A DNA stretch of 64,000 bases. Source: Kocuria tytonicola. Lineage in GTDB: Bacteria; Actinomycetota; Actinomycetes; Actinomycetales; Micrococcaceae. Positions 1 through 64,000 of the stretch are shown in pieces. The notes under the pieces were generated by a model, which was not told the DNA's origin, searched no databases, and saw only the letters and a list, made by a program, of their open reading frames with translations. The stretch spans positions 1-64,000 of the forward strand of contig NZ_PHOA01000003.1 in assembly GCF_003687455.1 (NCBI RefSeq), in the 5' to 3' direction. The position numbers and the translations under genes are program-made. Numbering within the stretch: position 1 is the stretch's first letter; the number at the start of each line of letters is the position of its first letter.

Positions 1-564
1 CCCCCGCACCGTGAGCAGACCGGGATCGCCCGGCCCACCGCCCACGAGGGCCACCGTGCCGGGAGCCTGCACGCTCTCGGCGCCGGGGACGCCGGGGCGC
101 TGCGGGGCCACGGGGATCTCCCCCGTCTCCAGCCGCGCGGCCAGCCACGCGGTGACGGCCTTCGCCCGCCGGGGGTCCGCACCCGCGTTGACCGCCACGG
201 TGACCCCGTGCGCGCGAGCCACACCCGGGACCCACGCGCTGGACCCCGCGGCGTCGCCGCCCGCGACGCAGAAGACCCGCTGCTCCTCCGCCGTGCGATG
301 CACGAGCCCCTGCACCTCGGCAGAGTCGGTGTGGGCGAGCACGAGCCACGCACCGGTGACGTCCTCCGGGAGGAACCCGCGCCGGTGCCACACGAGGGCC
401 CCGGACTCCGCCAGCTCGGCCAGTCCCGGCTCCACCCGCGGGGCCACCAGCTCCACGGCCGCGCCCTCCGCGAGCAGCGGGGGCACCCGCCGGGCCGCCA
501 CGGGCCCGCCACCCACCACGAGCACTCTCCGGCCGGACAGGTTCAGTCCGAGGGGGTAGGTCAT
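1..564 (-). CDS. cysG: Sirohaem synthase / uroporphyrinogen-III C-methyltransferase, N-terminal part (cut by window edge)
   Basis: The reading frame opens at an ATG (562-564) with an AGGAG ribosome site just upstream and stays open to base 1, so only the first 188 codons are present. The N-terminus carries an NAD-binding glycine motif (VLVVGGGPVAARR, about residues 14-26), typical of the precorrin-2 dehydrogenase/ferrochelatase half of CysG. At about residues 172-188 a second motif begins (VALVGGGPGDPGLLTVRG), which is the S-adenosylmethionine site opening the methyltransferase half. Sirohaem is the cofactor of sulfite and nitrite reductases. The two-domain order is visible, but the C-terminal catalytic part is outside the window. 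No sulfur or nitrate gene is visible nearby. Confidence 0.85.
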   Translation of the reverse strand, partial: MTYPLGLNLSGRRVLVVGGGPVAARRVPPLLAEGAAVELVAPRVEPGLAELAESGALVWHRRGFLPEDVTGAWLVLAHTDSAEVQGLVHRTAEEQRVFCVAGGDAAGSSAWVPGVARAHGVTVAVNAGADPRRAKAVTAWLAARLETGEIPVAPQRPGVPGAESVQAPGTVALVGGGPGDPGLLTVRG

Positions 565-643
565 GGGCGGGGCTCTCCTGGCGCAGCGGTGGGAACGGGA
601 ACACGCCATGCTACGCACGGTCCCCGCTCACACTGCCCGGGCT

Positions 644-665
644 GTCACACGGGCGTCACACGGGC
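644..665. repeat. Perfect tandem 11-bp repeat upstream of cysG
   Basis: GTCACACGGGC occurs twice in direct succession, about 80-100 bases upstream of the cysG start. On the coding strand of cysG this gives two TGTGAC words spaced by one helical turn, which could be a regulator site. A TAGCAT-like -10 (608-613, minus strand) lies between the repeat and the gene. The function is inferred only. Confidence 0.3.
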
Positions 666-678
666 CCGCGGCGGTGCC

Positions 679-1716
679 TCACTCGGTGGCGGTGCCCTGC
701 TTCCAGTAGCCCATGAAGGAGATGTCCGTCTTGGGCACCCCGCCGCTCACGCACATCCGGCGCATGGACTTCACGGCGGAGGACTCCGCGGCCAGGAACC
801 AGTAGGTGCCCCGCCCCTCGGAGCGCGCCGTGTTCCACACGAACTCGCTCTCGTCCTGCCACCAGGACAGCTCGGTGTGCCCCGCGGCCCAGTGCCTGCG
901 GGCGTGCTCCGAGAGCCGCTCCCACAGCCACAGCTCCAGCTCCAGGTTGCGGTCGCGCGCCCCGCGCGGCAGCCACGTCCAGCGCAGCTCGGTGCCGCCC
1001 TCCAGGACCACGTCCAGCTCGGTGCCGTCCGCGGACGACGCCGCACGGGCCAGCGCGCGCGGACCGGCGGCCGCCACGGCGTCGCCCTCAGCGGGGACCT
1101 CCACGGCCACCGTGACGGTGCGCGGGGGAACGTAGGGGGTGTCCGCGGGGTGGTTGACCCGCACCCCCTGCTCGATGCCGTCCACGATCGCGGAGATCGC
1201 GGGAAGCGCGGTCTCGTCCCCGGCGACCACCACGTCCTGGCCGGCCGCACGGCGCTCGTCCCACGCGGCCCACCACGATCCGTCCCCAGCGGGCACGAGC
1301 AGCTGGGCGGTGTCCCCCTCCCGCACGGTGTCTCCCCACGCGGCTCCCGGGCCCATCCCGTGCTCGGGGTCCTCGTGGAGCACCACGTCGATGGCCAGCT
1401 CGGGGACGGTGGTCCCCGCGAGGTCCACTGTGGCGGCGTCGCGCACGGTGTACGTGCGCATCCAGCCGGAGCTCTCGGGCGGGGCGGCCATGAACTCGCG
1501 GCGCCACCGGGCCATGTCGGAGACGTCCACGGCCACGGAGCCGCCGCGGGTGGGCGGGATCAGCACCTTGATGTAGGAGTCCGCGCGCGGACCGGGGCCC
1601 TGGGCGCCCCACGGCAGCTCCCGCAGGGCCTCTCCCGCCACACGCACCCGCACCAGGTGCTCGCTGAGCATCTCGCGCGCTGTCACCGTGGCGTTCACGC
1701 ACGCCAGCTGGGTCAT
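679..1716 (-). CDS. Siderophore-interacting protein (FAD-dependent ferric-siderophore reductase)
   Basis: A 345-residue protein of the SIP/ViuB family, cytoplasmic flavoproteins that reduce imported ferric siderophores using NAD(P)H and so release iron. The N-terminal half is the FAD-binding barrel (VRVAGEALREL then a DSYIKVLIPP segment, and the RTYTVRDA flavin-contact motif near residue 85). The C-terminal half is the SIP domain, with AGDETALPAISAI and the closing family pattern that includes GYWKQG. The ATG overlaps the stop of the upstream ATPase gene (ATGA), so translation is probably coupled. It is the last gene of the iron uptake operon. A second SIP-family gene lies at 25028-25798. Confidence 0.9.
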   Translation of the reverse strand: MTQLACVNATVTAREMLSEHLVRVRVAGEALRELPWGAQGPGPRADSYIKVLIPPTRGGSVAVDVSDMARWRREFMAAPPESSGWMRTYTVRDAATVDLAGTTVPELAIDVVLHEDPEHGMGPGAAWGDTVREGDTAQLLVPAGDGSWWAAWDERRAAGQDVVVAGDETALPAISAIVDGIEQGVRVNHPADTPYVPPRTVTVAVEVPAEGDAVAAAGPRALARAASSADGTELDVVLEGGTELRWTWLPRGARDRNLELELWLWERLSEHARRHWAAGHTELSWWQDESEFVWNTARSEGRGTYWFLAAESSAVKSMRRMCVSGGVPKTDISFMGYWKQGTATE

Positions 1717-2753
1717 GAGGACACCTCGTGGTCGTCGGCTCGGATGGGGGACGGTGCTTCCGGGGTCCGCCCCGGGGGTGCGTCGGCGCACGGGGCGGAG
1801 GGCACCGGCACGGGTCCGGGCTGCGACGCCACCGGGGATCCGTCCGATGCGCCGGGGCGCGCAGCGCCCGTGGAGAGGGGGATGACCACGCGCGCGTCGG
1901 TCACGCGGTCGTGCAGCACGCGGGCGCGCATGTCGAACACGTGGCCCACCGTGGCGTCGGTCATCACCTCGGCGGCGGTGCCCTGGGCCACCACCACCCC
2001 GTCCTTGAGGGCCACGAGCACGTCCGCGCAGCGCGCGGCCAGGGACAGCTCGTGCAGCACCATCACCAGGGTGATCCCCCGCGCACGCTGCAGCTGCCCC
2101 AGGATGTCCAGGATCTCCACCTGCCGGGCGATGTCCAGGTAGGTGGTGGGCTCGTCCAGCAGCAGCACGTCCGTCTGCTGGGCCAGGGCGAGCGCGATCC
2201 ACACGCGCTGGCGCTGCCCGCCGGAGAGGTCGGTGACCTGCCGGTCCACCAGCTCGCGCAGGCCGGTGAGCTCGAGCGCCTCGGCCACGGCGGCGTCGTC
2301 CTGGGCGCGCCAGCGGCCGAACGCCCCGCGGTGGGGGTGGCGGCCCCGGGAGACGAGCTCCCGCACGCTCACGCCCTCCGGTGCCACCGGGTCCTGCGGC
2401 AGGAAGCCCACGGTGCGGGCGAAGCGCGTGCGGTGCCAGCCGCGCACGTCCTCTCCCCCCACCAGGACCTCACCGGAGGCTGGAGTGAGCTGCCGCGCGC
2501 AGGTCTTGAGCAGCGTGGACTTCCCGCAGCCGTTCGCGCCCACGAGCGCGGTGACCCGCCCCGCCGGGAACGTGACGCTCACGTCCCGCAGCACGGGGGC
2601 CCCGCCGTAGCCCACCTCCAGGTGCCGCACGGACATCTCGGGCGACGACGCCGCCCACCCGGCCCGCGCGGGACCGTCCGGTGCGTGCGGGGTCGCGGTG
2701 GTGCGTGGGGAGTTCTCGGTCACGGTGTCCCGGTCCTTGTCGTCGGTGGTCAT
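1713..2753 (-). CDS. Iron-siderophore ABC transporter ATP-binding protein (FecE/FepC type)
   Basis: A 346-residue cytoplasmic ATPase that powers siderophore import through the two membrane subunits encoded just upstream. Walker A is GANGCGKST (about residue 70), the ABC signature is LSGGQRQRVWIALALAQQ, and Walker B is LLLDEPTTYLD, the form typical of the FepC/FhuC group. An H-loop histidine follows (VLHELSLAARCAD). The core is flanked by an N-terminal tail of about 40 residues and a proline-rich C-terminal tail of about 50 residues that most family members lack. Start and stop overlap the neighbouring genes by ATGA, giving tight coupling. Confidence 0.93.
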   Translation of the reverse strand: MTTDDKDRDTVTENSPRTTATPHAPDGPARAGWAASSPEMSVRHLEVGYGGAPVLRDVSVTFPAGRVTALVGANGCGKSTLLKTCARQLTPASGEVLVGGEDVRGWHRTRFARTVGFLPQDPVAPEGVSVRELVSRGRHPHRGAFGRWRAQDDAAVAEALELTGLRELVDRQVTDLSGGQRQRVWIALALAQQTDVLLLDEPTTYLDIARQVEILDILGQLQRARGITLVMVLHELSLAARCADVLVALKDGVVVAQGTAAEVMTDATVGHVFDMRARVLHDRVTDARVVIPLSTGAARPGASDGSPVASQPGPVPVPSAPCADAPPGRTPEAPSPIRADDHEVSS

Positions 2754-3820
2754 GCCTCCGCCTTTCCGCGTCCGATGAGCAGCCACAGCAGCACGGGCGC
2801 TCCCGCCGCGGCGGTGACCACGCCCACGGGCAGGGCGAGGTCCGGAATGGCCTCGGCCGCCACGTAGTCCGAGACCACCATGAGCACCGCGCCCACGAGG
2901 GCGGCGTGGTGGGCGTGGCCCGCTCCCCCGCCCAGCCCCCGGGCAATGGGCGCGGCCATGAACGAGACGAACGCCACGGGGCCCACGGTGGAGGCCGCCA
3001 CGGCCACGAGCACCACGGCGAGCGCGAGGGCGGTGATCCGCACGCCCTGCACCCTCACGCCCAGACCGGCCGCGAGCGCGTCCCCGGTGCCGAGGGCGTC
3101 CACGGACGGGGCGAGCCACGCGCACACGGGCAGCAGCACGAGCAGGCACACCGCCACGCGGGCGATGTCCTCCCAGGAGGCGGCGTTCAGGGAGCCGGTG
3201 AGCCACTGCATGGCGTCCTGCGCGGCGTAGATGTCCGCGCGCGTGAGCACGGCGTTGATGGCGCCACCGGTGAGCGCGCCGCCGGCCACTCCGGTGAGCA
3301 CGAGCTTGCCGATGTTGGCGTGCGTGCCGCCCGCCGCGAGCACCACCGCGGCCATGAGGCCGATCCCGCCCACGAGGGAGCTCAGCGTCACGGCCGGCCC
3401 GGAGAGGCCGAAGACGGTGATGGCCACCACGGCGCCGAGCCCCGCCCCGGAGGAGACGCCCATGATGTCCGGTGACGCCAGGGGGTTGCGCAGCACGCGC
3501 TGGAACAGGTGGCCCGCGAGGCCGAACGCCATGCCGGTGAGGATCCCCAGCACGGTGCGCGGCAGGGTGATCTGCCACACGATGTAGTCGGCGGGTCCGG
3601 TGTAGTCGTGGGCCAGGACCGCGAGCAGGTCCGGCACAGCCACCACGTACTTGCCCAGTGCCACCCGGGCGAAGGCGGCCACGAGCAGCACAGCGAGCAG
3701 TCCGAGCGTGAGGCGGCGCGTGCGGCGTCGTGACCGGGTGCGGCCCGCCTGCACAGCGGCGAGCGTCCCGGTGGACGGTGCCGCCGGAGTGAGAGGGGCC
3801 GGGACAGTGGGGGCGCTCAT
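2750..3820 (-). CDS. Iron-siderophore ABC transporter permease, second subunit (FecCD family)
   Basis: A 356-residue integral membrane protein with about nine to ten hydrophobic segments. Family landmarks are visible: the LPRTVLGILTGMAFGLAGHLFQ stretch of the first periplasmic loop and next helix, then RNPLASPDIMGVSSGAGLGA, the characteristic BtuC/FecCD motif. It should pair with the product of 3817-4911 to form the membrane channel. The N-terminal 35 residues are alanine/proline/threonine-rich and then basic ([10 protein letters not shown]) before the first helix. The ATG overlaps the stop of the upstream permease gene (ATGA), and its own stop overlaps the ATPase start. Confidence 0.92.
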   Translation of the reverse strand: MSAPTVPAPLTPAAPSTGTLAAVQAGRTRSRRRTRRLTLGLLAVLLVAAFARVALGKYVVAVPDLLAVLAHDYTGPADYIVWQITLPRTVLGILTGMAFGLAGHLFQRVLRNPLASPDIMGVSSGAGLGAVVAITVFGLSGPAVTLSSLVGGIGLMAAVVLAAGGTHANIGKLVLTGVAGGALTGGAINAVLTRADIYAAQDAMQWLTGSLNAASWEDIARVAVCLLVLLPVCAWLAPSVDALGTGDALAAGLGVRVQGVRITALALAVVLVAVAASTVGPVAFVSFMAAPIARGLGGGAGHAHHAALVGAVLMVVSDYVAAEAIPDLALPVGVVTAAAGAPVLLWLLIGRGKAEA

Positions 3821-4911
3821 GCGCTCACCGTCTTCCCGCGCAGCACAGCCACGAGTGCGGGCGCGCCGATGACGACGAGGGCGATCCCCACCTGGATCTC
3901 GCGGTCCGGCACGAGCACCCGGGCAACGACGTCCGAGACCAGCACGATGAACGGGCCCGCAAACAGACATGCCGGGAGCACCCTGCGGTAGGAGACGCCC
4001 ACGAGCACGCGCACCGCGTGTGGCACCAGCAGGCCGCAGAACACGAGCGGGCCCACGAGTGCGGTGGAGGTCCCGGCGAGCAGCACCACGGCCACCCCGG
4101 CGAGCGAGCGCGTCAGGGCGGGGTGGGTGCCGAGGCCGCGGCCCAGCGCGTCGCCGAGCACGAGGGTGTCCAGGGAGCGGGCCAGCGAGCATCCCAGCAC
4201 GAGGCCGACGAGAATCACGGGGGTTGCCGCGACGAGGAAGGTGCCGTCCGGGCGGGTCAGCTCCCCCACCTGCCAGCGGCGGAACGTGTCGAAGGTGGCC
4301 TGGTGGCTCAGCAGGATCGCGCTCGTGAGCGCCGTGAGCCCGGCGGAGACGGCCGCACCCGTGAGCGCGAGGGTCACGGGCCGGGCCCCGCCGCGCGCCG
4401 CGGCGGCCAGGGCGTAGATCGCGACCATGGCCACGGCGGAGCCGAGGGCCGCGAGCCACAGCTGGTGCGTGACCCCTGAGAGCCCGAATGCGGCCCCACC
4501 GAGCACCACCGCGAACGCGGCACCCGCGGTCAGCCCCAGGATCCCGGGGTCCCCCAGCGGATTGCGCGTGGCCCCCTGCAGCAGGGCCCCCGCAACCGCG
4601 AGCGCGGTCCCGGTGAGCAGCCCGGCGGCGGTGCGCCACACGCGGGACTCCACCACGGCGCCGTCGAGCGCGGGAACGCCCGGAACGGAGCCCGGGTCAC
4701 CCCCGAACACGCTCGGCACCACCCGCCACGTGCTCCCGAGGTCGATCGGGCGGGAGCCGCACGAGACCGAGAGGAGCACCGAGAGCACGAGCAGCACGCC
4801 GAGCACGAGCCACGGCACGGCCCGACGCCCCGGGCGCCCCGCACGGGCGAAGTGGTCCGTGCGGACGGGGCTCGGGGCGTCGGCGCGCGCGAGGGTGCTG
4901 CTCGGGGCCAC
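3817..4911 (-). CDS. Iron-siderophore ABC transporter permease, first subunit (FecCD family)
   Basis: A 364-residue polytopic membrane protein of the BtuC/FecCD family. The motifs WRTAAGLLTGTALAVAGALLQ and RNPLGDPGILGLTAGAAFAV match the family blocks. The cytoplasmic coupling region (GLGTHP...) precedes the last helices, which include GPLVFCGLLVPHAVR. The start is taken as GTG at 4909-4911, six bases after the stop of the binding-protein gene. No ATG is suitably placed between there and the first helix. With the neighbouring permease it forms a heterodimeric siderophore importer. Confidence 0.9.
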   Translation of the reverse strand: MAPSSTLARADAPSPVRTDHFARAGRPGRRAVPWLVLGVLLVLSVLLSVSCGSRPIDLGSTWRVVPSVFGGDPGSVPGVPALDGAVVESRVWRTAAGLLTGTALAVAGALLQGATRNPLGDPGILGLTAGAAFAVVLGGAAFGLSGVTHQLWLAALGSAVAMVAIYALAAAARGGARPVTLALTGAAVSAGLTALTSAILLSHQATFDTFRRWQVGELTRPDGTFLVAATPVILVGLVLGCSLARSLDTLVLGDALGRGLGTHPALTRSLAGVAVVLLAGTSTALVGPLVFCGLLVPHAVRVLVGVSYRRVLPACLFAGPFIVLVSDVVARVLVPDREIQVGIALVVIGAPALVAVLRGKTVSA

Positions 4912-4916
4912 GGAGG

Positions 4917-5981
4917 CTAGGCCCCCAGCGCGTTCTTGATCGCCGGGACGTGGGTGTCCAGGGCGTGCGGCAGGGACAGCGGGGAGGACGAGTAGCCCGA
5001 GAGCACGTCCTGCTTGCTCGTGAGGAACAGCCCGTGGCCGGCCGCGATCGCGGGAATGGTCTTGAGCACGGAGTCGGTGCGGAACGTCTCGGCCTGGGCG
5101 TCGTCCTCCGCGGCGGCCACGAACAGGTCGCTGTGCAGCTCGTCCGCGCGCTCCTTGGGCCACTCGCGCCAGAACTCCTTCTCCGAGATGTTCTCCTTCA
5201 CCACCGGGGCCAGGCTCAGACCCAGCTCGGTGAGGAAGCGGGGGCGCCCGTCCGAAGGGCCGTAGAAGCCCAGGGACTGGGTGACGTCCCCGTAGATGAA
5301 GGTCTTGCCCTGGGCGCCGCCCAGGTCCTCGGAGCGCTCGCGGATGAGCTTCTCGGTCTGGGACACGAGGTCCTCTCCGGCCTGTGCGCGCCCCAGGGCC
5401 TGGGCGGTGAGCCGCTGCATGTCCTGCCACGAGTTGACCCACGGGCCCGTGGGGTAGGCCACCACGGGGGCGATCTTGGTGAGCCGCCCGTACTCCTCCT
5501 TGGTCACCCCGGAGTTCACCGCGATGATCAGGTCCGGGCTGAGCTGGGCGAGGTCCGTGAAGTTGATCCCGTCCGACTCGTCCATGGTCTGGGGGCTCTG
5601 CCCGCCCAGCTCGGAGACCTTGGCGTCGAACCAGTCCGTGGAGCCCTTGTCGTTGCCGCCCCACGCGACCTTGGTCATGCCCACGGGGACCACGCCGAGT
5701 GCGGCCACGAAGTCCTGGGTGTTGCTGGCACCCACGCACACCACGCGCTCGGGGGCCTTCTCCACGGTGGTGGAGCCCAGGGCGTGCTTCACCGTCACGG
5801 GGAAGGTGTCGGTGGGGGCCGAGGAGGCCGTGGCACCCGCGGTGCTGCCGGAGCCGCCGCCGTCCCGGGAACCGGTGGAGCAGGCCGTGAGCCCCACGAG
5901 GGACGCGAGGGCGAGGCCGGAGCCGAGCAGGGTGCGGCGGTCGAGCTGACGCGGGCGGGGCTGGGACGAGTCGCGGGACAT
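4917..5981 (-). CDS. Iron-siderophore-binding lipoprotein (FepB/FhuD type)
   Basis: A 354-residue substrate-binding protein. The N-terminus has a basic segment with a twin-arginine pair (LDRRTLLGSG), a hydrophobic stretch and a lipobox ending in LTAC at about residue 34, so it is probably exported and lipid-anchored on the outer face of the membrane. The mature part has the periplasmic-binding fold pattern of cluster A-II (VEKAPERVVCVGASNTQDFVAALGV, then LAQLSPDLIIAVNSG). It would capture ferric siderophore and pass it to the permeases. This is the first gene of the operon, with AGGAG upstream and an IdeR-like box about 27 bases before the ATG. Confidence 0.92.
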   Translation of the reverse strand: MSRDSSQPRPRQLDRRTLLGSGLALASLVGLTACSTGSRDGGGSGSTAGATASSAPTDTFPVTVKHALGSTTVEKAPERVVCVGASNTQDFVAALGVVPVGMTKVAWGGNDKGSTDWFDAKVSELGGQSPQTMDESDGINFTDLAQLSPDLIIAVNSGVTKEEYGRLTKIAPVVAYPTGPWVNSWQDMQRLTAQALGRAQAGEDLVSQTEKLIRERSEDLGGAQGKTFIYGDVTQSLGFYGPSDGRPRFLTELGLSLAPVVKENISEKEFWREWPKERADELHSDLFVAAAEDDAQAETFRTDSVLKTIPAIAAGHGLFLTSKQDVLSGYSSSPLSLPHALDTHVPAIKNALGA

Positions 5982-6007
5982 GGGCTCTCCTCGGGCGGGG
6001 AATTTGA

Positions 6008-6026
6008 TAAGGCTTGCCTAACCTAA
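6008..6026 (-). promoter_or_regulatory. IdeR/DtxR-type iron box upstream of the siderophore uptake operon
   Basis: Read on the minus strand, the 19 bases TTAGGTTAGGCAAGCCTTA match 16 of 19 positions of the classical DtxR/IdeR consensus TTAGGTTAGGCTAACCTAA. The site lies directly upstream of the binding-lipoprotein ATG, where a repressor would block transcription when iron is plentiful. Its position before a siderophore operon supports the call. Confidence 0.85.
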
Positions 6027-6102
6027 TTCACCCGAACGGCCGGTCGCAAGCGGGCTTCCGGTCCCCGGCCCCGCTCTCCGCCGGGGCGCGCAGTCCGCAC
6101 GC

Positions 6103-6903
6103 TCAGGACGTGGTGCGAATCACCTTGTGCGCGGCGGCCTGGGCCACGGGCTTGAGGGTGAGCGTGTCGATGTCCACGTGGTGCGGCAGCTCCACCGCGA
6201 ACGCGCACACCTCGGCCACGTCCTCGCCCGTGAGCGGCTTCTCGACCCCCGCGTAGACCTGCTCGGCCCGGTCCTCGTCCCCGCCCAGCCGGTTGAGCGA
6301 GAACTCCGGGGTGTGCACGAGACCCGGAGCGATCTCGACCACCCGCACGTTGTGCTCGGCCTCCTCCAGCCGCAGCGCCTCGGTCATCGCGCGCTCGGCG
6401 TGCTTGGCGGCGTTGTACCCCGCGCCGCCCTCGTACGCGCGCCACGCGGCCAGGGACGTGAGGTTCAGCACGGTGCCCTCCCCGTTCGCGCGCAGGGCCG
6501 GGAGGAACGCGCGGGTCACGCGCAGGGTGCCCAGCACGTTCACCTCGTACATCCACTGCCAGCCGGTCACGTCCGCGTCCAGCACGGAGTCCGTGCCGCG
6601 CGCCCCGCCGGAGATGTTGAGCACCGCGTCCACGGTCCCCTGCTCCGCGAGCACCCGGTCCCGCAGCGCGTCCACCTGCTCCTGCACGGTCACGTCCGTG
6701 GGCACGGGCACCGCGCCCGTCTGCTCGGCGAGCGCCGCGAGCCGCTCGGCCCGGCGGGCCACGGCGTACACGGTCCACCCGCTCGCGCGCAGCCGCCGCA
6801 CCGTGGCCTCCCCGATTCCCGTGGAGGCCCCGGAGACCACCGCCACCTTCCCCGCGCCCAGGGCGTGCGGCGCGGGATACCTCGATGCTGTGTTCTGAGT
6901 CAT
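6103..6903 (-). CDS. Short-chain dehydrogenase/reductase (SDR), NAD(P)-dependent
   Basis: A 266-residue classical SDR. The cofactor motif is SGASTGIGEATVRRL (TGxxxGxG type). An NISGGA segment stands in the NNAG position, the catalytic serine is in LNLTSLAAW, and the YxxxK pair is YNAAKHAERAM. The sequence after the tyrosine resembles the YdfG/serine-dehydrogenase-like group of SDRs. The substrate cannot be told from sequence. It is a single gene flanked by the siderophore operon and divergent valS. A TAGACT -10-like hexamer ends seven bases before the ATG, so the transcript may be almost leaderless. Confidence 0.85.
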   Translation of the reverse strand: MTQNTASRYPAPHALGAGKVAVVSGASTGIGEATVRRLRASGWTVYAVARRAERLAALAEQTGAVPVPTDVTVQEQVDALRDRVLAEQGTVDAVLNISGGARGTDSVLDADVTGWQWMYEVNVLGTLRVTRAFLPALRANGEGTVLNLTSLAAWRAYEGGAGYNAAKHAERAMTEALRLEEAEHNVRVVEIAPGLVHTPEFSLNRLGGDEDRAEQVYAGVEKPLTGEDVAEVCAFAVELPHHVDIDTLTLKPVAQAAAHKVIRTTS

Positions 6904-6922
6904 GGCAGCGAGTCTACGGAGC

Positions 6923-7032
6923 ACGACGCCGCCCGGGCTGGTTCCGCGGACCCAGCCCATCGCGGCCTCCACGCCCCCGGCCACCCCGCGCGGGTCGCTC
7001 CCGGAGGCGCGCAGGCGAGCGGGCGGCGTCGT
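6923..7032. repeat. Inverted pair of a recurring intergenic 12-mer (ACGACGCCGCCC)
   Basis: ACGACGCCGCCC is at 6923-6934 and its reverse complement at 7021-7032, both inside the gap between the SDR gene and valS. The same word is found in other intergenic gaps at 16576, 43143 (reverse), 44082 and 46327. Each copy is intergenic, although the word also occurs inside coding sequence at 2645 and in map near 45173. Function unknown. Confidence 0.4.
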
Positions 7033-7079
7033 CGTACGGCGGTTGGAGCGGGCGGAAACGCTCGTGAGAGACTGGCGGC

Positions 7080-9731
7080 ATGGCACATGAGACGACGGGT
7101 ACAGACACGCCCGAGACCCCTGACCACGCAGCGACCCCCGCCGCGGTGACCGTTCCCGAGAAGCCCGCCCTGGAGGGCCTGGAGGAGAAGTACGCCACCC
7201 TGTGGCGCGAGAACGGGACCTACGCGTTCCGCGAGGACACGGACCGGGAGTCCGTGTACTCGATCGACACTCCCCCGCCCACGGCGTCCGGCTCCCTGCA
7301 CGTGGGACACATGTTCTCCTACACGCAGACGGACGTGATCGCGCGCTACCAGCGCATGAGCGGCAAGAACGTGTTCTACCCGCTGGGCTGGGACGACAAC
7401 GGCCTACCCACCGAGCGCCGCGTGCAGAACTACTACGGCGTGCGCTGCGAGCCGGGCAGGCCGTACGTCGAGGGCTACCGGCCGCCGGAGAAGCCCGCCA
7501 AGAACCAGCGGGACTGGGACGTGGTCTCCCGCCAGAACTTCATCGAGCTGTGCGAAGAGCTCGCCGTGGAGGACGAGAAGGTCTTCGAGCACCTGTTCTC
7601 CACCCTGGGCCTGTCCGTGGACTGGAACCGCACCTACCGCACCATCGACGCCCACTCCCGCAAGGTCTCGCAGCTCGCGTTCCTGAAGGACTACGAGGCC
7701 GGCAACGCCTACATGGCCGAGGCCCCCACCATGTGGGACGTGACCTTCCGCACCGCCGTGGCCCAGGCCGAGCTGGAGGACCGCGAGCGCGAGGGCGCCT
7801 ACCACCGCGTCTCGTTCCACCGCCCGGACGGCGAGAAGGTCTTCATCGAGACCACCCGCCCCGAGCTGCTGCCCGCGTGCGTGGCCCTGGTGGCCCACCC
7901 GGACGACGAGCGCTACCAGCACCTGTTCGGCACCACGGTGCGCTCGCCCCTGTTCGACGTGGAGGTGGAGGTGCGCGCCCACCCGCTGGCCAAGCCGGAC
8001 AAGGGCTCGGGCATCGCCATGATCTGCACGTTCGGCGACCTCACGGACGTCACCTGGTGGCGTGAGCTGGACCTGCCCACCCGGGCCCTGATCGGACGTG
8101 ACGGCCGCTTCCAGGCCGAGCAGCCCGAGTGGATCGCGGACGGCGCCCCCGCCGAGCGCTACGCGGAGGTGGCCGGCAAGACGGTGTTCTCCGCGCAGCA
8201 GGCCGTGGTCGAGATGCTGCGCGAGTCCGGGGACCTGGACGGCGAGCCGAAGAAGATCATGCACCCCGTGAACTTCTACGAGAAGGGCGACAAGCCCCTC
8301 GAGGTGGTCACCTCCCGCCAGTGGTACATCCGCAACGGCGGCCGGGACGCCGAGCGCCGTGACGTGCTGATCCAGCGCGGCCGGGAGATGTCCTGGCACC
8401 CCTCGTTCATGCGCTCGCGCTACGAGAACTGGATCGAGGGCCTCAACGGGGACTGGCTGATCTCGCGCCAGCGCTTCTTCGGTGTGCCCTTCCCGGTCTG
8501 GTACCCGCTGGACGCCTCCGGCGAGCCGGACTACGAGCACCCCGTGCTGCCCTCCCCCGAGCAGCTGCCGGTGGACCCCGCCGCGGACACCGCCCCGGGC
8601 TACACCGAGGAGCAGCGGGACCAGCCGGGCGGGTTCATGGCGGACCCGGACGTGCTGGACACGTGGGCCACGTCCTCCCTGACTCCGCAGATCGCCACGG
8701 GCTGGGGCGTGGACGAGGACCTGCACGCCAAGACGTTCCCCATGGACCTGCGCCCGCAGGGCCACGACATCATCCGCACGTGGCTGTTCTCCACGGTGGT
8801 CCGCGCCGAGACCCTGGCGGGCACCGTGCCGTGGACGAACACGGCGCTGTCCGGGTGGATCCTGGACCCGGACCGCAAGAAGATGTCCAAGTCCAAGGGC
8901 AACGTGGTGGTCCCCACGGAGGTGCTGGAGAAGTACGGGGCGGACGCCGTGCGCTACTGGGCCGCCTCCGCGCGCCTGGGCGCGGACACCGCGTACGACG
9001 AGGGGCAGATGAAGATCGGGCGCCGCCTGGCCATCAAGCTGCTCAACGCCTCCAAGTTCGTGCTGGCCCAGGGCGTCACCGAGGCCTCGGTGCTGGGGTC
9101 TGGGATGGACGCGTCCGTGGTCGGCAACGACCTGGACCGTGCGCTGCTCGCCCAGCTGGCCACCGTGGTGGAGCGCGCCACCGCCGCGTTCCGCGAGTAC
9201 GAGTACGCCCGCGCTCTGCAGCTGATCGAGTCCTTCTTCTGGACGTTCACGGACGACTACGTGGAGCTCGTCAAGGACCGCGCGTACGGCTCTCGCGGCG
9301 AGGCGGCCCAGGCATCCGTGCACGCCGCGCTGGCCACCACGCTGGACACCGTGCTGCGGCTGTTCGCGCCGTTCCTGCCCTTCGCCACCGAGGAGGTGTG
9401 GTCCTGGTGGCGCACCGGCTCGGTGCACCACGCCACCTGGCCCGTCACGGACGGCTGGGCGGCACTCGCCGAACAGGGCGACCCGGAGGTCCTCACCGTC
9501 GTGGGCGAGGCGCTGTCCGGGCTGCGCAAGTCCAAGTCCGAGGCCAAGGTCAAGCAGCGCACCGCCGTCACCTCCGCCACGGTCTGCGCCCCCGCAGCCC
9601 AGCTCGAGCAGCTGCGCGCGGGACTCGAGGACCTCATGGCGGCGGGCAATGCCGCGGACCTCACGCTCTCGGCCGCCGAGGGCGAGCTCGCGGTGAGCGA
9701 CGTGGTCCTGGAGCAGACCGAGCAGGGCTGA
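7080..9731 (+). CDS. valS: Valyl-tRNA synthetase
   Basis: An 883-residue class I aminoacyl-tRNA synthetase that charges tRNA-Val. The HIGH motif appears as HVGHM (about residue 76) in the context SGSLHVGHMFSYTQTD, and the KMSKS loop is KKMSKSKGNVVVP (about residue 600). The central CP1 editing domain contains FIETTRPELLPACVALVAHP, which clears mischarged threonine. The anticodon-binding domain follows, and the C-terminus is short, without a long coiled-coil arm. The length and the RQWYIRNGG segment fit the actinobacterial/archaeal-like ValRS form. The ATG at 7080 was chosen because homology begins soon after it. The upstream leader holds no T-box-like structure that I can recognise. Confidence 0.96.
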   Translation: MAHETTGTDTPETPDHAATPAAVTVPEKPALEGLEEKYATLWRENGTYAFREDTDRESVYSIDTPPPTASGSLHVGHMFSYTQTDVIARYQRMSGKNVFYPLGWDDNGLPTERRVQNYYGVRCEPGRPYVEGYRPPEKPAKNQRDWDVVSRQNFIELCEELAVEDEKVFEHLFSTLGLSVDWNRTYRTIDAHSRKVSQLAFLKDYEAGNAYMAEAPTMWDVTFRTAVAQAELEDREREGAYHRVSFHRPDGEKVFIETTRPELLPACVALVAHPDDERYQHLFGTTVRSPLFDVEVEVRAHPLAKPDKGSGIAMICTFGDLTDVTWWRELDLPTRALIGRDGRFQAEQPEWIADGAPAERYAEVAGKTVFSAQQAVVEMLRESGDLDGEPKKIMHPVNFYEKGDKPLEVVTSRQWYIRNGGRDAERRDVLIQRGREMSWHPSFMRSRYENWIEGLNGDWLISRQRFFGVPFPVWYPLDASGEPDYEHPVLPSPEQLPVDPAADTAPGYTEEQRDQPGGFMADPDVLDTWATSSLTPQIATGWGVDEDLHAKTFPMDLRPQGHDIIRTWLFSTVVRAETLAGTVPWTNTALSGWILDPDRKKMSKSKGNVVVPTEVLEKYGADAVRYWAASARLGADTAYDEGQMKIGRRLAIKLLNASKFVLAQGVTEASVLGSGMDASVVGNDLDRALLAQLATVVERATAAFREYEYARALQLIESFFWTFTDDYVELVKDRAYGSRGEAAQASVHAALATTLDTVLRLFAPFLPFATEEVWSWWRTGSVHHATWPVTDGWAALAEQGDPEVLTVVGEALSGLRKSKSEAKVKQRTAVTSATVCAPAAQLEQLRAGLEDLMAAGNAADLTLSAAEGELAVSDVVLEQTEQG

Positions 9732-9737
9732 TCCACC

Positions 9738-10883
9738 GTGGCGGCCGGGCGCGGCTCCGCGACCACGACGACGCGGGGCACCACCGCGTCCCGGTCAGGC
9801 GGGTCCCCCTCCACCGCAGCGGTGAGGGGGAACCGCGGCCGGGGATCGCGCCGGCCCGGCCGCTGGACACGACTCCTGCGCCGGGCTGTGGTCGGGGTGC
9901 TCGTGGCCCTGCTGGTGCTGACCGCGGCGAGTGTGGTGGGCAACGCCCTGACCACCCCGCCCGAGACCCTCGACCCCGACGCGGGTGCGTACACCCAGGT
10001 GGACGGGGCCGCCGTGCACTACGAGCACTGGGCCGCCCCGGCCGGAAGCACCTCCGCGGCCGCCGCGCCCGTGGTCCTGCTGCCGGGGTTCGCGGAGTCC
10101 ACGGTCGCGTTCCGCGCCACGGCGCCCCTGATCGCCGCGCAGGGCCGCGAGGTGTACGCCCTGGACCTGCCCGGTGTCGGCTACACCCGCGGCGGGGACA
10201 CCGAGAACCTGCGCTCCCAGGCGGACCTCGTGGCGGACACCATCCGTTCCCTGGGCCTGCGGCGCCCCGTGGTCGTCGGTCACTCGCTGGGAGCAGCGGT
10301 GGCGGGCGGCACCGCCCTGTGGCACCCGGAGCTGGTGGGCGGCGTGGTCTTCGCGGACGGCGACGCCCAGGACCTCCACCTGGGTGATGGCACCTGGCGC
10401 GCACGGATCGCCCGGCTGCCCCACACCACGAGCGTCTACCGGATCGTCACCCGGTGGACCTGGCTGGACCGTTCGGCGCTGGCGCGCTCCTGCGGCTCGG
10501 CCTGCACCGCCTTCGACGGCGAGGCCGGGGCCGACCTGGCCCGCGCCTGGCTGCGCCCGATGACCCAGGGCTCGATGGAGCACGCGCTGCTGGGCTCGGC
10601 AGGACGCAGCGGCATCCTGCACCTGGAACCGGAGCAGACCCGCGCGATCGCCGTTCCCCGCGCCATCATCTGGGGCGCGGAGGACGAGCGCTCCGGCGGT
10701 TCCCTGCAGGACACCCGGGACAGGCTCGGGCACCCGGCCGAGCGGATCATCCCGGGCGCCGCCCACAACGTCATGAACGCGCAGCCGCAGGCCTTCGCCG
10801 ACGCCGTGGTGGCCCTCACCGACACCTTCACCCGTGATCCCGGCAGCGGCTGCGGCGGCGCGGACTGCCCCGCCGGGAGATGA
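9738..10883 (+). CDS. Membrane-anchored alpha/beta hydrolase
   Basis: A 381-residue protein starting at GTG (9738), seven bases after the valS stop. A basic, low-complexity N-terminus of about 45 residues leads into one transmembrane helix (VVGVLVALLVLTAASVVGNAL), so the catalytic domain probably lies outside the membrane. The fold is shown by VVLLPGFAEST (oxyanion strand), the nucleophile elbow GHSLGAA with Ser183, and a C-terminal AAHNVM with His343. WGAEDERSGG near residue 315 probably supplies the acid. The substrate is unknown. Esterase, haloalkane dehalogenase-like and peptidase roles are all possible. Confidence 0.8.
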   Translation: MAAGRGSATTTTRGTTASRSGGSPSTAAVRGNRGRGSRRPGRWTRLLRRAVVGVLVALLVLTAASVVGNALTTPPETLDPDAGAYTQVDGAAVHYEHWAAPAGSTSAAAAPVVLLPGFAESTVAFRATAPLIAAQGREVYALDLPGVGYTRGGDTENLRSQADLVADTIRSLGLRRPVVVGHSLGAAVAGGTALWHPELVGGVVFADGDAQDLHLGDGTWRARIARLPHTTSVYRIVTRWTWLDRSALARSCGSACTAFDGEAGADLARAWLRPMTQGSMEHALLGSAGRSGILHLEPEQTRAIAVPRAIIWGAEDERSGGSLQDTRDRLGHPAERIIPGAAHNVMNAQPQAFADAVVALTDTFTRDPGSGCGGADCPAGR

Positions 10884-10910
10884 CGGCAGGGCGGCGGCTC
10901 CACCCACGAC

Positions 10911-10955
10911 GAAACCCCGCCCGGGCGCTTTCGAGGGAGCACCGGGGCGGGGTTT
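10911..10955. terminator. Bidirectional GC hairpin between convergent genes
   Basis: AAACCCCGCCC at 10912 pairs with GGGGCGGGGTTT ending at 10955. The A-run and T-run at the two ends make it usable from both strands. It sits between the hydrolase gene and the convergent nitroreductase homologue. Confidence 0.8.
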
Positions 10956-11006
10956 CCGCTGCCCTGGGGCGGGGCGCCGTGAGACGTACCGGCCACACCG
11001 GGAGGG

Positions 11007-11609
11007 TCAGCTGAAGTCCGGGCCCTTCTCGCGGCCGCGCTTGAGCTCGTAGAACCCGGGGTAGGACGCCAGTGCGAGCGCACCGTCCCAGACCTGGCCG
11101 GCCTCCTCGCCCTTGGGCGCGGGAGTGAACACGGGACCGAAGAAGCCCACGCCGTTCACGGCAATGCACGGGGTGCCGATGTCCCGGCCCGCGACGGCCC
11201 GTGCCTCGTCCGTGGAGGCGCGCAGGGCGGCGTCGTACTCCGTGGAGTCCTTGGCCGCCGCGAGGTCTGCGGGCAGGCCGACCTCCGCGAGGGACTCGGT
11301 GATGATCTGCTCCAGGTCCTCCACGCCGCCGGGGTGGCGGCGCGTGCCCATCGCGTCGTAGAGCTTCTTGCGGTACTCGTCCCCGTGCTGCTGCGCGGCG
11401 GCCTCCACCACGCGCACGAGCCACATGGACTCCTCGTGGCCGTGGTGGTGGTTGTCCGGGTTGTCCTCGTTGAGGATGCCCAGGGAGATGATCTTCCAGT
11501 CCACCTCCACGTCACGGACGCGCACGACCTCCTCCATCCAGCGGGAAGTCATCCATGCCCACGGGCACAGGGGGTCGAACCAGAAGTCGACGTGCTGCTT
11601 CTCTGCCAT
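11007..11609 (-). CDS. DsbA-family protein, homologue of mycothiol-dependent nitroreductase Rv2466c
   Basis: A 200-residue thioredoxin-fold protein of the DsbA/2-hydroxychromene isomerase superfamily. Its opening (HVDFWFDPLCPWAW) and later blocks (NGVGFFGPV, GEEAGQVWD, ASYPGFYELKR) correspond, from memory, to the mycobacterial enzyme Rv2466c, which uses mycothiol to reduce nitro compounds. The expected active site there is CPWC. Here it reads Cys15-Pro-Trp-Ala18, so the second cysteine is missing, which points to a monothiol mechanism. The GTP sequence before C-I-A-V-N fits the cis-proline loop. A histidine cluster (DNHHHGHEE) near residue 55 is notable. The gene is preceded by a clear AGGA site and follows clpX on the same strand by 30 bases. 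Confidence 0.85.
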   Translation of the reverse strand: MAEKQHVDFWFDPLCPWAWMTSRWMEEVVRVRDVEVDWKIISLGILNEDNPDNHHHGHEESMWLVRVVEAAAQQHGDEYRKKLYDAMGTRRHPGGVEDLEQIITESLAEVGLPADLAAAKDSTEYDAALRASTDEARAVAGRDIGTPCIAVNGVGFFGPVFTPAPKGEEAGQVWDGALALASYPGFYELKRGREKGPDFS

Positions 11610-11639
11610 GAGAGGTCCTTTCGTGCGTTCGCTACGGCC

Positions 11640-12935
11640 TCACGCGGACTTGTGACGACGCCGCTCGGCCTCGATCATCTCGTGCGTGAAGATTTCGGGG
11701 TCAGCGAGCTTCGTCACGGCGTCCTCGGTGACGAGCACCGCGGCGATGTCGTCCCGGCCCGGCAGGTCGAACATCACGGGCATGAGGATGTCCTCGAGGA
11801 TCGCGCGCAGACCGCGGGCACCCGTGCCGCGCTCTAGCGCGAGCTCGGCAATGGCCTCCAGGGCCTGGGGGTCGAACGTGAGCTCCACGCCGTCCAGCTG
11901 GAAGAGCTTGCGGTACTGCTTGACCAGGGCGTTGCGGGGCTCGGTGAGGATCCGCACCATGTCCGCCACGGACAGCTTGGACAGCGTGGTCACCACGGGC
12001 AGGCGGCCGATGAACTCGGGGATGAGGCCGAACTTGAGCAGATCCTCGGGCTGGACCTGCCCGGCGATGTCCACCTCGCTGGTGTCCTTGATGGGCGCTC
12101 CGAAGCCGATGCCCTTCTTGCCCGTGCGCTGCTGCACGATCTCCTCGAGACCCGCGAACGCTCCCGCCACGATGAACAGCACGTTGGTGGTGTCCAGGTG
12201 CAGGAACTCCTGCTGCGGGTGCTTGCGGCCGCCCTGCGGCGGCACGGACGCCACCGTGCCCTCCAGGATCTTCAGGAGCGCCTGCTGGACCCCTTCGCCC
12301 GATACGTCGCGCGTGATCGAGGGGTTCTCCGACTTACGCGAAATCTTGTCGATCTCGTCGATGTAAATAATCCCCTGCTCCGCCTTCTTGAGATCGAAAT
12401 CAGCGGCCTGGATGAGTTTGAGAAGAATGTTCTCCACGTCTTCACCGACGTACCCCGCTTCCGTCAGGGACGTGGCGTCCGCCACCGCGAACGGCACGTC
12501 CAGCTTCTTGGCGAGCGACTGCGCGAGGTAGGTCTTGCCGGAGCCGGTGGGGCCCACCAGCAGGATGTTGGACTTGGCGACCTCGATGGCCTCCTCGTCC
12601 CCCTCGGCACCGGCCAGGGACAGCGTGTGCCCGGAGACGCCCGCGCGGATGCGCTTGTAGTGGTTGTAGACCGCCACCGCCAGCGCCCGCTTGGCGGGCT
12701 CCTGGCCGATCACGTACTCCTGGAGGTGGTCGTAGATCTGCTGCGGGCGGGGAAGCTCCGTCTGGTCCGTCTCCGCGACCTCGGTGAGCTCCTCCTCGAT
12801 GATCTCGTTGCACAGCTCGATGCACTCGTCGCAGATGTAGACCCGGGGGCCCGCGATCAGCTTGCGCACCTGCTTCTGGCTCTTGCCACAGAAGGAGCAT
12901 TTGAGCAGGTCAACGCTCTCTCCGATGCGCGCCAT
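11640..12935 (-). CDS. clpX: ClpX, ATP-dependent unfoldase of the ClpXP protease
   Basis: A 431-residue AAA+ protein that unfolds tagged substrates and feeds them to ClpP. The N-terminal zinc domain has four cysteines (CSFCGKSQ ... [10 protein letters not shown]). Walker A is [10 protein letters not shown], the pore loop is in [14 protein letters not shown], and Walker B is [10 protein letters not shown]. The ClpP-docking loop IGF is seen in KGIGFGAPI. It lies downstream of clpP1-clpP2 on the same strand but is separated from clpP2 by a strong hairpin, and a TAGAGT -10-like element lies about 40 bases upstream of its ATG, so it can be transcribed separately. Confidence 0.97.
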
Positions 12936-12974
12936 GTGTCAGCCTCACAGTTCGTCGTGGCGGGTGCTGGGACC

Positions 12975-12980
12975 ACTCTA
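12975..12980 (-). promoter_or_regulatory. Candidate -10 element for clpX
   Basis: On the minus strand the hexamer is TAGAGT, fitting the actinobacterial housekeeping pattern TANNNT. It is about 40 bases before the clpX ATG. No convincing -35 is seen. Confidence 0.35.
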
Positions 12981-13016
12981 GGCGAGCGGCTCGCGGCACG
13001 CCGAATCCTCGTGGGC

Positions 13017-13065
13017 ACGCGCGCGGCCACGGCCCACCGGGGTGGTGGGGCGTGGCCGCGCGCGT
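13017..13065. terminator. Strong hairpin between clpP2 and clpX
   Basis: ACGCGCGCGGCCACG (13017-13031) is perfectly complementary to 13051-13065, with a further CCACC/GGTGG pairing in the loop. There is no U-tract. It would end or attenuate transcription from the clpP genes into clpX. Confidence 0.7.
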
Positions 13066-13080
13066 AGTGCTCGTGTCCGC

Positions 13081-13743
13081 TCAGGCCTGGGTGACCGTGG
13101 CGGGCTTGTTGATCTTGCGGGAGTCCAGGACCTGGTCGATGATGCCGTAGTCCTTGGCCTCGGCCGCGGTGAGGATCTTGTCGCGCTCGATGTCGCGGTT
13201 GATCTGCTCGGCGGGCTTGTCCGTGTGCAGCGCCATGGTCTCCTCGAGCCACGTGCGCATGCGCATGATCTCGTTGGCCTGGATCTCGATGTCCGAGGCC
13301 TGGCCGCCGCCCTGGCCCTCCATGGCGGGCTGGTGGATCAGCACGCGCGCGTTGGGCAGCGCCAGGCGCTTGCCCGGGGTGCCGCCCGCGAGCAGCACGG
13401 ACGCGGCCGACGCCGCCTGGCCCAGGCACACGGTCTGGATCTCCGGGCGGATGTACTGCATGGTGTCGTAGATGGCCGTCATGGCCGTGAAGGAACCGCC
13501 CGGGGAGTTGATGTACATGGTGATGTCCCGGTCCGGGTCCTGGGACTCGAGCACGAGCAGCTGGGCCATGATGTCGTCCGCGGAGGTGTCGTCCACCTGG
13601 ACGCCCAGGAAGATGATGCGGTCCTCGAACAGCTTGGTGTACGGGTTCTGCCGCCGGTAGCCGTACGGGGTGCGTTCCTCGAAGTCGGGAATCACGTAGC
13701 GGCTGGAGGGCAGCTGCGGTGCAGTGGCGTGGGGCAAGTTCAT
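13081..13743 (-). CDS. clpP2: ClpP2, ATP-dependent Clp protease proteolytic subunit
   Basis: A 220-residue serine peptidase of family S14. The signature INSPGGSF is followed by the nucleophile in GQAASAA (Ser112) and the histidine in LIHQPAMEG (His137). Actinobacteria form a mixed ClpP1P2 tetradecamer, and the neighbouring paralogue supplies the other ring. The start at ATG 13741-13743 follows an AGGA site. The gene lies 50 bases downstream of clpP1, in the same operon. Confidence 0.95.
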   Translation of the reverse strand: MNLPHATAPQLPSSRYVIPDFEERTPYGYRRQNPYTKLFEDRIIFLGVQVDDTSADDIMAQLLVLESQDPDRDITMYINSPGGSFTAMTAIYDTMQYIRPEIQTVCLGQAASAASVLLAGGTPGKRLALPNARVLIHQPAMEGQGGGQASDIEIQANEIMRMRTWLEETMALHTDKPAEQINRDIERDKILTAAEAKDYGIIDQVLDSRKINKPATVTQA

Positions 13744-13793
13744 TGATCCGTCCTGAGAAGTCTGTGAGTGGTGCCTGCAGGTGCGGGCCGTGG

Positions 13794-14447
13794 CTACTGC
13801 GAGTCCTTCATCGTCCCGCCGCCGCCGGTCACGCCACTGGCGGACTGTGCGATGTGGTCGAAGAAGCCGTACTCCAGGGCGCGCTGGGCGTCGAACCAGT
13901 TGTCGCGGTCGTTGTCGCGCAGGATGGTCTCGAGCGTCTGGCCGGTCTGCTCGGCGGTGAGCTCCGCGAGGCGCTGCTTCATGGAGAGGATCAGCTCCGC
14001 CTGCACGCGGATGTCCGAGGCCGTGCCGCCCATGCCGCCCGAGGGCTGGTGCATGAGGATCCGGGCGTTCGGGGTGGCGTAGCGCTTGCCCGGGGTTCCG
14101 GAGGAGAGCAGGAACTGCCCCATGGAGGCCGCCAGGCCGGTGGCCACGGTCACCACGTCGTTCGGGATCAGCTGCATGGTGTCGTAGATGGCCATGCCCG
14201 CGGTCACGGAACCGCCCGGGGAGTTGATGTAGAGGAAGATGTCCGCCTCGGGGTCCTCGGCGGAGAGCAGCAGCATCTGGGAGCAGATGAGGTTGGCGTT
14301 GGTGTCCTTCACCTCGGAGCCCAGCCAGATGATGCGCTCCTTGAGGAGGCGGTTGTAGACGTAGTCGTCCTGCCCGCCCGGTGCCATGTCCTCCATGCGC
14401 GGAGTGGCCGGCGCGGCACCGTACGGCTGAATGGGAGTGGAGGTCAT
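13794..14447 (-). CDS. clpP1: ClpP1, ATP-dependent Clp protease proteolytic subunit
   Basis: A 217-residue S14 peptidase with [19 protein letters not shown], the nucleophile in GLAASMGQ (Ser108) and His133 in LMHQPSGG. It is the first gene of the pair with clpP2, and both are needed for an active hetero-oligomeric protease. The C-terminus carries a short glycine-rich tail ([12 protein letters not shown]). The mature form usually arises by removal of an N-terminal propeptide, and the first 20 residues here are low-complexity and consistent with that. An AGGG-type ribosome site precedes the ATG. Confidence 0.95.
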
Positions 14448-14605
14448 GAATGCCCTCTTTCTTCTGGAAGGGTCGCAGCGGCTCGCGGCGCGAGCCCGGA
14501 CCCACGTACATTTCCTGACTCAGAAGCGTAGTGCTCGCCCCGTCCGCGCACCCCCGTCAGCCCGTGCTGTTCGCTGGTGGCGCATGGTGGGCCGGGGACG
14601 ACGAA

Positions 14606-14644
14606 ACGCCGCGGCCGCACCCCGGGAAGGGGCGGCCGCGGCGT
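14606..14644. terminator. Hairpin terminator downstream of tig
   Basis: ACGCCGCGGCCGC (14606-14618) pairs perfectly with 14632-14644 across an ACCCCGGGAAGGG loop. CGTCGTC follows instead of a U-tract. It lies between tig and the clpP operon. Confidence 0.75.
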
Positions 14645-14680
14645 CGTCTCACGCGTGCTCCGCCGGGGCGGAGGGGTGGG

Positions 14681-16015
14681 TCACTCGCTCTCGGGAGCCT
14701 CGGTGCCCTCGGCGTCGTCGGCCGCGCCCACGAAGGAGGACAGGTCCACGGTCTTGCCGTTGGAGTCCGTGACCTTGGCGGTCTCCAGGACCTTGGCCAG
14801 GGCCTTGCGGCGGCGCACCTCGCCCACCATCATCCCGGCCTGGCCCGAGCCGTCGAGCATCTGCGCGAACTGGTTCGGGTCCATGCCGTACTGCTGGGAC
14901 ATGGAGATGATGTAGTCGATCAGCTCGGACTGCTCCACGCCGACCTCTTCGGCCTCGGCCACGGCGTCCAGGATGATCTCGTTGCGGAACGCGGTCTCGG
15001 CGTTCTTGCGGACCTCGGCGCGGTGCTCCTCGGTGTCGTGGCCCGGCTCCGCGGAGGCCTGGGCCTGCTCGGAGTCGAAGTGCTGGGAGATCTGGTCCTC
15101 GATGACCTTCTCCGGCACGGGAACCTCGATGAGCTCCACGAGCTTGTCGAGCACCTTGTCGCGGGCCTCGATGCCCTGCTCCACCACGGCGGACTCGGCG
15201 GCCTGCTTCTTCAGGTCCTCCTTGAGCTCGGCAATGGTGTCGAACTCGGAGGCCAGCTGGGCGAACTCGTCGTCGGCCTCGGGCAGCTCGCGCTCCTTGA
15301 CCGCGGTGACCTTGACCTTCACGGTCGCCTCGGCGCCGGAGTGCTCGCCACCGGCCAGCGTGGTCTCGAAGGTGGCGTCCTCGCCGGCGGAGAGACCGGT
15401 CACGGCCTCGTCGATGCCCTCGAGCATGGTGCCGGAGCCCACCTCGTAGGAGAGGTCGTTGGCGGCGTCGACCTCGTCGCCGTCCACCAGCGCCTGCAGG
15501 TCCAGGGTCACGTGGTCACCCTCGGCAGCGGGACGGTCCACGGCCTTGAGCGTGCCGAAGCGAGCGCGCAGCTCGTCCAGGGCCTTCTGCTCGTCCTCGG
15601 CGCTGGCCTCGCGGGCCTCCACCTGGACCTCGAGACCCTTGTAGTCCGGCAGCTCGATCTCGGGGCGGATGGCCACGGAGATCTCCACCTTGGTGTCCGC
15701 CTCGCGATTGTTCTCCTCCGGCTTGGAGAGCACCTCCACCTGGGGCTGGGACAGCGGGGTCAGCTCGTTCTCCGAGAGCGCCTGCTGGTAGAAGGCGTTG
15801 AGGCCCTCGTTCAGGGCGTTCTCCACCACGAAGTCGAAGCCCACGCGCTGGTCGATGAGCTTGGAGGGGACCTTGCCCTTGCGGAAGCCCGGGATCTGGA
15901 TCTGGTTGGCCAGCTCCTGGTACGTGCTCTGCACGAAGGGCTTCAGATCCGCGTACGCGATGTCAACGGTGATCTTCGCCTCGGTGGGGTTGAGTTTCTC
16001 GACGGCGCTCTTCAC
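14681..16015 (-). CDS. tig: Trigger factor, ribosome-associated chaperone and prolyl isomerase
   Basis: A 444-residue protein that binds the ribosomal exit tunnel and helps new chains fold. The ribosome-docking signature appears near residue 45 as [17 protein letters not shown]. The FKBP-type isomerase domain occupies about residues 155-245 ([15 protein letters not shown]). The C-terminal helical domain ends in an acidic tail ([15 protein letters not shown]). Its position directly upstream of clpP1-clpP2-clpX is the standard bacterial order. tRNA-Pro lies about 100 bases upstream on the same strand. Confidence 0.96.
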
Positions 16016-16118
16016 TTCCGCTGTACTCCTGGGGTCGATGGGTGCTTACGGCAACGGACCGGGGTCGGTCCGGTGGGTCCTCGAACGGCGCGGCGCGGGG
16101 CGGCGCACCGTTCAGACG

Positions 16119-16191
16119 TCGGGGTGACAGGACTCGAACCTGCGATCTCCTGCTCCCAAAGCAGGCGCGCTAGCCACTGCGCTACACCCCG
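16119..16191 (-). tRNA. tRNA-Pro (anticodon UGG)
   Basis: On the minus strand the acceptor arm CGGGGTG pairs with CACCCCG, the anticodon arm is CCTGC-TTTGGGA-GCAGG giving anticodon TGG, and the T-loop is GTTCGAGTC. Length is 73 with the discriminator A, and CCA is not encoded. A TAGACT -10-like hexamer lies at 16280-16285 on the same strand. Confidence 0.95.
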
Positions 16192-16370
16192 CACTCGCGT
16201 GCACGGGGCACGCGGCGAGGTTCCGCACGTGGGCGGAACCGGGCCGTCGGAGCACCCGCGGGCGCGCCGACATCACGACAGTCTATCGTGTTGCGGCCCC
16301 GGGCTCGGAAACCGTGCGGTCCGGGGCCCACGAGGGCACCGGGCGAGTGGCACGGCCCTGGTGCCTCGTG

Positions 16371-16376
16371 TACGCT
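16371..16376 (+). promoter_or_regulatory. Candidate -10 element for tRNA-Gly
   Basis: TACGCT ends 11 bases before the mature 5' end of tRNA-Gly, in the context GTGTACGCTTTCC. It fits TANNNT. The -35 region (TGGCAC at 16349) is weak. Confidence 0.4.
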
Positions 16377-16387
16377 TTCCACGTCCC

Positions 16388-16459
16388 CGGGGGCGTAGCT
16401 CAATGGTAGAGCCCCAGTCTTCCAAACTGGCTACGCGGGTTCGATTCCCGTCGCCCCCT
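16388..16459 (+). tRNA. tRNA-Gly (anticodon UCC)
   Basis: The acceptor arm GGGGGCG pairs with CGCCCCC, the D-arm is GCTC-AATGGTA-GAGC, and the anticodon arm CCAGT-CTTCCAA-ACTGG gives anticodon TCC. The T-arm is CGGGTTCGATTCCCG. Length is 72 with the discriminator, and CCA is not encoded. Confidence 0.95.
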
Positions 16460-16471
16460 CGCAGAACACCG

Positions 16472-16503
16472 AGAACCCCGTCGCAGCAGTGCGGCGGGGT
16501 TCT
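16472..16503 (+). terminator. Terminator of tRNA-Gly
   Basis: AGAACCCCGTCGC pairs with GCGGCGGGGTTCT (16491-16503) and is followed by TGCGTTT. It lies 12 bases after the tRNA. Confidence 0.8.
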
Positions 16504-16606
16504 TGCGTTTCCCCGGCCGTCCAGCCGGAAGGGGTGGGAGCGAGCCTGCTCCTGGGACCGCGCCGGCCCCGGGGCACGACGCCGCCCGGTCACCGCCCGC
16601 CGTGCC

Positions 16607-17527
16607 TCACCCCTGGCACGCGGGGCACCAGTACAGGCCGCGCCCGTTGAGGTCCTTCGTGAGGATCGTGGCACCGCACCGCAGGCACGGCTGCCCGTGG
16701 CGGTGGTAGACGTAGTTGGCGTGCTCGGGCCAGGCCTCCGTGTCCGGGACACCCGGGCGGTCCTCGGGGTCCGTGGTGACGATCCGCCCCAGTCGCACGC
16801 CGGCCGCCATGAGCGCCACGTTCTCCTCCCACAGCCCCAGCAGGTCCTCCCCCGTGAGCGAGGTGCCCGGGGTCATGGGGTCCACCCCGCGGCGGAACAG
16901 GGACTCGGCGCGGAAGATGTTGCCGATCCCCGCGACCACGTGCTGCTCCATGAGCAGCACGCCGACGGGCCGCCGGGACCTTCCCGCGACTCGGACGAAC
17001 GGCTCGGGGTCCGCGTCCGGGTCCAGGGGGTCCGGGCCGAGCTTCGCCTCCGCGGCCCGCGCCTCCTCCGGTGTCTCCGCAGTGCACAGTGCGGGACCGC
17101 GCAGGTCCGCCCAGCCGTGCTCGCCCGCGAGGCGGACCCGCACGGCACCCACGGGGGCGTCGGGAACGACCCGACCGGCGTCGTCGTACTCCACCGCCGT
17201 GGCCGCGGAGCCGGTCTCCCGCTCCCCCACCCGGCGCGGGGCGCCGATCGACGACGCCGCGGCGAAGCTCTCGTCCCCCGCGAAGCTCCAGGCCCCGTAG
17301 ATGCCCAGGTGCGAGCGCAGCACCAGGACGTCCTGCGGGTCACCGGGTGCCGCGAGGTCCAGGTAGAGGTGCTTGCCGTGCGCCCGGGAGCGCACGAGCA
17401 CCCGGCCGTCCAGGGCTGCGGCACCGGCGGCGAAGCGCCCCTGCGGGCTGCTCACGCGCAGCCGCTGACCCTCGAAGAGGTCGCCGATCTGACGCGCGAG
17501 TCTGTGGACGGAGTGACCCTCGGGCAC
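16607..17527 (-). CDS. Fpg/Nei-family DNA glycosylase (endonuclease VIII type, Nei2-like)
   Basis: A 306-residue base-excision repair enzyme that removes oxidised bases and nicks the abasic site. The start is GTG at 17525-17527 with GGAGGT upstream, so the protein opens with Pro2-Glu3 (PEGHSVHRLARQ). The N-terminal proline is the catalytic amine. Helix-two-turn-helix residues are in VAGIGNIFRAESLF. The C-terminal zinc finger has CLRCGATI and WCPACQG. GHSVH rather than GELPEVE at the start favours the Nei2/Nei1 subgroup over MutM. It is encoded 16 bases downstream of rpiB on the same strand. Confidence 0.92.
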   Translation of the reverse strand: MPEGHSVHRLARQIGDLFEGQRLRVSSPQGRFAAGAAALDGRVLVRSRAHGKHLYLDLAAPGDPQDVLVLRSHLGIYGAWSFAGDESFAAASSIGAPRRVGERETGSAATAVEYDDAGRVVPDAPVGAVRVRLAGEHGWADLRGPALCTAETPEEARAAEAKLGPDPLDPDADPEPFVRVAGRSRRPVGVLLMEQHVVAGIGNIFRAESLFRRGVDPMTPGTSLTGEDLLGLWEENVALMAAGVRLGRIVTTDPEDRPGVPDTEAWPEHANYVYHRHGQPCLRCGATILTKDLNGRGLYWCPACQG

Positions 17528-17543
17528 GGGCGCGGACCTCCGC

Positions 17544-18056
17544 TCAGCTCGCGGTGAACGGGCGGGGCGTGACGGCGGAGAGCTTGCCCGCGATGTCACC
17601 GGTGCGCTCGAACTCGGCGAGCTGCCCGATGCGGCGCACGTGGCGCTCGTCCCCGGAGAACGGCTCCGCGAGGAAGGCGAGGGCGAGCTCGAGCGCCTCC
17701 TCGAACTCGTGCTGGCGCCCGCCGAGGGCCATCACCTGGGCGTCGTTGTGCTCGCGGGCGAGCTTGGCGGTGTCCGTGTTCCACACCAGTGCCGCCCGGA
17801 TGCCGGCCACCTTGTTCGCGGCCATCTGCTCCCCGTTGCCGGAGCCCCCCAGCACGATGCCGAGGGAGTCCAGGCCGTTCTCGCGGTCCTCGCGCACGCC
17901 CTGGGCGGCGCTGATGCAGAAAGCGGGGTAGTCGTCCGCGGCGTCGTACTCCACGGGACCGTGGTCGATCATCTCGTAGCCGTGCTCGGTGAGCCGGGCC
18001 ATGAGGTGGTGGGACAGGTCGAGGCCCGCGTGGTCGGTGGCGATGTGCACGCGCAT
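17544..18056 (-). CDS. rpiB: Ribose-5-phosphate isomerase B
   Basis: A 170-residue RpiB/LacAB-family enzyme that interconverts ribose 5-phosphate and ribulose 5-phosphate in the pentose phosphate pathway. The opening MRVHIATDHAGLDLSHHL carries the phosphate-binding residues. The active-site segment is LGGSGNGEQMAANKVAGIRA. Actinobacterial RpiB has glutamate as the base in this segment instead of the cysteine of the E. coli enzyme, and the GEQ here matches that. The C-terminus is longer than the E. coli form, as usual in this phylum. The ATG has GAGGAG upstream. Confidence 0.93.
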   Translation of the reverse strand: MRVHIATDHAGLDLSHHLMARLTEHGYEMIDHGPVEYDAADDYPAFCISAAQGVREDRENGLDSLGIVLGGSGNGEQMAANKVAGIRAALVWNTDTAKLAREHNDAQVMALGGRQHEFEEALELALAFLAEPFSGDERHVRRIGQLAEFERTGDIAGKLSAVTPRPFTAS

Positions 18057-18393
18057 GGGTTCTTCAGCAACTCCTCGGTGGGGTGCGCGGCGCCGGGGAC
18101 CCGGGACGCGCGGACGGCATGTGTCCCCACTGTAGCGCCGGGCCCGGCGCCGGCGGGGCGGGTCCCACGGGCCCGCGGGACGGGTAAGGGCGGTGCGTGC
18201 GGCGCGGGTGGTGCCGACCGGACCCGCCGGAGCGCGCGGACGTCCCCGGGGCGGTCCGCCGCGGCCCGGCGGGGCTGCGGGGCGGCGTGCGCCACGGTCT
18301 CCGCCGCGAACCGTGCACAGGGTGTGGCGACTGCCATAATGGCCAGATGCGCCGCGTGCGCATCGAATTGTCGTCGAGGAGAGGAACGCCGTC
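18057..18393. other. Divergent intergenic region rpiB / pepN
   Basis: 337 bases without a credible gene. The sequence holds the promoters of two divergent genes. For pepN an extended -10 (TGCCATAAT, 18332-18340) lies about 55 bases before its GTG. For rpiB a TACAGT -10-like hexamer (18128-18133, minus strand) lies about 70 bases before its ATG. The rest is very GC-rich. Confidence 0.5.
18332..18340 (+). promoter_or_regulatory. Extended -10 promoter element for pepN
   Basis: TGCCATAAT is a TGn-type extended -10 next to CATAAT, one of the few AT-rich spots in the gap. No good -35 is seen, as is common for extended -10 promoters. Confidence 0.45.
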
Positions 18394-20976
18394 GTGCCCG
18401 GAACCAATCTGACCCGAGCGGAGGCCGCCGAGCGCGCGCGGAACATCTCGGTGGAGTCCTACCACGTGGCGCTGGACCTCACGGGCGACCCCGAGACGTT
18501 CCCCGTCCGCACCGAGGTGGTGTTCACCGCCGGGCCGGGGACGAGCACGTTCATCGACGCGATCACCGCGTCCGTGGACTCCGTGACCCTCAACGGCACG
18601 GCCCTGGACCCCGCCGAGGTCAGCGACGGCGAGCGCATCCAGCTCCCCGACCTCGCCGAGCGCAACGAGCTCGTGGTGGAGTCCCGCATGCACTACATGA
18701 ACACGGGTGAGGGTCTCCACCGTTTCGTGGACCCCGTGGACGGGGAGGTGTACCTCTACTCCCAGTTCGAGGTGGCGGACACCCGGCGGATGTTCCCGGT
18801 GTTCGAGCAGCCGGACCTGAAGGCCACGTTCCGCTTCACCGTGACGGCGCCCGCCGAGTGGGCCGTGGTGTCCAACCAGCCGACCCCCGAGCCCGTGACG
18901 GTCTCCGAGGGCGTGGCGCGCTGGGACTTCTCCCCCACCCCGGTGATGTCCTGCTACGTCACCGCCCTGGTGGCCGGGCCGTACCAGAGCACGCACGACA
19001 GCCTGGTCTCCGCGGACGGGCGGACCATCGAGCTGGGCCTCTTCGCACGCCGCTCCCTGTTCGAGCACATGGACGCGCAGGAGATGTTCGAGATCACGAA
19101 GCAGGGCTTCGAGTTCTACGAGTCCCAGTTCGCCACGCCCTACCCGTTCGAGAAGTACGACCAGCTCTTCGTCCCGCAGTTCAACGCCGGTGCCATGGAG
19201 AACGCGGGCGCCGTGACGTTCGTGGAGTCCTACATCTTCCGCTCCAAGCCCGCCCAGGCGCTCGTCGAGCGCCGCGCCATCACCGTGCTGCACGAGCTCG
19301 CGCACATGTGGTTCGGGGACCTCGTGACCATGCGGTGGTGGAACGACCTGTGGCTCAACGAGTCCTTCGCGGAGTACATGTCCACGCTGGCGTGCGCGCA
19401 GAACACCCGGTACACCAATGCCTGGACCACGTTCGTGGCCGGTGAGAAGTCCTGGGGCTACGCGCAGGACCAGCTGCCCACCACGCACCCCATCAAGGCC
19501 GAGATCCCGGACCTCGAGGCCGTGCTCGTGAACTTCGACGGCATCACCTACGCCAAGGGCGCCTCGGTGCTCAAGCAGCTCGTCGCGTGGGTGGGCCAGA
19601 AGGAGTTCATGGCCGGACTCAGCCGGTACTTCGACAAGCACGCGTGGTCCAACACCGAGCTCTCGGACCTCATGGTGGAGCTGGAGGCCGCGAGCGGGCG
19701 CGACCTCGGGGACTGGTCCGAGCGCTGGCTCGAGACCGCGGGGGTGAACACGCTGGTCCCGCGCGTGGAGACGGACGACGACGGCGTCATCACGTCCTTC
19801 GCCATCGAGCAGATCGGCCAGGAGGGCCACCCCACCCTGCGTCCGCACCGCGTGGCCGTGGGCTTCTACGACCACCACGAGGACACCGGGCGCCTCACGC
19901 GCACGTTCCGCGTGGAGCTGGACGTGGACGGCGAGCGCACCGAGGTCCCGCAGCTCGTGGGCCGGGAGCGCCCGGACCTCGTGCTGCTCAACGACGACGA
20001 CCTCGCCTACGTCAAGATCCGCCTGGACGAGTGCTCGCTGGCCACCGCGATGACCCACATCGGGGACTTCGAGGAGTCCCTGCCCCGCTCGCTCGTGTGG
20101 GCCGCGGCGTGGGACGCGGTGCACGACGGCGTGAGCCCGGCGAGCGACTACGTGCGCCTGGTGCTCTCCAACGTGGGCCACGAGACGGACTCCACCGCCA
20201 TCCAGGTCCAGCTGCGCCAGCTGGACGCGGCACTGGACCGCTACCTCGCCCCGGAGCACGCGGACGAGGTGCGCGCGGCCGCCGCGAACACGCTCTGGGA
20301 CCTCACGGCATCCGCCGAGGCGGGCTCCGACCAGCAGTGGCAGTTCTTCCGCGCCTTCCTGCGCCGGGCCTGCACCGAGGCGCAGCTCGACCGCGTGGCG
20401 GGCTTCTTCCGCGGCGAGGGCGTTCCCGACGGCGTGGAGCTGGACACGGACACCCGGTGGGCGGTGCTCACCGCCCTGGTGGCCGCGGGCCGCGCCGGTG
20501 CCGAGGACGTGGACGCCGCCCTGCGCGAGGACAACACCGAGACCGGGGCCATTGCCGCCGCCACCGCGCGGGCCGCGGTCCCCACGCCCGAGGCGAAGGC
20601 CCAGACGTGGCGGCTCGTGGTGGAGCAGGGCGCACTGCCCAACTCCCAGCAGCAGGCCGCGATCGCCGGGTTCTTGCGCGTGCACGACGACGCCCTGGTG
20701 GCCCCGTACGCCTCCCGCTACTTCGAGGAGGTCACCGGGGTGTGGCGCGGGCGCACGCACGAGCTCGCCCAGCAGATCGCGGTGGGGCTGTTCCCGCGCC
20801 ACGCCGCGCAGGACACGGTGGACGCCGCGCAGCGCTTCCTGGACGGCCTCGACCCCGAGCTGAGCGGTCTGCGCCGCATCGTGCTGGAGCGCCAGGACGG
20901 CGCCCGACGCGCGGTCCGCGCCCAGCAGGTGGACGCCGCCGCGCTCGCCACGGACGGCGCGGAGACCGGCCGGTGA
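18394..20976 (+). CDS. pepN: Aminopeptidase N (M1 family zinc metallopeptidase)
   Basis: An 860-residue cytoplasmic enzyme that removes N-terminal residues from peptides. The exopeptidase motif is GAMENAGAVTFVE. The zinc site is HELAH (His300, Glu301, His304) with the third ligand Glu323 in NESFAEY, the M1 spacing HExxH-x18-E. A C-terminal ERAP1-like helical domain covers about residues 520-840. The start is GTG at 18394 with GAGGAGAGG upstream. The stop overlaps the start of the globin gene (GTGA). The length matches actinobacterial PepN. Confidence 0.95.
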   Translation: MPGTNLTRAEAAERARNISVESYHVALDLTGDPETFPVRTEVVFTAGPGTSTFIDAITASVDSVTLNGTALDPAEVSDGERIQLPDLAERNELVVESRMHYMNTGEGLHRFVDPVDGEVYLYSQFEVADTRRMFPVFEQPDLKATFRFTVTAPAEWAVVSNQPTPEPVTVSEGVARWDFSPTPVMSCYVTALVAGPYQSTHDSLVSADGRTIELGLFARRSLFEHMDAQEMFEITKQGFEFYESQFATPYPFEKYDQLFVPQFNAGAMENAGAVTFVESYIFRSKPAQALVERRAITVLHELAHMWFGDLVTMRWWNDLWLNESFAEYMSTLACAQNTRYTNAWTTFVAGEKSWGYAQDQLPTTHPIKAEIPDLEAVLVNFDGITYAKGASVLKQLVAWVGQKEFMAGLSRYFDKHAWSNTELSDLMVELEAASGRDLGDWSERWLETAGVNTLVPRVETDDDGVITSFAIEQIGQEGHPTLRPHRVAVGFYDHHEDTGRLTRTFRVELDVDGERTEVPQLVGRERPDLVLLNDDDLAYVKIRLDECSLATAMTHIGDFEESLPRSLVWAAAWDAVHDGVSPASDYVRLVLSNVGHETDSTAIQVQLRQLDAALDRYLAPEHADEVRAAAANTLWDLTASAEAGSDQQWQFFRAFLRRACTEAQLDRVAGFFRGEGVPDGVELDTDTRWAVLTALVAAGRAGAEDVDAALREDNTETGAIAAATARAAVPTPEAKAQTWRLVVEQGALPNSQQQAAIAGFLRVHDDALVAPYASRYFEEVTGVWRGRTHELAQQIAVGLFPRHAAQDTVDAAQRFLDGLDPELSGLRRIVLERQDGARRAVRAQQVDAAALATDGAETGR

Positions 20977-21566
20977 ACGACGCCGCCACCCCCGGCTCCG
21001 CGGGCTCTCCCGGCCCCACTACGGGCCCGGGCGAGACCGCCTCGCCCGAGCGGCTCTCTTCCGAGGCCGCGGCCCCGAGCGGACGGCGCACGTTCACCCT
21101 CGGTGCCGTGGGCTCCCGCTCGGCCGGCGCGCCCGTGACCCAGCCGCCCCAGCAGGTGGGGGACGCGCGGGAGGCGGCCGAGGCGTCGTCGTCGGACTCG
21201 TTCTACGCGCAGGTGGGCGGGCACGAGACGTTCGTGAAGCTCACCCGGGAGTTCTACGCGCGCGTGGCCGAGGACCCGGAGTTCAAGGCCCTGTACCCGG
21301 AGCAGGACCTCGGTCCGGCCGAGGAACGGCTGCGGATGTTCCTGGAGCAGTACTGGGGCGGGCCCACCACGTTCTCGGAGCAGCGCGGGCACCCTCGGCT
21401 GCGGATGCGCCACGCCCCGTTCCCCGTGGACTCGTGGGCGCGCGAGACGTGGCTGCGGCACATGCGCGCCGCCATGGACGCGGTGGAGCTGTCCCCGCTG
21501 CACGACGGCATCATGTGGGACTACTTCGACCGCGCGGCCCACGCCATGGTGAACCGCCCGGGCTGA
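20973..21566 (+). CDS. glbO: Group II truncated haemoglobin with N-terminal extension
   Basis: The globin core is the last 120 or so residues of a 197-residue frame: FYAQVGGHETFVKLTREFYARV at the start, PEQDLGPAEERLRMFLEQYWGGP in the middle, and the proximal histidine in RMRHAPFPV. Group II proteins of this kind (GlbO) bind oxygen and are linked to respiration or oxidative and nitrosative stress. The frame starts at a GTG that overlaps the pepN stop, leaving about 70 alanine/proline/serine-rich residues before the core. That leader may be disordered, or translation may begin later. No in-frame ATG lies near the core. Confidence 0.88.
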   Translation: MNDAATPGSAGSPGPTTGPGETASPERLSSEAAAPSGRRTFTLGAVGSRSAGAPVTQPPQQVGDAREAAEASSSDSFYAQVGGHETFVKLTREFYARVAEDPEFKALYPEQDLGPAEERLRMFLEQYWGGPTTFSEQRGHPRLRMRHAPFPVDSWARETWLRHMRAAMDAVELSPLHDGIMWDYFDRAAHAMVNRPG

Positions 21567-21589
21567 TCCTGGCGGGCGCCGCGGTGGGC

Positions 21590-22297
21590 TCAGCGCTGCG
21601 GCTTGACCAGCACGTGGCCGGCGGCGGTGCTCAGCCGCACCCATTGCCCGCTCTGCTCGGCGGCCACCTGGACCTGCTGCACCGTGGGCGGAAGGAAGCC
21701 CAGGACGTCCAGGGCGAACGCGGCACCGTCCGGGATGGCGGGGCTCTCCGGCGGTCCCCACCCGGAGGCTGCGCCCCACACGCGGGAGCGCACCTTCTGC
21801 ACCACGGCGGCGCCCGAGTCCACCGGGACGGCGTCCGAGACCGCCTGCACGCCCCGGCGCGCCACGTCCCGGACCCGCTCGGCGTCCACCGCGCCCACCC
21901 CGGACCAGCCGCCGCGGGGCGCGACAATGCCGGCCCAGGAGGCGGAGACCTGCTGGGGCGGGGCACTCAGCCACACGGCGTCGTCGTCAGGGGCGCCCTC
22001 CCCCGCCGTGCGCGCGAGCCGGTCCGTGATGGCGGACGCCGCCACGGTCACGTCCAGCGCGGCGGGTTCGGCGAGACCCACCGTGCGCAGTCCCAGGACC
22101 ACGGGGGCGCTGTCCAGCAGACCCGCGGGGTGGACCACCGAGACCCACACCGCGAGCACGCGGCCCGCGCCCTGCAGCCGCACCGCGGCCTGGGGGTCCA
22201 CCGAGCGCGCGCGGCTGAGGTAGGTGGCCAGGTCCGCCGCGTCCCGGCGGTCCAGCAGCGCGAAGCCCTCGGGATGGGCGTCCCGGGGGGAGCTCAT
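21590..22297 (-). CDS. Conserved hypothetical protein
   Basis: I do not recognise this 235-residue protein. It has no signal peptide and no transmembrane helix. The sequence alternates hydrophobic strands with polar loops (VRLQGAGRVLAVWVSVV, VVLGLRTVGL, ALDVTVAASAI). The coding strand overlaps the upstream thioesterase gene by ATGA, so the two are translationally coupled and probably share a process. It is convergent with glbO, with only 23 bases between the stops. Confidence 0.7.
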   Translation of the reverse strand: MSSPRDAHPEGFALLDRRDAADLATYLSRARSVDPQAAVRLQGAGRVLAVWVSVVHPAGLLDSAPVVLGLRTVGLAEPAALDVTVAASAITDRLARTAGEGAPDDDAVWLSAPPQQVSASWAGIVAPRGGWSGVGAVDAERVRDVARRGVQAVSDAVPVDSGAAVVQKVRSRVWGAASGWGPPESPAIPDGAAFALDVLGFLPPTVQQVQVAAEQSGQWVRLSTAAGHVLVKPQR

Positions 22298-22761
22298 CGG
22301 GCGTGCGGGTACTTGACGTCGTCCTCCAGGGTGGCCAGCAGGGCCCGGTGGTCCTCCGAGAGCTTGACGCTCCTGCCGGACTCGGGGTCCATGACCACGA
22401 TCACGGATTCGCCCTGCGCGTACACGTGGGAGCCGTCCTCCTCCTGCAGGCTGTAGGAGATGGTGAACGACGAACCGCCCACCCGCGAGATCCACGTGCG
22501 CACGTAGACCGGGTCCATGCGGAAGAACAGCTGCTCCTTGTAGTCCACGCTCTGGTGCGCCACCACGGTGCGCAGCTCTCCCACGGACTCGCGGAACGTG
22601 GTGTCCTCCGGGATCCCGTGGTCCGGGTCCTTCGTGATGGGCGACGCGGTGAGCCGCACGCGGGCGTCCTCGAAGTAGCGCAGCATGGTCACGTTGTTGA
22701 TGTGGCCGTACTGGTCCTGGTCGAAGAAGCGCATCTGCACGGGCACGTTGAGGGAAGTCAT
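22294..22761 (-). CDS. Acyl-CoA thioesterase, 4-hydroxybenzoyl-CoA type (hotdog fold)
   Basis: A 155-residue single hotdog domain. The opening VQMRFFDQDQYGHINNVTMLRYFEDARVR is the family signature (split here: RFFDQDQYGHINN, with the catalytic aspartate in DQDQYGH). Such enzymes hydrolyse acyl-CoA, often aromatic or medium-chain. The start is placed at ATG 22759-22761. A GTG six codons upstream is possible, since the GGGAG next to this ATG is unusually close. The gene is divergent from tesB across only 43 bases. Confidence 0.85.
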   Translation of the reverse strand: MTSLNVPVQMRFFDQDQYGHINNVTMLRYFEDARVRLTASPITKDPDHGIPEDTTFRESVGELRTVVAHQSVDYKEQLFFRMDPVYVRTWISRVGGSSFTISYSLQEEDGSHVYAQGESVIVVMDPESGRSVKLSEDHRALLATLEDDVKYPHAR

Positions 22762-22792
22762 GCTCCCATCACACCACACTCACGCCCCGGTT

Positions 22793-22798
22793 TAGAGT
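22793..22798 (+). promoter_or_regulatory. Candidate leaderless -10 element of tesB
   Basis: TAGAGT is followed by exactly six bases and then the tesB ATG, so a transcript would begin at the A of the start codon. No ribosome site lies between. The geometry matches leaderless promoters common in actinobacteria. Confidence 0.5.
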
Positions 22799-22804
22799 GG
22801 GTCC

Positions 22805-23695
22805 ATGACTCTGGACCCGACCCAAGACCCCGTGGGCTCCCTCATCACCATGCTCGACCTCGCGGACGGCGGCGGCGCCCGCACCACCGAGGACATCTTC
22901 GTGGGACGCACCATCACCACGCCGCGCGCCCGCGTCTACGGTGGACAGGTCCTGGCCCAGGCGGCGATGGCCGCGATGCGCACCGTGGACCCCGAGCGGG
23001 CCATCCACTCCCTGCACGCGTACTTCCTGCGCGGCGGGGACATCGAGCTGCCCATCACGTTCGGCGTGGAGCGGGTGCGGGACGGCCGGTCCTTCTCCGC
23101 GCGCCGGATCCACGCGTACCAGGAGGGCAAGACCATCCTGTCGATGATCGCCTCCTTCCAGGTGCCCGCGGAGGGGCTGGAGCACCAGGACGAGATGCCG
23201 CAGAACGTTCCGGACCCGGAGTCCCTGCCGTCCCTGCGCGAGACGTTCGGCGCCCTGGACATCCCCGAGGCCCGGGCCCAGGCGTTCGAGCGGCCCTTCG
23301 ACATGCGCTACATCACCGAGCCGCTCTTCCTGCCGTGGCAGGGCCCCACGGACTCCTACAACGCGGTGTGGGTCAAGGCCCTGGCCCCCCTGCCGGACGA
23401 CCCCGCCATCCACCGTGCGGCCCTGGCGTACGTGTCCGACTACACGATGATGGAACCCATCCTGCGCCGCCACGGCCGCTCGTGGGGCGAGCGCGGCATG
23501 AACGTGGCCTCCCTGGACCACGCCATGTGGTGGCACCGCTTCGCACGCGCCGACGAGTGGATCCTGTACACGCAGACCTCCCCGAGTGCCTCCTCGGCCC
23601 GCGGGCTGTCGATCGGGAAGATGTTCACCCGGGACGGCAGGATGATCGCCACCACCGCGCAGGAGGGCATGATGCGCCTCCCCGAGTTCCAGTGA
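22805..23695 (+). CDS. tesB: Acyl-CoA thioesterase II (TesB)
   Basis: A 296-residue double-hotdog thioesterase that hydrolyses medium and long acyl-CoA. The N-terminal hotdog has VYGGQVLAQAAMAAMRTV and HSLHAYFLRGGD. The C-terminal one has NVASLDHAMWWH, containing the catalytic aspartate, and LYTQTSPSASSARGLSIG. No ribosome site is visible and a -10-like hexamer ends six bases before the ATG, so a leaderless start is likely. The gene has no relation in sequence to the small thioesterase next to it. Confidence 0.94.
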   Translation: MTLDPTQDPVGSLITMLDLADGGGARTTEDIFVGRTITTPRARVYGGQVLAQAAMAAMRTVDPERAIHSLHAYFLRGGDIELPITFGVERVRDGRSFSARRIHAYQEGKTILSMIASFQVPAEGLEHQDEMPQNVPDPESLPSLRETFGALDIPEARAQAFERPFDMRYITEPLFLPWQGPTDSYNAVWVKALAPLPDDPAIHRAALAYVSDYTMMEPILRRHGRSWGERGMNVASLDHAMWWHRFARADEWILYTQTSPSASSARGLSIGKMFTRDGRMIATTAQEGMMRLPEFQ

Positions 23696-23728
23696 GCACC
23701 ACCCCGGGCGCATGTGAGGCCCCCGGGG

Positions 23729-23770
23729 ACGACGCAGGGCCGGAGGCACGTGCCTCCGGCCCTGCGTCGT
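23729..23770. terminator. Perfect 42-bp palindrome, bidirectional terminator
   Basis: Bases 23729-23749 are the exact reverse complement of 23750-23770, giving a 21-bp hairpin with no mismatch (arm begins ACGACGCAGGGCC). It lies between convergent tesB and the siderophore MFS gene and has no U-tract. Confidence 0.85.
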
Positions 23771-23777
23771 GCGTCGC

Positions 23778-25031
23778 TCAGTGGCGCGCGAGCAGCGGGT
23801 GGGAGCGGCAGAGCAGCACCCCGAGCACCACGAGCGCGAGTCCGAGCACGAGCGAGACGCCGTAGCCGGTGATGCTGGCGAGCACCAGCCCCGCCGAGGC
23901 GCCGATGGTTCCGCCCAGCATGGAGATGGAGCTCAGCAGCGTGAAGTCGGCGCCCGCGTGGCCCGGGCGGGAGATGTCCAGGTTCACGGCGTAGATGCCC
24001 GTGTTCATCACGGTGTAGCCCGCGAGCACACCGCACGCCCCCACCACACCGAAGCCCACCTGCGCGCCGTGCGGCACGGCGAGAGCGCTCCACACGACCG
24101 GGACGAAGCACGCGCCGCCGAGCAGCTGGACCGCCGCCCCGATCAGCAGGGCAGTCCCGCGTCCGTACCGGCGGCACAACCGCCCGCCCAGCAGTGCCGC
24201 GCCGAGCGCGGGGGCCGCGGCAACCACGGACGTCACCGTGCCGATGAAGCCGAGGGACCACCCGGCGTCCACGAGCGCGGGGGTCACGAGCGACCACACC
24301 GCCGCCGAACCCAGCGCCACGAGCGGCACGGCCACGAGCCCCCACACACGGGCCCCGGGGACGCTCAGCACACCGAACATGGCCGAGAGCCTCCCCACCT
24401 CGGGGTCCGGGACCACGCGCTCGGTCTCGCTGTGCCGCAGCACGGGGACCATGGCGAGCGCGGTGCACAGGGCCAGCACCACGACGGCCGCACGCCACCC
24501 CCACGCGTCGTAGATCAGCAGGGCCAGGCCGCCGCCGATCACGGTGCCGATGTAGCTCGCGCCCACCTGGATGCCCGCGCCGAGGTCGTGCTGCTCGCTC
24601 GTGAGTCCGCGCACGGACAGGGCGTCCGCGGCAATGTCCTGGGTGGCGGAGAAGACCACGAACGCGGCGGCCAGTGCCACGACCGCCCCCAGGCCGTCCT
24701 GGGGGTCCCCGACCACGGCCATGGCCAGCAGGGACACCACCATCAGCGGCTGGAGCACCAGCAGCCACGAGCGGAAGTGGCCGCGGGAGCGCCCCGGGGA
24801 CCAGCGGTCCAGCAGGGGCGCCCACAGGAACTTCAGCGGCCACACGAGCGCCAGCAGCTGCAGCAGCCCGAGCGTGCCGAGGTCCGTGCCGCCGTCCCGC
24901 AGGATGCCCACCAGCCCGGTGGAGAGGAACGAGGCCCCGATGAACTGGGTGGTGTACAGCGCCCAGAGCAGCCACCAGAAGCCGTTGCTGGTCCGCACCG
25001 GGGCGGTCTCGGGTGCGGTCAGGGTGCTCAT
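23778..25031 (-). CDS. MFS transporter, RhtX/FptX (AmpG-like) siderophore permease type
   Basis: A 417-residue protein with twelve predicted hydrophobic segments. The early motif WPLKFLWAPLLDRWSPGRSRGHFRSW matches the AmpG/RhtX/FptX group (key residues KFLWAPLLDR at about 66-75), whose members carry muropeptides or import ferric siderophores across the inner membrane. The ATQDIAADALSVRGL segment is also typical. Here it overlaps a siderophore reductase gene (ATGA) and diverges from siderophore biosynthesis genes, which favours siderophore import over muropeptide import. Export of the new siderophore cannot be excluded from sequence. Confidence 0.8.
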   Translation of the reverse strand: MSTLTAPETAPVRTSNGFWWLLWALYTTQFIGASFLSTGLVGILRDGGTDLGTLGLLQLLALVWPLKFLWAPLLDRWSPGRSRGHFRSWLLVLQPLMVVSLLAMAVVGDPQDGLGAVVALAAAFVVFSATQDIAADALSVRGLTSEQHDLGAGIQVGASYIGTVIGGGLALLIYDAWGWRAAVVVLALCTALAMVPVLRHSETERVVPDPEVGRLSAMFGVLSVPGARVWGLVAVPLVALGSAAVWSLVTPALVDAGWSLGFIGTVTSVVAAAPALGAALLGGRLCRRYGRGTALLIGAAVQLLGGACFVPVVWSALAVPHGAQVGFGVVGACGVLAGYTVMNTGIYAVNLDISRPGHAGADFTLLSSISMLGGTIGASAGLVLASITGYGVSLVLGLALVVLGVLLCRSHPLLARH

Positions 25032-25798
25032 GTGCTCCTCCAGTACGCCGTGGCGTCGATGTTCGTGCGCGGCACGCCGTAGCGGGTCCGCAGGGTGGTG
25101 CTCAGCGTCCGGTTCTGCTGCGCCTCCACGGCGATCCAGAACCTGTCACCGGCCGCGGGGTGCTCCGTGTCCCAGTGGCTCAGGACGGCGTCCGCGAGCT
25201 CCTCGCCCTCCCCGCGGCGCCGGACGCGGCGTACCCGGTGGTGCTCGGCGGCGGCCAGCGGGAGGGACTCGTCCTCGGGGTTGCGGTACTCGAACCACAC
25301 CTCCACGTCCCGGGAGGAGAGCCGGGTCAGCATCGAGTTCACGGCCGGCAGGCTCGCGGGGTCCCCCACGATCACGGTGCGCCCCGGAAAGTCCGCGTCG
25401 AGTGCCGCGGATGGCGCCTCGGGAGTCCCGCGGCGGGGGTTCTTCTTGGGCTGCCACGGCGGGGTGCTGCCCAGCAGCGAGGCACGGATGGTGTCCCCGG
25501 GTGCGCACGTGCGCGCCCAGTCGGACGCCGCACCCGCGTGCAGGGCGAACTCCAGGTCGAACAGGCCCTCCTCGGGGCGCGGGTCGATCACCGTGAACGC
25601 GCGCTGGTGGTCCCTGCCCTCGTGTGTGAACCACAGCCGCAGCCACAGCGTGGGGAACGGGGTGTGCCGGGCCAGGAACCCCTCGTCCCGCACCGTGATG
25701 CGCGCATAGGTGGGGCTCACGTCCCGCCGGGACACCACCGTGAGCCTGGTCTCCGAGGCACCCAGGGCGCGCACGGCCAGTCGTTCCCAGTGGGGCAT
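25028..25798 (-). CDS. Siderophore-interacting protein (ferric-siderophore reductase, DesF-like)
   Basis: A 256-residue SIP-family flavoprotein, shorter than the copy at 679-1716. FAD-binding features are YARITVRDEGFL and HQRAFTVIDPRPEEGLFDLEF. The SIP domain contains VGDPASLPAVNSML and the typical final pattern RTLSTTLRTRYGVPRTNI ending in AYWRST. It would reduce ferric siderophore in the cytoplasm. AGGAG precedes the ATG. The stop overlaps the MFS start. Its position next to desABD genes matches desF in Streptomyces, which likewise encodes a SIP. Confidence 0.88.
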   Translation of the reverse strand: MPHWERLAVRALGASETRLTVVSRRDVSPTYARITVRDEGFLARHTPFPTLWLRLWFTHEGRDHQRAFTVIDPRPEEGLFDLEFALHAGAASDWARTCAPGDTIRASLLGSTPPWQPKKNPRRGTPEAPSAALDADFPGRTVIVGDPASLPAVNSMLTRLSSRDVEVWFEYRNPEDESLPLAAAEHHRVRRVRRRGEGEELADAVLSHWDTEHPAAGDRFWIAVEAQQNRTLSTTLRTRYGVPRTNIDATAYWRST

Positions 25799-26059
25799 GG
25801 TTCTCCTCGCTCGGTGGGCGCCCGCGGGCGCCGTGATCTCGGTCTCAGTCAGGACGACGACGCCGGGCCGGTCCCCCGCGCGCTGCCGCGCCTCTCGGGG
25901 CCAACCGGTTCCCGGGGCGCCGCGCGGAGCGGGTTCGCGACCCGGGCGCGACTGTCCAAAGCCTGATGCTTAGGTTAGCCTAACCTGCTGTCGAATAGGT
26001 GACGAATTTGTATCTTATTACGTCCCACGAGTGCACCCGACGGAAAGAAGCACTGTTCC
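25799..26059. other. Divergent regulatory region of the desferrioxamine locus
   Basis: 261 bases between the SIP gene and desA. It holds the IdeR-like box at 25970-25988 and, between 25990 and 26020, an unusually AT-rich stretch (AATTTGTATCTTATTA) with TATCTT as a possible -10 for desA. The SIP-side half is GC-rich and has no separate iron box that I can see. Confidence 0.6.
25970..25988 (+). promoter_or_regulatory. IdeR/DtxR-type iron box upstream of desA
   Basis: TTAGGTTAGCCTAACCTGC matches 16 of 19 positions of the DtxR/IdeR consensus, and its core AGGTTAG-C-CTAACCT is a perfect inverted repeat with seven-base arms. It is 72 bases before the desA ATG and about 170 bases from the divergent SIP start. 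Confidence 0.9.
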
Positions 26060-27538
26060 ATGAGTTCACCCCTGCTGCACCAGGACACCGTTGCGGATCT
26101 GATGCGGGACGTCACCGCGGCCACGGCCGCCGGCGCCGCACGGATCGCAGGCGCCCAGCAGCCCCACGAGCCCGCCGAGCACCGTGACGTGGCGGGGGCC
26201 GTGGAGCGCATCGACCTGGACACCCCGCTCGGGGACTTCGACGCCACCGTGGAGGAGCTGGACCGCACGTGGCTGCGCCACGCCGTGTGGTTCCACCACC
26301 CGCGCACGCTCGCGCACCTGAACTGCCCCGTGGCCGTCCCGGCGGTGGCCGCGGAGGCGCTGGCGGCCACGGTGAACGTGTCCATGGACACGTGGGACCA
26401 GTCCAAGGCGGCCACCGCGATCGAGCGCTCGCTGCTGTCCTGGACAGCGGGGCGCATCGGCTTCCCCGCCACCGCGGACGGCATGTTCACCCCGGGCGGG
26501 ACCACCTCCAACCTGCAGGCCCTGATGCTGGCCAGGGACGAGGCCCTCGAGGCGAGCGGGCAGCAGCCGGGGGCAGCGCCGCGACCGGTGCGGGCGGCGT
26601 CGTTGCGCATCCTGGCCAGCGCCGAGAGCCACTTCTCGGTGGTCACGGCGGCGCGGATCCTGGGTCTCGACGACGACTGCGTGATCCCCGTGCCGGTGGA
26701 CGAGACTGGCGCGCTGTCCGTGGCCGCGGCGCGCCGGACGGTCGTGGACCTGCGGGAGCAGTCGCTCACGCCCATGGCGGTGGTGGCCACGGCGGGCACC
26801 ACGGACCGGGGGATGGTCGATCCGCTGCCCGAGCTCGCGCGGCTGTGCGGCGAGCACGGGATCTGGCTGCACGTGGACGCCGCGTACGGGGGCGGGCTGC
26901 TCGTCTCCCCCACGCACCGCGACCGGCTGGCCGGGATCGAGCACGCGGACTCGGTGACCGTGGACTACCACAAGACGTGGTTCCAGCCCGTGAGCTGCTC
27001 GGCCGTGGTGGTGCGCAACGGACGCACCCTGCGCCACTGCGCCCACCACGCGGCCTACCTCAACCCCGCGGACACCCCCGAGCCCAACCAGGTGGACCGC
27101 TCGCTGCAGACCACGCGCCGCTTCGACGCCCTCAAGTTGTGGGTCACGCTGCGCACCGTGGGCCCGGACGCGATCGGCGGGATGCTCGACACCGTGATCG
27201 ACCTCGCGGCGCGGGTCGCGGACGTACTGCGCGCGGACCCCCGCTTCGAGCTCGTGTGCGAGCCGATCCTGAGCACGGTGCTGTTCCGCTGGCTGCCGCC
27301 CGCCGACGGCCCCGCACCCGGGGATCCCGACCCGTGGGTGCGCGCGATCCGCCGCGCGGTCTGGGACACGGGCCGCGCCACGATCGCCGAGACCGAGGTG
27401 GCCGGGCGCCCGTGCCTCAAGCTCACGCTGCTGAACCCCGAGACCACCCTGCAGGACGTGCAGGGCGTCCTGGAGCTGGTCCACGAGACCGCTCTGCCCC
27501 TGACCGAGCACCAGAACACCGGAAAGGCCTGCGCATGA
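26060..27538 (+). CDS. desA: PLP-dependent L-lysine decarboxylase of siderophore biosynthesis (DesA-like)
   Basis: A 492-residue group II amino acid decarboxylase. It should turn lysine into cadaverine, the backbone unit of desferrioxamine. PLP-site landmarks are FTPGGTTSNLQAL (phosphate contact), HVDAAYGGGLLVS (aspartate that holds the pyridine nitrogen) and TVDYHKTWF with the Schiff-base Lys305. Related enzymes act on diaminobutyrate or glutamate. The lysine assignment rests on the neighbours: an N-hydroxylase, an acyltransferase and an NIS synthetase follow directly. The ATG has GAAAG upstream. The stop overlaps the next start (ATGA). Confidence 0.9.
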   Translation: MSSPLLHQDTVADLMRDVTAATAAGAARIAGAQQPHEPAEHRDVAGAVERIDLDTPLGDFDATVEELDRTWLRHAVWFHHPRTLAHLNCPVAVPAVAAEALAATVNVSMDTWDQSKAATAIERSLLSWTAGRIGFPATADGMFTPGGTTSNLQALMLARDEALEASGQQPGAAPRPVRAASLRILASAESHFSVVTAARILGLDDDCVIPVPVDETGALSVAAARRTVVDLREQSLTPMAVVATAGTTDRGMVDPLPELARLCGEHGIWLHVDAAYGGGLLVSPTHRDRLAGIEHADSVTVDYHKTWFQPVSCSAVVVRNGRTLRHCAHHAAYLNPADTPEPNQVDRSLQTTRRFDALKLWVTLRTVGPDAIGGMLDTVIDLAARVADVLRADPRFELVCEPILSTVLFRWLPPADGPAPGDPDPWVRAIRRAVWDTGRATIAETEVAGRPCLKLTLLNPETTLQDVQGVLELVHETALPLTEHQNTGKACA

Positions 27539-29595
27539 CACCCCACGAGACCCCGTCGCCCACCGCGTGCCCCGCGGACCGGGGCACCCCCGAGCTGCCG
27601 CTGGACCTGCTGTGCGTGGGGGTGGGACCGTTCGGGCTCGGACTCGCGTGCCTCACGGACCCCCTGCGGGACGTGCGCGCCGCGTTCCTGGACGCCGCGG
27701 ACGGCTTCGACTGGCACCCCGGGCTGCTGTTCGAGGACGCCACGCTGCAGGTCCCGTTCCTCGCGGACCTCGTGACCATGGCCGATCCCACTTCCAGGTT
27801 CTCCTTCCTGCAGTGGCTCAAGGAGACGGACGAGCTGTACCCCTTCTACGTGCGGGAGTCCTTCTACCCCCTGCGCCGGGACTACAACGCGTACTGCCGC
27901 TGGGCCGCCGAGCGGGCACGCGGGATCCACTGGGGCCACCGGGTCACGGAGGTCACCCGGCCCGCGGGCGAGGGCCCGTGGTGCGTCACCGCGGCGGCAC
28001 GCGGCGAGACGCGCACGTGGTGGACCCGTCACCTCGTGGTGGGCGCCGGAACCGTGCCCACCGTGCCGCCGCAGCTGGAGGCGGTCGCCGGGGACACCGT
28101 CCACGCCGGGGACTACCTGGGGCACCGGGAGGATCTCCTGCGCCGACGCCACGTCACGGTGGTGGGCTCCGGACAGTCCGCCGCGGAGGTGTTCCTGGAC
28201 CTCGTCAGCGCGCCGGACGCGCCCGCCGTGGACTGGATCACGCGCTCCCCGCGCTTCTACCCCATGGAGTACTCGAAGCTCAGCCTGGAGCTGACCTCCC
28301 CCGACTACCTGGACCACTTCCGGGCCCTGCCCGAGGCGGACCGGGAACGGCTCAACGCCTCCCAGCCCCAGCTGCACCGCGGCATCTCGGACGACACGAT
28401 CGACGCGATCCACGAGGCCCTCTACGTGCGCCGCCACGCGGACGCGGCCCCCGTGCGGCTCGTGGCCGCGACCGAGCTCACGGACGCCTGGCACGAGGGC
28501 GGGCGCACCGTCCTGCGCTGGCGCAGCACCGAGAACCACCGCGTGCGCGAGACCGTCACGGACGCCGTGGTGGCCGCCACCGGCTACCGCCCCGCGGACC
28601 TGGACTGGCTCGCACCGGTCACCGACCAGCTCTCGACCGACGCCGCGGGCCGGCTGAGCCCGGACCGGCACCACCGCGCGAGCCCGGACGGCACCGTGCA
28701 CGTGCTCAACCACGGCGAGCACACCCACGCGCTGACGGCCCCGGACCTGGGCATGGGACCGCTGCGCAACGCGCACGTGCTGGCCCACGTCACCGGCCGG
28801 GCCCCGTACGCCACCGAGGAGCACACCACGTTCCAGAGCTTCGGCCGGATCCCCCAGGGCGACACCGTTCCCCGCCTCGCGGCCGAGCGTTGGGGGGACG
28901 GTGCGGTGGAGGTCCGTTCCCAGGACCGCACGTTCTCGCTGCGCCCCGTGGATCCCGAGCGCGATCTCGCCCTGCTCCACGGGTGGCTCAGTGCGCCCCG
29001 CGCCCACGCCTGGGAGCTGGTGGACGCCACCCCCGAGCAGGTGCTCGCGGAGTACCGCCGGATGGCCGCCGCCCCCGGGGAGGACGCCTGGATCGTGAGC
29101 GAGCACGGCACCCCGCTGGCCCTGCTGGAGACCTACGACCCCGCCCGCAGCCCCCTGGCCGCCGTGTGGCCCGTGCGCGACGGCGACGCCGGTCTGCACC
29201 TCTTCGTGGCCCCCGCCGACCGCCCCGTTCCCGGCACCACGCGCGCCGTGATGGCCGCGGCCCTGCGGTTCCTGTGGTCGGACCCCGGCGTGCAACGGGT
29301 GCTCGTGGAGCCGGACGTGCGCAACGAACGGATCCGGGCGATCAACCGCTGGGCCGGGTTCCGGGAGGTCGGCGAGGCCCGCCTGCCGGGCAAGACCGCG
29401 TGCGTGAGCGTGGTCGAGCGCCCCGCCGCGCAGGACGACGCCGCGCCCGTCCACGGTGCCGCGCGCGCCCGCGGTGCCACCTCCGACCGCAGCACCGACC
29501 CCGCCGCCCCCGTGAGCGACCGCGCCGGGCGGCAGGCGCCCGAGCACGCGGCGTCCCCGTGCACCACGAGCACCCGTGCGGAGGCCGACCGGTGA
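27535..29595 (+). CDS. desB: Fusion: lysine/cadaverine N-hydroxylase (DesB) with GNAT siderophore acyltransferase (DesC-like)
   Basis: A 686-residue two-domain protein. Residues about 20-440 are a flavin N-monooxygenase of the IucD/DesB type: FAD motif VGVGPFGLGLA, FLADLVTMADPTSRFSFLQWL, NADPH motif VTVVGSGQSAAEV (about 209) and VVAATGYRP (about 345). Residues about 465-640 are an IucB/RhbD-type acyl-CoA N-acyltransferase (SLRPVDPERDLALLHGWLSAPRAHAWEL, GLHLFVAP, EPDVRNER at 592). Together they would hydroxylate and acylate cadaverine, the two middle steps of desferrioxamine assembly; these are separate genes desB and desC in Streptomyces. About 45 disordered residues close the protein. ATGA and GTGA overlaps couple it to both neighbours. 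Confidence 0.9.
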   Translation: MTPHETPSPTACPADRGTPELPLDLLCVGVGPFGLGLACLTDPLRDVRAAFLDAADGFDWHPGLLFEDATLQVPFLADLVTMADPTSRFSFLQWLKETDELYPFYVRESFYPLRRDYNAYCRWAAERARGIHWGHRVTEVTRPAGEGPWCVTAAARGETRTWWTRHLVVGAGTVPTVPPQLEAVAGDTVHAGDYLGHREDLLRRRHVTVVGSGQSAAEVFLDLVSAPDAPAVDWITRSPRFYPMEYSKLSLELTSPDYLDHFRALPEADRERLNASQPQLHRGISDDTIDAIHEALYVRRHADAAPVRLVAATELTDAWHEGGRTVLRWRSTENHRVRETVTDAVVAATGYRPADLDWLAPVTDQLSTDAAGRLSPDRHHRASPDGTVHVLNHGEHTHALTAPDLGMGPLRNAHVLAHVTGRAPYATEEHTTFQSFGRIPQGDTVPRLAAERWGDGAVEVRSQDRTFSLRPVDPERDLALLHGWLSAPRAHAWELVDATPEQVLAEYRRMAAAPGEDAWIVSEHGTPLALLETYDPARSPLAAVWPVRDGDAGLHLFVAPADRPVPGTTRAVMAAALRFLWSDPGVQRVLVEPDVRNERIRAINRWAGFREVGEARLPGKTACVSVVERPAAQDDAAPVHGAARARGATSDRSTDPAAPVSDRAGRQAPEHAASPCTTSTRAEADR

Positions 29596-31616
29596 GCCCC
29601 CGGACGAGCACCGCCCACGTGCCCTCCGCATCCGGTTCCGCCGCCTCGACCTCGGGCGCGGCGAAGCCCCCGCAGCCCGGCGGGACGACCGGCGAGGACA
29701 ACGCCGTCGAGACGGACGGACAACGCGCGACCGCGAACGCCCACCACATGCGCGGCGCCGTCATGGACCCCTCCGGGGCCGAGGCGCCGCGTCAGCGCCC
29801 TGCGAGCAACGAACCCGCGGGCGGTGACCGTGCGTCGTCGTCCGCTGTGCGGCCCACCCCCGCACCCGCGCTGGACCGCCAGACCGCGCGGGCCCTGGAA
29901 CGGGACGTGCTGGCCAAGATGTTCTCCGAGTTCAGCCACGAGCGCATGCTGCGCCCCGAGCGCTCGGGCGCGGGCTGGACCGTGGCGGACGGCACGGGAG
30001 CACCGTGCTGGTACTTCGAGGCCACGCGCCACCCGCTGGAGCACTGGGAGGTGGACCCGGCGTCGGTGCGGCGCATCGTCCCCGGGTCCGCGGACCGCGA
30101 GCCGGACGCCCAGCAGGCCGTGCTGGACCTGCGGGACGTGCTGGGGCTCAGTGACGAGATGCTGCCCCTGTACCTGGAGGACCTCTCGGCGACCATGTTC
30201 TCCATGGCCCAGCGCCGCGCCGCTCCCGCCCCCACCGCGGCGGAGCTCGCGCACGCGGACCTCGCGGACGTGGAGCGCTTCCTGGACCGTGGCCACCCCG
30301 GGTTCGTCGCGAGTTCCGGGCGTGTGGGCATGGGCGCCGCCGAGCAGCACGCCTGGGCGCCGGAGGCCGCGGAGCCGACGCCGCTCACGTGGCTCGCGGC
30401 GCGCCGGAGCCTGTGCGCGGTGTCCCTGGGCGGGCACCTCACGGACGCCGAGCACCTGGAGCGCCACCTCACGCAGACGGAGCTCGAACGCTTCCGTGCC
30501 GCCGTGCGCGCGGTCGGCGAGAACCCGGACGAGTACACGGTGGTCCCGGTGCACCCGTGGCAGTGGGAGCACCGCATCCTGCCGGGGATGCTCCCGGACG
30601 TGCTGCGCCGGGACCTCGTGCTGGTGGGTCAGGGCGAGCACGCGTGGCGGGCGCAGCAGTCCCTGCGCACGTTCCTGGACGTCACCGACCCGCGGCGGGA
30701 CTACGCCAAGACCGCCATCGGGGTGCACAGCATGGGCTTCCTGCGCGGGCTCTCCCCCGCGTACATGGCCACGATGCCCGCGATCAGCGACTGGCTGCAC
30801 GAGATCGTGTCCGCGGACGAGCTGCTGAGCGGCAGCGGCATCCGCGTGCTGCGGGAGCACGCCGCGGTGGGCTACACCGGGGACGCGCACCACCGCAGCG
30901 GGCTCCGCTCGGACCACACCAAGCAGCTCGCGGCCCTGTGGCGGGAGTCCCCCGTGGCCCTGCTGGCACCGGACGAGCACGCCGCGAGCCTCGCCGGGGT
31001 GCTGCACACGGACCGGGAGGGCCGCCCCCTGGCCGGGGCGTGGATCGAACGCTCCGGTGTCTCCCCCGCCGAGTGGGTGGCCGCCCTGCTGGACGTGTAC
31101 CTGGTGCCGGTGGCGCACCTGCTGCTGTCCCAGGACATCGCCCTGATGCCCCACAGCGAGAACGTCATCCTGCGGCTGCGGGACGGACTGCCCGTGGGGG
31201 CGTTCTGGAAGGACCTGGGCGAGGAGGTCGCGGTGCTCAGCGAGCGCCCCCTGCCGGAGGGCATCGAGCGGATCCGCGCGGTGACCGAGCCCGAGGAGCG
31301 GGAGCTGTCCATCCACACGGACGTCCTGGACGGCGTGCTGCGCCACCTCGCGGTGCTGCTGCACACCACGGGCGTGCTGGACGAGACCCAGTTCTGGGCG
31401 CTCGCCGCCCGCGCGCTGGACTCCCACCGTGCCCGGTTCCCGCAGCACTGGCGGGAGCTGGACCTGTTCCGGGAGAGCTTCGCCCACTCGTGCCTGAACC
31501 GGCTGCAGCTGCGCAACCCCCAGCAGATGGTGGACCTCACGGACCAGTCCGCGTCCCTCACCTACGCGGGGCGGCTGGAGAACCCGCTGGCCACGTTCCG
31601 GGACGGCGCACGGTGA
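29592..31616 (+). CDS. desD: NRPS-independent siderophore synthetase (IucA/IucC family, DesD-like)
   Basis: A 674-residue frame from GTG 29592 (overlapping the previous stop). The NIS synthetase core starts near residue 95 (RALERDVLAKMFSEFSHERML). It shows VVPVHPWQWEH (about 317), QQSLRTFLDV and KTAIGVHSMGFLRGLSPAYM (ATP-binding region). Such enzymes adenylate a carboxylate and condense it with an amine. DesD joins and cyclises N-hydroxy-N-succinylcadaverine units into trimeric desferrioxamine. The first 90 or so residues are low-complexity and absent from the usual enzyme of about 600 residues. Met53 and Met58 are possible later starts. The stop overlaps the next start by GTGA. Confidence 0.92.
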   Translation: MSPRTSTAHVPSASGSAASTSGAAKPPQPGGTTGEDNAVETDGQRATANAHHMRGAVMDPSGAEAPRQRPASNEPAGGDRASSSAVRPTPAPALDRQTARALERDVLAKMFSEFSHERMLRPERSGAGWTVADGTGAPCWYFEATRHPLEHWEVDPASVRRIVPGSADREPDAQQAVLDLRDVLGLSDEMLPLYLEDLSATMFSMAQRRAAPAPTAAELAHADLADVERFLDRGHPGFVASSGRVGMGAAEQHAWAPEAAEPTPLTWLAARRSLCAVSLGGHLTDAEHLERHLTQTELERFRAAVRAVGENPDEYTVVPVHPWQWEHRILPGMLPDVLRRDLVLVGQGEHAWRAQQSLRTFLDVTDPRRDYAKTAIGVHSMGFLRGLSPAYMATMPAISDWLHEIVSADELLSGSGIRVLREHAAVGYTGDAHHRSGLRSDHTKQLAALWRESPVALLAPDEHAASLAGVLHTDREGRPLAGAWIERSGVSPAEWVAALLDVYLVPVAHLLLSQDIALMPHSENVILRLRDGLPVGAFWKDLGEEVAVLSERPLPEGIERIRAVTEPEERELSIHTDVLDGVLRHLAVLLHTTGVLDETQFWALAARALDSHRARFPQHWRELDLFRESFAHSCLNRLQLRNPQQMVDLTDQSASLTYAGRLENPLATFRDGAR

Positions 31617-34600
31617 GCGCGGGAGCCGGCTGGCAGCTGTTCCGCGACCCCCACGGGGTGCCCCACGTGCAGGCCGAGGACCTCACCGCGCTCGCCCACG
31701 GCCACGGGTACGTCACCGGGGTGGACCGCGCCTGGTACGCGGAGGTCCTGCGACGCCGGGCCGAGGCGCGCTCCGCGGAGCTCGTGGGCCCGGACGCCCT
31801 CGACGCCGATCAGCTGAGTCTCGCGGTGGACGTGGTGGGCACCGCGCGGCGCTGGTGGGAGGCGTCGTCGCCCGAGGACCGCGCGTTCTTCGCGGCCTAC
31901 GCCCGCGGGATGAGCGAGGCGCTGGCCGAGGTGTGGGTTGAGACCCCCCAAGCCCGCGCGGCCGGGGTGGCGGACACTCCCGTCCGGCCGTGGGACCCGT
32001 GGACCCCGGTCGCCGTGCACCTGGACGCCCACCTGCTCACGGGCAGCCTGCCCGAGCAGCTGTGGCGACGCCGCGTGCGCGCCACCCTGGGCGAGGCGTG
32101 GGTTCCCGTGCTGGACGCCGAGTCCCCGGCGGCCGCCGGGTCCAACGCGTGGCTCGTGCCCGGTCACCTCTCCGCCAGCGGCGCGCCCCTGCTCGCGGCG
32201 GACCCGCACCGGATCGTGGAGGAGTCCGGACCGTACCAGCCGGTGTGCCTGTCCGCGCCGGGCCTGCGGGTGCGGGGGCTTGCGCTCGTCGGTCTGCCGG
32301 GGGTGCCCCACTTCGGGCGCACCGAGTCCGCGGCGTGGGCCATCACCGCTGCCATGACGGTCACCGAGACGGTCACGGACGTGGCCCTGGAGCACCGGGC
32401 CGGTGCGTGGCGCGTGGCGGACACGGGCGAGCCCCTCGAACGGCACCGCACGGTGCTGCGGGCGGGGGACGGCGTGGAGCGACCGTGCTCCGTGTGGCGC
32501 TGCGCGGCGGGCTTCGTGCTCCCCGGCACCGGGGCGGATCAGAACGCCCTCGACGACGCCGCGGCCGGCGACCGCGCGACCGTCACCGTGGTGACCCCCG
32601 CCCCCGTGCCGGACACCGCGCGGGCGCTCGCGGCATGCCGGGAGACCCTGCTGGCGCGCACCGCGGATGACGTGCTGGACGCCTTCACCGGCTGGGCGGT
32701 GCCGTGCAACGACCTGCTCGCGGCGGACGGCGAGGGAGCGTGCCGCCACGCCGTGGTCGGGGCGTTCCTCGGGGAGCACGAGCCGCGCCGCGAGCTGCGG
32801 GAGATCACGGTGCGCGCCAACCAGCGGCCTTCCTCCCCCGGCGGATCGGCGGCCCGGCTGGCGTGCGCGTCCCCGCACCGGGCGCAGCGCGCCACCGCAC
32901 TGCTCCGGCACGCGGTGGACCGGCACGGCACCGTGACCCTGGAGGACCTGGCCGCCGCGCAGCTGGACACCGCCGCCCCGCACTGGCCCGGACTGTTGAG
33001 GTCCCTGTTTGCAGAGCCCGCTCCGGGATCGGCGTCGGCCGCCCCGGAGACTGGAAGGGGTGCCACGCACCCGGCAGGTGGGCCCGCTCCGACACCGGCT
33101 TCCGGCCCAGCACCGGCTGCGGACCCAATACTGGATGCGGGCCCGGGCGCGGCCTCGAGTTCCGGGGAGGCGTCCACTCCGGCACGGCGCCCGGGCGCAG
33201 GGACCACGTCCGATGACGGGCGACCACCCCGGCTGTCCCATGCGGCGTCGTGGGTGCGTGCCCGGCTGCTCTCGTGGGACGGGAGCATGGCCGCGGAGTC
33301 CACCGGGGCCTCGTGGTTCGCCGTGTGGCGCGATGCGTTCGTGCGCGAGCTCGTGGCCGGCACGGAGCTCCGTGCCCTGACCGGGCCCACCGGCATGCCC
33401 GCGGTGTGGGACCCGTTCCTGCACGGCCCGGGGCGTGTGGGGCTCGCGGTGGAGAACGTCCTCCGCCGCGGCCCCGCGCTCGGTGTGGACGTCACGACCT
33501 GCGCACTGGTCGCCCTCGAGCGGGTGGCCGAGGATCACCTCGCGGCGGGTGGTCAGGTGCTGCCCGCGTGGGGAACGCTGCACGCCTTCACCCCGTGGCG
33601 CGGCGAGCCCGCCGCCACGGCCGTGGACCCGGTGCCCGTGGGCGGGGACACCGACTGCCTGCTCGCCACCGGAACCGTGCCCGGTACGGGGCCCGCGTGC
33701 CTGCGGGTGCCCGCGGCGCGGGTGCTGTGGGACCTCGCGGACCCGGCGGCGTCGTGGTGGATCACCCCCGATCCGGTGGATCGGAGGGCCAGCGCCTCCG
33801 TGGGGGACGGCCGCGAGTCCCCCGGCGTTCCCGTTCCCGGCGTTGCGGACGTCGGCGCGCAGACCCCCGAAGCACCGGCCGCCAGCGCGCCGGCCCCCAT
33901 CCTGCCGGGCCGCGCGGACGGGCACCCGCGTTCCGGTGCCCCGGACGTCGGGTCGTCGTTCGCCGGGCACCCGCTGTCCGGGACCCCGGAAGCCGGGTCG
34001 ACCTCCGCCGAGACCCCTGCCCGGGGCGGGAGCCCGCTCGCGCGGTGGGCCCGCGGCGAGTTGGACCACGCTCTGCCGTGGGTCCCGGCGGGTGCGGTGG
34101 GGCCCACGGGTGCCGTGCTGGACCTGGGTCCCCTGGAGCCCACGGGTGACGGAGAGAGCGAGGCCCCGCGTGCCGCGCTGCGCCCTGTGAACCCAGCGCG
34201 CGACGCCGCACTGCTGCACGAGTGGGTCAGCGCGCCGCGCGCACGATTCTGGGGGATGAACGGGCTGAGCGTCCGGGAGGTGCAGGAGATCTACACGTAC
34301 CTGGAGGCCTCACCCACCCACCACGCGTGGCTCCTCGAGCTGGACGGCGAGCCCGTGGGCCTGTTCCAGAGCTACGAGCCGCACGCCGATCCCGTGGGCG
34401 CGCTCTACCGGGTGGAGCCCGGGGACCTCGGGATCCACGTGCTGCTGGCTCCCGTGCGGCGTCGGCGGCCCGGGCTCACGGCGGCCCTCGGTCGGGCGGC
34501 GTTGGGGCAGATTGCCCGCCACGGGAGCACGCGACGGATCGTCGCCGAGCCGGACGTGTCCAACGAGCGGGCCCTCTCCCGTGCCGTCGCCATGGGCTTC

Positions 34601-34690
34601 GAGCTGAGACCCGCCGTCGAGCTGCCGGGCAAGACCGGGCGGCTCGCGTTCCTGCGCGTGCCCGCCACCCCGCCGGAGGGCCGCGGCTGA
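31613..34690 (+). CDS. Fusion: penicillin-amidase-family Ntn hydrolase (DesG-like) with second GNAT acyltransferase
   Basis: A 1025-residue protein with three parts. Residues 1 to about 460 and about 545-720 form an S45 penicillin acylase: the maturation and catalytic site AGSNAWLV places the N-terminal nucleophile at Ser177, and RANQRPSS supplies an oxyanion asparagine at 403, near the 240-residue spacing of penicillin G acylase. Two long alanine/proline/serine linkers interrupt it (about 465-545 and 730-840). Residues about 853-1020 are an IucB-type acyltransferase (LRPVNPARDAALLHEWVSAPRARFW, EPDVSNER at 979). No signal peptide is seen, so it is probably cytoplasmic. A penicillin-amidase gene (desG) has been proposed to supply phenylacetyl groups for arylated desferrioxamines. 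The function here is inferred. Confidence 0.82.
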   Translation: MSAGAGWQLFRDPHGVPHVQAEDLTALAHGHGYVTGVDRAWYAEVLRRRAEARSAELVGPDALDADQLSLAVDVVGTARRWWEASSPEDRAFFAAYARGMSEALAEVWVETPQARAAGVADTPVRPWDPWTPVAVHLDAHLLTGSLPEQLWRRRVRATLGEAWVPVLDAESPAAAGSNAWLVPGHLSASGAPLLAADPHRIVEESGPYQPVCLSAPGLRVRGLALVGLPGVPHFGRTESAAWAITAAMTVTETVTDVALEHRAGAWRVADTGEPLERHRTVLRAGDGVERPCSVWRCAAGFVLPGTGADQNALDDAAAGDRATVTVVTPAPVPDTARALAACRETLLARTADDVLDAFTGWAVPCNDLLAADGEGACRHAVVGAFLGEHEPRRELREITVRANQRPSSPGGSAARLACASPHRAQRATALLRHAVDRHGTVTLEDLAAAQLDTAAPHWPGLLRSLFAEPAPGSASAAPETGRGATHPAGGPAPTPASGPAPAADPILDAGPGAASSSGEASTPARRPGAGTTSDDGRPPRLSHAASWVRARLLSWDGSMAAESTGASWFAVWRDAFVRELVAGTELRALTGPTGMPAVWDPFLHGPGRVGLAVENVLRRGPALGVDVTTCALVALERVAEDHLAAGGQVLPAWGTLHAFTPWRGEPAATAVDPVPVGGDTDCLLATGTVPGTGPACLRVPAARVLWDLADPAASWWITPDPVDRRASASVGDGRESPGVPVPGVADVGAQTPEAPAASAPAPILPGRADGHPRSGAPDVGSSFAGHPLSGTPEAGSTSAETPARGGSPLARWARGELDHALPWVPAGAVGPTGAVLDLGPLEPTGDGESEAPRAALRPVNPARDAALLHEWVSAPRARFWGMNGLSVREVQEIYTYLEASPTHHAWLLELDGEPVGLFQSYEPHADPVGALYRVEPGDLGIHVLLAPVRRRRPGLTAALGRAALGQIARHGSTRRIVAEPDVSNERALSRAVAMGFELRPAVELPGKTGRLAFLRVPATPPEGRG

Positions 34691-34713
34691 GCAGGGGGTG
34701 CCCCGGGACGACG

Positions 34714-34754
34714 ACGCCCCCGGTCGCCGACGTGCTGTCGGTGGCCGGGGGCGT
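34714..34754 (+). terminator. Hairpin terminator of the des operon, shared with convergent ettA
   Basis: ACGCCCCCGG-TCGCCGAC (34714-34731) pairs with GTCGGTGGCCGGGGGCGT (34737-34754) with two mismatches. It stands between two convergent genes and lacks a U-tract. Confidence 0.75.
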
Positions 34755-34778
34755 CGGGGTACTCGGACGGATCCGAGG

Positions 34779-36461
<1,683 letters not shown>

Positions 36462-36584
36462 GCCCTCCAGGCTACCGCGCCGCCGCCCCGCTCCGAGCCA
36501 CCCTCCGGGCACGTCCGGGCCGGAACGGGGGCGTGCTTCCGGGTGCCACGCGCCCCCGCCCGGAGCGGGCGCCACGGTGCACGC

Positions 36585-37352
36585 TCAGTGGGACGCCACC
36601 GCCGGTGCCCGGTCTTTGGCCGCCTCCTGGTCCGCGTCCCCGCCATCCGCGTCCGTACCGGCCGCGTCCTCACACGAACGCCCGGGATCCCCGTTCGCGG
36701 TCCCGCGCTCGCGTGTGCCCCCGGTCGGATCGCGGAACGTGTCGTCGTCCCGGGCCACAGCCAGGACCGCCCCGGACTCCAGGTCCACGAATCCCTCTTC
36801 CGCGAGGCCCAGTGCCTGTGCGTCCCGGTAGCGGTCCTCCCCCGGTTCGGTGCCGGCGCGGCCCTGCCCCTCCCCGGGGCCGGTGCCGCCGCCGTCCCGG
36901 GTGGCGCCGGTCCCCCGCGCCTCCGGGTTCGACCCGCCGCCGGTCCGGGTGCCCTCGTGGGTACCGCCGTCCTGCGCGTCCTGGCGCTGGGCCCGCCCAC
37001 TGGAGCGGGAGAAGTTGGCGGTGCCGAAGCTCAGATCGTGACCCACCGCGGCCGCGTCCACCTGCACCACGGTGCGGGGCCCGTTCTCCGACTGCCACTC
37101 GTTGATGCCCAGCTTGCCGGTGACCACCACGGGGTGCCCGCAGCGCACGCTGGCCATGACGTGCATGGCCAGGGACCGGAAGCAGCGGACCGTGTACCAG
37201 TTCGTGCTGGTGTCGTGCCATGCGTTCGTGGCGGCGTCGAAGCGCCGGGACGTGGTGGCCAGACGGAACCGGGCCACCATGGTGCCGTCCTCGAAGAGGT
37301 GGGATTCCGGGTCCTTGCCCACGAATCCGCGAAGGGTGATGTGCTCGCTCAT
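36585..37352 (-). CDS. ssb: Single-stranded DNA-binding protein paralogue with long atypical tail
   Basis: A 255-residue protein. The first 110 or so residues form the OB-fold: SEHITLRGFVGKDPESHLF, FRLATTSRRFD, NWYTVRCFRSLAMHV, and GHPVVVTGKLGINEW. The remaining 140 residues are glycine/aspartate/threonine-rich. The end reads DRAPAVASH, so the acidic DDDIPF-like tip that recruits repair proteins in housekeeping SSB is missing. This suggests a second SSB (as in actinobacterial SsbB), used in competence, sporulation-like or stress contexts, with housekeeping ssb elsewhere. The ATG has AGGAG upstream. Confidence 0.85.
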   Translation of the reverse strand: MSEHITLRGFVGKDPESHLFEDGTMVARFRLATTSRRFDAATNAWHDTSTNWYTVRCFRSLAMHVMASVRCGHPVVVTGKLGINEWQSENGPRTVVQVDAAAVGHDLSFGTANFSRSSGRAQRQDAQDGGTHEGTRTGGGSNPEARGTGATRDGGGTGPGEGQGRAGTEPGEDRYRDAQALGLAEEGFVDLESGAVLAVARDDDTFRDPTGGTRERGTANGDPGRSCEDAAGTDADGGDADQEAAKDRAPAVASH

Positions 37353-37609
37353 GGAGTGCTCCTCGTTCGTGCTCGCCCGGTTCCGGTCTGCGGCCCCGAG
37401 GCCGTTCACAGCGGGCGAGAAATGTGCCCCGGTACGGGGTGCTCCCACTGTGCTGTGCCCCGCGCCCGGGTGCCCGACGGCGGACGGAACTGGGGAGAAC
37501 GGCCGACCGGGCGCCGTCGTGCTCGGAGCTGGGGAGGGCGCTCCGCACGGGCGCGCGCATCGGACGGCGCTGCGGCGTTGCTAAAGTAGGGTCTCGTTGC
37601 CCGCAGCAC

Positions 37610-37682
37610 GCCCCAGTAGCTCAGTGGATAGAGCAGGAGCCTTCTAATCTCTTGGTCGGGGGTTCGACTCCCTCCTGGGGCA
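37610..37682 (+). tRNA. tRNA-Arg (anticodon UCU)
   Basis: The acceptor arm GCCCCAG pairs with CTGGGGC, the D-arm is GCTC-AGTGGATA-GAGC, and the anticodon loop CTTCTAA gives TCT (Arg). The T-arm is GGGGGTTCGACTCCCTC. Length is 73 with discriminator A. The anticodon stem GGAGC/TCTCT has a C-T mismatch next to the loop, which is unusual. CCA is not encoded. Confidence 0.88.
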
Positions 37683-37886
37683 CCGCAACATACCTGGCCG
37701 GAGTGTCAGCAACACGGCCTGGTGGAGAGGGGGCCATTTTCCCGTCCGCACTCGCTCCGCGCGCTGGGCCGCCCGGTGACGCCTCCACTGCGTTCACGGC
37801 CCCCGCCGCATCTGGAGGGGTGGTGGTCCGGGGCGTGGCGCGGTGCCAGGATGATCTCGTACCGTCCGCGACGAGAGGCACCCTCC

Positions 37887-38474
37887 ATGACTGCATCACA
37901 GCACACCCACGCCTCCCCCGAGAGCTTCCTCACCCCGCCCATGCGCGCCCTGGAGAACGCCGGGGCCCTGGACTCCCTGGTGAGCGCTGCGGACACCCTG
38001 TCCTCCGTGGTCACGGGCAGCGCGTCCATCCGGGACCTGCTGCGCGGCAAGCGTCTCGGCCACGCTGTGCACCCGCTGCTCGTCCAGGTGCCGATGGGCA
38101 CGTGGCTGAGCGCCCTCGTCCTGGACGCCGTGGGGGGTCGGGACGGCAGGGGCGCCGCGCGCCTGCTCACCGGCGTGGGCGTTCTCTCCGCGGGGCCCTC
38201 GGCTCTCACCGGGTGGGCCGAGTACTCGGGGCTGCAGCTGCGCGACAAGCGGGTGACCGTGGTCCACGCCGGGGCCAACGGCGCGGCCACGGCGCTGCAC
38301 GCCGCGTCCTGGCTCGCCCGTCGCTCGGGTCGTCACGGCCTGGGGCGCGCCCTCTCGCTGGGCGGCATGACCGCCGCGGGACTGGGGGGTTACCTGGGCG
38401 GGCACCTCTCGGTGTCCCGTCAGGTGGGATCACGCGACGCCGCCTTCGAGGACGGCACCAACGGCCGCCCCTGA
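37887..38474 (+). CDS. DUF2231 membrane protein
   Basis: A 195-residue protein. After a polar N-terminus of about 55 residues comes the family motif GHAVHPLLVQVPMGTW, then hydrophobic segments (LSALVLDAV, LLTGVGVLSAGPSALTGWAEY, GANGAATALHAASWL, GLGRALSLGGMTAAGLGGYLGGHL), probably four transmembrane helices. The family's function is not established. Members often sit beside or fuse to Rieske iron-sulfur proteins, but none is adjacent here. The start ATG at 37887 has GAGAGG upstream. It is the only plus-strand gene in this stretch. Confidence 0.85.
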   Translation: MTASQHTHASPESFLTPPMRALENAGALDSLVSAADTLSSVVTGSASIRDLLRGKRLGHAVHPLLVQVPMGTWLSALVLDAVGGRDGRGAARLLTGVGVLSAGPSALTGWAEYSGLQLRDKRVTVVHAGANGAATALHAASWLARRSGRHGLGRALSLGGMTAAGLGGYLGGHLSVSRQVGSRDAAFEDGTNGRP

Positions 38475-38564
38475 CCGGGTCTGCCGCCCGGGAGCGCACG
38501 GACGCGGGCGACGTCGTCCGCGACCGCCGCGCGCAGCCGCGCCTCCGTGCCGGGGAGCATGCGC

Positions 38565-41500
38565 TCAGCGACCGTAGAACAGCCGCTCGAACACCGAACG
38601 GGACTGCCGGGTGATCCGCAGGTAGTCCTCCTCCAGCTGCGTGGCGGAACCGGGGTCGTAGCCGATCCACCGCGCCACGGCCTCCAGGTCGGCGCGCCGC
38701 GAGGGCACCGAGTCCGAGGCACGGCCCGAGCGCAGCACGTTGCCGTTGCGGATGTCCGTGGCGAGCTTCCAGGCGTGCTCCAGCACGGCGGCGTCCTCGG
38801 GACCCACGAGATCCGCGGCCACGGCCGCGTGCAGGGCCGCCAGCGTGGACGTGGTGCGCAGCTCGGGGACCTCGTGCGCGTGGCGCAGCTGCAGCAGCTG
38901 CACGAGCCACTCCACGTCCGAGAGCCCGCCGCGGCCCAGCTTGACCTGGCGCAGCGGGTCCGCGCCGCGCGGCATGCGCTCGCTCTCCACCCGGGCCTTC
39001 ATGCGGCGGATGTCCACGAGCTGGCGGTCGGTGAACTCGGCGGGGTACCGGTGCCGGTCCGCCACGCGGAAGAACGCGTGGGCGACGTGCTCGGAACCGG
39101 CCATGTAGCGCGCCCGGGTGAGGGCCTGCGCCTCCCAGGTCTCCCCCCAGCGCTCGTAGTACTCGGCGTACGAGGCCACGGAGCGCACCTTGGCCCCGGA
39201 GCGGCCCTCGGGCCGGAGGTCGTTGTCGATCTCCAGCACCCGCTCGGCCACGACGGGCGGGGTGCAGGGCTGCTTGAGCAGCTTGACCATGCGTGCCAGG
39301 ACGTCCTCGGCCGCGGCCTGCGCCTCTCGCGGCTCCGCCCCTTCCACGGGTTCGTAGGCGTACATCACGTCCGCGTCCGAGCCGAAGCCGATCTCCCGTC
39401 CGCCCTGGCGCCCCATGGCGATCACCAGGACCTCCGCGGGCACGGGCCCCTCGTGCTCCGCCTCGTACCCCTTGCGTGCGAGGTGCAGCGCGGCCATGAC
39501 CGTGGCCTGGTCCACGTCCGAGAGCCCCGCCACGGTTCGTTCCACGTCGGCGACGCCGCTCGTGTCCGCGAGCGCGATCCGCAGCTGCTCGCGCCGCCGG
39601 ATCTGACGCACGGCCCGGATGGCCTCCGCGGGGTCCCGGTGACGGGTGAGCTGCGAGCACATCTCCACCCCGAGGTCCTCGAGGCTGCGGGTGGCCAGCT
39701 GGGAGTCGTCACCGAGCCACGCGGTGGCCTCCGGGGAGACCTCCAGCAGGTCCGAGACGTAGCGGGAGCTGGACAGGATGTGGCACAGCCGCTCGGCGGC
39801 CGCGTTGGAGTCCCGCAGCAGGCGCAGGAACCACGGAGTGGTCCCCAGGGACTCGCACACCCGGCGCAGGTTGAGCAGCCCGGCATCCGGGTCCACGCCC
39901 TCGGCCAGCCAGCCCAGCAGCACGGGCAGCAGCGTGCGCAGGATCTCGGCGCGCCGGCTGACCCCGCGGGACAGCGCCTCGATGTGGCGCATGGCCGCCT
40001 TCGTGTCCTGGTAGCCGAGTGCTGCGAGGCGGTCCCGGGCGGAGTCCGTGGTGAGCGTGGTGTCCGCGGGGGCGTTGGCCAGCGCCGCGAGCATGGGACG
40101 GTAGAAGATCCGCTCGTGCATGGAGCGCACGGTGCGCTTGACCCCGGTCCACTCCTGCACGAGCTTCTCGGCCGTGGGGTGCGTCCCCTCGGAGGCACCG
40201 TCCACCGAGCGGGCGACCACGGCCAGCTCCCGCTCGTCCCGCGGCATCAGGTGGGTGCGGCGCAGCCGGAAGAGCTGGATGCGGTGCTCCAGCAGCCGCA
40301 GCCACCGGTAGTTGCGCCCGAACTCCTCGGCGTCCTTTCGTCCGATGTACCCGCCCGAGGACAGGGCGGTGAGGGAGTCCGTGGTGGCGCGCGTGCGCAC
40401 GGTCTCGTCACCGCGCCCGTGCACGAGCTGCAGCAGCTGCACGGTGAACTCCACGTCCCGCAGCCCTCCCGGGCCCAGCTTGATCTGCCGGTCCCGGTCC
40501 TCCTGAGGGATGTTCTCCGTGACACGACGCCGCATGGCCTGGACGGACTCCACGAAGCCCTCGCGCTCGGCGGAGGACCAGATGAACGGTGCGACGGCGT
40601 CCTCGTAGCGCTCCCCCAGCTCGCGGTCCCCGGCCACGCAGCGGGCCTTGAGCAGCGCCTGGAACTCCCAGGACTTCGCCCACCGCTTGTAGTAGCGCAC
40701 GTGGGAGTCCAGGGTGCGCACCAGCGGTCCGTCCTTGCCCTCGGGCCGCAGGTTCGCGTCCACCTCCCACAGGGCGGGCTCGGGACCCGTGGCCATCATG
40801 GCCTGGGCCGTCAGGTGCGCGAGCTCGGTGGCGATCTCCGTGGCCAGGTTCTCGTCCGGCACCTCCCCGGACTCCGCGGCGCGGGTCTCCACCACGTAGA
40901 CCACGTCCACGTCCGAGATGTAGTTCAGCTCGCGTGCGCCGCACTTGCCCATGCCGATCACCGCGAGCCGCACCTGGTCCACGAGAGCGGGTGCCCAGCG
41001 CTCGTGGGCCTGCGCCCGGGCCACGGCGAGCCCCGCCTCCAGGGCCGCCCCCGCGAGGTCCGCGAGCTGTCTGCCCACCGCCGGCAGGTACTCCACGGGG
41101 TCCACCGCACCCACGTCCCGCGCCGCCACGCGCGCCAGACCGCGGCGGTAGGCGATCCGCAACGCCCTGTGCGCGTCCTGGCCGGTCACTGCGGCCACCG
41201 GGGTCTCCGCCTCCGGGTCCGCGCCCACGGACTCCAGCAGGGCCCTCCGCAGGAACTCCGGCTGGTCCGCACCGGGGTGGTCCTCGGGCCGCAGCTCCAG
41301 CAGGTCCAGGTTCTCGGGGGCGCGGATCAGGAACTCCCCCAGGGCCTCGGAGGCCCCGAGCAGCCGGAACATGGTCTCGGAGTCCGCGGGATCGCCGTTG
41401 ACCCGGCGCGCCACGTCCGGGTGCTGCTCACTGAGCCGCACGATCAGCTGCAGGGCCACGTCCGGCGACGCCGCGTGGCGGAGGCCGTCGAGCAGCGCGG

Positions 41501-41645
41501 GCAGGGCGACGTCGTCGAGTTCCGGGAAGCCGAGCCAGCGGCGGGCGTTCGTGACGTCCGCGAAGCCGATGCCGATCAGCTCCTTGGCGGAGATCTTCTC
41601 CGCGCGCTCCTTGGCGGTGCCCTCCGTGGCGCTCCCCCGCCCCAC
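38565..41645 (-). CDS. glnE: Bifunctional glutamine-synthetase adenylyltransferase/deadenylase
   Basis: A 1026-residue protein that switches glutamine synthetase off by adding AMP and on by removing it. Two nucleotidyltransferase domains are seen, each with the GxSDxD-type metal site: CGARELNYISDVDVVYV in the N-terminal (deadenylylating) half and REIGFGSDADVMYAYEP in the C-terminal (adenylylating) half. The central glnD-PII-linker-like helical region links them. The GTG start directly follows the glnA stop with no spacing, and no strong ribosome site is visible, so it probably depends on translation of glnA. The regulator and its target adjacent in one operon is usual in actinobacteria. Confidence 0.93.
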   Translation of the reverse strand: MGRGSATEGTAKERAEKISAKELIGIGFADVTNARRWLGFPELDDVALPALLDGLRHAASPDVALQLIVRLSEQHPDVARRVNGDPADSETMFRLLGASEALGEFLIRAPENLDLLELRPEDHPGADQPEFLRRALLESVGADPEAETPVAAVTGQDAHRALRIAYRRGLARVAARDVGAVDPVEYLPAVGRQLADLAGAALEAGLAVARAQAHERWAPALVDQVRLAVIGMGKCGARELNYISDVDVVYVVETRAAESGEVPDENLATEIATELAHLTAQAMMATGPEPALWEVDANLRPEGKDGPLVRTLDSHVRYYKRWAKSWEFQALLKARCVAGDRELGERYEDAVAPFIWSSAEREGFVESVQAMRRRVTENIPQEDRDRQIKLGPGGLRDVEFTVQLLQLVHGRGDETVRTRATTDSLTALSSGGYIGRKDAEEFGRNYRWLRLLEHRIQLFRLRRTHLMPRDERELAVVARSVDGASEGTHPTAEKLVQEWTGVKRTVRSMHERIFYRPMLAALANAPADTTLTTDSARDRLAALGYQDTKAAMRHIEALSRGVSRRAEILRTLLPVLLGWLAEGVDPDAGLLNLRRVCESLGTTPWFLRLLRDSNAAAERLCHILSSSRYVSDLLEVSPEATAWLGDDSQLATRSLEDLGVEMCSQLTRHRDPAEAIRAVRQIRRREQLRIALADTSGVADVERTVAGLSDVDQATVMAALHLARKGYEAEHEGPVPAEVLVIAMGRQGGREIGFGSDADVMYAYEPVEGAEPREAQAAAEDVLARMVKLLKQPCTPPVVAERVLEIDNDLRPEGRSGAKVRSVASYAEYYERWGETWEAQALTRARYMAGSEHVAHAFFRVADRHRYPAEFTDRQLVDIRRMKARVESERMPRGADPLRQVKLGRGGLSDVEWLVQLLQLRHAHEVPELRTTSTLAALHAAVAADLVGPEDAAVLEHAWKLATDIRNGNVLRSGRASDSVPSRRADLEAVARWIGYDPGSATQLEEDYLRITRQSRSVFERLFYGR

Positions 41646-42989
41646 CTACAGGATGCCCAGGTTGGTGCGCAGCTCGTACGGGGAGACCTCCTGGCGGTAC
41701 TGGTCCCAGTCGCGGCGCTTGTTGCGCAGGAAGTACTCGAAGACCTGCTCGCCCAGCAGCTCGGCCATGAACTCGGACTCCTCCGTGAGCCCGATCGCGT
41801 CGTGCAGGCTCGAGGGCAGCGGCTGGTGACCCACCGCCCGGCGCTCGGCGCTGCTCATGGAGAAGACGTCGTCCATCTCCACCGGGGGCAGCTCGTACTC
41901 GTTCTCGATGCCCTTGAGCCCCGCCCCGATCAGCGCGGCGTAGGAGAGGTACGGGTTGGTGGCGGAGTCGATGCCGCGGTACTCGATCCGCGAGGACTGC
42001 ACCTTGTCCGGCTTGTAGAGGGGCACCCGCACCAGCGCGGAGCGGTTGTTGTGGCCCCAGGACATGTAGGAGGGGGCCTCGTCCCCGGCCCACAGCCGCT
42101 TGTACGAGTTCACGAACTGGTTGGTCACGGACGTGAACTCCGGGGCGTGGCGCAGCAGCCCCGCGATGAAGTGCCGTCCGGTGTCGGAGAGCCGGAACTC
42201 CGCCCCGGCCTCGTAGAAGGCGTTGGTGTCCCCCTCGAACAGGGAGAAGTGGGTGTGCATGCCGGACCCGGGGTGGCGTGAGAAGGGCTTGGGCATGAAC
42301 GTGGCGTAGATCCCCTGGGACAGGGCCACCTCGCGGATCACCGTGCGGAACGTCATGATGTTGTCCGCGGTCTGCAGCGCGTCCGCGTAGCGCAGGTCGA
42401 TCTCGTTCTGCCCGGGCCCGGCCTCGTGGTGGGAGAACTCCACGGAGATCCCCACGGCCTCGAGCATGCTCACGGCGCGGCGGCGGAAGTCCTGGACCAC
42501 ACCGCCCGGCACGTGGTCGAAGTAGCCCTCGTAGTCCACGGGCACCGGCTCTCCGGTGCGGGGGTCCAGCTCGGGCGAGCGCAGCAGGTAGAACTCGATC
42601 TCCGGGGCCGTGTAGCACGTGAACCCCATGTCCGAGGCCTTGGCGAGCACCCGCTTGAGGACGCCCCGCGGATCCGCCGCGGAGGGCTCGCCGTCCGGGG
42701 TCTTCAGGTCGCAGAACATCCGGGAGGTGGGCTCCTCCTCGCCCCGCCACGGCAGGAGCTGGAACGTGGAGGGGTCCGGCTGCAGCAGCATGTCGGACTC
42801 GAACACGCGGGACAGGCCCTCGATCGAGGAGCCGTCGAAGCCGAGACCCTCCTCGAACGCGGCCTCCACCTCCGCCGGCGCCAGGGCGATGGACTTCAGC
42901 GTGCCCACCACGTCCGTGAACCAGAGCCGGACGAACCGGACGTCCCGGTCCTCGATGGTTCGGAGCACGAACTCCTGCTGACGGTCCAC
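41646..42989 (-). CDS. glnA: Glutamine synthetase type I (GlnA2-like)
   Basis: A 447-residue enzyme that makes glutamine from glutamate and ammonia with ATP. Landmarks are FDGSSIEGLSRVFESDM (N-terminal latch), EIEFYLL and EFSHHEAGPGQNEIDLRY (metal and substrate site), and the ATP-binding KPFSRHPGSGMHTHFSL. NRSALVRVPLYK and EYELPPVEMDD follow. The opening residues and length match actinobacterial GlnA2, not GlnA1, which is longer and lies elsewhere. GlnA2-type proteins can have other substrates, so the primary glutamine role is not certain. The start is GTG at 42987-42989 with GAGG upstream. A TAGAGT -10-like element is at 43075-43080 (minus). Confidence 0.92.
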   Translation of the reverse strand: MDRQQEFVLRTIEDRDVRFVRLWFTDVVGTLKSIALAPAEVEAAFEEGLGFDGSSIEGLSRVFESDMLLQPDPSTFQLLPWRGEEEPTSRMFCDLKTPDGEPSAADPRGVLKRVLAKASDMGFTCYTAPEIEFYLLRSPELDPRTGEPVPVDYEGYFDHVPGGVVQDFRRRAVSMLEAVGISVEFSHHEAGPGQNEIDLRYADALQTADNIMTFRTVIREVALSQGIYATFMPKPFSRHPGSGMHTHFSLFEGDTNAFYEAGAEFRLSDTGRHFIAGLLRHAPEFTSVTNQFVNSYKRLWAGDEAPSYMSWGHNNRSALVRVPLYKPDKVQSSRIEYRGIDSATNPYLSYAALIGAGLKGIENEYELPPVEMDDVFSMSSAERRAVGHQPLPSSLHDAIGLTEESEFMAELLGEQVFEYFLRNKRRDWDQYRQEVSPYELRTNLGIL

Positions 42990-43166
42990 GGGTCCACCTC
43001 GGATTCTTCGAAGGGTGCTGCACTGTGTCTCAGGGGCTCCCCGCCGGCGCATGCACCGCGCGGAGCCACGGCCCACTCTATCGGCCCGCGGAGACACGCA
43101 GAGGGGCCCGGCGGGGCGGGCGGATGAGCCACCCTGCCGGCCGGGCGGCGTCGTCGGACGGGCCGG

Positions 43167-43172
43167 TACGCT
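43167..43172 (+). promoter_or_regulatory. Candidate leaderless -10 element of panB
   Basis: TACGCT is followed by GGAGGA and then the panB ATG, exactly six bases, so the transcript would start at the initiator A. The GGAGGA abuts the ATG, too close to act as a normal ribosome site. Confidence 0.45.
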
Positions 43173-43178
43173 GGAGGA

Positions 43179-44030
43179 ATGAGCGACTCCCAACCCCACG
43201 GCACCCCCGCAGCGCCCTCCCTGGCCGACGTCCAACGCGTGCGCACGGTGCACCTGCAGCGCGCCAAGGACGCGGGCGAGAAGTTCTCGATGCTCACGAG
43301 CTACGACGTGCTCACCGCCGGGATCTTCGACCGCGCGGGTGTGGACATCCTGCTCGTGGGCGACTCCCTGGGCAACACGGTGCTGGGCCACGACTCCACG
43401 CTGCCCGTCACACTGGAGCACATGACCACCCTCGCCGCGGCCGTTGCCCGCGGCGCGCAACGCGCCATGGTGCTCGTGGACCTGCCCTTCGGCAGCTACG
43501 AGGAGTCCCCGGCCCAGGCGGTGCGCAGCGCCGTGAGGATCATGAAGGAGTCCGGAGCGCATGCCGTGAAGATCGAGGCGCGCGCGGACCTCGCCGAGCA
43601 CGTGGCGGCCGTGGTGCGCGCGGGCATCCCGGTGATGGGCCACGTGGGCTTCACGCCGCAGTCCGAGCACGCCCTGGGCGGGTTCCGCATCCAGGGGCGG
43701 GGGGCCGCGGCCCAGCAGCTGCTCGACGACGCCCGGGCCATGCAGGACGCCGGCTGCTTCGCAGTGCTGCTCGAGATGGTCTCGGCGGACGCGGCCGCCG
43801 CGGTGGAGGACGCGCTCGACGTCCCCACCGTGGGCATCGGCGCGGGAGACGTGACCACCGGCCAGGTACTCGTGTGGCAGGACATGCTGGGGCTGCGCAC
43901 CGGGCCCATGCCGCGCTTCGTCAAGCAGTACGCGCAGCTCGCGGAGCTCGCCTCGGAGGCCGTGTCCGCGTACGTGGCGGACGTCCGCTCGGGAGCCTTC
44001 CCCGCGGAGGAGCACTCCTACCGCGGCTAG
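43179..44030 (+). CDS. panB: 3-methyl-2-oxobutanoate hydroxymethyltransferase (PanB)
   Basis: A 283-residue TIM-barrel enzyme of pantothenate (vitamin B5 and CoA) synthesis. It transfers a hydroxymethyl group from 5,10-methylene-THF to alpha-ketoisovalerate to give ketopantoate. Motifs are LTSYDVLTAGIFDRAGVDI, LLVGDSLGNTVLGHDST (magnesium and ketoacid site), DLPFGSYEESPAQAV, KIEARADL and PVMGHVGFTPQS. The C-terminal block is VWQDMLGL...PRFVKQYA. The length is standard. Other pan genes are not in the window. Confidence 0.96.
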   Translation: MSDSQPHGTPAAPSLADVQRVRTVHLQRAKDAGEKFSMLTSYDVLTAGIFDRAGVDILLVGDSLGNTVLGHDSTLPVTLEHMTTLAAAVARGAQRAMVLVDLPFGSYEESPAQAVRSAVRIMKESGAHAVKIEARADLAEHVAAVVRAGIPVMGHVGFTPQSEHALGGFRIQGRGAAAQQLLDDARAMQDAGCFAVLLEMVSADAAAAVEDALDVPTVGIGAGDVTTGQVLVWQDMLGLRTGPMPRFVKQYAQLAELASEAVSAYVADVRSGAFPAEEHSYRG

Positions 44031-44108
44031 CCCGGCTCCGCCCGGCCCGTCCACCCCCGCCTGCGCAGGCAGCGCCGGAGCACGACGCCGCCCCCTCACG
44101 CCGGCGCG

Positions 44109-44285
44109 TCAGTCGCCCTTGAACGCGGTGTCCTCGTCGTCCCAGCGCTTGGTGTTCTCCGCCGCGTGCTCCAGGGCTCGTGCCGCTTCCTCGCGAGTGG
44201 CGTAGGGGCCCATGAGCTTGCGGTAGTCGTCCTGGGCGCCCTCCTCGACCTGCTTGGTGTAGAGGTTGTACCAGTACTCGGCCAT
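44109..44285 (-). CDS. Small SPOR-like/actinobacterial conserved protein
   Basis: A 58-residue polypeptide ([18 protein letters not shown] at the start, ending in [10 protein letters not shown]). Similar short proteins in Micrococcales carry a SPOR-type annotation: the [13 protein letters not shown] then [18 protein letters not shown] pattern resembles a SPOR repeat, the peptidoglycan-binding fold. It has no signal peptide, so a wall role is doubtful. The start is the ATG at 44283-44285. The gene diverges from map. Confidence 0.75.
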
Positions 44286-44461
44286 GTGATGCCTCTCTTC
44301 CCGGCGCGCGGCGCCGTCTGCCCGCGGGGACGCGGGGTGCGAACACCCGGACGGAACGGGCCCGGGACCCAAGGCTTAGGCTAGTTGGTGAATCAGCTGT
44401 CCGGAGTGCTGCCACGCCCCGGGACACACCGCTCGACCGCCGCAGGAGGCATCGACCCATC

Positions 44462-45358
44462 GTGACCAGCCACAACCTCGCACCCGCCCCCGGATCCACC
44501 GCCCCGACCGGCGCACTGCGCCCAGGCACGCTCTCGCCCCTGCGCCCCGTGCCGCGGGAGATCGAGCGCCCGGAGTACGTGGGGCGCCTGGAGCCGGACG
44601 AGGGCAGTGCCTCGAACGTCTACACCCCCGAGGAGATCGAGCTCGTGCGCGAGGCCGGGCAGATCGCGGCCCGGGCGCTGCAGGCCGCGGGCGCGGAGGC
44701 CAGGCCGGGGGTGACCACGGACGAGCTGGACCGGATCGCCCACGAGTACATGTGCGACCACGGGGCCTACCCCTCCTGCCTGGAGTACCGCGGGTTCCCC
44801 AAGTCCATCTGCACCTCGCTCAACGAGGTGATCTGCCACGGGATCCCGGACTCCACGGTGCTGGAGGACGGGGACATCATCAACCTGGACGTGACCGCCT
44901 ACAAGAACGGGATGCACGGCGACACCAACGCCATGTTCCTGGTGGGGGACGTGGACGAGGACTCCCGGCTGCTCGTGGAGCGCACCCTGGAGGCCACCAA
45001 CCGGGCCATCAAGGCGGTGCGTCCCGGCCGGGAGATCAACGTGATCGGGCGCGTCATCGAGAAGTACGCCAAGCGCTTCGGCTATGGCGTGGTGCGGGAC
45101 TTCACGGGCCACGGCGTGGGCCGGGAGTTCCACACCGGGCTGATCGTGCCGCACTACGACGCCGCCCCGTCCTACAGCACCGAGATGGTTCCGGGCATGA
45201 TCTTCACCATTGAACCCATGCTCACCCTCGGGACGATCGCGTGGGACCAGTGGGACGACGACTGGACCATCACCACGCACGACCGCCTGCGCACCGCGCA
45301 GTACGAGCACACCATGGTGGTCACCGAGGACGGCGTGGAGATCCTCACTCTCCCGTGA
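44462..45358 (+). CDS. map: Methionine aminopeptidase
   Basis: A 298-residue type I MetAP that removes the initiator methionine. Dimetal ligand motifs are seen: [17 protein letters not shown] with the nearby HG in CHGIPDS, then [20 protein letters not shown] (two aspartates), [15 protein letters not shown] (histidine), FTIEPML (glutamate) and QYEHTMVVT (glutamate). The N-terminal 45 residues are a typical actinobacterial extension ending near the family block [11 protein letters not shown]. The GTG at 44462 has GGAGG upstream. A TAGGCT -10-like hexamer (44377-44382) lies upstream. Confidence 0.95.
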
Positions 45359-45473
45359 TCCTCGTCCTCCCGTGATCCGCGGCACCGTGGCCGTAAACTC
45401 GGGGACAGGGGGGCCGGTCAGGACCATCCACCGCCCCGGCACAGCGAAAGACCGTGAACCGAAGGGACCGTTC

Positions 45474-46307
45474 ATGAGCTCAGGGACTCCGCAGGGTGTC
45501 GTCTCGCAGTACGGCATTGGAATCGACATCGGTGGCACCGGCACCAAGGGCGGGATCGTGGACCTCTCCACCGGTCAGCTCGTGGGCGAGCGCTTCCGCA
45601 TCCCCACGCCGCAGCCCGCCACACCCGCGGCCGTGGCGGGCGTGGTCAGGCAGATCGTGGACGAGCTGCAGTCCCGTCCGGAGGCTCCGGAGCCGGACAG
45701 CCACGTGGGCATCGTGTTCCCGGCCATCATCAAGAACGGCGTGGCCCTGTCCGCGGCGAACGTGGACAAGTCCTGGATCAACACGGACGTGGACGCCCTG
45801 ATGAGCGAGACGCTCGGCCGCGAGGTCGAGGCCCTCAACGACGCCGACGGCGCCGGGCTCGCGGAAGCCCACTACGGGGCGGGCAGGGGCAAGGAGGGTC
45901 TGGTCATGGTCATCACCCTCGGCACCGGCATCGGCTCCGCCATGATCCTCAACGGCCAGCTCGTGCCCAACGCCGAGCTGGGTCATCTGGAGATCGACGG
46001 CCACGACGCCGAGACCCGGGCTTCGGCCGCGGCCCGAGAGCGCGAGCAGCTGCCGTGGAAGAAGTGGGCCACCAAACGGTTGCAGCGCTACTTCTCCCAC
46101 GTGGAGTTCCTGTTCTCCCCGTCCCTGTTCGTGATCGGCGGGGGCGTGTCCAAGAACTCGGAGAAGTTCCTGCCCTACCTCGAGCTGCGCACGCCGGTGG
46201 AGATCGCGGCCCTGCGCAACAACGCCGGCATCGTGGGTGCCGCGCTGTGGGCGCAGCAGTGCCGCGACGCGCAGGCCGCGAAGCCGGTCATCGACCCGAT
46301 CGACTGA
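45474..46307 (+). CDS. ppgK: Polyphosphate glucokinase
   Basis: A 277-residue ROK-family kinase that phosphorylates glucose with polyphosphate (and ATP). Motifs are GIDIGGTGTKGGIVDL (phosphate site 1), VGIVFPAIIKNGVALSAANVDKSW, NDADGAGLAEAHYGA with the catalytic base aspartate, TLGTGIGSAMILNG, and ELGHLEIDG. The enzyme is characteristic of actinobacteria. The ATG at 45474 has GGGA-type spacing upstream. Nothing else in the operon is visible. The gene follows map after a 115-base gap. Confidence 0.92.
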   Translation: MSSGTPQGVVSQYGIGIDIGGTGTKGGIVDLSTGQLVGERFRIPTPQPATPAAVAGVVRQIVDELQSRPEAPEPDSHVGIVFPAIIKNGVALSAANVDKSWINTDVDALMSETLGREVEALNDADGAGLAEAHYGAGRGKEGLVMVITLGTGIGSAMILNGQLVPNAELGHLEIDGHDAETRASAAAREREQLPWKKWATKRLQRYFSHVEFLFSPSLFVIGGGVSKNSEKFLPYLELRTPVEIAALRNNAGIVGAALWAQQCRDAQAAKPVIDPID

Positions 46308-46674
46308 CCTGCGCCGCGCACGCCGGACGACGCCGCCCCGGGCTCGGTGACCTTCCATGCCTGTCACGGCCGTCCGACGACCGTTCGGCACGGTCTTCGG
46401 GTCGGCGCAGTCGTCGGCCGTGCTCGGTGGCACGACCGGTACCGGGGCTCCTCGTCACGGATAGGGAACGGCCCCCGGCTCCACACGGAGTCGGGGGCCG
46501 TTCGTCGTCCTCGGCTCACCAACGGCGGGGAGCCATCGGCCACGAGCGAGACGGACCTGAGCAGGGCAGAAATGAGCGAGACCCCGATGATGTCCGCGGC
46601 TTCCCCTCCGCAGACCCTCGGGGTCTCGTGCTGACGAGTCTATGACCTCCCGGCCCCGGGGGCAAGCACCGGTG
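46308..46674. other. Convergent intergenic region ppgK / sirtuin
   Basis: 367 bases. It carries one copy of the ACGACGCCGCCC word at 46327 and the hairpin listed at 46466-46503. Short open frames exist on the plus strand but none has a ribosome site or recognisable sequence. I see no further gene. Confidence 0.5.
46466..46503. terminator. Hairpin terminator after ppgK
   Basis: GAACGGCCCCCG (46466-46477) pairs perfectly with CGGGGGCCGTTC (46492-46503), with inner CTCC/GGAG pairing and an ACAC loop. CGTCGTCC follows instead of a U-tract. Confidence 0.8.
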
Positions 46675-47580
46675 TCACCGCGCGAGGAGCCCGGTGAGGG
46701 ACGTCAGGAACTCCCCCACGGGCGCATCCACCTTGAGCGTGGCCAGCGAGTCGCCTCCCGTGACGCCGTGGTTGACGATGACCACGGGGATGTCCTCCCG
46801 CGCGGCCTGGCGCACGAAGCGCCGTCCCGAGTTCACGGTGAGTGAGCTGCCCGCCACCAGGAGCGCCCCCGCGCGGGAGACCATCCGCCGGGCCAGTGCC
46901 ACGTTGAGGCCGGACGCGTTCTCCCCGAAGAACACCACGTCCGGTTTCAGGACCCCCTGGCACACGGGGCAGTCCCACACCCGGAAGCCCCCGGTGTGCT
47001 CCACCGTGGCGTCGGCGTCCGGCGCGTACTCGATCTCCGCCCCGGAGTCCATGCCGTCGTAGAAGCCGGGGTTCAGCTCGTCCAGGTACCGCGAGACCTC
47101 CCCGCGGGGGAAGCGCGAACCGCACGCGGTGCACACCACCCAGGCGTAGGTGCCGTGCAGGTCCACGACTGCCAGGGAGCCGGCCTTCTGGTGGAGCGTG
47201 TCGATGTTCTGGGTGATGATCCCGTCCACCACGCCGCGGGCCTCGAGCGCGGCCAGCGCCGTGGGAGCCGCGGAGGGCTGCGCCCGGGCCACGAAGTGCC
47301 AGCCGTACTGGTTGCGCGCCCAGTAGTGCCGCCGGTTCTCCACGCTGCCCATGAAGTCCTGGTACGTCATGGGGTTGCGCGGCCTGGAGCCGGGACCGCG
47401 GTAGTCCGGGATCCCGGAGGAGGTGCTCACGCCCGCGCCGGTCAGTACGACGATGCGGCGGCCCACCAGCAGCTCGTGCACGGGACGCAGGCCGGAGCTG
47501 GCGTCCAGGGCGGCGGGATCCGGGAAGAGTCCCGGCTCCACCGGCGCACCGTAGCCGGCGCGGATCACCCTGATGGGCAT
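46675..47580 (-). CDS. NAD-dependent protein deacylase (sirtuin, Sir2 family)
   Basis: A 301-residue sirtuin. The NAD site is LTGAGVSTSSGIPDYRG, followed by TQNIDTLHQKAG. The catalytic histidine is in LHGTYAWVVC. Four zinc cysteines are seen as CTACG and CPVCQG. The GSSLTVNSG and VIVNHG motifs complete the NAD pocket. It would remove acyl groups from lysines and so link protein acetylation to NAD. The ATG is one base after the stop of the peroxiredoxin gene, so the two are probably co-transcribed. Confidence 0.93.
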   Translation of the reverse strand: MPIRVIRAGYGAPVEPGLFPDPAALDASSGLRPVHELLVGRRIVVLTGAGVSTSSGIPDYRGPGSRPRNPMTYQDFMGSVENRRHYWARNQYGWHFVARAQPSAAPTALAALEARGVVDGIITQNIDTLHQKAGSLAVVDLHGTYAWVVCTACGSRFPRGEVSRYLDELNPGFYDGMDSGAEIEYAPDADATVEHTGGFRVWDCPVCQGVLKPDVVFFGENASGLNVALARRMVSRAGALLVAGSSLTVNSGRRFVRQAAREDIPVVIVNHGVTGGDSLATLKVDAPVGEFLTSLTGLLAR

Positions 47581-47581
47581 G

Positions 47582-48043
47582 TCAGGGGCGGGGGAGGTTC
47601 TCGAGCACGCCGCGCAGCCGGTCCCACTCCCGCGCCTCGGTCATGTCCGCGGAGCTGACGTCCCGCACGATGCCGGAGGCGTCCACCGTGACGGTGTGGC
47701 GGCGCGCACAGCCCTCCTGCTCGTCGAACACACCGTATGCGCGCGCCACCTCCCCGTGGGGCCAGTGGTCGGAGAGCATCTCGAAGTCGTAGGACTCCTG
47801 CCGGGCGAAGGCGTCCAGGGCGTAGTGGCTGTCGGTGGAGATGCACAGCACCCGGGCCCCGAACTCCTCGAAGGTGTCCGTGTGGTCCTGCAGGTGGCAC
47901 AGCTCGTCGGTGCAGATCGGTGAGAACGCGAACGGGAAGAACACGAGCACCGCCGGCGCCCCCCGGTACTGCGACAGGGTGCGGCTCTCACCCTCCCGGT
48001 TCGGGAGACGGAAGTCCGGGGCGGTGGATCCGGTGTCGGTCAT
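47582..48043 (-). CDS. AhpE-type peroxiredoxin
   Basis: A 153-residue thiol peroxidase of the AhpE group that reduces hydroperoxides. The peroxidatic cysteine is Cys44 in FFPFAFSPICTDELC, and Cys49 lies five residues further on. The reference actinobacterial AhpE is a one-cysteine enzyme that has aspartate nearby, so the extra Cys49 is worth noting. The fold is supported by APDFRLPNREGESRTLSQYRG and later by RRHTVTVDASGIVRDV. It is the first gene of a two-gene unit with a sirtuin gene. Confidence 0.9.
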   Translation of the reverse strand: MTDTGSTAPDFRLPNREGESRTLSQYRGAPAVLVFFPFAFSPICTDELCHLQDHTDTFEEFGARVLCISTDSHYALDAFARQESYDFEMLSDHWPHGEVARAYGVFDEQEGCARRHTVTVDASGIVRDVSSADMTEAREWDRLRGVLENLPRP

Positions 48044-48083
48044 GGTGTCCTCTTCCGCGACGAGTGCGCCGCGCGGCTCGGAA

Positions 48084-48500
48084 TCAGAAGTTGCGCTTGG
48101 GGGCCAGTCGGGAGACGGACCAGTCGGAGGACACCCGGGCCGCGCTCGTCACGTGGAGCCCGGCCGTGGAGGCGGCGTCCTGCACGTCAGCGGGTGAGAC
48201 GTGGTCCTCCCGCCCGGCCTTGGGGGTCAGCAGCCAGACCACACCACCGTCGTCGAGGGTGGTCTGGACGTCCACGAGCTCGTCCACGAGGTCGCCGTCG
48301 CCGTCGCGCCACCACAGCACCACGGCGTCCACGACCTCCTGCGCTTCCTCGTCGAAGAGCTCCGAGCCGATGGCGGCTTCGATCCGCTCCCGCAGGTCCG
48401 CATCGACGTCGTCGTCGTAGCCGAACTCCTGGACGTAGTCGCCGTCCTTCAGGTTCAGCTGCTCCGCAATGCTCTCCTCGGGGGCTTTCGCCTCGCTCAC
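48084..48500 (-). CDS. DUF3052 family protein
   Basis: A 138-residue acidic protein of an actinobacterial family with no assigned biochemical role. The middle carries LKDGDYVQEFGYDDDVDADLRE, and VDAVVLWWRDGDGDLVDEL and VVWLLTPKAGR follow. The start is set at GTG 48498-48500, since AAGGAG lies eight bases upstream. An ATG six codons earlier lacks such a site. The gene diverges from aceE. Confidence 0.85.
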   Translation of the reverse strand: MSEAKAPEESIAEQLNLKDGDYVQEFGYDDDVDADLRERIEAAIGSELFDEEAQEVVDAVVLWWRDGDGDLVDELVDVQTTLDDGGVVWLLTPKAGREDHVSPADVQDAASTAGLHVTSAARVSSDWSVSRLAPKRNF

Positions 48501-48850
48501 CGTGTCTCTCCTTCTCAAGCCGGGTCGCGTGAGTGCCGGTGGCCACCGGTCGGTGGGTCGGACTCAAACTCACCGTGGCGGGTCCGCCGACGGTGCGTAA
48601 TAAAGACAACACTGCTTTAGCCGCACGTTCAAGCCAACAGGCGGACCGCCGCGGCATTGCCGTGGCGTGTGACACCGGGGTGCCGCGCGGTGTGACGCGC
48701 AGAACCCTGTCGCCGCGATCCCCCGCGCCGTAGCCTGTGACACGATGAGAGGACGATGGGAACCGCGTTCGACTCCGAACGGCCCGTCGCCTGGCACACC
48801 GCTCCGCCCCGGGGATCCCGCGACACGGAGCTGACGATAGAGAGGTTCAC
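48501..48850. other. Divergent intergenic region DUF3052 / aceE
   Basis: 350 bases without a gene. An AT-richer island around 48596-48625 (GTAATAAAGACAACACTGC) is unusual for this sequence and may hold a promoter for the minus-strand DUF3052 gene (TTGAAC at about 48628 on the minus strand could be its -35). For aceE no element is convincing. The nearest AT-containing word is GACACGATGAGAGG at 48738-48751. Confidence 0.4.
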
Positions 48851-51589
48851 GTGTCTTCTGACAGCAATCACCACATCCTCAGTGGCCTGACGAACAACCT
48901 GCAGGACGCGGACGCGGATGAGACCCGGGAGTGGATCGAGTCCTTCGACGCCCTGATCCAGGCGCAGGGCACCGCTCGGGCGCAGTACATCATGCGCGCC
49001 CTCCTGCAGCACGCGGGCACCCACTCCGTGGGCGTGCCCATGGTGACCACGTCCGACTACGTGAACACGATCCCGGTGGACCAGGAGCCGGAGTTCCCCG
49101 GTGACGAGGAGATCGAGCGCCGCTACCGCGCCTTCCTGCGCTGGAACGCGGCCGTGATGGTGCACCGCGCCCAGCGCCCCGGCGTGGGCGTGGGCGGGCA
49201 CATCTCGTCCTACGCCGGCGTGGCCACGCTCTACGAAGTGGGCCTGAACCACTTCTTCCGCGGTCCCGAGCACCCGGGCGGCGGTGACCAGGTGTTCTTC
49301 CAGGGCCACTCCTCCCCCGGAAACTACGCGCGCGCCTACCTCGAGGGGCGCCTGACCGAGGAGCAGCTGGACGGCTTCCGGCAGGAGAAGACCAAGGCCC
49401 CGAACGGGCTGCCCTCCTACCCGCACCCGCGCTCCCTCCCCGACTTCTGGCAGTTCCCCACGGTCTCCATGGGCATCGGCCCCATGAACGCGGTCTACCA
49501 GGCGCAGTTCAACCGCTACCTGCACAACCGCGGCATCAAGGACACCTCCCAGCAGCACGTGTGGGCCTTCCTGGGCGACGGCGAGATGGACGAGCCGGAG
49601 TCGCGCGGCGTGCTCCAGCTGGCCGCCAACGACAAGCTGGACAACCTCACCTTCGTGGTCAACTGCAACCTGCAGCGCCTCGACGGGCCCGTGCGCGGCA
49701 ACGGCAAGATCATCCAGGAGCTCGAGGCGTTCTTCCGCGGCGCCGGCTGGAACGTCATCAAGGTCGTGTGGGGGCGCGAGTGGGACGCCCTGCTCGAGGC
49801 GGACCACACCGGCGAGCTGGTCCGGATCATGAACGAGACCCTCGACGGCGACTACCAGACCTTCAAGGCGGAGTCCGGCGGTTTCGTGCGCGACCACTTC
49901 TTCGCGCGCTCGGCGGCCACCAAGGAGCTCGTGGCCGACTACACCGACGAGCAGATCTGGAACCTCAAGCGCGGCGCCCACGACTACAACAAGGTCTACG
50001 CGGCGTACAAGGCCGCACTGGAGCACACGGGCCAGCCCACTGTGATCCTGGCGCAGGGCATCAAGGGCTACGGCCTGGGCCCGCACTTCGAGGCCCGCAA
50101 CGCCACCCACCAGATGAAGAAGCTCACGCTGGAGGACCTCAAGGCCTTCCGTGACCACCTGCGCATCCCCATCACGGACGAGCAGCTGGAGGCGGACCTC
50201 TACAACGCGCCGTACTACCACCCGGGTGCGGACTCCCCCGAGATCAAGTACATGCTGGAGCGGCGCAAGGAGCTCGGCGGCTTCGTCCCGGACCGGCCGC
50301 ACGCCCAGAAGGAGATCACCCTCCCCTCCGAGCGCGCCTACGCGTCCGGCAAGAAGGGCTCGGGCAAGCAGCTGGCCGCGACCACCATGGCGTTCGTGCG
50401 CATCCTCAAGGACCTGATGCGCGAGAAGGACTTCGGCCACCGCATCGTGCCGATCGTCCCGGACGAGGCGCGCACGTTCGGCATGGACTCGTTCTTCCCC
50501 ACCTCCAAGATCTACAACCCGAACGGGCAGAACTACCTCTCCGTGGACCGCGAACTCATGCTGGCCTACAAGGAGTCGGCTCAGGGCGTCATCCTGCACC
50601 CCGGGATCAACGAGGCCGGTGCCACCGCCGCGTTCACCGCCGCCGGCACCTCCTACGCCACGCACGGCGAGACGATGATCCCGTTCTACATCTTCTACTC
50701 GATGTTCGGGTTCCAACGCACGGGTGACGAGTTCTGGGCTGCCGCGGACCAGATGGCGCGCGGCTTCGTGATCGGCGCGACCGCCGGGCGCACCACGCTC
50801 ACCGGAGAGGGCCTGCAGCACGCGGACGGGCACTCCCCGTTGCTGGCCGCGACCACCCCCGCCGTGATCCACTACGACCCCGCCTACGGCTACGAGATCG
50901 CGCACATCGTCAAGCGCGGCATCGAGCACATGTACGGCACGGGCGACGAGGACCACAACGTCATGTACTACCTCACGGTGTACAACGAGCCGATCCACCA
51001 GCCGGCCGAGCCGGAGAACGTGGACGTCGACGGCATCATCAACGGCATCTACCTGCTCAAGCCGGCCGAGACCGAGGGCCCGCGCGCGCAGCTGCTGGCC
51101 TCCGGCGTCGGCGTTCCGTGGGCGCTCGAGGCCCAGAAGATCCTGGCCGAGGAGTGGGGCGTCTCAGCGGACGTCTGGTCCGTGACCTCGTGGACCAACC
51201 TTCGCCGTGACGCCATGGCCGCCGAGCAGGACGCCTTCATGGACCCCGAGTCCGGCGCCCGCACGCCCTTCATCACCCAGGCGCTGGCCGGCGCCACGGG
51301 TCCCGTGGTCGCCACGAGCGACTACGCCGCACAGCTGCCGGACTCCGTGCGGCAGTACGTGCCGAACGACTGGGCGTCCCTCGGTGCGGACGGGTTCGGC
51401 TTCGCCGACACCCGCGCCGGTGCGCGCCGGTTCTTCACCATCGACGCGCACTCCATGGTGGTCCGCACCCTGGAGATGCTCGCCAAGCGCGGCGAGGTGG
51501 ACTGGTCCGCCCCCGCAGAGGCGCTCACCCGCTACGAGCTGGCGAACCCCGGGGCCGGAACCTCGGGAAACGCCGGTGGCGACGCGTAG
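48851..51589 (+). CDS. aceE: Pyruvate dehydrogenase E1 component, homodimeric
   Basis: A 912-residue thiamine diphosphate enzyme that decarboxylates pyruvate and passes the acetyl group to lipoate, giving acetyl-CoA. Both functional halves are in one chain, as in actinobacteria and gammaproteobacteria. The ThDP motif is [12 protein letters not shown] followed by the N-containing [17 protein letters not shown]. Landmarks near the N-terminus are [21 protein letters not shown] and FFQGHSSPG. The C-terminal part includes [16 protein letters not shown]. The GTG start at 48851 follows AGAGG. It lies upstream of the fatty acid synthesis block, which uses its product. Confidence 0.96.
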
Positions 51590-51615
51590 CACCGGGCACC
51601 AGACCGCGGCACCAT

Positions 51616-51652
51616 GAGCGCCCCGCCCCCGGACTCCCGGGGCGGGGCGCTC
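51616..51652 (+). terminator. Terminator of aceE
   Basis: GAGCGCCCCGCCCCCGG (51616-51632) pairs with CCGGGGCGGGGCGCTC (51637-51652) with one bulged C and an ACTC loop. It separates aceE from fasR. Confidence 0.8.
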
Positions 51653-51724
51653 GTCCGTTCAGCGCCGACTCGGGGACGGTGACGGCCCAGGACCAGCCCC
51701 GGGGGCGCAGGAATGGAGATCGAC

Positions 51725-51730
51725 TACCCT
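51725..51730 (+). promoter_or_regulatory. Candidate leaderless -10 element of fasR
   Basis: TACCCT is followed by six bases and then ATG at 51737, the leaderless geometry also seen before tesB and panB. This element decides in favour of the second ATG over the one at 51713. Confidence 0.4.
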
Positions 51731-51736
51731 CGTCTC

Positions 51737-52972
51737 ATGCCCACCGACGCCTCAGGGTCCGCCCCCCGCAAGCCACGCCCTTCGCGCCGGGGCGCGTGGT
51801 CCCTGCGCAGCCGGCAGCAGGGCACCCCCCATCCCCGCACCCTGGAGAACCTGACGGCGAACCTCGGGCAGGTCTCCACCGTGGCGGTGCAACGGCTGAG
51901 CACGTCCCTCCCGTGGTTCGAGGGGCTGCGGGCGGACGAGCGCTCGGAACTGGGCCTGCTGGCCCAGCGCGGCATCGCCTCCTTCGTACGCTGGTACGAG
52001 AACCCCCAGGAACCCGTGTGGGTGCTCACCGAGATCTTCCGGCAGGCTCCCACCGAGCTGACCCGGTCCATCACTCTGCAGAACGCGCTGCAAGTGCTGC
52101 GGATCGTCGTGGACGTGGTCGAGGAGAAGGTCCCCGAACTCGCCCAGCACAACGACGAGGTGGCCCTGCGCGAGGCCGTTCTCCGGTTCTCCCGGGAGGT
52201 GGCGTTCGCCGCCGCGGACGTCTACGCCAGGGCGGCGGAGAACCGCGGCTCCTGGGACGCCCGGCTCGAGTCCCTCGTGGTGGACGGGATCCTGCGGGGC
52301 GACCACTCCGACTCGCTGCGCTCCCGGGTCTCCGCCCTGGGCTGGACGGACGAGGGGGACGTGACCGTCATGGTGGGCGCCGCACCCGCGACCACCGGCC
52401 CCGCGGGGGTCGAACGGATCCGTCGCGTGGTCGCGCGCCACGCCGCGGAGTGCCTCGTGACCATTCAGACCGACCGGCTGGTGCTCATCCTGGGCGGGCT
52501 CAGGGACCGGGAGCGTTCCCTGGAGCGGCTCGCTGCCGTCTGCGGTGACGGCCCCGTGGTGCACGGCCCCGCCGTGAGTTCCGTCTTCGAGGCCAGGCAC
52601 TCGGCGGACCGCGCCAACGCCGGTCTCCGTGCGGCGTCGGCCTGGCCGCAGGCTCCGCGCCCGGTCTGCTCGGAGGACCTGTGGCCCGAGCGGGCTGTCA
52701 ACGGCGACCCGCTCGCGGTGCAGGCCATGGTCGAGGCCGTGTGGCAGCCGCTGGCCGCGTCCTCCACCGGTCTGGTGGACACCCTGAGCACCTACCTCGG
52801 TGTGGGCCACTCCCTGGAGGCGACGGCACGGGAGCTGTTCGTCCACGCCAACACGGTGCGCTACCGGCTGCGCCGCGTCAGCGACATCACCGGGTGGGAC
52901 CCCCTGCTGCCCCGGGACGCATTCGTGCTGCACTGCGCGGTGCTCGCGGGCCGCCTGCACGCCACCGAGTGA
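51737..52972 (+). CDS. fasR: PucR/CdaR-type transcriptional regulator of fatty acid synthesis (FasR-like)
   Basis: A 411-residue regulator from the ATG at 51737; an upstream in-frame ATG at 51713 would add eight residues. The C-terminal HTH_30 domain is visible: LSTYLGVGHSLEATARELFVHANTVRYRLRRV, with the helix-turn-helix from about residue 370. The N-terminal part (NLTANLGQVSTVAVQRLSTSLPWFEGL) fits the family sensory region. Its position directly upstream of fabD-fabH-acpP-fabF matches fasR of Streptomyces and mycobacteria, where it activates this operon. Binding sites are not shown here. Confidence 0.85.
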   Translation: MPTDASGSAPRKPRPSRRGAWSLRSRQQGTPHPRTLENLTANLGQVSTVAVQRLSTSLPWFEGLRADERSELGLLAQRGIASFVRWYENPQEPVWVLTEIFRQAPTELTRSITLQNALQVLRIVVDVVEEKVPELAQHNDEVALREAVLRFSREVAFAAADVYARAAENRGSWDARLESLVVDGILRGDHSDSLRSRVSALGWTDEGDVTVMVGAAPATTGPAGVERIRRVVARHAAECLVTIQTDRLVLILGGLRDRERSLERLAAVCGDGPVVHGPAVSSVFEARHSADRANAGLRAASAWPQAPRPVCSEDLWPERAVNGDPLAVQAMVEAVWQPLAASSTGLVDTLSTYLGVGHSLEATARELFVHANTVRYRLRRVSDITGWDPLLPRDAFVLHCAVLAGRLHATE

Positions 52973-53063
52973 CATCGACTTGTAGAGAAGCCACAAATCA
53001 GGTCTCCCGGCTTGGTGATCTCGGCTGGTCCGCACGCCCCGGTCGACTTGGTGGAATGGTCGG

Positions 53064-53975
53064 GTGATTGCACTCGTCTGCCCCGGCCAGGGGTCACAGA
53101 AGCCAGGATTCCTCACCGAGTGGCTCACCGTCCCCGGTGTGCCCGAGCACCTCGCGCGGCTCTCCGACGCCGCCGGGCTCGACCTCGCGCACTACGGCAC
53201 CGAGGCGGACGAGGAGACCATCAAGGACACAGCGGTGGCCCAGCCGCTCATCGTGGCCGCGGGCCTGCTCGCGGGCCGACTGCTGGCCCCCGTGCTCGAG
53301 GGCCGCGAGGACGTGGTCCACGCCGGGCACTCGGTGGGCGAGATCACCGCCGCCGCACTGGCGGGGGTGCTCAGCGAGGAGGACGCCATGCGCTTCGTGC
53401 GGGTGCGCGCCACCGAGATGGCCCGCGCCGCCGCCGCGACCCCCACGGGCATGGCCGCCGTGCTCGGCGGCAAGGAGGACGACGTCGCCGCCGCCATCGC
53501 CGCCGTGGGAGCCACGGCGGCGAACGCCAACGGGGGCGGCCAGGTGGTCGCCGCCGGGACCCTCGAGCAGCTGGACGCCCTCGCCGAGAACCCGCCCGCT
53601 CGTGCCAAGGTCATCCGGCTCAAGGTGGCCGGGGCGTTCCACACGGAGCACATGGCACCGGCGCTGCAGCCCTTGCGTGACCTCGTTCCCGAGCTGTCCC
53701 CGGAGGATCCCGCGCAGCCGCTGCTCAGCAACTTCGACGGCGCGCCCGTCACCAGCGGCCAGGCCGCCCTGGAGTCCCTCGTGGACCAGGTGTGCCGCCC
53801 CGTCCGGTGGGACGCCTGCATGCAGACGCTCACTGCGATGGGTGTGGAGCGGGTCCTGGAGCTGCCGCCCGCCGGCACGCTGGTGGGCCTCGCCAAGCGC
53901 GGTCTCAAGGGCGTTCCCGCCGTGGCCGTCAACACTCCGCAGGACCTCGAGGGCGTGCGGAGTACGCTGAGCTGA
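53064..53975 (+). CDS. fabD: Malonyl-CoA:ACP transacylase
   Basis: A 303-residue acyltransferase that loads malonyl groups onto ACP. It opens with IALVCPGQGSQKPGFL. The nucleophile is Ser90 in GHSVGEITA, and the histidine partner is in FHTEHMAPA. The closing block VLELPPAGTLVGLAKR is typical. The GTG start at 53064 is close to a weak site, and a TGGAAT word ends six bases upstream. The gene heads the block fabD-fabH-acpP-fabF, all on the plus strand with gaps of 57 to 150 bases. Confidence 0.95.
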   Translation: MIALVCPGQGSQKPGFLTEWLTVPGVPEHLARLSDAAGLDLAHYGTEADEETIKDTAVAQPLIVAAGLLAGRLLAPVLEGREDVVHAGHSVGEITAAALAGVLSEEDAMRFVRVRATEMARAAAATPTGMAAVLGGKEDDVAAAIAAVGATAANANGGGQVVAAGTLEQLDALAENPPARAKVIRLKVAGAFHTEHMAPALQPLRDLVPELSPEDPAQPLLSNFDGAPVTSGQAALESLVDQVCRPVRWDACMQTLTAMGVERVLELPPAGTLVGLAKRGLKGVPAVAVNTPQDLEGVRSTLS

Positions 53976-54032
53976 GCAGGTGCCCACCGCACCACTCGCT
54001 GTGATCCGCACCAGGTAAGGAGTCGGCCTCTC

Positions 54033-55100
54033 GTGGCGACCATCAAGCAGAACATTCCCAACGCACACACCCGGATCCTGGGCATCGGCGCGTACCGCCC
54101 CTCGGAGATCGTCACGAACGACGACATCTGCCAGTGGATCGAGTCCTCGGACGAGTGGATCGTCAAGCGCACGGGCATCCACACCCGTCACCGTGCACCC
54201 CAGGACGTCGCCGTGCTGGACATGGCCGAGCACGCCGCCCGCGAGGCTCTCGCCAACTCGGGGCTCACCGGGGACCAGCTGAGCACCATCATCGTCTCCA
54301 CCGTGACCTTCCCCTACCTCACCCCCTCGCTCGCCGCGAACCTCGCGGACCGGCTCGGTGCCACGCCCGCGGCGGCCTACGACATCTCCGCGGCGTGCGC
54401 CGGCTACTGCTACGGCGTGGCGCAGGCGGACGCGCTGGTGCGTTCCGGGGATTCCACCAACGTCCTGGTGATCGGGGTGGAGAAGCTCTCGGACGTCATC
54501 GACAACACCGAGCGCTCCATCTCCTTCCTCCTGGGCGACGGCGCCGGCGCCGTGGTCATCGGCCCATCGGACGTCCCGGGCATCGGCCCCTCCGTCTGGG
54601 GTTCGGACGGCTCCAAGTGGGACGCCATCCGCATGACCCACCCCCTCACGGACATCCGCGCCGTGGAGGAGGGCCGGGAGCGCACCCACGCCAAGGACCT
54701 CGTGGACCCGGAGACCGGGCAGATGCGCCCGGACGCCACCCTGTGGCCCACCCTGCGCCAGGACGGTCAGACCGTCTTCCGCTGGGCGTCCTGGGAGGGC
54801 GCCCGCGTGGCCCAGGAGGCGCTCGACGCCGCCGGGCTGGCCCCCGAGGACCTCGCGGCCTTCGTCCCGCACCAGGCGAACATGCGCATCATCGACCAGA
54901 TGGCCAAGGTGCTCAAGCTCCCCGAGTCCGTGATCGTGGCCCGGGACATCGCCGAGGCCGGCAACACCTCGGCGGCCTCGATCCCCCTGGCCACCCACCG
55001 GCTGCTCGCGGAGCACCCGGAGCTCTCGGGCAAGCCCTCCCTCCAGATCGGTTTCGGTGCCGGTCTGGTGTACGGCGCCCAGGTGGTCCTGCTGCCCTGA
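54033..55100 (+). CDS. fabH: 3-oxoacyl-ACP synthase III (FabH)
   Basis: A 355-residue condensing enzyme that starts fatty acid chains from acyl-CoA and malonyl-ACP. The catalytic triad is Cys122 in ISAACAGYCYG, His280 in VPHQANMR and Asn311 in AGNTSAAS. Actinobacteria use branched starters, so the pocket may take isobutyryl- or methylbutyryl-CoA. The start is GTG at 54033 with AAGGAG upstream. It is 57 bases after fabD. Confidence 0.96.
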   Translation: MATIKQNIPNAHTRILGIGAYRPSEIVTNDDICQWIESSDEWIVKRTGIHTRHRAPQDVAVLDMAEHAAREALANSGLTGDQLSTIIVSTVTFPYLTPSLAANLADRLGATPAAAYDISAACAGYCYGVAQADALVRSGDSTNVLVIGVEKLSDVIDNTERSISFLLGDGAGAVVIGPSDVPGIGPSVWGSDGSKWDAIRMTHPLTDIRAVEEGRERTHAKDLVDPETGQMRPDATLWPTLRQDGQTVFRWASWEGARVAQEALDAAGLAPEDLAAFVPHQANMRIIDQMAKVLKLPESVIVARDIAEAGNTSAASIPLATHRLLAEHPELSGKPSLQIGFGAGLVYGAQVVLLP

Positions 55101-55248
55101 TCCTGTCCCCCGGGTGTCGTAGGGTAAGACCGCACACCTCCAGTCCGAGGACCGGCCCGAGCAATCGGGCGGTCCGCGCAGGGATTCCCCGGAACCCCCG
55201 CGCTCACCAGTACGGTTGCACAGCGCGACCTCAACGAAAGGAAGCCCC

Positions 55249-55494
55249 ATGGCGAGCAAAGAAGAGATCCTGGCCGGCCTGGCAGAGATCGTGAACGAAG
55301 AGACCGGCCTCGAGACCGACGCCGTGCAGCTCGACAAGTCCTTCACCGAGGACCTCGACATCGACTCGATCTCCATGATGACCATCGTGGTCAACGCCGA
55401 GGAGAAGTTCGACGTCACCATTCCCGACGAAGAGGTCAAGAACCTCAAGACCGTCGAGGACGCCGTCAACTTCATCGACAACGCCCAGGCCTGA
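55249..55494 (+). CDS. acpP: Acyl carrier protein
   Basis: An 81-residue acidic carrier. The phosphopantetheine-binding serine is Ser40 in DLDIDSISMM; the classical DSL is replaced by DSI. The ATG at 55249 has GAAAGGAAG upstream, a strong site for an abundant protein. It carries growing acyl chains between FabD, FabH and FabF and lies between the last two. Confidence 0.97.
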   Translation: MASKEEILAGLAEIVNEETGLETDAVQLDKSFTEDLDIDSISMMTIVVNAEEKFDVTIPDEEVKNLKTVEDAVNFIDNAQA

Positions 55495-55611
55495 CGCCCG
55501 GGCGAGTGGTGGCGTACCCCGGCACCGGGGTGCGCCACCGCCGTCATACCGGGTGGCCGCAGTGACGGCCCCTGGATCATCTGCGAATTCGGACACGAGG
55601 AAGTGCACAAC

Positions 55612-56874
55612 ATGTCCCGCAAAGTAGTGGTCACCGGCCTGGGCGCCATCACGCCCATCGGTGAGAACGTCCAGGAGACCTGGAAGAGCGCCCTCCAGGG
55701 CGTCTCCGGTGTTCGCGCCCTCGAGCAGGACTGGGTGCGGACCTACGACCTGCCCGTGCGCATCGGCGCCCTCTCCCCCCAGCCCGCCGAGGACGTCGTG
55801 TCCCGCGTGCAGGCCAAGCGCCTCGATCCCTCCGGCCAGCTGTCCGTGGCCGCCGCCCGCGAGGCCTGGACCGACGCCGGCTTCTCCGGACGGGACGCCG
55901 ACACCAGCGACGAGGTGGACCCCACTCGACTGGGGGTGGCCTTCGGCACCGGGATCGGCGGAGTGTGGACCCTCCTCGACGCGTGGGACACCATGCGCGA
56001 GAAGGGCCCGAGGCGTGTCAAGCCCATGACCGTTCCCATGCTCATGCCCAACGGCAACGCGTCCTCCGTGAGCATGGAGTTCAAGGCCCGCGCGTGCGCC
56101 ATCACCCCCGTGTCCGCGTGCGCGTCCGGCACCGAGGCCTTCTACCAGGGGCTGCACCTCATCCGTTCGGGCAAGGCTGACGTGGTGATCGTGGGCGGGG
56201 CCGAGAGCGCCATCCACCCCATCACCATTGCGGCGTTCAACTCCATGCAGGCGCTCTCCCGCCGCAACGACGAGCCGGAGCGGGCTTCCCGTCCCTTCGA
56301 CGTGGACCGCGACGGCTTCGTCATGGGTGAGGGCGCCGGTGCCGTCATCCTCGAGTCCGAGGAGCACGCCCGCGCCCGCGGTGCCCGCGTGTACGCAGAG
56401 CTCGCCGGAGCCGGCCTCAGCGCGGATGCCCACCACATCACGGCGCCGGCCACCGGGGACGAGGGCGGTCCCGCCCGTGCCCTGCGCGAGGCCATGGAGT
56501 CCGGGGACATCGCCCCGGAGGACATCAAGCACGTCAACGCACATGCCACCTCCACCCCGGTGGGGGACGTGCCCGAGGCCGGTGCCCTGCGCGCGGCCTT
56601 CGGGGACGCCGTGGACCAGATGGCCGTCTCCGCCACCAAGTCCATGACCGGTCACCTGCTGGGCGGTTCCGGAGCGGTGGAGGGTGTGCTGGCCGTTCTG
56701 GCCCTCACGGAGCGCACCGCACCCTGCACCATCAACCTGGAGAACCAGGACCCCCGCATCGACCTGGACGTCGTGACCACCGCCCGCGACCTGCCCTCCG
56801 GGGACATGGTGGCCATCTCGAACTCCTTCGGGTTCGGGGGTCACAACTCGGTGGCGGCGTTCCGCTCCGTCTGA
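55612..56874 (+). CDS. fabF: 3-oxoacyl-ACP synthase II (FabF)
   Basis: A 420-residue condensing enzyme for chain elongation. The catalytic cysteine is Cys170 in VSACASGTEA. The histidines are in NAHATSTPVGD and in the KSMTGHLLGGSGAVEG block, and GFGGHNSV is near the C-terminus. The start is the ATG at 55612 with GAGGAAG upstream; a GTG three codons earlier is in frame but less well placed. It is the last gene of the block and is followed by a strong terminator. Confidence 0.96.
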   Translation: MSRKVVVTGLGAITPIGENVQETWKSALQGVSGVRALEQDWVRTYDLPVRIGALSPQPAEDVVSRVQAKRLDPSGQLSVAAAREAWTDAGFSGRDADTSDEVDPTRLGVAFGTGIGGVWTLLDAWDTMREKGPRRVKPMTVPMLMPNGNASSVSMEFKARACAITPVSACASGTEAFYQGLHLIRSGKADVVIVGGAESAIHPITIAAFNSMQALSRRNDEPERASRPFDVDRDGFVMGEGAGAVILESEEHARARGARVYAELAGAGLSADAHHITAPATGDEGGPARALREAMESGDIAPEDIKHVNAHATSTPVGDVPEAGALRAAFGDAVDQMAVSATKSMTGHLLGGSGAVEGVLAVLALTERTAPCTINLENQDPRIDLDVVTTARDLPSGDMVAISNSFGFGGHNSVAAFRSV

Positions 56875-57177
56875 GGGTCTGCCTGCCGCGGCCGACGGAC
56901 CGCGGCGGCACCCAGCAGGAGAACCCCCGGTGCCCGTCCGATCAGCCGGGCACCGGGGGTTCTTTCACAGACGGTGGAAGAGGAACGAAAGCTCAAGACC
57001 CCGGGGCACCGTGGCCACCACGCTGCTGGGCGGACCGGTCATGGCACGGCCGTGAGCTGTCGTGCCCGTCTCTGACGTTCCCGCTCCTTCCCGGAGGCGG
57101 CGTCCCGGGATTCGTGCCGACGCGCCGTGCCGAGGAGGCCAGCACTGCCGAAGAGACCGACACCGCCGCGCGGCGGG
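56875..57177. other. Convergent intergenic region fabF / DUF3145
   Basis: 303 bases. The first 90 hold the fabF terminator. The rest is GC-rich with no frame that looks coding and no RNA structure I can identify. Confidence 0.5.
56920..56963 (+). terminator. Rho-independent terminator of the fatty acid synthesis block
   Basis: AGAACCCCCGGTGCCCG (56920-56936) pairs perfectly with CGGGCACCGGGGGTTCT (56947-56963), followed by TTTCAC. It is the most classical terminator in the window. Confidence 0.9.
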
Positions 57178-57681
57178 TCAGCCCACGCGGTGCAGCCAGC
57201 GCACGGGAGCTCCCTCCGCCGCGTGGCGGAACGGCTCCAGCTCCTCGTCCCAGGCCTCACCGAGCGCGAGGGACAGCTCCGAGACCACGGCCTCGGGGTC
57301 TCCTCCGGAGGCCTCGAACGCGTACTTGATGCGGTCCTCGCTCACGCAGATGTTCCCCGCCACGTCCGTGGTGGCGTGGAAGATCCCCAGATCCGGGGTG
57401 AACGACCAGCGGGAGCCGTCGTTGCCCTGGCTCGCGTTCTCCGTGACCTCGAAGCGGACCCGCCCCAGGGTGCGCAACGCGGAGGCGAGCAGGGCACCGG
57501 TGCCCGCGCGACCCGACCACTCCAGCTCGGTGCGGACGCATCCGGGCTCGGCGTTCTGCGGGGTCCACTGAAGATCCGTGCGCCGGTGGGACACGGATTC
57601 CAGGGCCCACTGGATGTGGGGGCACAGCGCCCGCGGCGCGGAGTGCACGTAGAGCACTCCCCGCGTGGTGGGTGAAGACAT
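57178..57681 (-). CDS. DUF3145 family protein
   Basis: A 167-residue protein of an actinobacterial family of unknown function. It opens TRGVLYVHSAPRALCPHIQWALE and contains TDLQWTPQNAEPGCVRTELEW and RWSFTPDLGIFHATTDVAGN. The sequence around PEAVVSELSLALGEAWDEELEPFRHA is also typical. Start: ATG at 57679-57681 with GGAGGA eight bases upstream. In many relatives this gene lies near fatty acid synthesis genes, as here. No function can be stated. Confidence 0.88.
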   Translation of the reverse strand: MSSPTTRGVLYVHSAPRALCPHIQWALESVSHRRTDLQWTPQNAEPGCVRTELEWSGRAGTGALLASALRTLGRVRFEVTENASQGNDGSRWSFTPDLGIFHATTDVAGNICVSEDRIKYAFEASGGDPEAVVSELSLALGEAWDEELEPFRHAAEGAPVRWLHRVG

Positions 57682-57884
57682 AGCCTGTTCCTCCGTCGTG
57701 TAGGTACGTCTTCCCCAACGTCCTGCCCGGAAAGCCCAGGGTGTGACACCCGGTGCGCGTATGAAATTGGTGGGTGGTACGGGCCGACACCGCAGATTCG
57801 AGGCCGCGGCACTACCCGTGCTCGGTCTCATTGTCCAGGAGGGCTACCGGGTGGTCAACCCGGAGATCACCTCGGCGGCAGAAG

Positions 57885-58898
57885 TCAAGCGCGGGGATGA
57901 GCCTGGGAGTACGCGCGCTTGATCCGTTCCACGGACACGTGGGTGTAGATCTGCGTGGTGGCCACCGTGGCGTGCCCCAGCAGCTCCTGCACGGTGCGCA
58001 GATCCGCTCCCCCGTCCAGGAGGTGGGTCGCGGCACTGTGCCGGAGGCTGTGCGGGCCCCGGGCCCCCGTGTCCGGCACGTGTTCCAGTGCGGACGTCAC
58101 CACGCGACGGGCGACCCTGACGTCGATGCGCGCCCCGCGGGCTCCCACGAAGACCGCGTCTGCGGCGGCCCGGGTGGCCAGGGTCTCCCGGCGGTGTCTC
58201 CAGAGGGCGAGTGCCTCTCCCGCCTTGTCCCCGTAGGGCACACGACGCTGCTTGTCCCCCTTGCCGGTGAGCGTCAGCACGTGGCTCGCCGGCTCCACGT
58301 GGCCGCGGTCCAGCGCGACGAGCTCACTGATGCGGGCCCCCGTGGCGTAGAGCAGCTCGAGCAGCGCCCAGTCGCGTGCGGCGAGAGCTGCCGAGTGCTC
58401 GTCGTCGTGCTCCGCGAGAGCCCGTTCCTCGAGACCGTCCAGCATGTCCGCCAGCGCTGCGGCTCCCACGATCTCCGGGAGGTGCCGAGCGGGTCGGGGG
58501 CCCCTCAGTCCCGCTGAGGGGTCGTGCCGCAGCCCCTGTGTGTCCACTGCCCAGCGGAAGAACGTGTGCACCGCCGCGATCCCCCGCGAGACGGAGCTGC
58601 GCGCGAGACCCCGCTGGTGTCTCTGCGCCAGCCACCCGCGCAAGGCGTCACGGTCCAGCAGGTCCGGGCCGTCGATGCCGGCCTCCAGCATCCACCGTGA
58701 GAGGTCTGCGACGTCCGCGACGTAGGAGCGGACGGTGTGCTCGCTGCGGGAGCGCTCCAGCGCGAGGTGCGCTCGGAACCCGGGCAGCAGGTGGTCCAGG
58801 GGCCCCGGCGGTGGGTCGTCCTGAGAGGGGGCCGCGCCGACGGGTTCGCCCCGTCCTTCAGGGACGGGTGCCGGAATCACCTCTGATCGTTCGCCCAT
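57885..58898 (-). CDS. xerC: Tyrosine recombinase XerC
   Basis: A 337-residue site-specific recombinase that resolves chromosome dimers at dif together with XerD. The N-terminal SAM-like core-binding domain covers about residues 35-125 ([19 protein letters not shown]). Catalytic residues are the arginine in [12 protein letters not shown], the HxxR pair in [12 protein letters not shown], the histidine in [13 protein letters not shown] and the nucleophile Tyr318. The ATG at 58896-58898 lies inside the end of dprA, an overlap of 41 bases. The order yraN-comM-dprA-xerC is common in actinobacteria. A phage integrase is unlikely. Confidence 0.92.
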
Positions 58899-60234
58899 GA
58901 TCGGAGCCTACCCGCCGCCATCCGAGCAGGGAGTCGGTGGCCAGGCCGCGCTCCTGCAAAGACACCAGACCCGTGAGCACCTGGGCAGGGCTCAGCCCCG
59001 AGACCCGGCACAGGTGGGACGGGTCCGCATCACGGTGCAGCGGCAGCGCGTCGAAGAGTCTGAGGAGATGGGGGTCGAGCCCGTCCGTGGCGCGGTGGGA
59101 CGTCTGCGCACGACGTTCCTCCTGTCCCCTGGCGGCCGTGTTGCCCAGCGGTCCCACCAGTTCCAGGACCTCGCTCCCGCTGCCCACCAGCACGGCGTTG
59201 TCGTCCCGGATGAGTCGGTGGCATCCGGCCGATCCGCCCACGAGCACATCACCGGGGACCGCCGCGACGTCCCGGGACAGCCCTGCGGCGTGCCGGGCGG
59301 TGTTCAGGGCCCCCGAGCGCCAGGCGGCTTCCGTGACGACGGTGGCCCGGGTGAGTGCCGCGATCAACCGGTTGCGCTGCAGGAAGCGGTACCGCGTGGG
59401 GGCGCACCCCAGGGGCACTTCGCTGAGCACCAGGCCGCGTTCGCACGTGCGGGCGAGCAGCTCGGCGTTCGCCGCCGGGTAGAAGCGGTCCACCCCGCAC
59501 GCCAGCACTGCGGTGGTGGCCCCGCGCTCCGGACCCGCTTCGAGAGCGGCACCGTGGGCCACGGCGTCGATCCCGTAGGCTCCACCGGACACCACGCACC
59601 AGCCGGCCACGGCCAGTTCGCGGGAGATCTCCCTGGTCACGGCCGCACCGTACGCACTGGCATTGCGGGAGCCCACCACCGCGACCGAGCGCCGCAGAGC
59701 GGGAAGCAGGCACCGGTCACCTCGGCCCCACAGCACAATGGGCTGCTGGAGCCCGAGGTCCGCGAGCTGCGGAGGCCAGTCCGGGTCCTCGGGGACCACG
59801 GTCCACGCCCCGATGCTCCGCGCGTGGCGCGCCTCCACGTCGTCCTCGGGAACGGGCAGCCGGGCCCGCCAGGCGGCGAACCGGGCGCCCAGGTCCGGAA
59901 CGCGGGCTCCAGGGGCGGCTTCGTGGGCCGCCTGCCGCAGGATCGAGTGCAGAGCGGGAGTCGGCGCCTCCAGCTCGACGACGGCTCGCCACAGCGTCTC
60001 GGGGCCCATGGCCGCGAGCAGCAGCAGACCGGCGGTGTCGCTGGGCTCGATGAGGCGGGCCAGCCGGACCCGGCACGCGCGCACGGCCTCGAGCTCGGAG
60101 TCCCTGGTGGTCCCGCTCGCGACCCAGGACGTCGCGTGGGCCGCCGAGGACCCGGTGCGTGGGTTAAAGGACTGGTCCGCGACGGGGCGCTCCTCCGCCG
60201 GGAGCTGCTCCTCTTTGGGATGCCGCCCGGTCAT
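58858..60234 (-). CDS. dprA: DprA/Smf, DNA-processing protein of natural transformation
   Basis: A 458-residue protein that loads RecA onto incoming single-stranded DNA. The Rossmann-like core has [38 protein letters not shown], and [20 protein letters not shown]. The C-terminal winged-helix part is present ([25 protein letters not shown]). The N-terminus is extended by about 90 residues. The ATG overlaps the comM stop (ATGA), and the stop lies 41 bases inside xerC. Whether the organism is naturally competent is not shown. Confidence 0.92.
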
Positions 60235-61844
60235 GCCGTCACCGTGGTCTTGAAGTACAGCGCCAGCTGCACGTGCTCGGGGGTCGGCACCGTGGTGCCG
60301 TCGAGGTCCGCGAGGGTCCACGCCACGCGCAGCACCTTGACGAAACCGCGAGCCGTGAGGGTCCTGTTCTCCATGGCGGCCTTCAACGGCCGCACGGCAC
60401 GCGCGCCCGGTGACAGCCCGCGGTGCAGCAGCGAGCCCGGCACGCCGGCGTTGACCCGGCAGCCGAAAGCACGCAGCCGCTCCGCCTGGGCACCGCGTGC
60501 GCCGGAGACCCGCCGAGCCACTGCGGCGCTGTCCTCGGGGGGCGAGCCGTGCACGGAGCTGAGCTCGTGATAGGTCACGGCCGGCACGCGAAGCTGCAGG
60601 TCCACCCGGTCCAGCAGGGGCCCGGACAGCTTGCTGAAGTAGCGACGCCGCTGCACGGCGCTGCACGTGCAGGCCTGCCCCGTGCCCCCGGCGCGACCGC
60701 AGGCGCACGGATTCGCGGCCAGGACGAGCTGGAAGTCCGCAGGGTAGTGCGCCACGGACTGCGCCCGTGCAATCGTCACGGTCCCCGACTCCAGCGGTTG
60801 GCGCAGGGCGTCCAGGACGCGCCGTTCGAACTCCGGCGCCTCGTCGAGGAACAGGACTCCCCTGTGTGCCAGGGAGATGGCCCCGGGGCGGGGCATGCCG
60901 CTGCCCCCGCCGCACAGGGCCGGCATGGTGATGCTGTGGTGCGGTGCCTGGAAAGGTGGCCGGCGCAGCAGTGCCGAGCAGGCGGCGTCGCCGCGCAGCG
61001 AGTGCACGGAGGTGACCTCCAGCGAGTCCTGGTCACACAGGTCGGGGAGGATGCCCGGCAGCCGCTCGGCAAGCATCGTCTTTCCCGCCCCGGGCGGACC
61101 GACCATGAGCAGGTGGTGCCCGCCCGCCGCGGCGATCTCCAGGGCCTGCCGTCCCTCCACCTGGCCCACCACGTCCTTCAGGTCGGGGGTGGGCGCCCCC
61201 TCGGCGACCGGCTCTCCCCGTGGGTCCGGTGCTGGTTCCGGGGCCCCTGCGCCAGCCTCCGCGAACGCAAGCAGTGCGGGATCCGCCCCGTGCTCGACCA
61301 GCAGCTGGGCCAGGTGACCGGCGGAGCTCACGGACGCGCCCGCCACCAGCTCCGCCTCGGCCCGGTTCGCGGCGGAGACGACGACGCGGGGGTGGCCCGC
61401 GCGGACGGCGGCGAGCACGGCGGGGAGCACCCCGCGCACGGGGCGCAGCGAACCGTCCAGTCCCAACTCCGCGTAGAACACGGTGTCACCGGGAGGACGC
61501 ACCACCCCCTGCGCCGCGAGCACGGCCATGACCACGGCGACGTCGAAGTGTGAGCCCCGCTTGGGAAGGGTCGCGGGTGAGAGGTTCACGGTGATCTTGC
61601 GGGGCGAGAGCGGCGCGCCCGCGTGCCGGGCCGCGGATCGGATCCGTTCCTTGGACTCGTTGACCGCCTGGTCCGGCAGGCCGATGATCGTGAACCCGGG
61701 CAGGGACTGGCCGATGTCCGCTTCCACGTCCACCACGTGCCCCTCGAGCCCCACGAGGGCAATGCTGCGGCTCCGGGCGAACCCGCCCACGGCACGGGTC
61801 GTCGCAGGGTTGGAAGGTCTCTGCACCACGGTCTCGGAAGTCAT
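60231..61844 (-). CDS. comM: YifB/ComM-family magnesium-chelatase-like AAA+ ATPase
   Basis: A 537-residue protein. The N-terminal ChlI-like domain spans about residues 15-185 (GLEGHVVDVEADIGQSLPGFTIIGLPD and ERIRSAARHAG). The AAA+ core has Walker A VGPPGAGKTMLAERL and the sensor region LFLDEAPEFERRVLDAL. A zinc-like segment ANPCACGRAGG...CTCS precedes the C-terminal helical domain. ComM acts as a DNA helicase that aids branch migration during transformation. The start ATG at 61842-61844 gives the N-terminus expected for the family. The stop overlaps dprA. Confidence 0.92.
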   Translation of the reverse strand: MTSETVVQRPSNPATTRAVGGFARSRSIALVGLEGHVVDVEADIGQSLPGFTIIGLPDQAVNESKERIRSAARHAGAPLSPRKITVNLSPATLPKRGSHFDVAVVMAVLAAQGVVRPPGDTVFYAELGLDGSLRPVRGVLPAVLAAVRAGHPRVVVSAANRAEAELVAGASVSSAGHLAQLLVEHGADPALLAFAEAGAGAPEPAPDPRGEPVAEGAPTPDLKDVVGQVEGRQALEIAAAGGHHLLMVGPPGAGKTMLAERLPGILPDLCDQDSLEVTSVHSLRGDAACSALLRRPPFQAPHHSITMPALCGGGSGMPRPGAISLAHRGVLFLDEAPEFERRVLDALRQPLESGTVTIARAQSVAHYPADFQLVLAANPCACGRAGGTGQACTCSAVQRRRYFSKLSGPLLDRVDLQLRVPAVTYHELSSVHGSPPEDSAAVARRVSGARGAQAERLRAFGCRVNAGVPGSLLHRGLSPGARAVRPLKAAMENRTLTARGFVKVLRVAWTLADLDGTTVPTPEHVQLALYFKTTVTA

Positions 61845-62047
61845 GGCACCACCGTGCCCCCAGCGGGGGCTCACGGGGCGGGCCCCCGCTGGATGTGCAG
61901 GGCGCTTGCCGCGGGTGGCAGGTGGGACGCGGGCGCGGCTGGGAACCTCGTGGTCGGGCGTGAGCTGGGACGAGTCACCGTGAGCACCCGTGACGCACCC
62001 TCGCCCGCTCTCGCGCGGTGTCGCCGGTGTGGCCTGCTCAACCGCTG

Positions 62048-63295
62048 CTAGGTCTTCCCGTGCGCGGGACCGGGAACGGCATCCGGGACCTCGGCTGCCG
62101 CCAGGAGCCCGGGTGTGGAGGGGGACACCGGCACAGGAATCACGAGGCAGGACACCGCAGGTGCCGTCCCCGCCGAACCGAGCACGGACGAGCCGTGCTG
62201 CACGCGGCCGTCCTTCTCACGGCTCTCGGGCGCAGCTGCCGCAACACCGGGCGCCGGCGGGTCGATCGTCGGAACCACGGGATCCGGCAGGGCCTCCCCG
62301 GGCACCGTCGGCTCGGGCACCGGGGGCTCGGGCACCGGGGGCACCGTGGGAACGGGATCCGGGTCGGGGACGATCGGGTTTGGGACGATCGGGTCCGGAA
62401 CCACAGGCGGCGGGTTCACCGGATCCGGAACCACCGGCCCCACGGGGCCCGGCGGCACCGCAGGATCCGGCGGCACGGCGGGCGAGGCCGGACCGGGGGG
62501 CTGCGGGTCCTCCGGGAGCGGGGTCTCGGGCGGGATGTCGCCCGCCGGGGCACGGCTCGACGCGTCGCCCCCGCCACCGGGAGGCCCGCCCTCTCCCGGT
62601 CCGTCCGAGTGGCCCGGTTCCCCCGACGTGCCGGTGCTCCCCTCGGGACGCCCCTGCACCGGGGCGGATTCACGGTCGCCGATGAGGGGAACGAGTTCGA
62701 GGCTCGCGAAGCTGTCCGGGATGCCGGAGACGTCCCCCACGAGGATGTTCCGCCCTCGCTCCCCCACGGGGATGTCGCCGGACGCCCCACGGGCGGTCGC
62801 ACAGATGCGGTTCCGGAGTGTCTGCGCGGCCTCGGCATCCAGGGTGGTGCCGCTGGGGGTCACGTGGCCGCCGCCGGAAGCACGGGGCTGCCACCTCTTC
62901 ACCGCGCGCGACACGTGCTCCAGCTGGTAGGTCGCGCCGTCCCGGGCCGTGAGGACCAGCCGACTTGCGGAGACGGGTGAGCGCCCGGAGCGGTTGTCGA
63001 TGTCCACCGTGGCATAGGTGGCTCGCGGTACCCCGGCCTCGCGCCGCAGCTGCTCGAGACGCTCGTCGGGAACCCTCCGCGCCGGCACGGTGATCCGCAC
63101 CGACGCGCCGTTGGGCAGCTCCGCCTTGAAGACCCCGGGATGCAGGCCTGTCCCGGTGGGCGACGCCGACTGCGGGGAGGCGACGTGCACACCTGAGGTC
63201 TCGTCCGGTGCCCCGCAGGACGAGAGACACAGTACCGCCGTGGTCGTCAGCGCGGCGGCGGAGAGCACATGCGGCAGCCAAACCCCGGATTTCAT
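62048..63295 (-). CDS. Proline-rich lipoprotein of unknown function
   Basis: A 415-residue protein. The N-terminus is a signal sequence (LPHVLSAAALTTTAVLCLSS) with a lipobox ending at Cys27 (LSSC). Residues about 45-210 look like a folded domain with VRITVPARRVPDERLEQLR, ASRLVLTARDGATYQLEHV and RNILVGDVSGIPDSF. Residues about 225-370 are glycine/serine/proline-rich, with tandem P-x-P and VPDP-type repeats. The tail has no membrane helix. This layout fits a surface protein whose proline-rich part spans the thick wall. I do not recognise the domain. The gene stands between yraN and comM, which are usually adjacent. Confidence 0.75.
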   Translation of the reverse strand: MKSGVWLPHVLSAAALTTTAVLCLSSCGAPDETSGVHVASPQSASPTGTGLHPGVFKAELPNGASVRITVPARRVPDERLEQLRREAGVPRATYATVDIDNRSGRSPVSASRLVLTARDGATYQLEHVSRAVKRWQPRASGGGHVTPSGTTLDAEAAQTLRNRICATARGASGDIPVGERGRNILVGDVSGIPDSFASLELVPLIGDRESAPVQGRPEGSTGTSGEPGHSDGPGEGGPPGGGGDASSRAPAGDIPPETPLPEDPQPPGPASPAVPPDPAVPPGPVGPVVPDPVNPPPVVPDPIVPNPIVPDPDPVPTVPPVPEPPVPEPTVPGEALPDPVVPTIDPPAPGVAAAAPESREKDGRVQHGSSVLGSAGTAPAVSCLVIPVPVSPSTPGLLAAAEVPDAVPGPAHGKT

Positions 63296-63598
63296 GCGTT
63301 CCCCCGTTCGCCGACCGGCGGTGGTCGTCCGGACAGTACCGTGGCACGGGCCGGGGGAAATTCATAATGGCGGAGGCCGGCCGACGCAATGTGACCCGCA
63401 CGATGTGACCCGGTCGCCACCCGGTCCCCGAGCGGGGTCCCGTGCCGGGTGCACGACCCCTGCGAGGCGCCGCACTGGCGTGTGGGGCGCAGAGACGGCA
63501 CACCCGTGACGGCGGCCCGCGGACCGCGAACCCGGCTCACGGACAACGCCCCCTCGGACGGCGCCCGTGCCTGCGAGCGGGCACCAGCGGGCGCGTCC
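63296..63598. other. Intergenic region lipoprotein gene / yraN
   Basis: 303 bases upstream of the proline-rich lipoprotein gene. The 90 bases next to its start are the least GC-rich part (GGAAATTCATAATGG at 63355-63369) and may carry the promoter. No gene, terminator hairpin or RNA is recognisable. Confidence 0.4.
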
Positions 63599-63973
63599 TC
63601 ACAGCCAGCCGATCGAGCCCACGTGCTCCACCCGTGGCGAGGCCCCGCGCGGCCAGTGCACGGCGACGACGTCGACGGTGGGCACCCGGGCGTCGTCGTG
63701 CGCCCTGGCCCAGGCCCGCGCCAGCACGTGGAGGCGCCGCAGCTTGTCGGCGCCCACGGCCTCGTAGGGGTGCCCGTAGTCGACTCCGGAGCGGGTCTTG
63801 ACCTCGAACACGGTCACCCGCCCGTGACGCTCGGCCACGATGTCCAGCTCCCCGCGCGGCGCCCCCTGCCCCCGCGGGGGCCGCCAGTTGCGGTCCCGCA
63901 CGGTCCAGCCGGAGCGTTCCAGCAGACCGGCGATGAGCTCCTCCCCCGCGCGCCCCACACCCTGGCGGTCCAC
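63599..63973 (-). CDS. YraN/UPF0102 family nuclease-like protein
   Basis: A 124-residue protein. The Endonuclease-NucS/YraN fold is indicated by GRAGEELIAGLLERSGW at the start and by GELDIVAERHGRVTVFEVKTRSGVDYG, where the D and ExK residues match a PD-(D/E)XK nuclease core. It often precedes comM-dprA, and a DNA-processing role is inferred. The start is placed at GTG 63971-63973. The frame stays open to the window edge, so an earlier start is possible. Confidence 0.85.
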   Translation of the reverse strand: MDRQGVGRAGEELIAGLLERSGWTVRDRNWRPPRGQGAPRGELDIVAERHGRVTVFEVKTRSGVDYGHPYEAVGADKLRRLHVLARAWARAHDDARVPTVDVVAVHWPRGASPRVEHVGSIGWL

Positions 63974-64000
63974 GGCAGGTGGTTCCTGCGGCGGGCCGTT

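Follow-up and report, generated by a model that had tools for sequence, protein, structure and literature searches.

A DesG–DesH fusion protein encoded in a Kocuria desferrioxamine-type operon and its probable role in acetyl capping

The operon and its fused last gene

The window (the whole 64,000-nucleotide stretch of DNA analyzed) contains a desferrioxamine-type operon of four genes, desA, desBC, desD, and desGH, with 4-nt overlaps; the GTG start of desGH shares 4 nt with the desD stop (Table 1). Under the four-Pfam desABCD rule taken from PMC12161575, all required families were found: decarboxylase (PF00282), N-monooxygenase (PF13434), acyltransferase (PF13523), and IucA/IucC synthetase (PF04183). 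NCBIfam's top-ranking names, diaminobutyrate decarboxylase for DesA and histamine N-monooxygenase for DesB, fall far short of the cut-off, and the diamine used is therefore deduced from the gene set. An iron-box-like palindrome, found with at most three mismatches allowed (0 sites expected from 100 shuffles), lies 72–90 nt 5′ of the desA start and is a putative site for an IdeR/DmdR-type iron repressor.

Table 1. Features of the desferrioxamine locus
Feature	Position	Strand	Remarks
MFS transporter gene	23778..25031	-	Divergent; top NCBIfam hit, sub-threshold, is an RhtX/FptX-type siderophore transporter
Siderophore-interacting protein gene	25028..25798	-	Divergent; FAD_binding_9 + SIP; candidate ferric-siderophore reductase
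Iron-box-like palindrome	25970..25988	.	TTAGGTTAGCCTAACCT; upstream of desA
desA	26060..27538	+	PLP-dependent decarboxylase
desBC	27535..29595	+	DesB (lysine/ornithine N-monooxygenase type) fused to GNAT DesC
desD	29592..31616	+	IucA/IucC-type NIS synthetase; IucA_IucC + FhuF domains
desGH	31613..34690	+	DesG (S45 Ntn hydrolase) + DesH (GNAT acyltransferase), 1025 aa; last operon gene
DesG part	31613..33778	+	Residues 1–722; predicted nucleophile Ser177 (β1), Asn403, pocket Arg200/His233
Insert in DesG β-chain	33032..33211	+	Residues ~474–533; Pro/Ala/Gly-rich, low complexity
Interdomain linker	33785..34162	+	Residues ~725–850
DesH part	34163..34687	+	Residues 851–1025; GNAT; DesH-type signature Gln919 + Asp926

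The desGH frame ends in TGA, and its third-codon-position G plus C content is 0.82–1.00 in every block of up to 100 codons. The initial annotation had described a single 1025-residue frame joining an S45-type hydrolase to an IucB/RhbD-like GNAT domain, and separate searches for the two domains bear this out. Penicil_amidase (PF01804) matches in two stretches, the best at residues 10–384, with 289.1 bits against a cut-off of 21.3, and Acetyltransf_8 (PF13523), a siderophore-type GNAT family, matches residues 861–1003 with 151.9 bits. Of the two long disordered linkers that had been placed between the domains, the second stands, and its coding region holds a 45-bp tandem repeat (2.4 copies, 33919–34025). 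The first belongs inside the S45 β-chain: the S45 match picks up again at residues ~526–543 and ends at ~722. This β-chain insert is short or missing in several close relatives in the alignment, and has a pLDDT below 50 in a predicted model of the DesG half only.

Ser177 (in AGSNAWLV) and Asn403 (in RANQRP), both correctly located in the initial annotation, are invariant in 22/22 DesG rows and in 42/42 of a wider set. Ser177 aligns with residue 1 of solved S45 β-chains, which is the N-terminal nucleophile position, and Asn403 corresponds to the oxyanion Asn of the family; the DesG part would be expected to cleave itself into α and β chains. As just 10 residues precede the RDPHGVPH sequence, leaving no space for a signal peptide, DesG is predicted to be cytoplasmic. 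The GNAT half is of the DesH type and distinct from DesC (Gln919, Asp926); the discriminating position is Gln in 47/47 DesH rows and Glu in 56/56 DesC rows, near-copies included. In the role proposed below, the DesH part would use acetyl-CoA.

The acyl pocket of DesG

Pocket positions β24 and β57 are occupied by Arg (Arg200) and His (His233) in all 42 DesG rows, and by Leu and a gap, respectively, in L109, the sole other S45 row in the wider set. The pair of Phe residues that marks a penicillin G acylase, and that E. coli penicillin acylase has at both positions, is thus absent. Both the Arg and the His are shared with the glutaryl-7-ACA acylase 4hsr, while the D-succinylase has the β24 Arg but not the β57 His. 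Position β24 is also one that is altered in PvdQ entry 4bth, with altered substrate use according to the entry title. The pocket loop (residues 200–205) has a pLDDT below 50 in the predicted model, and these positions are assigned by alignment. Residue 246 is Ala in Kocuria DesG (10 rows) and Asn in other DesG proteins (32 rows), so substrate use in the former may differ.

By sequence, the closest solved relatives are 35sz (a penicillin acylase family protein, compared by sequence only and absent from the fold-search rows shown), 4hsr, and the D-succinylase entries 7ea4/7eby, all ahead of the penicillin G acylases. Fold searches with the DesG model place the D-succinylase first in Foldseek and the glutaryl acylase first in VIA-align. 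Because VIA-align favors single-chain precursors over two-chain entries, folds were also compared β-chain against β-chain, giving Z scores of 20.9 for 4hsr_B and 15.6 for E. coli penicillin acylase (1e3a_B). The single-chain N-acylhomoserine lactone acylase MacQ is a good fold match too (Z 22.5). As aligned, the predicted pocket residues favor desuccinylation over phenylacetyl transfer.

Distribution and history of the fusion

An intact single desGH frame recurs in 10/27 genomes of the genus, including the single-contig G010 and G013, and this recurrence rules out an assembly error or frameshift, the artefact against which the initial annotation had cautioned. Two further genomes of the genus have the locus in disrupted form: in G012 it is cut by contig ends, yet one frame of the second fragment (L022) runs from the end of DesG through DesH, and in G001 it falls into several frames. 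DesB and DesC also form one frame in this Kocuria clade; a literature search (desferrioxamine, N-hydroxycadaverine, fused) found no paper describing such a fusion. A further frame, joining DesC to DesD, occurs in six genus genomes without DesG (L015–L020). That it excludes DesGH is refuted by three genomes from other parts of the family, G038, G050, and G067, which carry a DesC–DesD frame together with DesG and DesH.

The 36 loci found comprise nine Kocuria loci, 15 DesG-bearing loci from other genera, and 12 matching the GNAT part alone (L057–L068; the neighborhood scan covered L057 among these). DesG counts from the genome surveys are lower bounds, with 3 candidates per genome scored in one survey and at most 10 in the other. 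Outside Kocuria, DesH directly follows DesG at 15/15 named DesG loci, its domain starting 40–92 nt past the DesG stop; family f6 includes three DesG-like loci without DesH within the sequence stretch at hand. The DesG part of the window's desGH is 34–38% identical to 15 Streptomyces and Arthrobacter-type rows and nests in their tree group. The earlier link to desG therefore holds, on identity, shared neighbor, and tree.

A single origin of the fusion is rejected on the DesG tree (46 rows, omitting the broken or partial loci L008, L014, L037, L038, and L050 and repeat loci of included genomes), on which the fused state was gained or lost at least four times. Starred branches force four events and bootstrapping gives 4–5. 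The number is rough, as the tree program flagged both long branches (L109, L106) and long branches that meet. Recurring fusion in several lineages fits DesG and DesH working on the same intermediate. The initial annotation knew of no description of this exact fusion, which is now out of date: such fusions are already reported in other actinobacteria, with S. atratus and Micrococcus spp. CH3/CH7 named as carriers (PMC12161575), and the Kocuria case is a new example. The name Kocuria has 0 occurrences in the main text of that paper.

Proposed role and comparison with known systems

Desferrioxamine B (DFO B) is an iron-overload drug. The determinants of DFO B versus DFO E production are only recently being worked out. 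DesG and DesH were so named in a PLoS Biology 2025 paper (PMC12161575). Normal DFO B output in S. coelicolor needs both genes: desG loss gave ~1000-fold less DFO B and desH loss 16-fold less, each with more DFO E, and the knockouts were complemented. Nine producers without desGH made uncapped DFOs only, while acetyl-, fatty-acyl-, and aryl-capped DFOs together were found in 34/47 sequenced producers; most producers have desGH. The authors' model is that DesG takes succinate off N-hydroxy-N-succinylcadaverine (HSC) and DesH acetylates the freed amine. An enzyme assay of any DesG was not found in the literature searched, and keyword searches for NcdE and for penicillin acylase together with desferrioxamine gave no match. 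A separate metabolomics study lists DFO B in experiments 2–6 but not for K. rhizophila alone (experiment 7) in the text available (PMC10052678); this absence says little because S. coelicolor alone is also not listed.

We consider it likely, at a probability of about 0.72, that desGH encodes a DesG–DesH fusion performing a succinyl-to-acetyl swap on HSC, and so directing synthesis to DFO B over DFO E. HSC, the DesC product, would be hydrolyzed by the cytoplasmic, self-cleaving DesG half to release its succinyl group, and the freed N-hydroxycadaverine would be acetylated by the DesH half to N-hydroxy-N-acetylcadaverine (HAC). HAC would then cap the DesD-built chain, yielding DFO B and not the uncapped cyclic DFO E. 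Desuccinylase activity, the product in a Kocuria-type host, and any gain from the tether are what we infer from this scheme.

The initial annotation instead favored transfer of an aryl or other acyl group; in the aryl reading, the S45 half would supply or transfer phenylacetyl to make arylated desferrioxamines. Penicillin G acylases do belong to the S45 family, desG was originally proposed to produce the phenylacetyl-capped DFOs of certain strains, and the reported caps include aryl groups (PMC12161575). However, the Arg/His pocket of all 42 DesG rows is that of the glutaryl acylase entry, and those of the closest solved structures whose substrate is named are glutaryl- or succinyl-acting enzymes. 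Furthermore, the S. coelicolor knockouts affected acetyl-capped DFO B in an organism with no known arylated DFO (PMC12161575), which leaves phenylacetyl transfer the least probable reading of desGH. It is scarcely more probable that DesG desuccinylates and DesH then takes a longer acyl-CoA, giving a fatty-acyl-capped product. In this analysis no DesH position was tied to acyl length, and fatty-acyl caps are included in the capped total above, but S. coelicolor DesH supports the acetyl-capped DFO B.

It is also unlikely, if less so, that DesG acts in editing or recycling, a role also raised in the initial annotation. It would then cleave completed or taken-up desferrioxamines, or the succinyl amide bonds in them, within the cell, and DesH would re-cap the fragments. 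The predicted cytoplasmic location and the adjoining reductase and transporter genes would suit such a role, yet desGH sits in a biosynthetic operon with 4-nt overlaps, and the DFO B/DFO E shift of the knockouts (PMC12161575) is more simply explained by a biosynthetic step.

The succinyl-to-acetyl swap invites a further, rather doubtful speculation. With DesB fused to DesC and DesG to DesH, both enzymes that would yield N-hydroxycadaverine carry an acyltransferase. N-hydroxycadaverine made by DesB (from cadaverine) or DesG (from HSC) may hardly escape either fusion, in which case all monomers would be succinylated first and HAC would arise solely via the DesG–DesH swap. If true, the succinyl/acetyl ratio would be set by the amounts of the two fusion proteins, and not by competition for a shared pool. 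By placing both proposed swap steps in one protein, desGH offers a handy single reagent for an in vitro test of the model.

The nearest known counterparts, S. coelicolor DesG and DesH (SCO4049, SCO4050), belong to these two families as well, and match desGH in order and in pathway. There, however, the genes are separate and lie apart from desABCD, in contrast to the fused, operon-terminal desGH of Kocuria. The fused DesGH stated for S. atratus and Micrococcus CH3/CH7 (PMC12161575) is the same kind of fusion. Among solved structures, the class III glutaryl-7-ACA (cephalosporin) acylase 4hsr has the S45 Ntn fold and a β-chain N-terminal Ser as in DesG, but is 24% identical over the aligned β-chain, lacks a GNAT domain, and is an engineered form according to its title. 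The Cupriavidus D-succinylase (7ea4/7eby), succinyl-acting by name, shares the S45 fold and the DPHR motif with DesG at 20–21% identity, and ranks fourth in VIA-align. A similar GNAT domain is joined to another pathway enzyme in DfoC (5o7o, "Desferrioxamine siderophore biosynthesis protein dfoC"); its partner there is a DesD-type synthetase, and not an S45 hydrolase.

Gene organization and domain structure

The desGH frame encodes a 1025-residue protein that Pfam matches to Penicil_amidase at 289.1 bits and, over residues 861–1003, to Acetyltransf_8 at 151.9 bits. This agrees with the initial annotation of an S45-type hydrolase and a GNAT acyltransferase in one frame, here named DesG and DesH. 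Two disordered linkers had also been placed between the domains. The second (residues about 725–850), which carries 2.4 tandem copies of a 45-bp repeat, holds that position and is the sole interdomain connector. The first lies within the S45 β-chain, since PDB matches and the predicted model show the S45 fold resuming at about 526–543 and finishing at about 722. Of the aligned Kocuria rows, the window and two from K. marina have a long version of this insert; in the remaining four it is short or missing.

The four genes of the operon are joined through 4-nt overlaps, and genes for a siderophore-interacting protein and an MFS transporter run divergently from them. In NCBIfam, DesA comes closest to diaminobutyrate decarboxylase and DesB to histamine N-monooxygenase, neither reaching the cut-off; the gene set suggests that the operon would direct synthesis of desferrioxamines. 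The iron-box-like site upstream of desA was found by allowing up to three mismatches to the consensus, with 0 matches expected (100 shuffles). A second such site, with three mismatches, lies ahead of a Peripla_BP_2 gene, after which come two frames for FecCD permeases and one for an ABC ATPase; this group is likely an iron-regulated ferric-siderophore importer.

Coordinates of the des operon and associated features in the window
Feature	Position	Strand	Remark
Importer gene group	1713-5981	-	
Second iron-box-like site	6008-6026	-	3 mismatches
Iron-box-like site TTAGGTTAGCCTAACCT	within 25970-25988		72-90 nt upstream of desA start
desA	26060-27538		
desBC	27535-29595		DesB and DesC in one frame
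desD	29592-31616		
desGH	31613-34690	+	fourth of four genes
Pro/Ala-rich insert breaking DesG β-chain	33032-33211		residues about 474-533

Distribution of the fusion

An assembly error or frameshift joining two genes, a concern raised at the outset, is ruled out by the same open DesG–DesH frame in 10 of the 27 genomes of the genus, and the fusion is genuine. The closest named relatives identify this genus as Kocuria. The query matched somewhere in 19 of these genomes. Twelve have a DesG locus; besides the ten intact frames, one is split across contig ends and one is broken into several frames. In six others (loci L015–L020) a single frame holds both DesC and DesD, with DesB upstream and no DesG; two of these (G005 and G006) show only weak S45 matches elsewhere. 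The last, G019, has nothing beyond a weak S45 match.

An IucA/IucC match is present in 48 of 120 genomes sampled from the family, and at least 11 of the 120 reach E 1e-40 or better with the DesG profile; in a sample of 396 from the phylum, at least 15 reach E 1e-100 or better. These DesG counts are lower bounds because few candidates were scored per genome. One of the 11 (G096) carries a different S45 protein, at locus L109, with no DesH; the other ten comprise six fusions and four in which the DesH domain starts no more than 202 nt past the DesG stop. The 15 comprise four fusions (the window among them), eight pairs of separate adjacent genes, and three with no DesH within 1.3 kb downstream. 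The 15 named DesG loci found outside Kocuria, 12 from Streptomyces and three from Arthrobacter or Pseudarthrobacter, all have the DesH domain beginning 40–92 nt past the DesG stop. The fused state requires at least four changes on the DesG tree (46 rows), which carries long-branch warnings. Three DesG-like loci of family f6 (L139, L140 and L141) share the Arg/His pocket described below and form their own clade on this tree; no DesH lies beside them within the stretch examined, which counts against the proposed DesG–DesH function.

DesB (N-monooxygenase) and DesC (GNAT) likewise form a single frame in the window and in seven of the eight named Kocuria loci holding the gene, the eighth (L050) being broken there. 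No such DesB–DesC frame was found in the other Micrococcaceae loci examined (L015–L020, L069–L098, L112–L124). Because DesB and DesC share a frame, as DesG and DesH do, both enzymes expected to yield N-hydroxycadaverine carry an acyltransferase.

The DesG pocket and the identity of the GNAT half

Sequence comparison puts 35sz, named as a penicillin acylase family protein, closest to DesG among solved proteins; its β-chain matches a Streptomyces DesG with 326.6 bits. Next come the glutaryl-7-ACA acylase 4hsr and the D-succinylase 7ea4/7eby, with penicillin G acylases behind them. In fold comparisons, Foldseek places D-succinylase first, and VIA-align places glutaryl acylase first (Z 26.1, 3.6 Å RMSD, 550 aligned), with D-succinylase at Z 23.6 (3.6 Å, 600 aligned) and the lactone acylase MacQ next (Z 22.5).

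The catalytic Ser177 and Asn403 are unchanged in 42 of 42 DesG rows, as are the acyl-pocket residues Arg200 (β24) and His233 (β57); the sole other S45 row aligned, L109, has Leu and a gap at the two pocket positions. Arg and His also occupy these positions in 4hsr, while D-succinylase shares the Arg but lacks the His. E. coli penicillin acylase has Phe at both. The double mutant 4hst is changed at β57, among other places, relative to 4hsr, whose own title describes an engineered enzyme, and PvdQ entry 4bth is changed at Phe β24, its title reporting altered substrate use. The basic pocket suggests a better fit for a succinyl than for a phenylacetyl group, although its loop 200–205 is poorly modelled in the predicted structure. 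Residue 246, Ala in the ten Kocuria rows and Asn in the 32 others, was counted against the proposed role. As the frame starts only 10 residues ahead of the RDPHGVPH motif, leaving no space for a signal peptide, DesG should work in the cytoplasm.

With GNAT rows classed by neighbor genes rather than subfamily sequence, and near-copies of the same genome included, the first signature position is Glu in 56/56 DesC rows versus Gln in 47/47 DesH rows, and the second is Ser (46/56) or Val (8/56) in DesC versus Asp (47/47) in DesH. The window has Glu532 in DesBC, and Gln919 and Asp926 in DesGH. Since both residues follow the DesH rows, the GNAT half is, on this signature, DesH and separate from the DesB-fused DesC.

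Relation to described DesG and DesH proteins

At its boldest, the reading of both fusions is that, if the tethers channel, N-hydroxy-N-acetylcadaverine would be forced through N-hydroxy-N-succinylcadaverine (HSC), making DesG essential for the acetyl-capped desferrioxamine (DFO) B. One metabolomics table (PMC10052678) does not list K. rhizophila alone for DFO B, which counts against the proposed DesG–DesH function, but S. coelicolor alone is likewise unlisted. The literature search found no DesG enzyme assay.

The S. coelicolor operon desJGH has been reported (PLoS Biology, June 2025; PMC12161575). There, DFO B falls about 1000-fold on loss of desG and 16-fold on loss of desH, the uncapped cyclic DFO E rises, and complementing the knockouts brings DFO B back. 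In the model put forward there, DesG would remove the succinyl group from HSC and DesH would acetylate the resulting product, and fusion would enable DesH to act ahead of re-succinylation. Kocuria does not occur in the main text of that paper. The initial annotation knew of no description of this exact fusion; the same paper, however, reports fused desG and desH in S. atratus and Micrococcus spp. CH3 and CH7, and DesGH of the window is thus a further example of an already described fusion.
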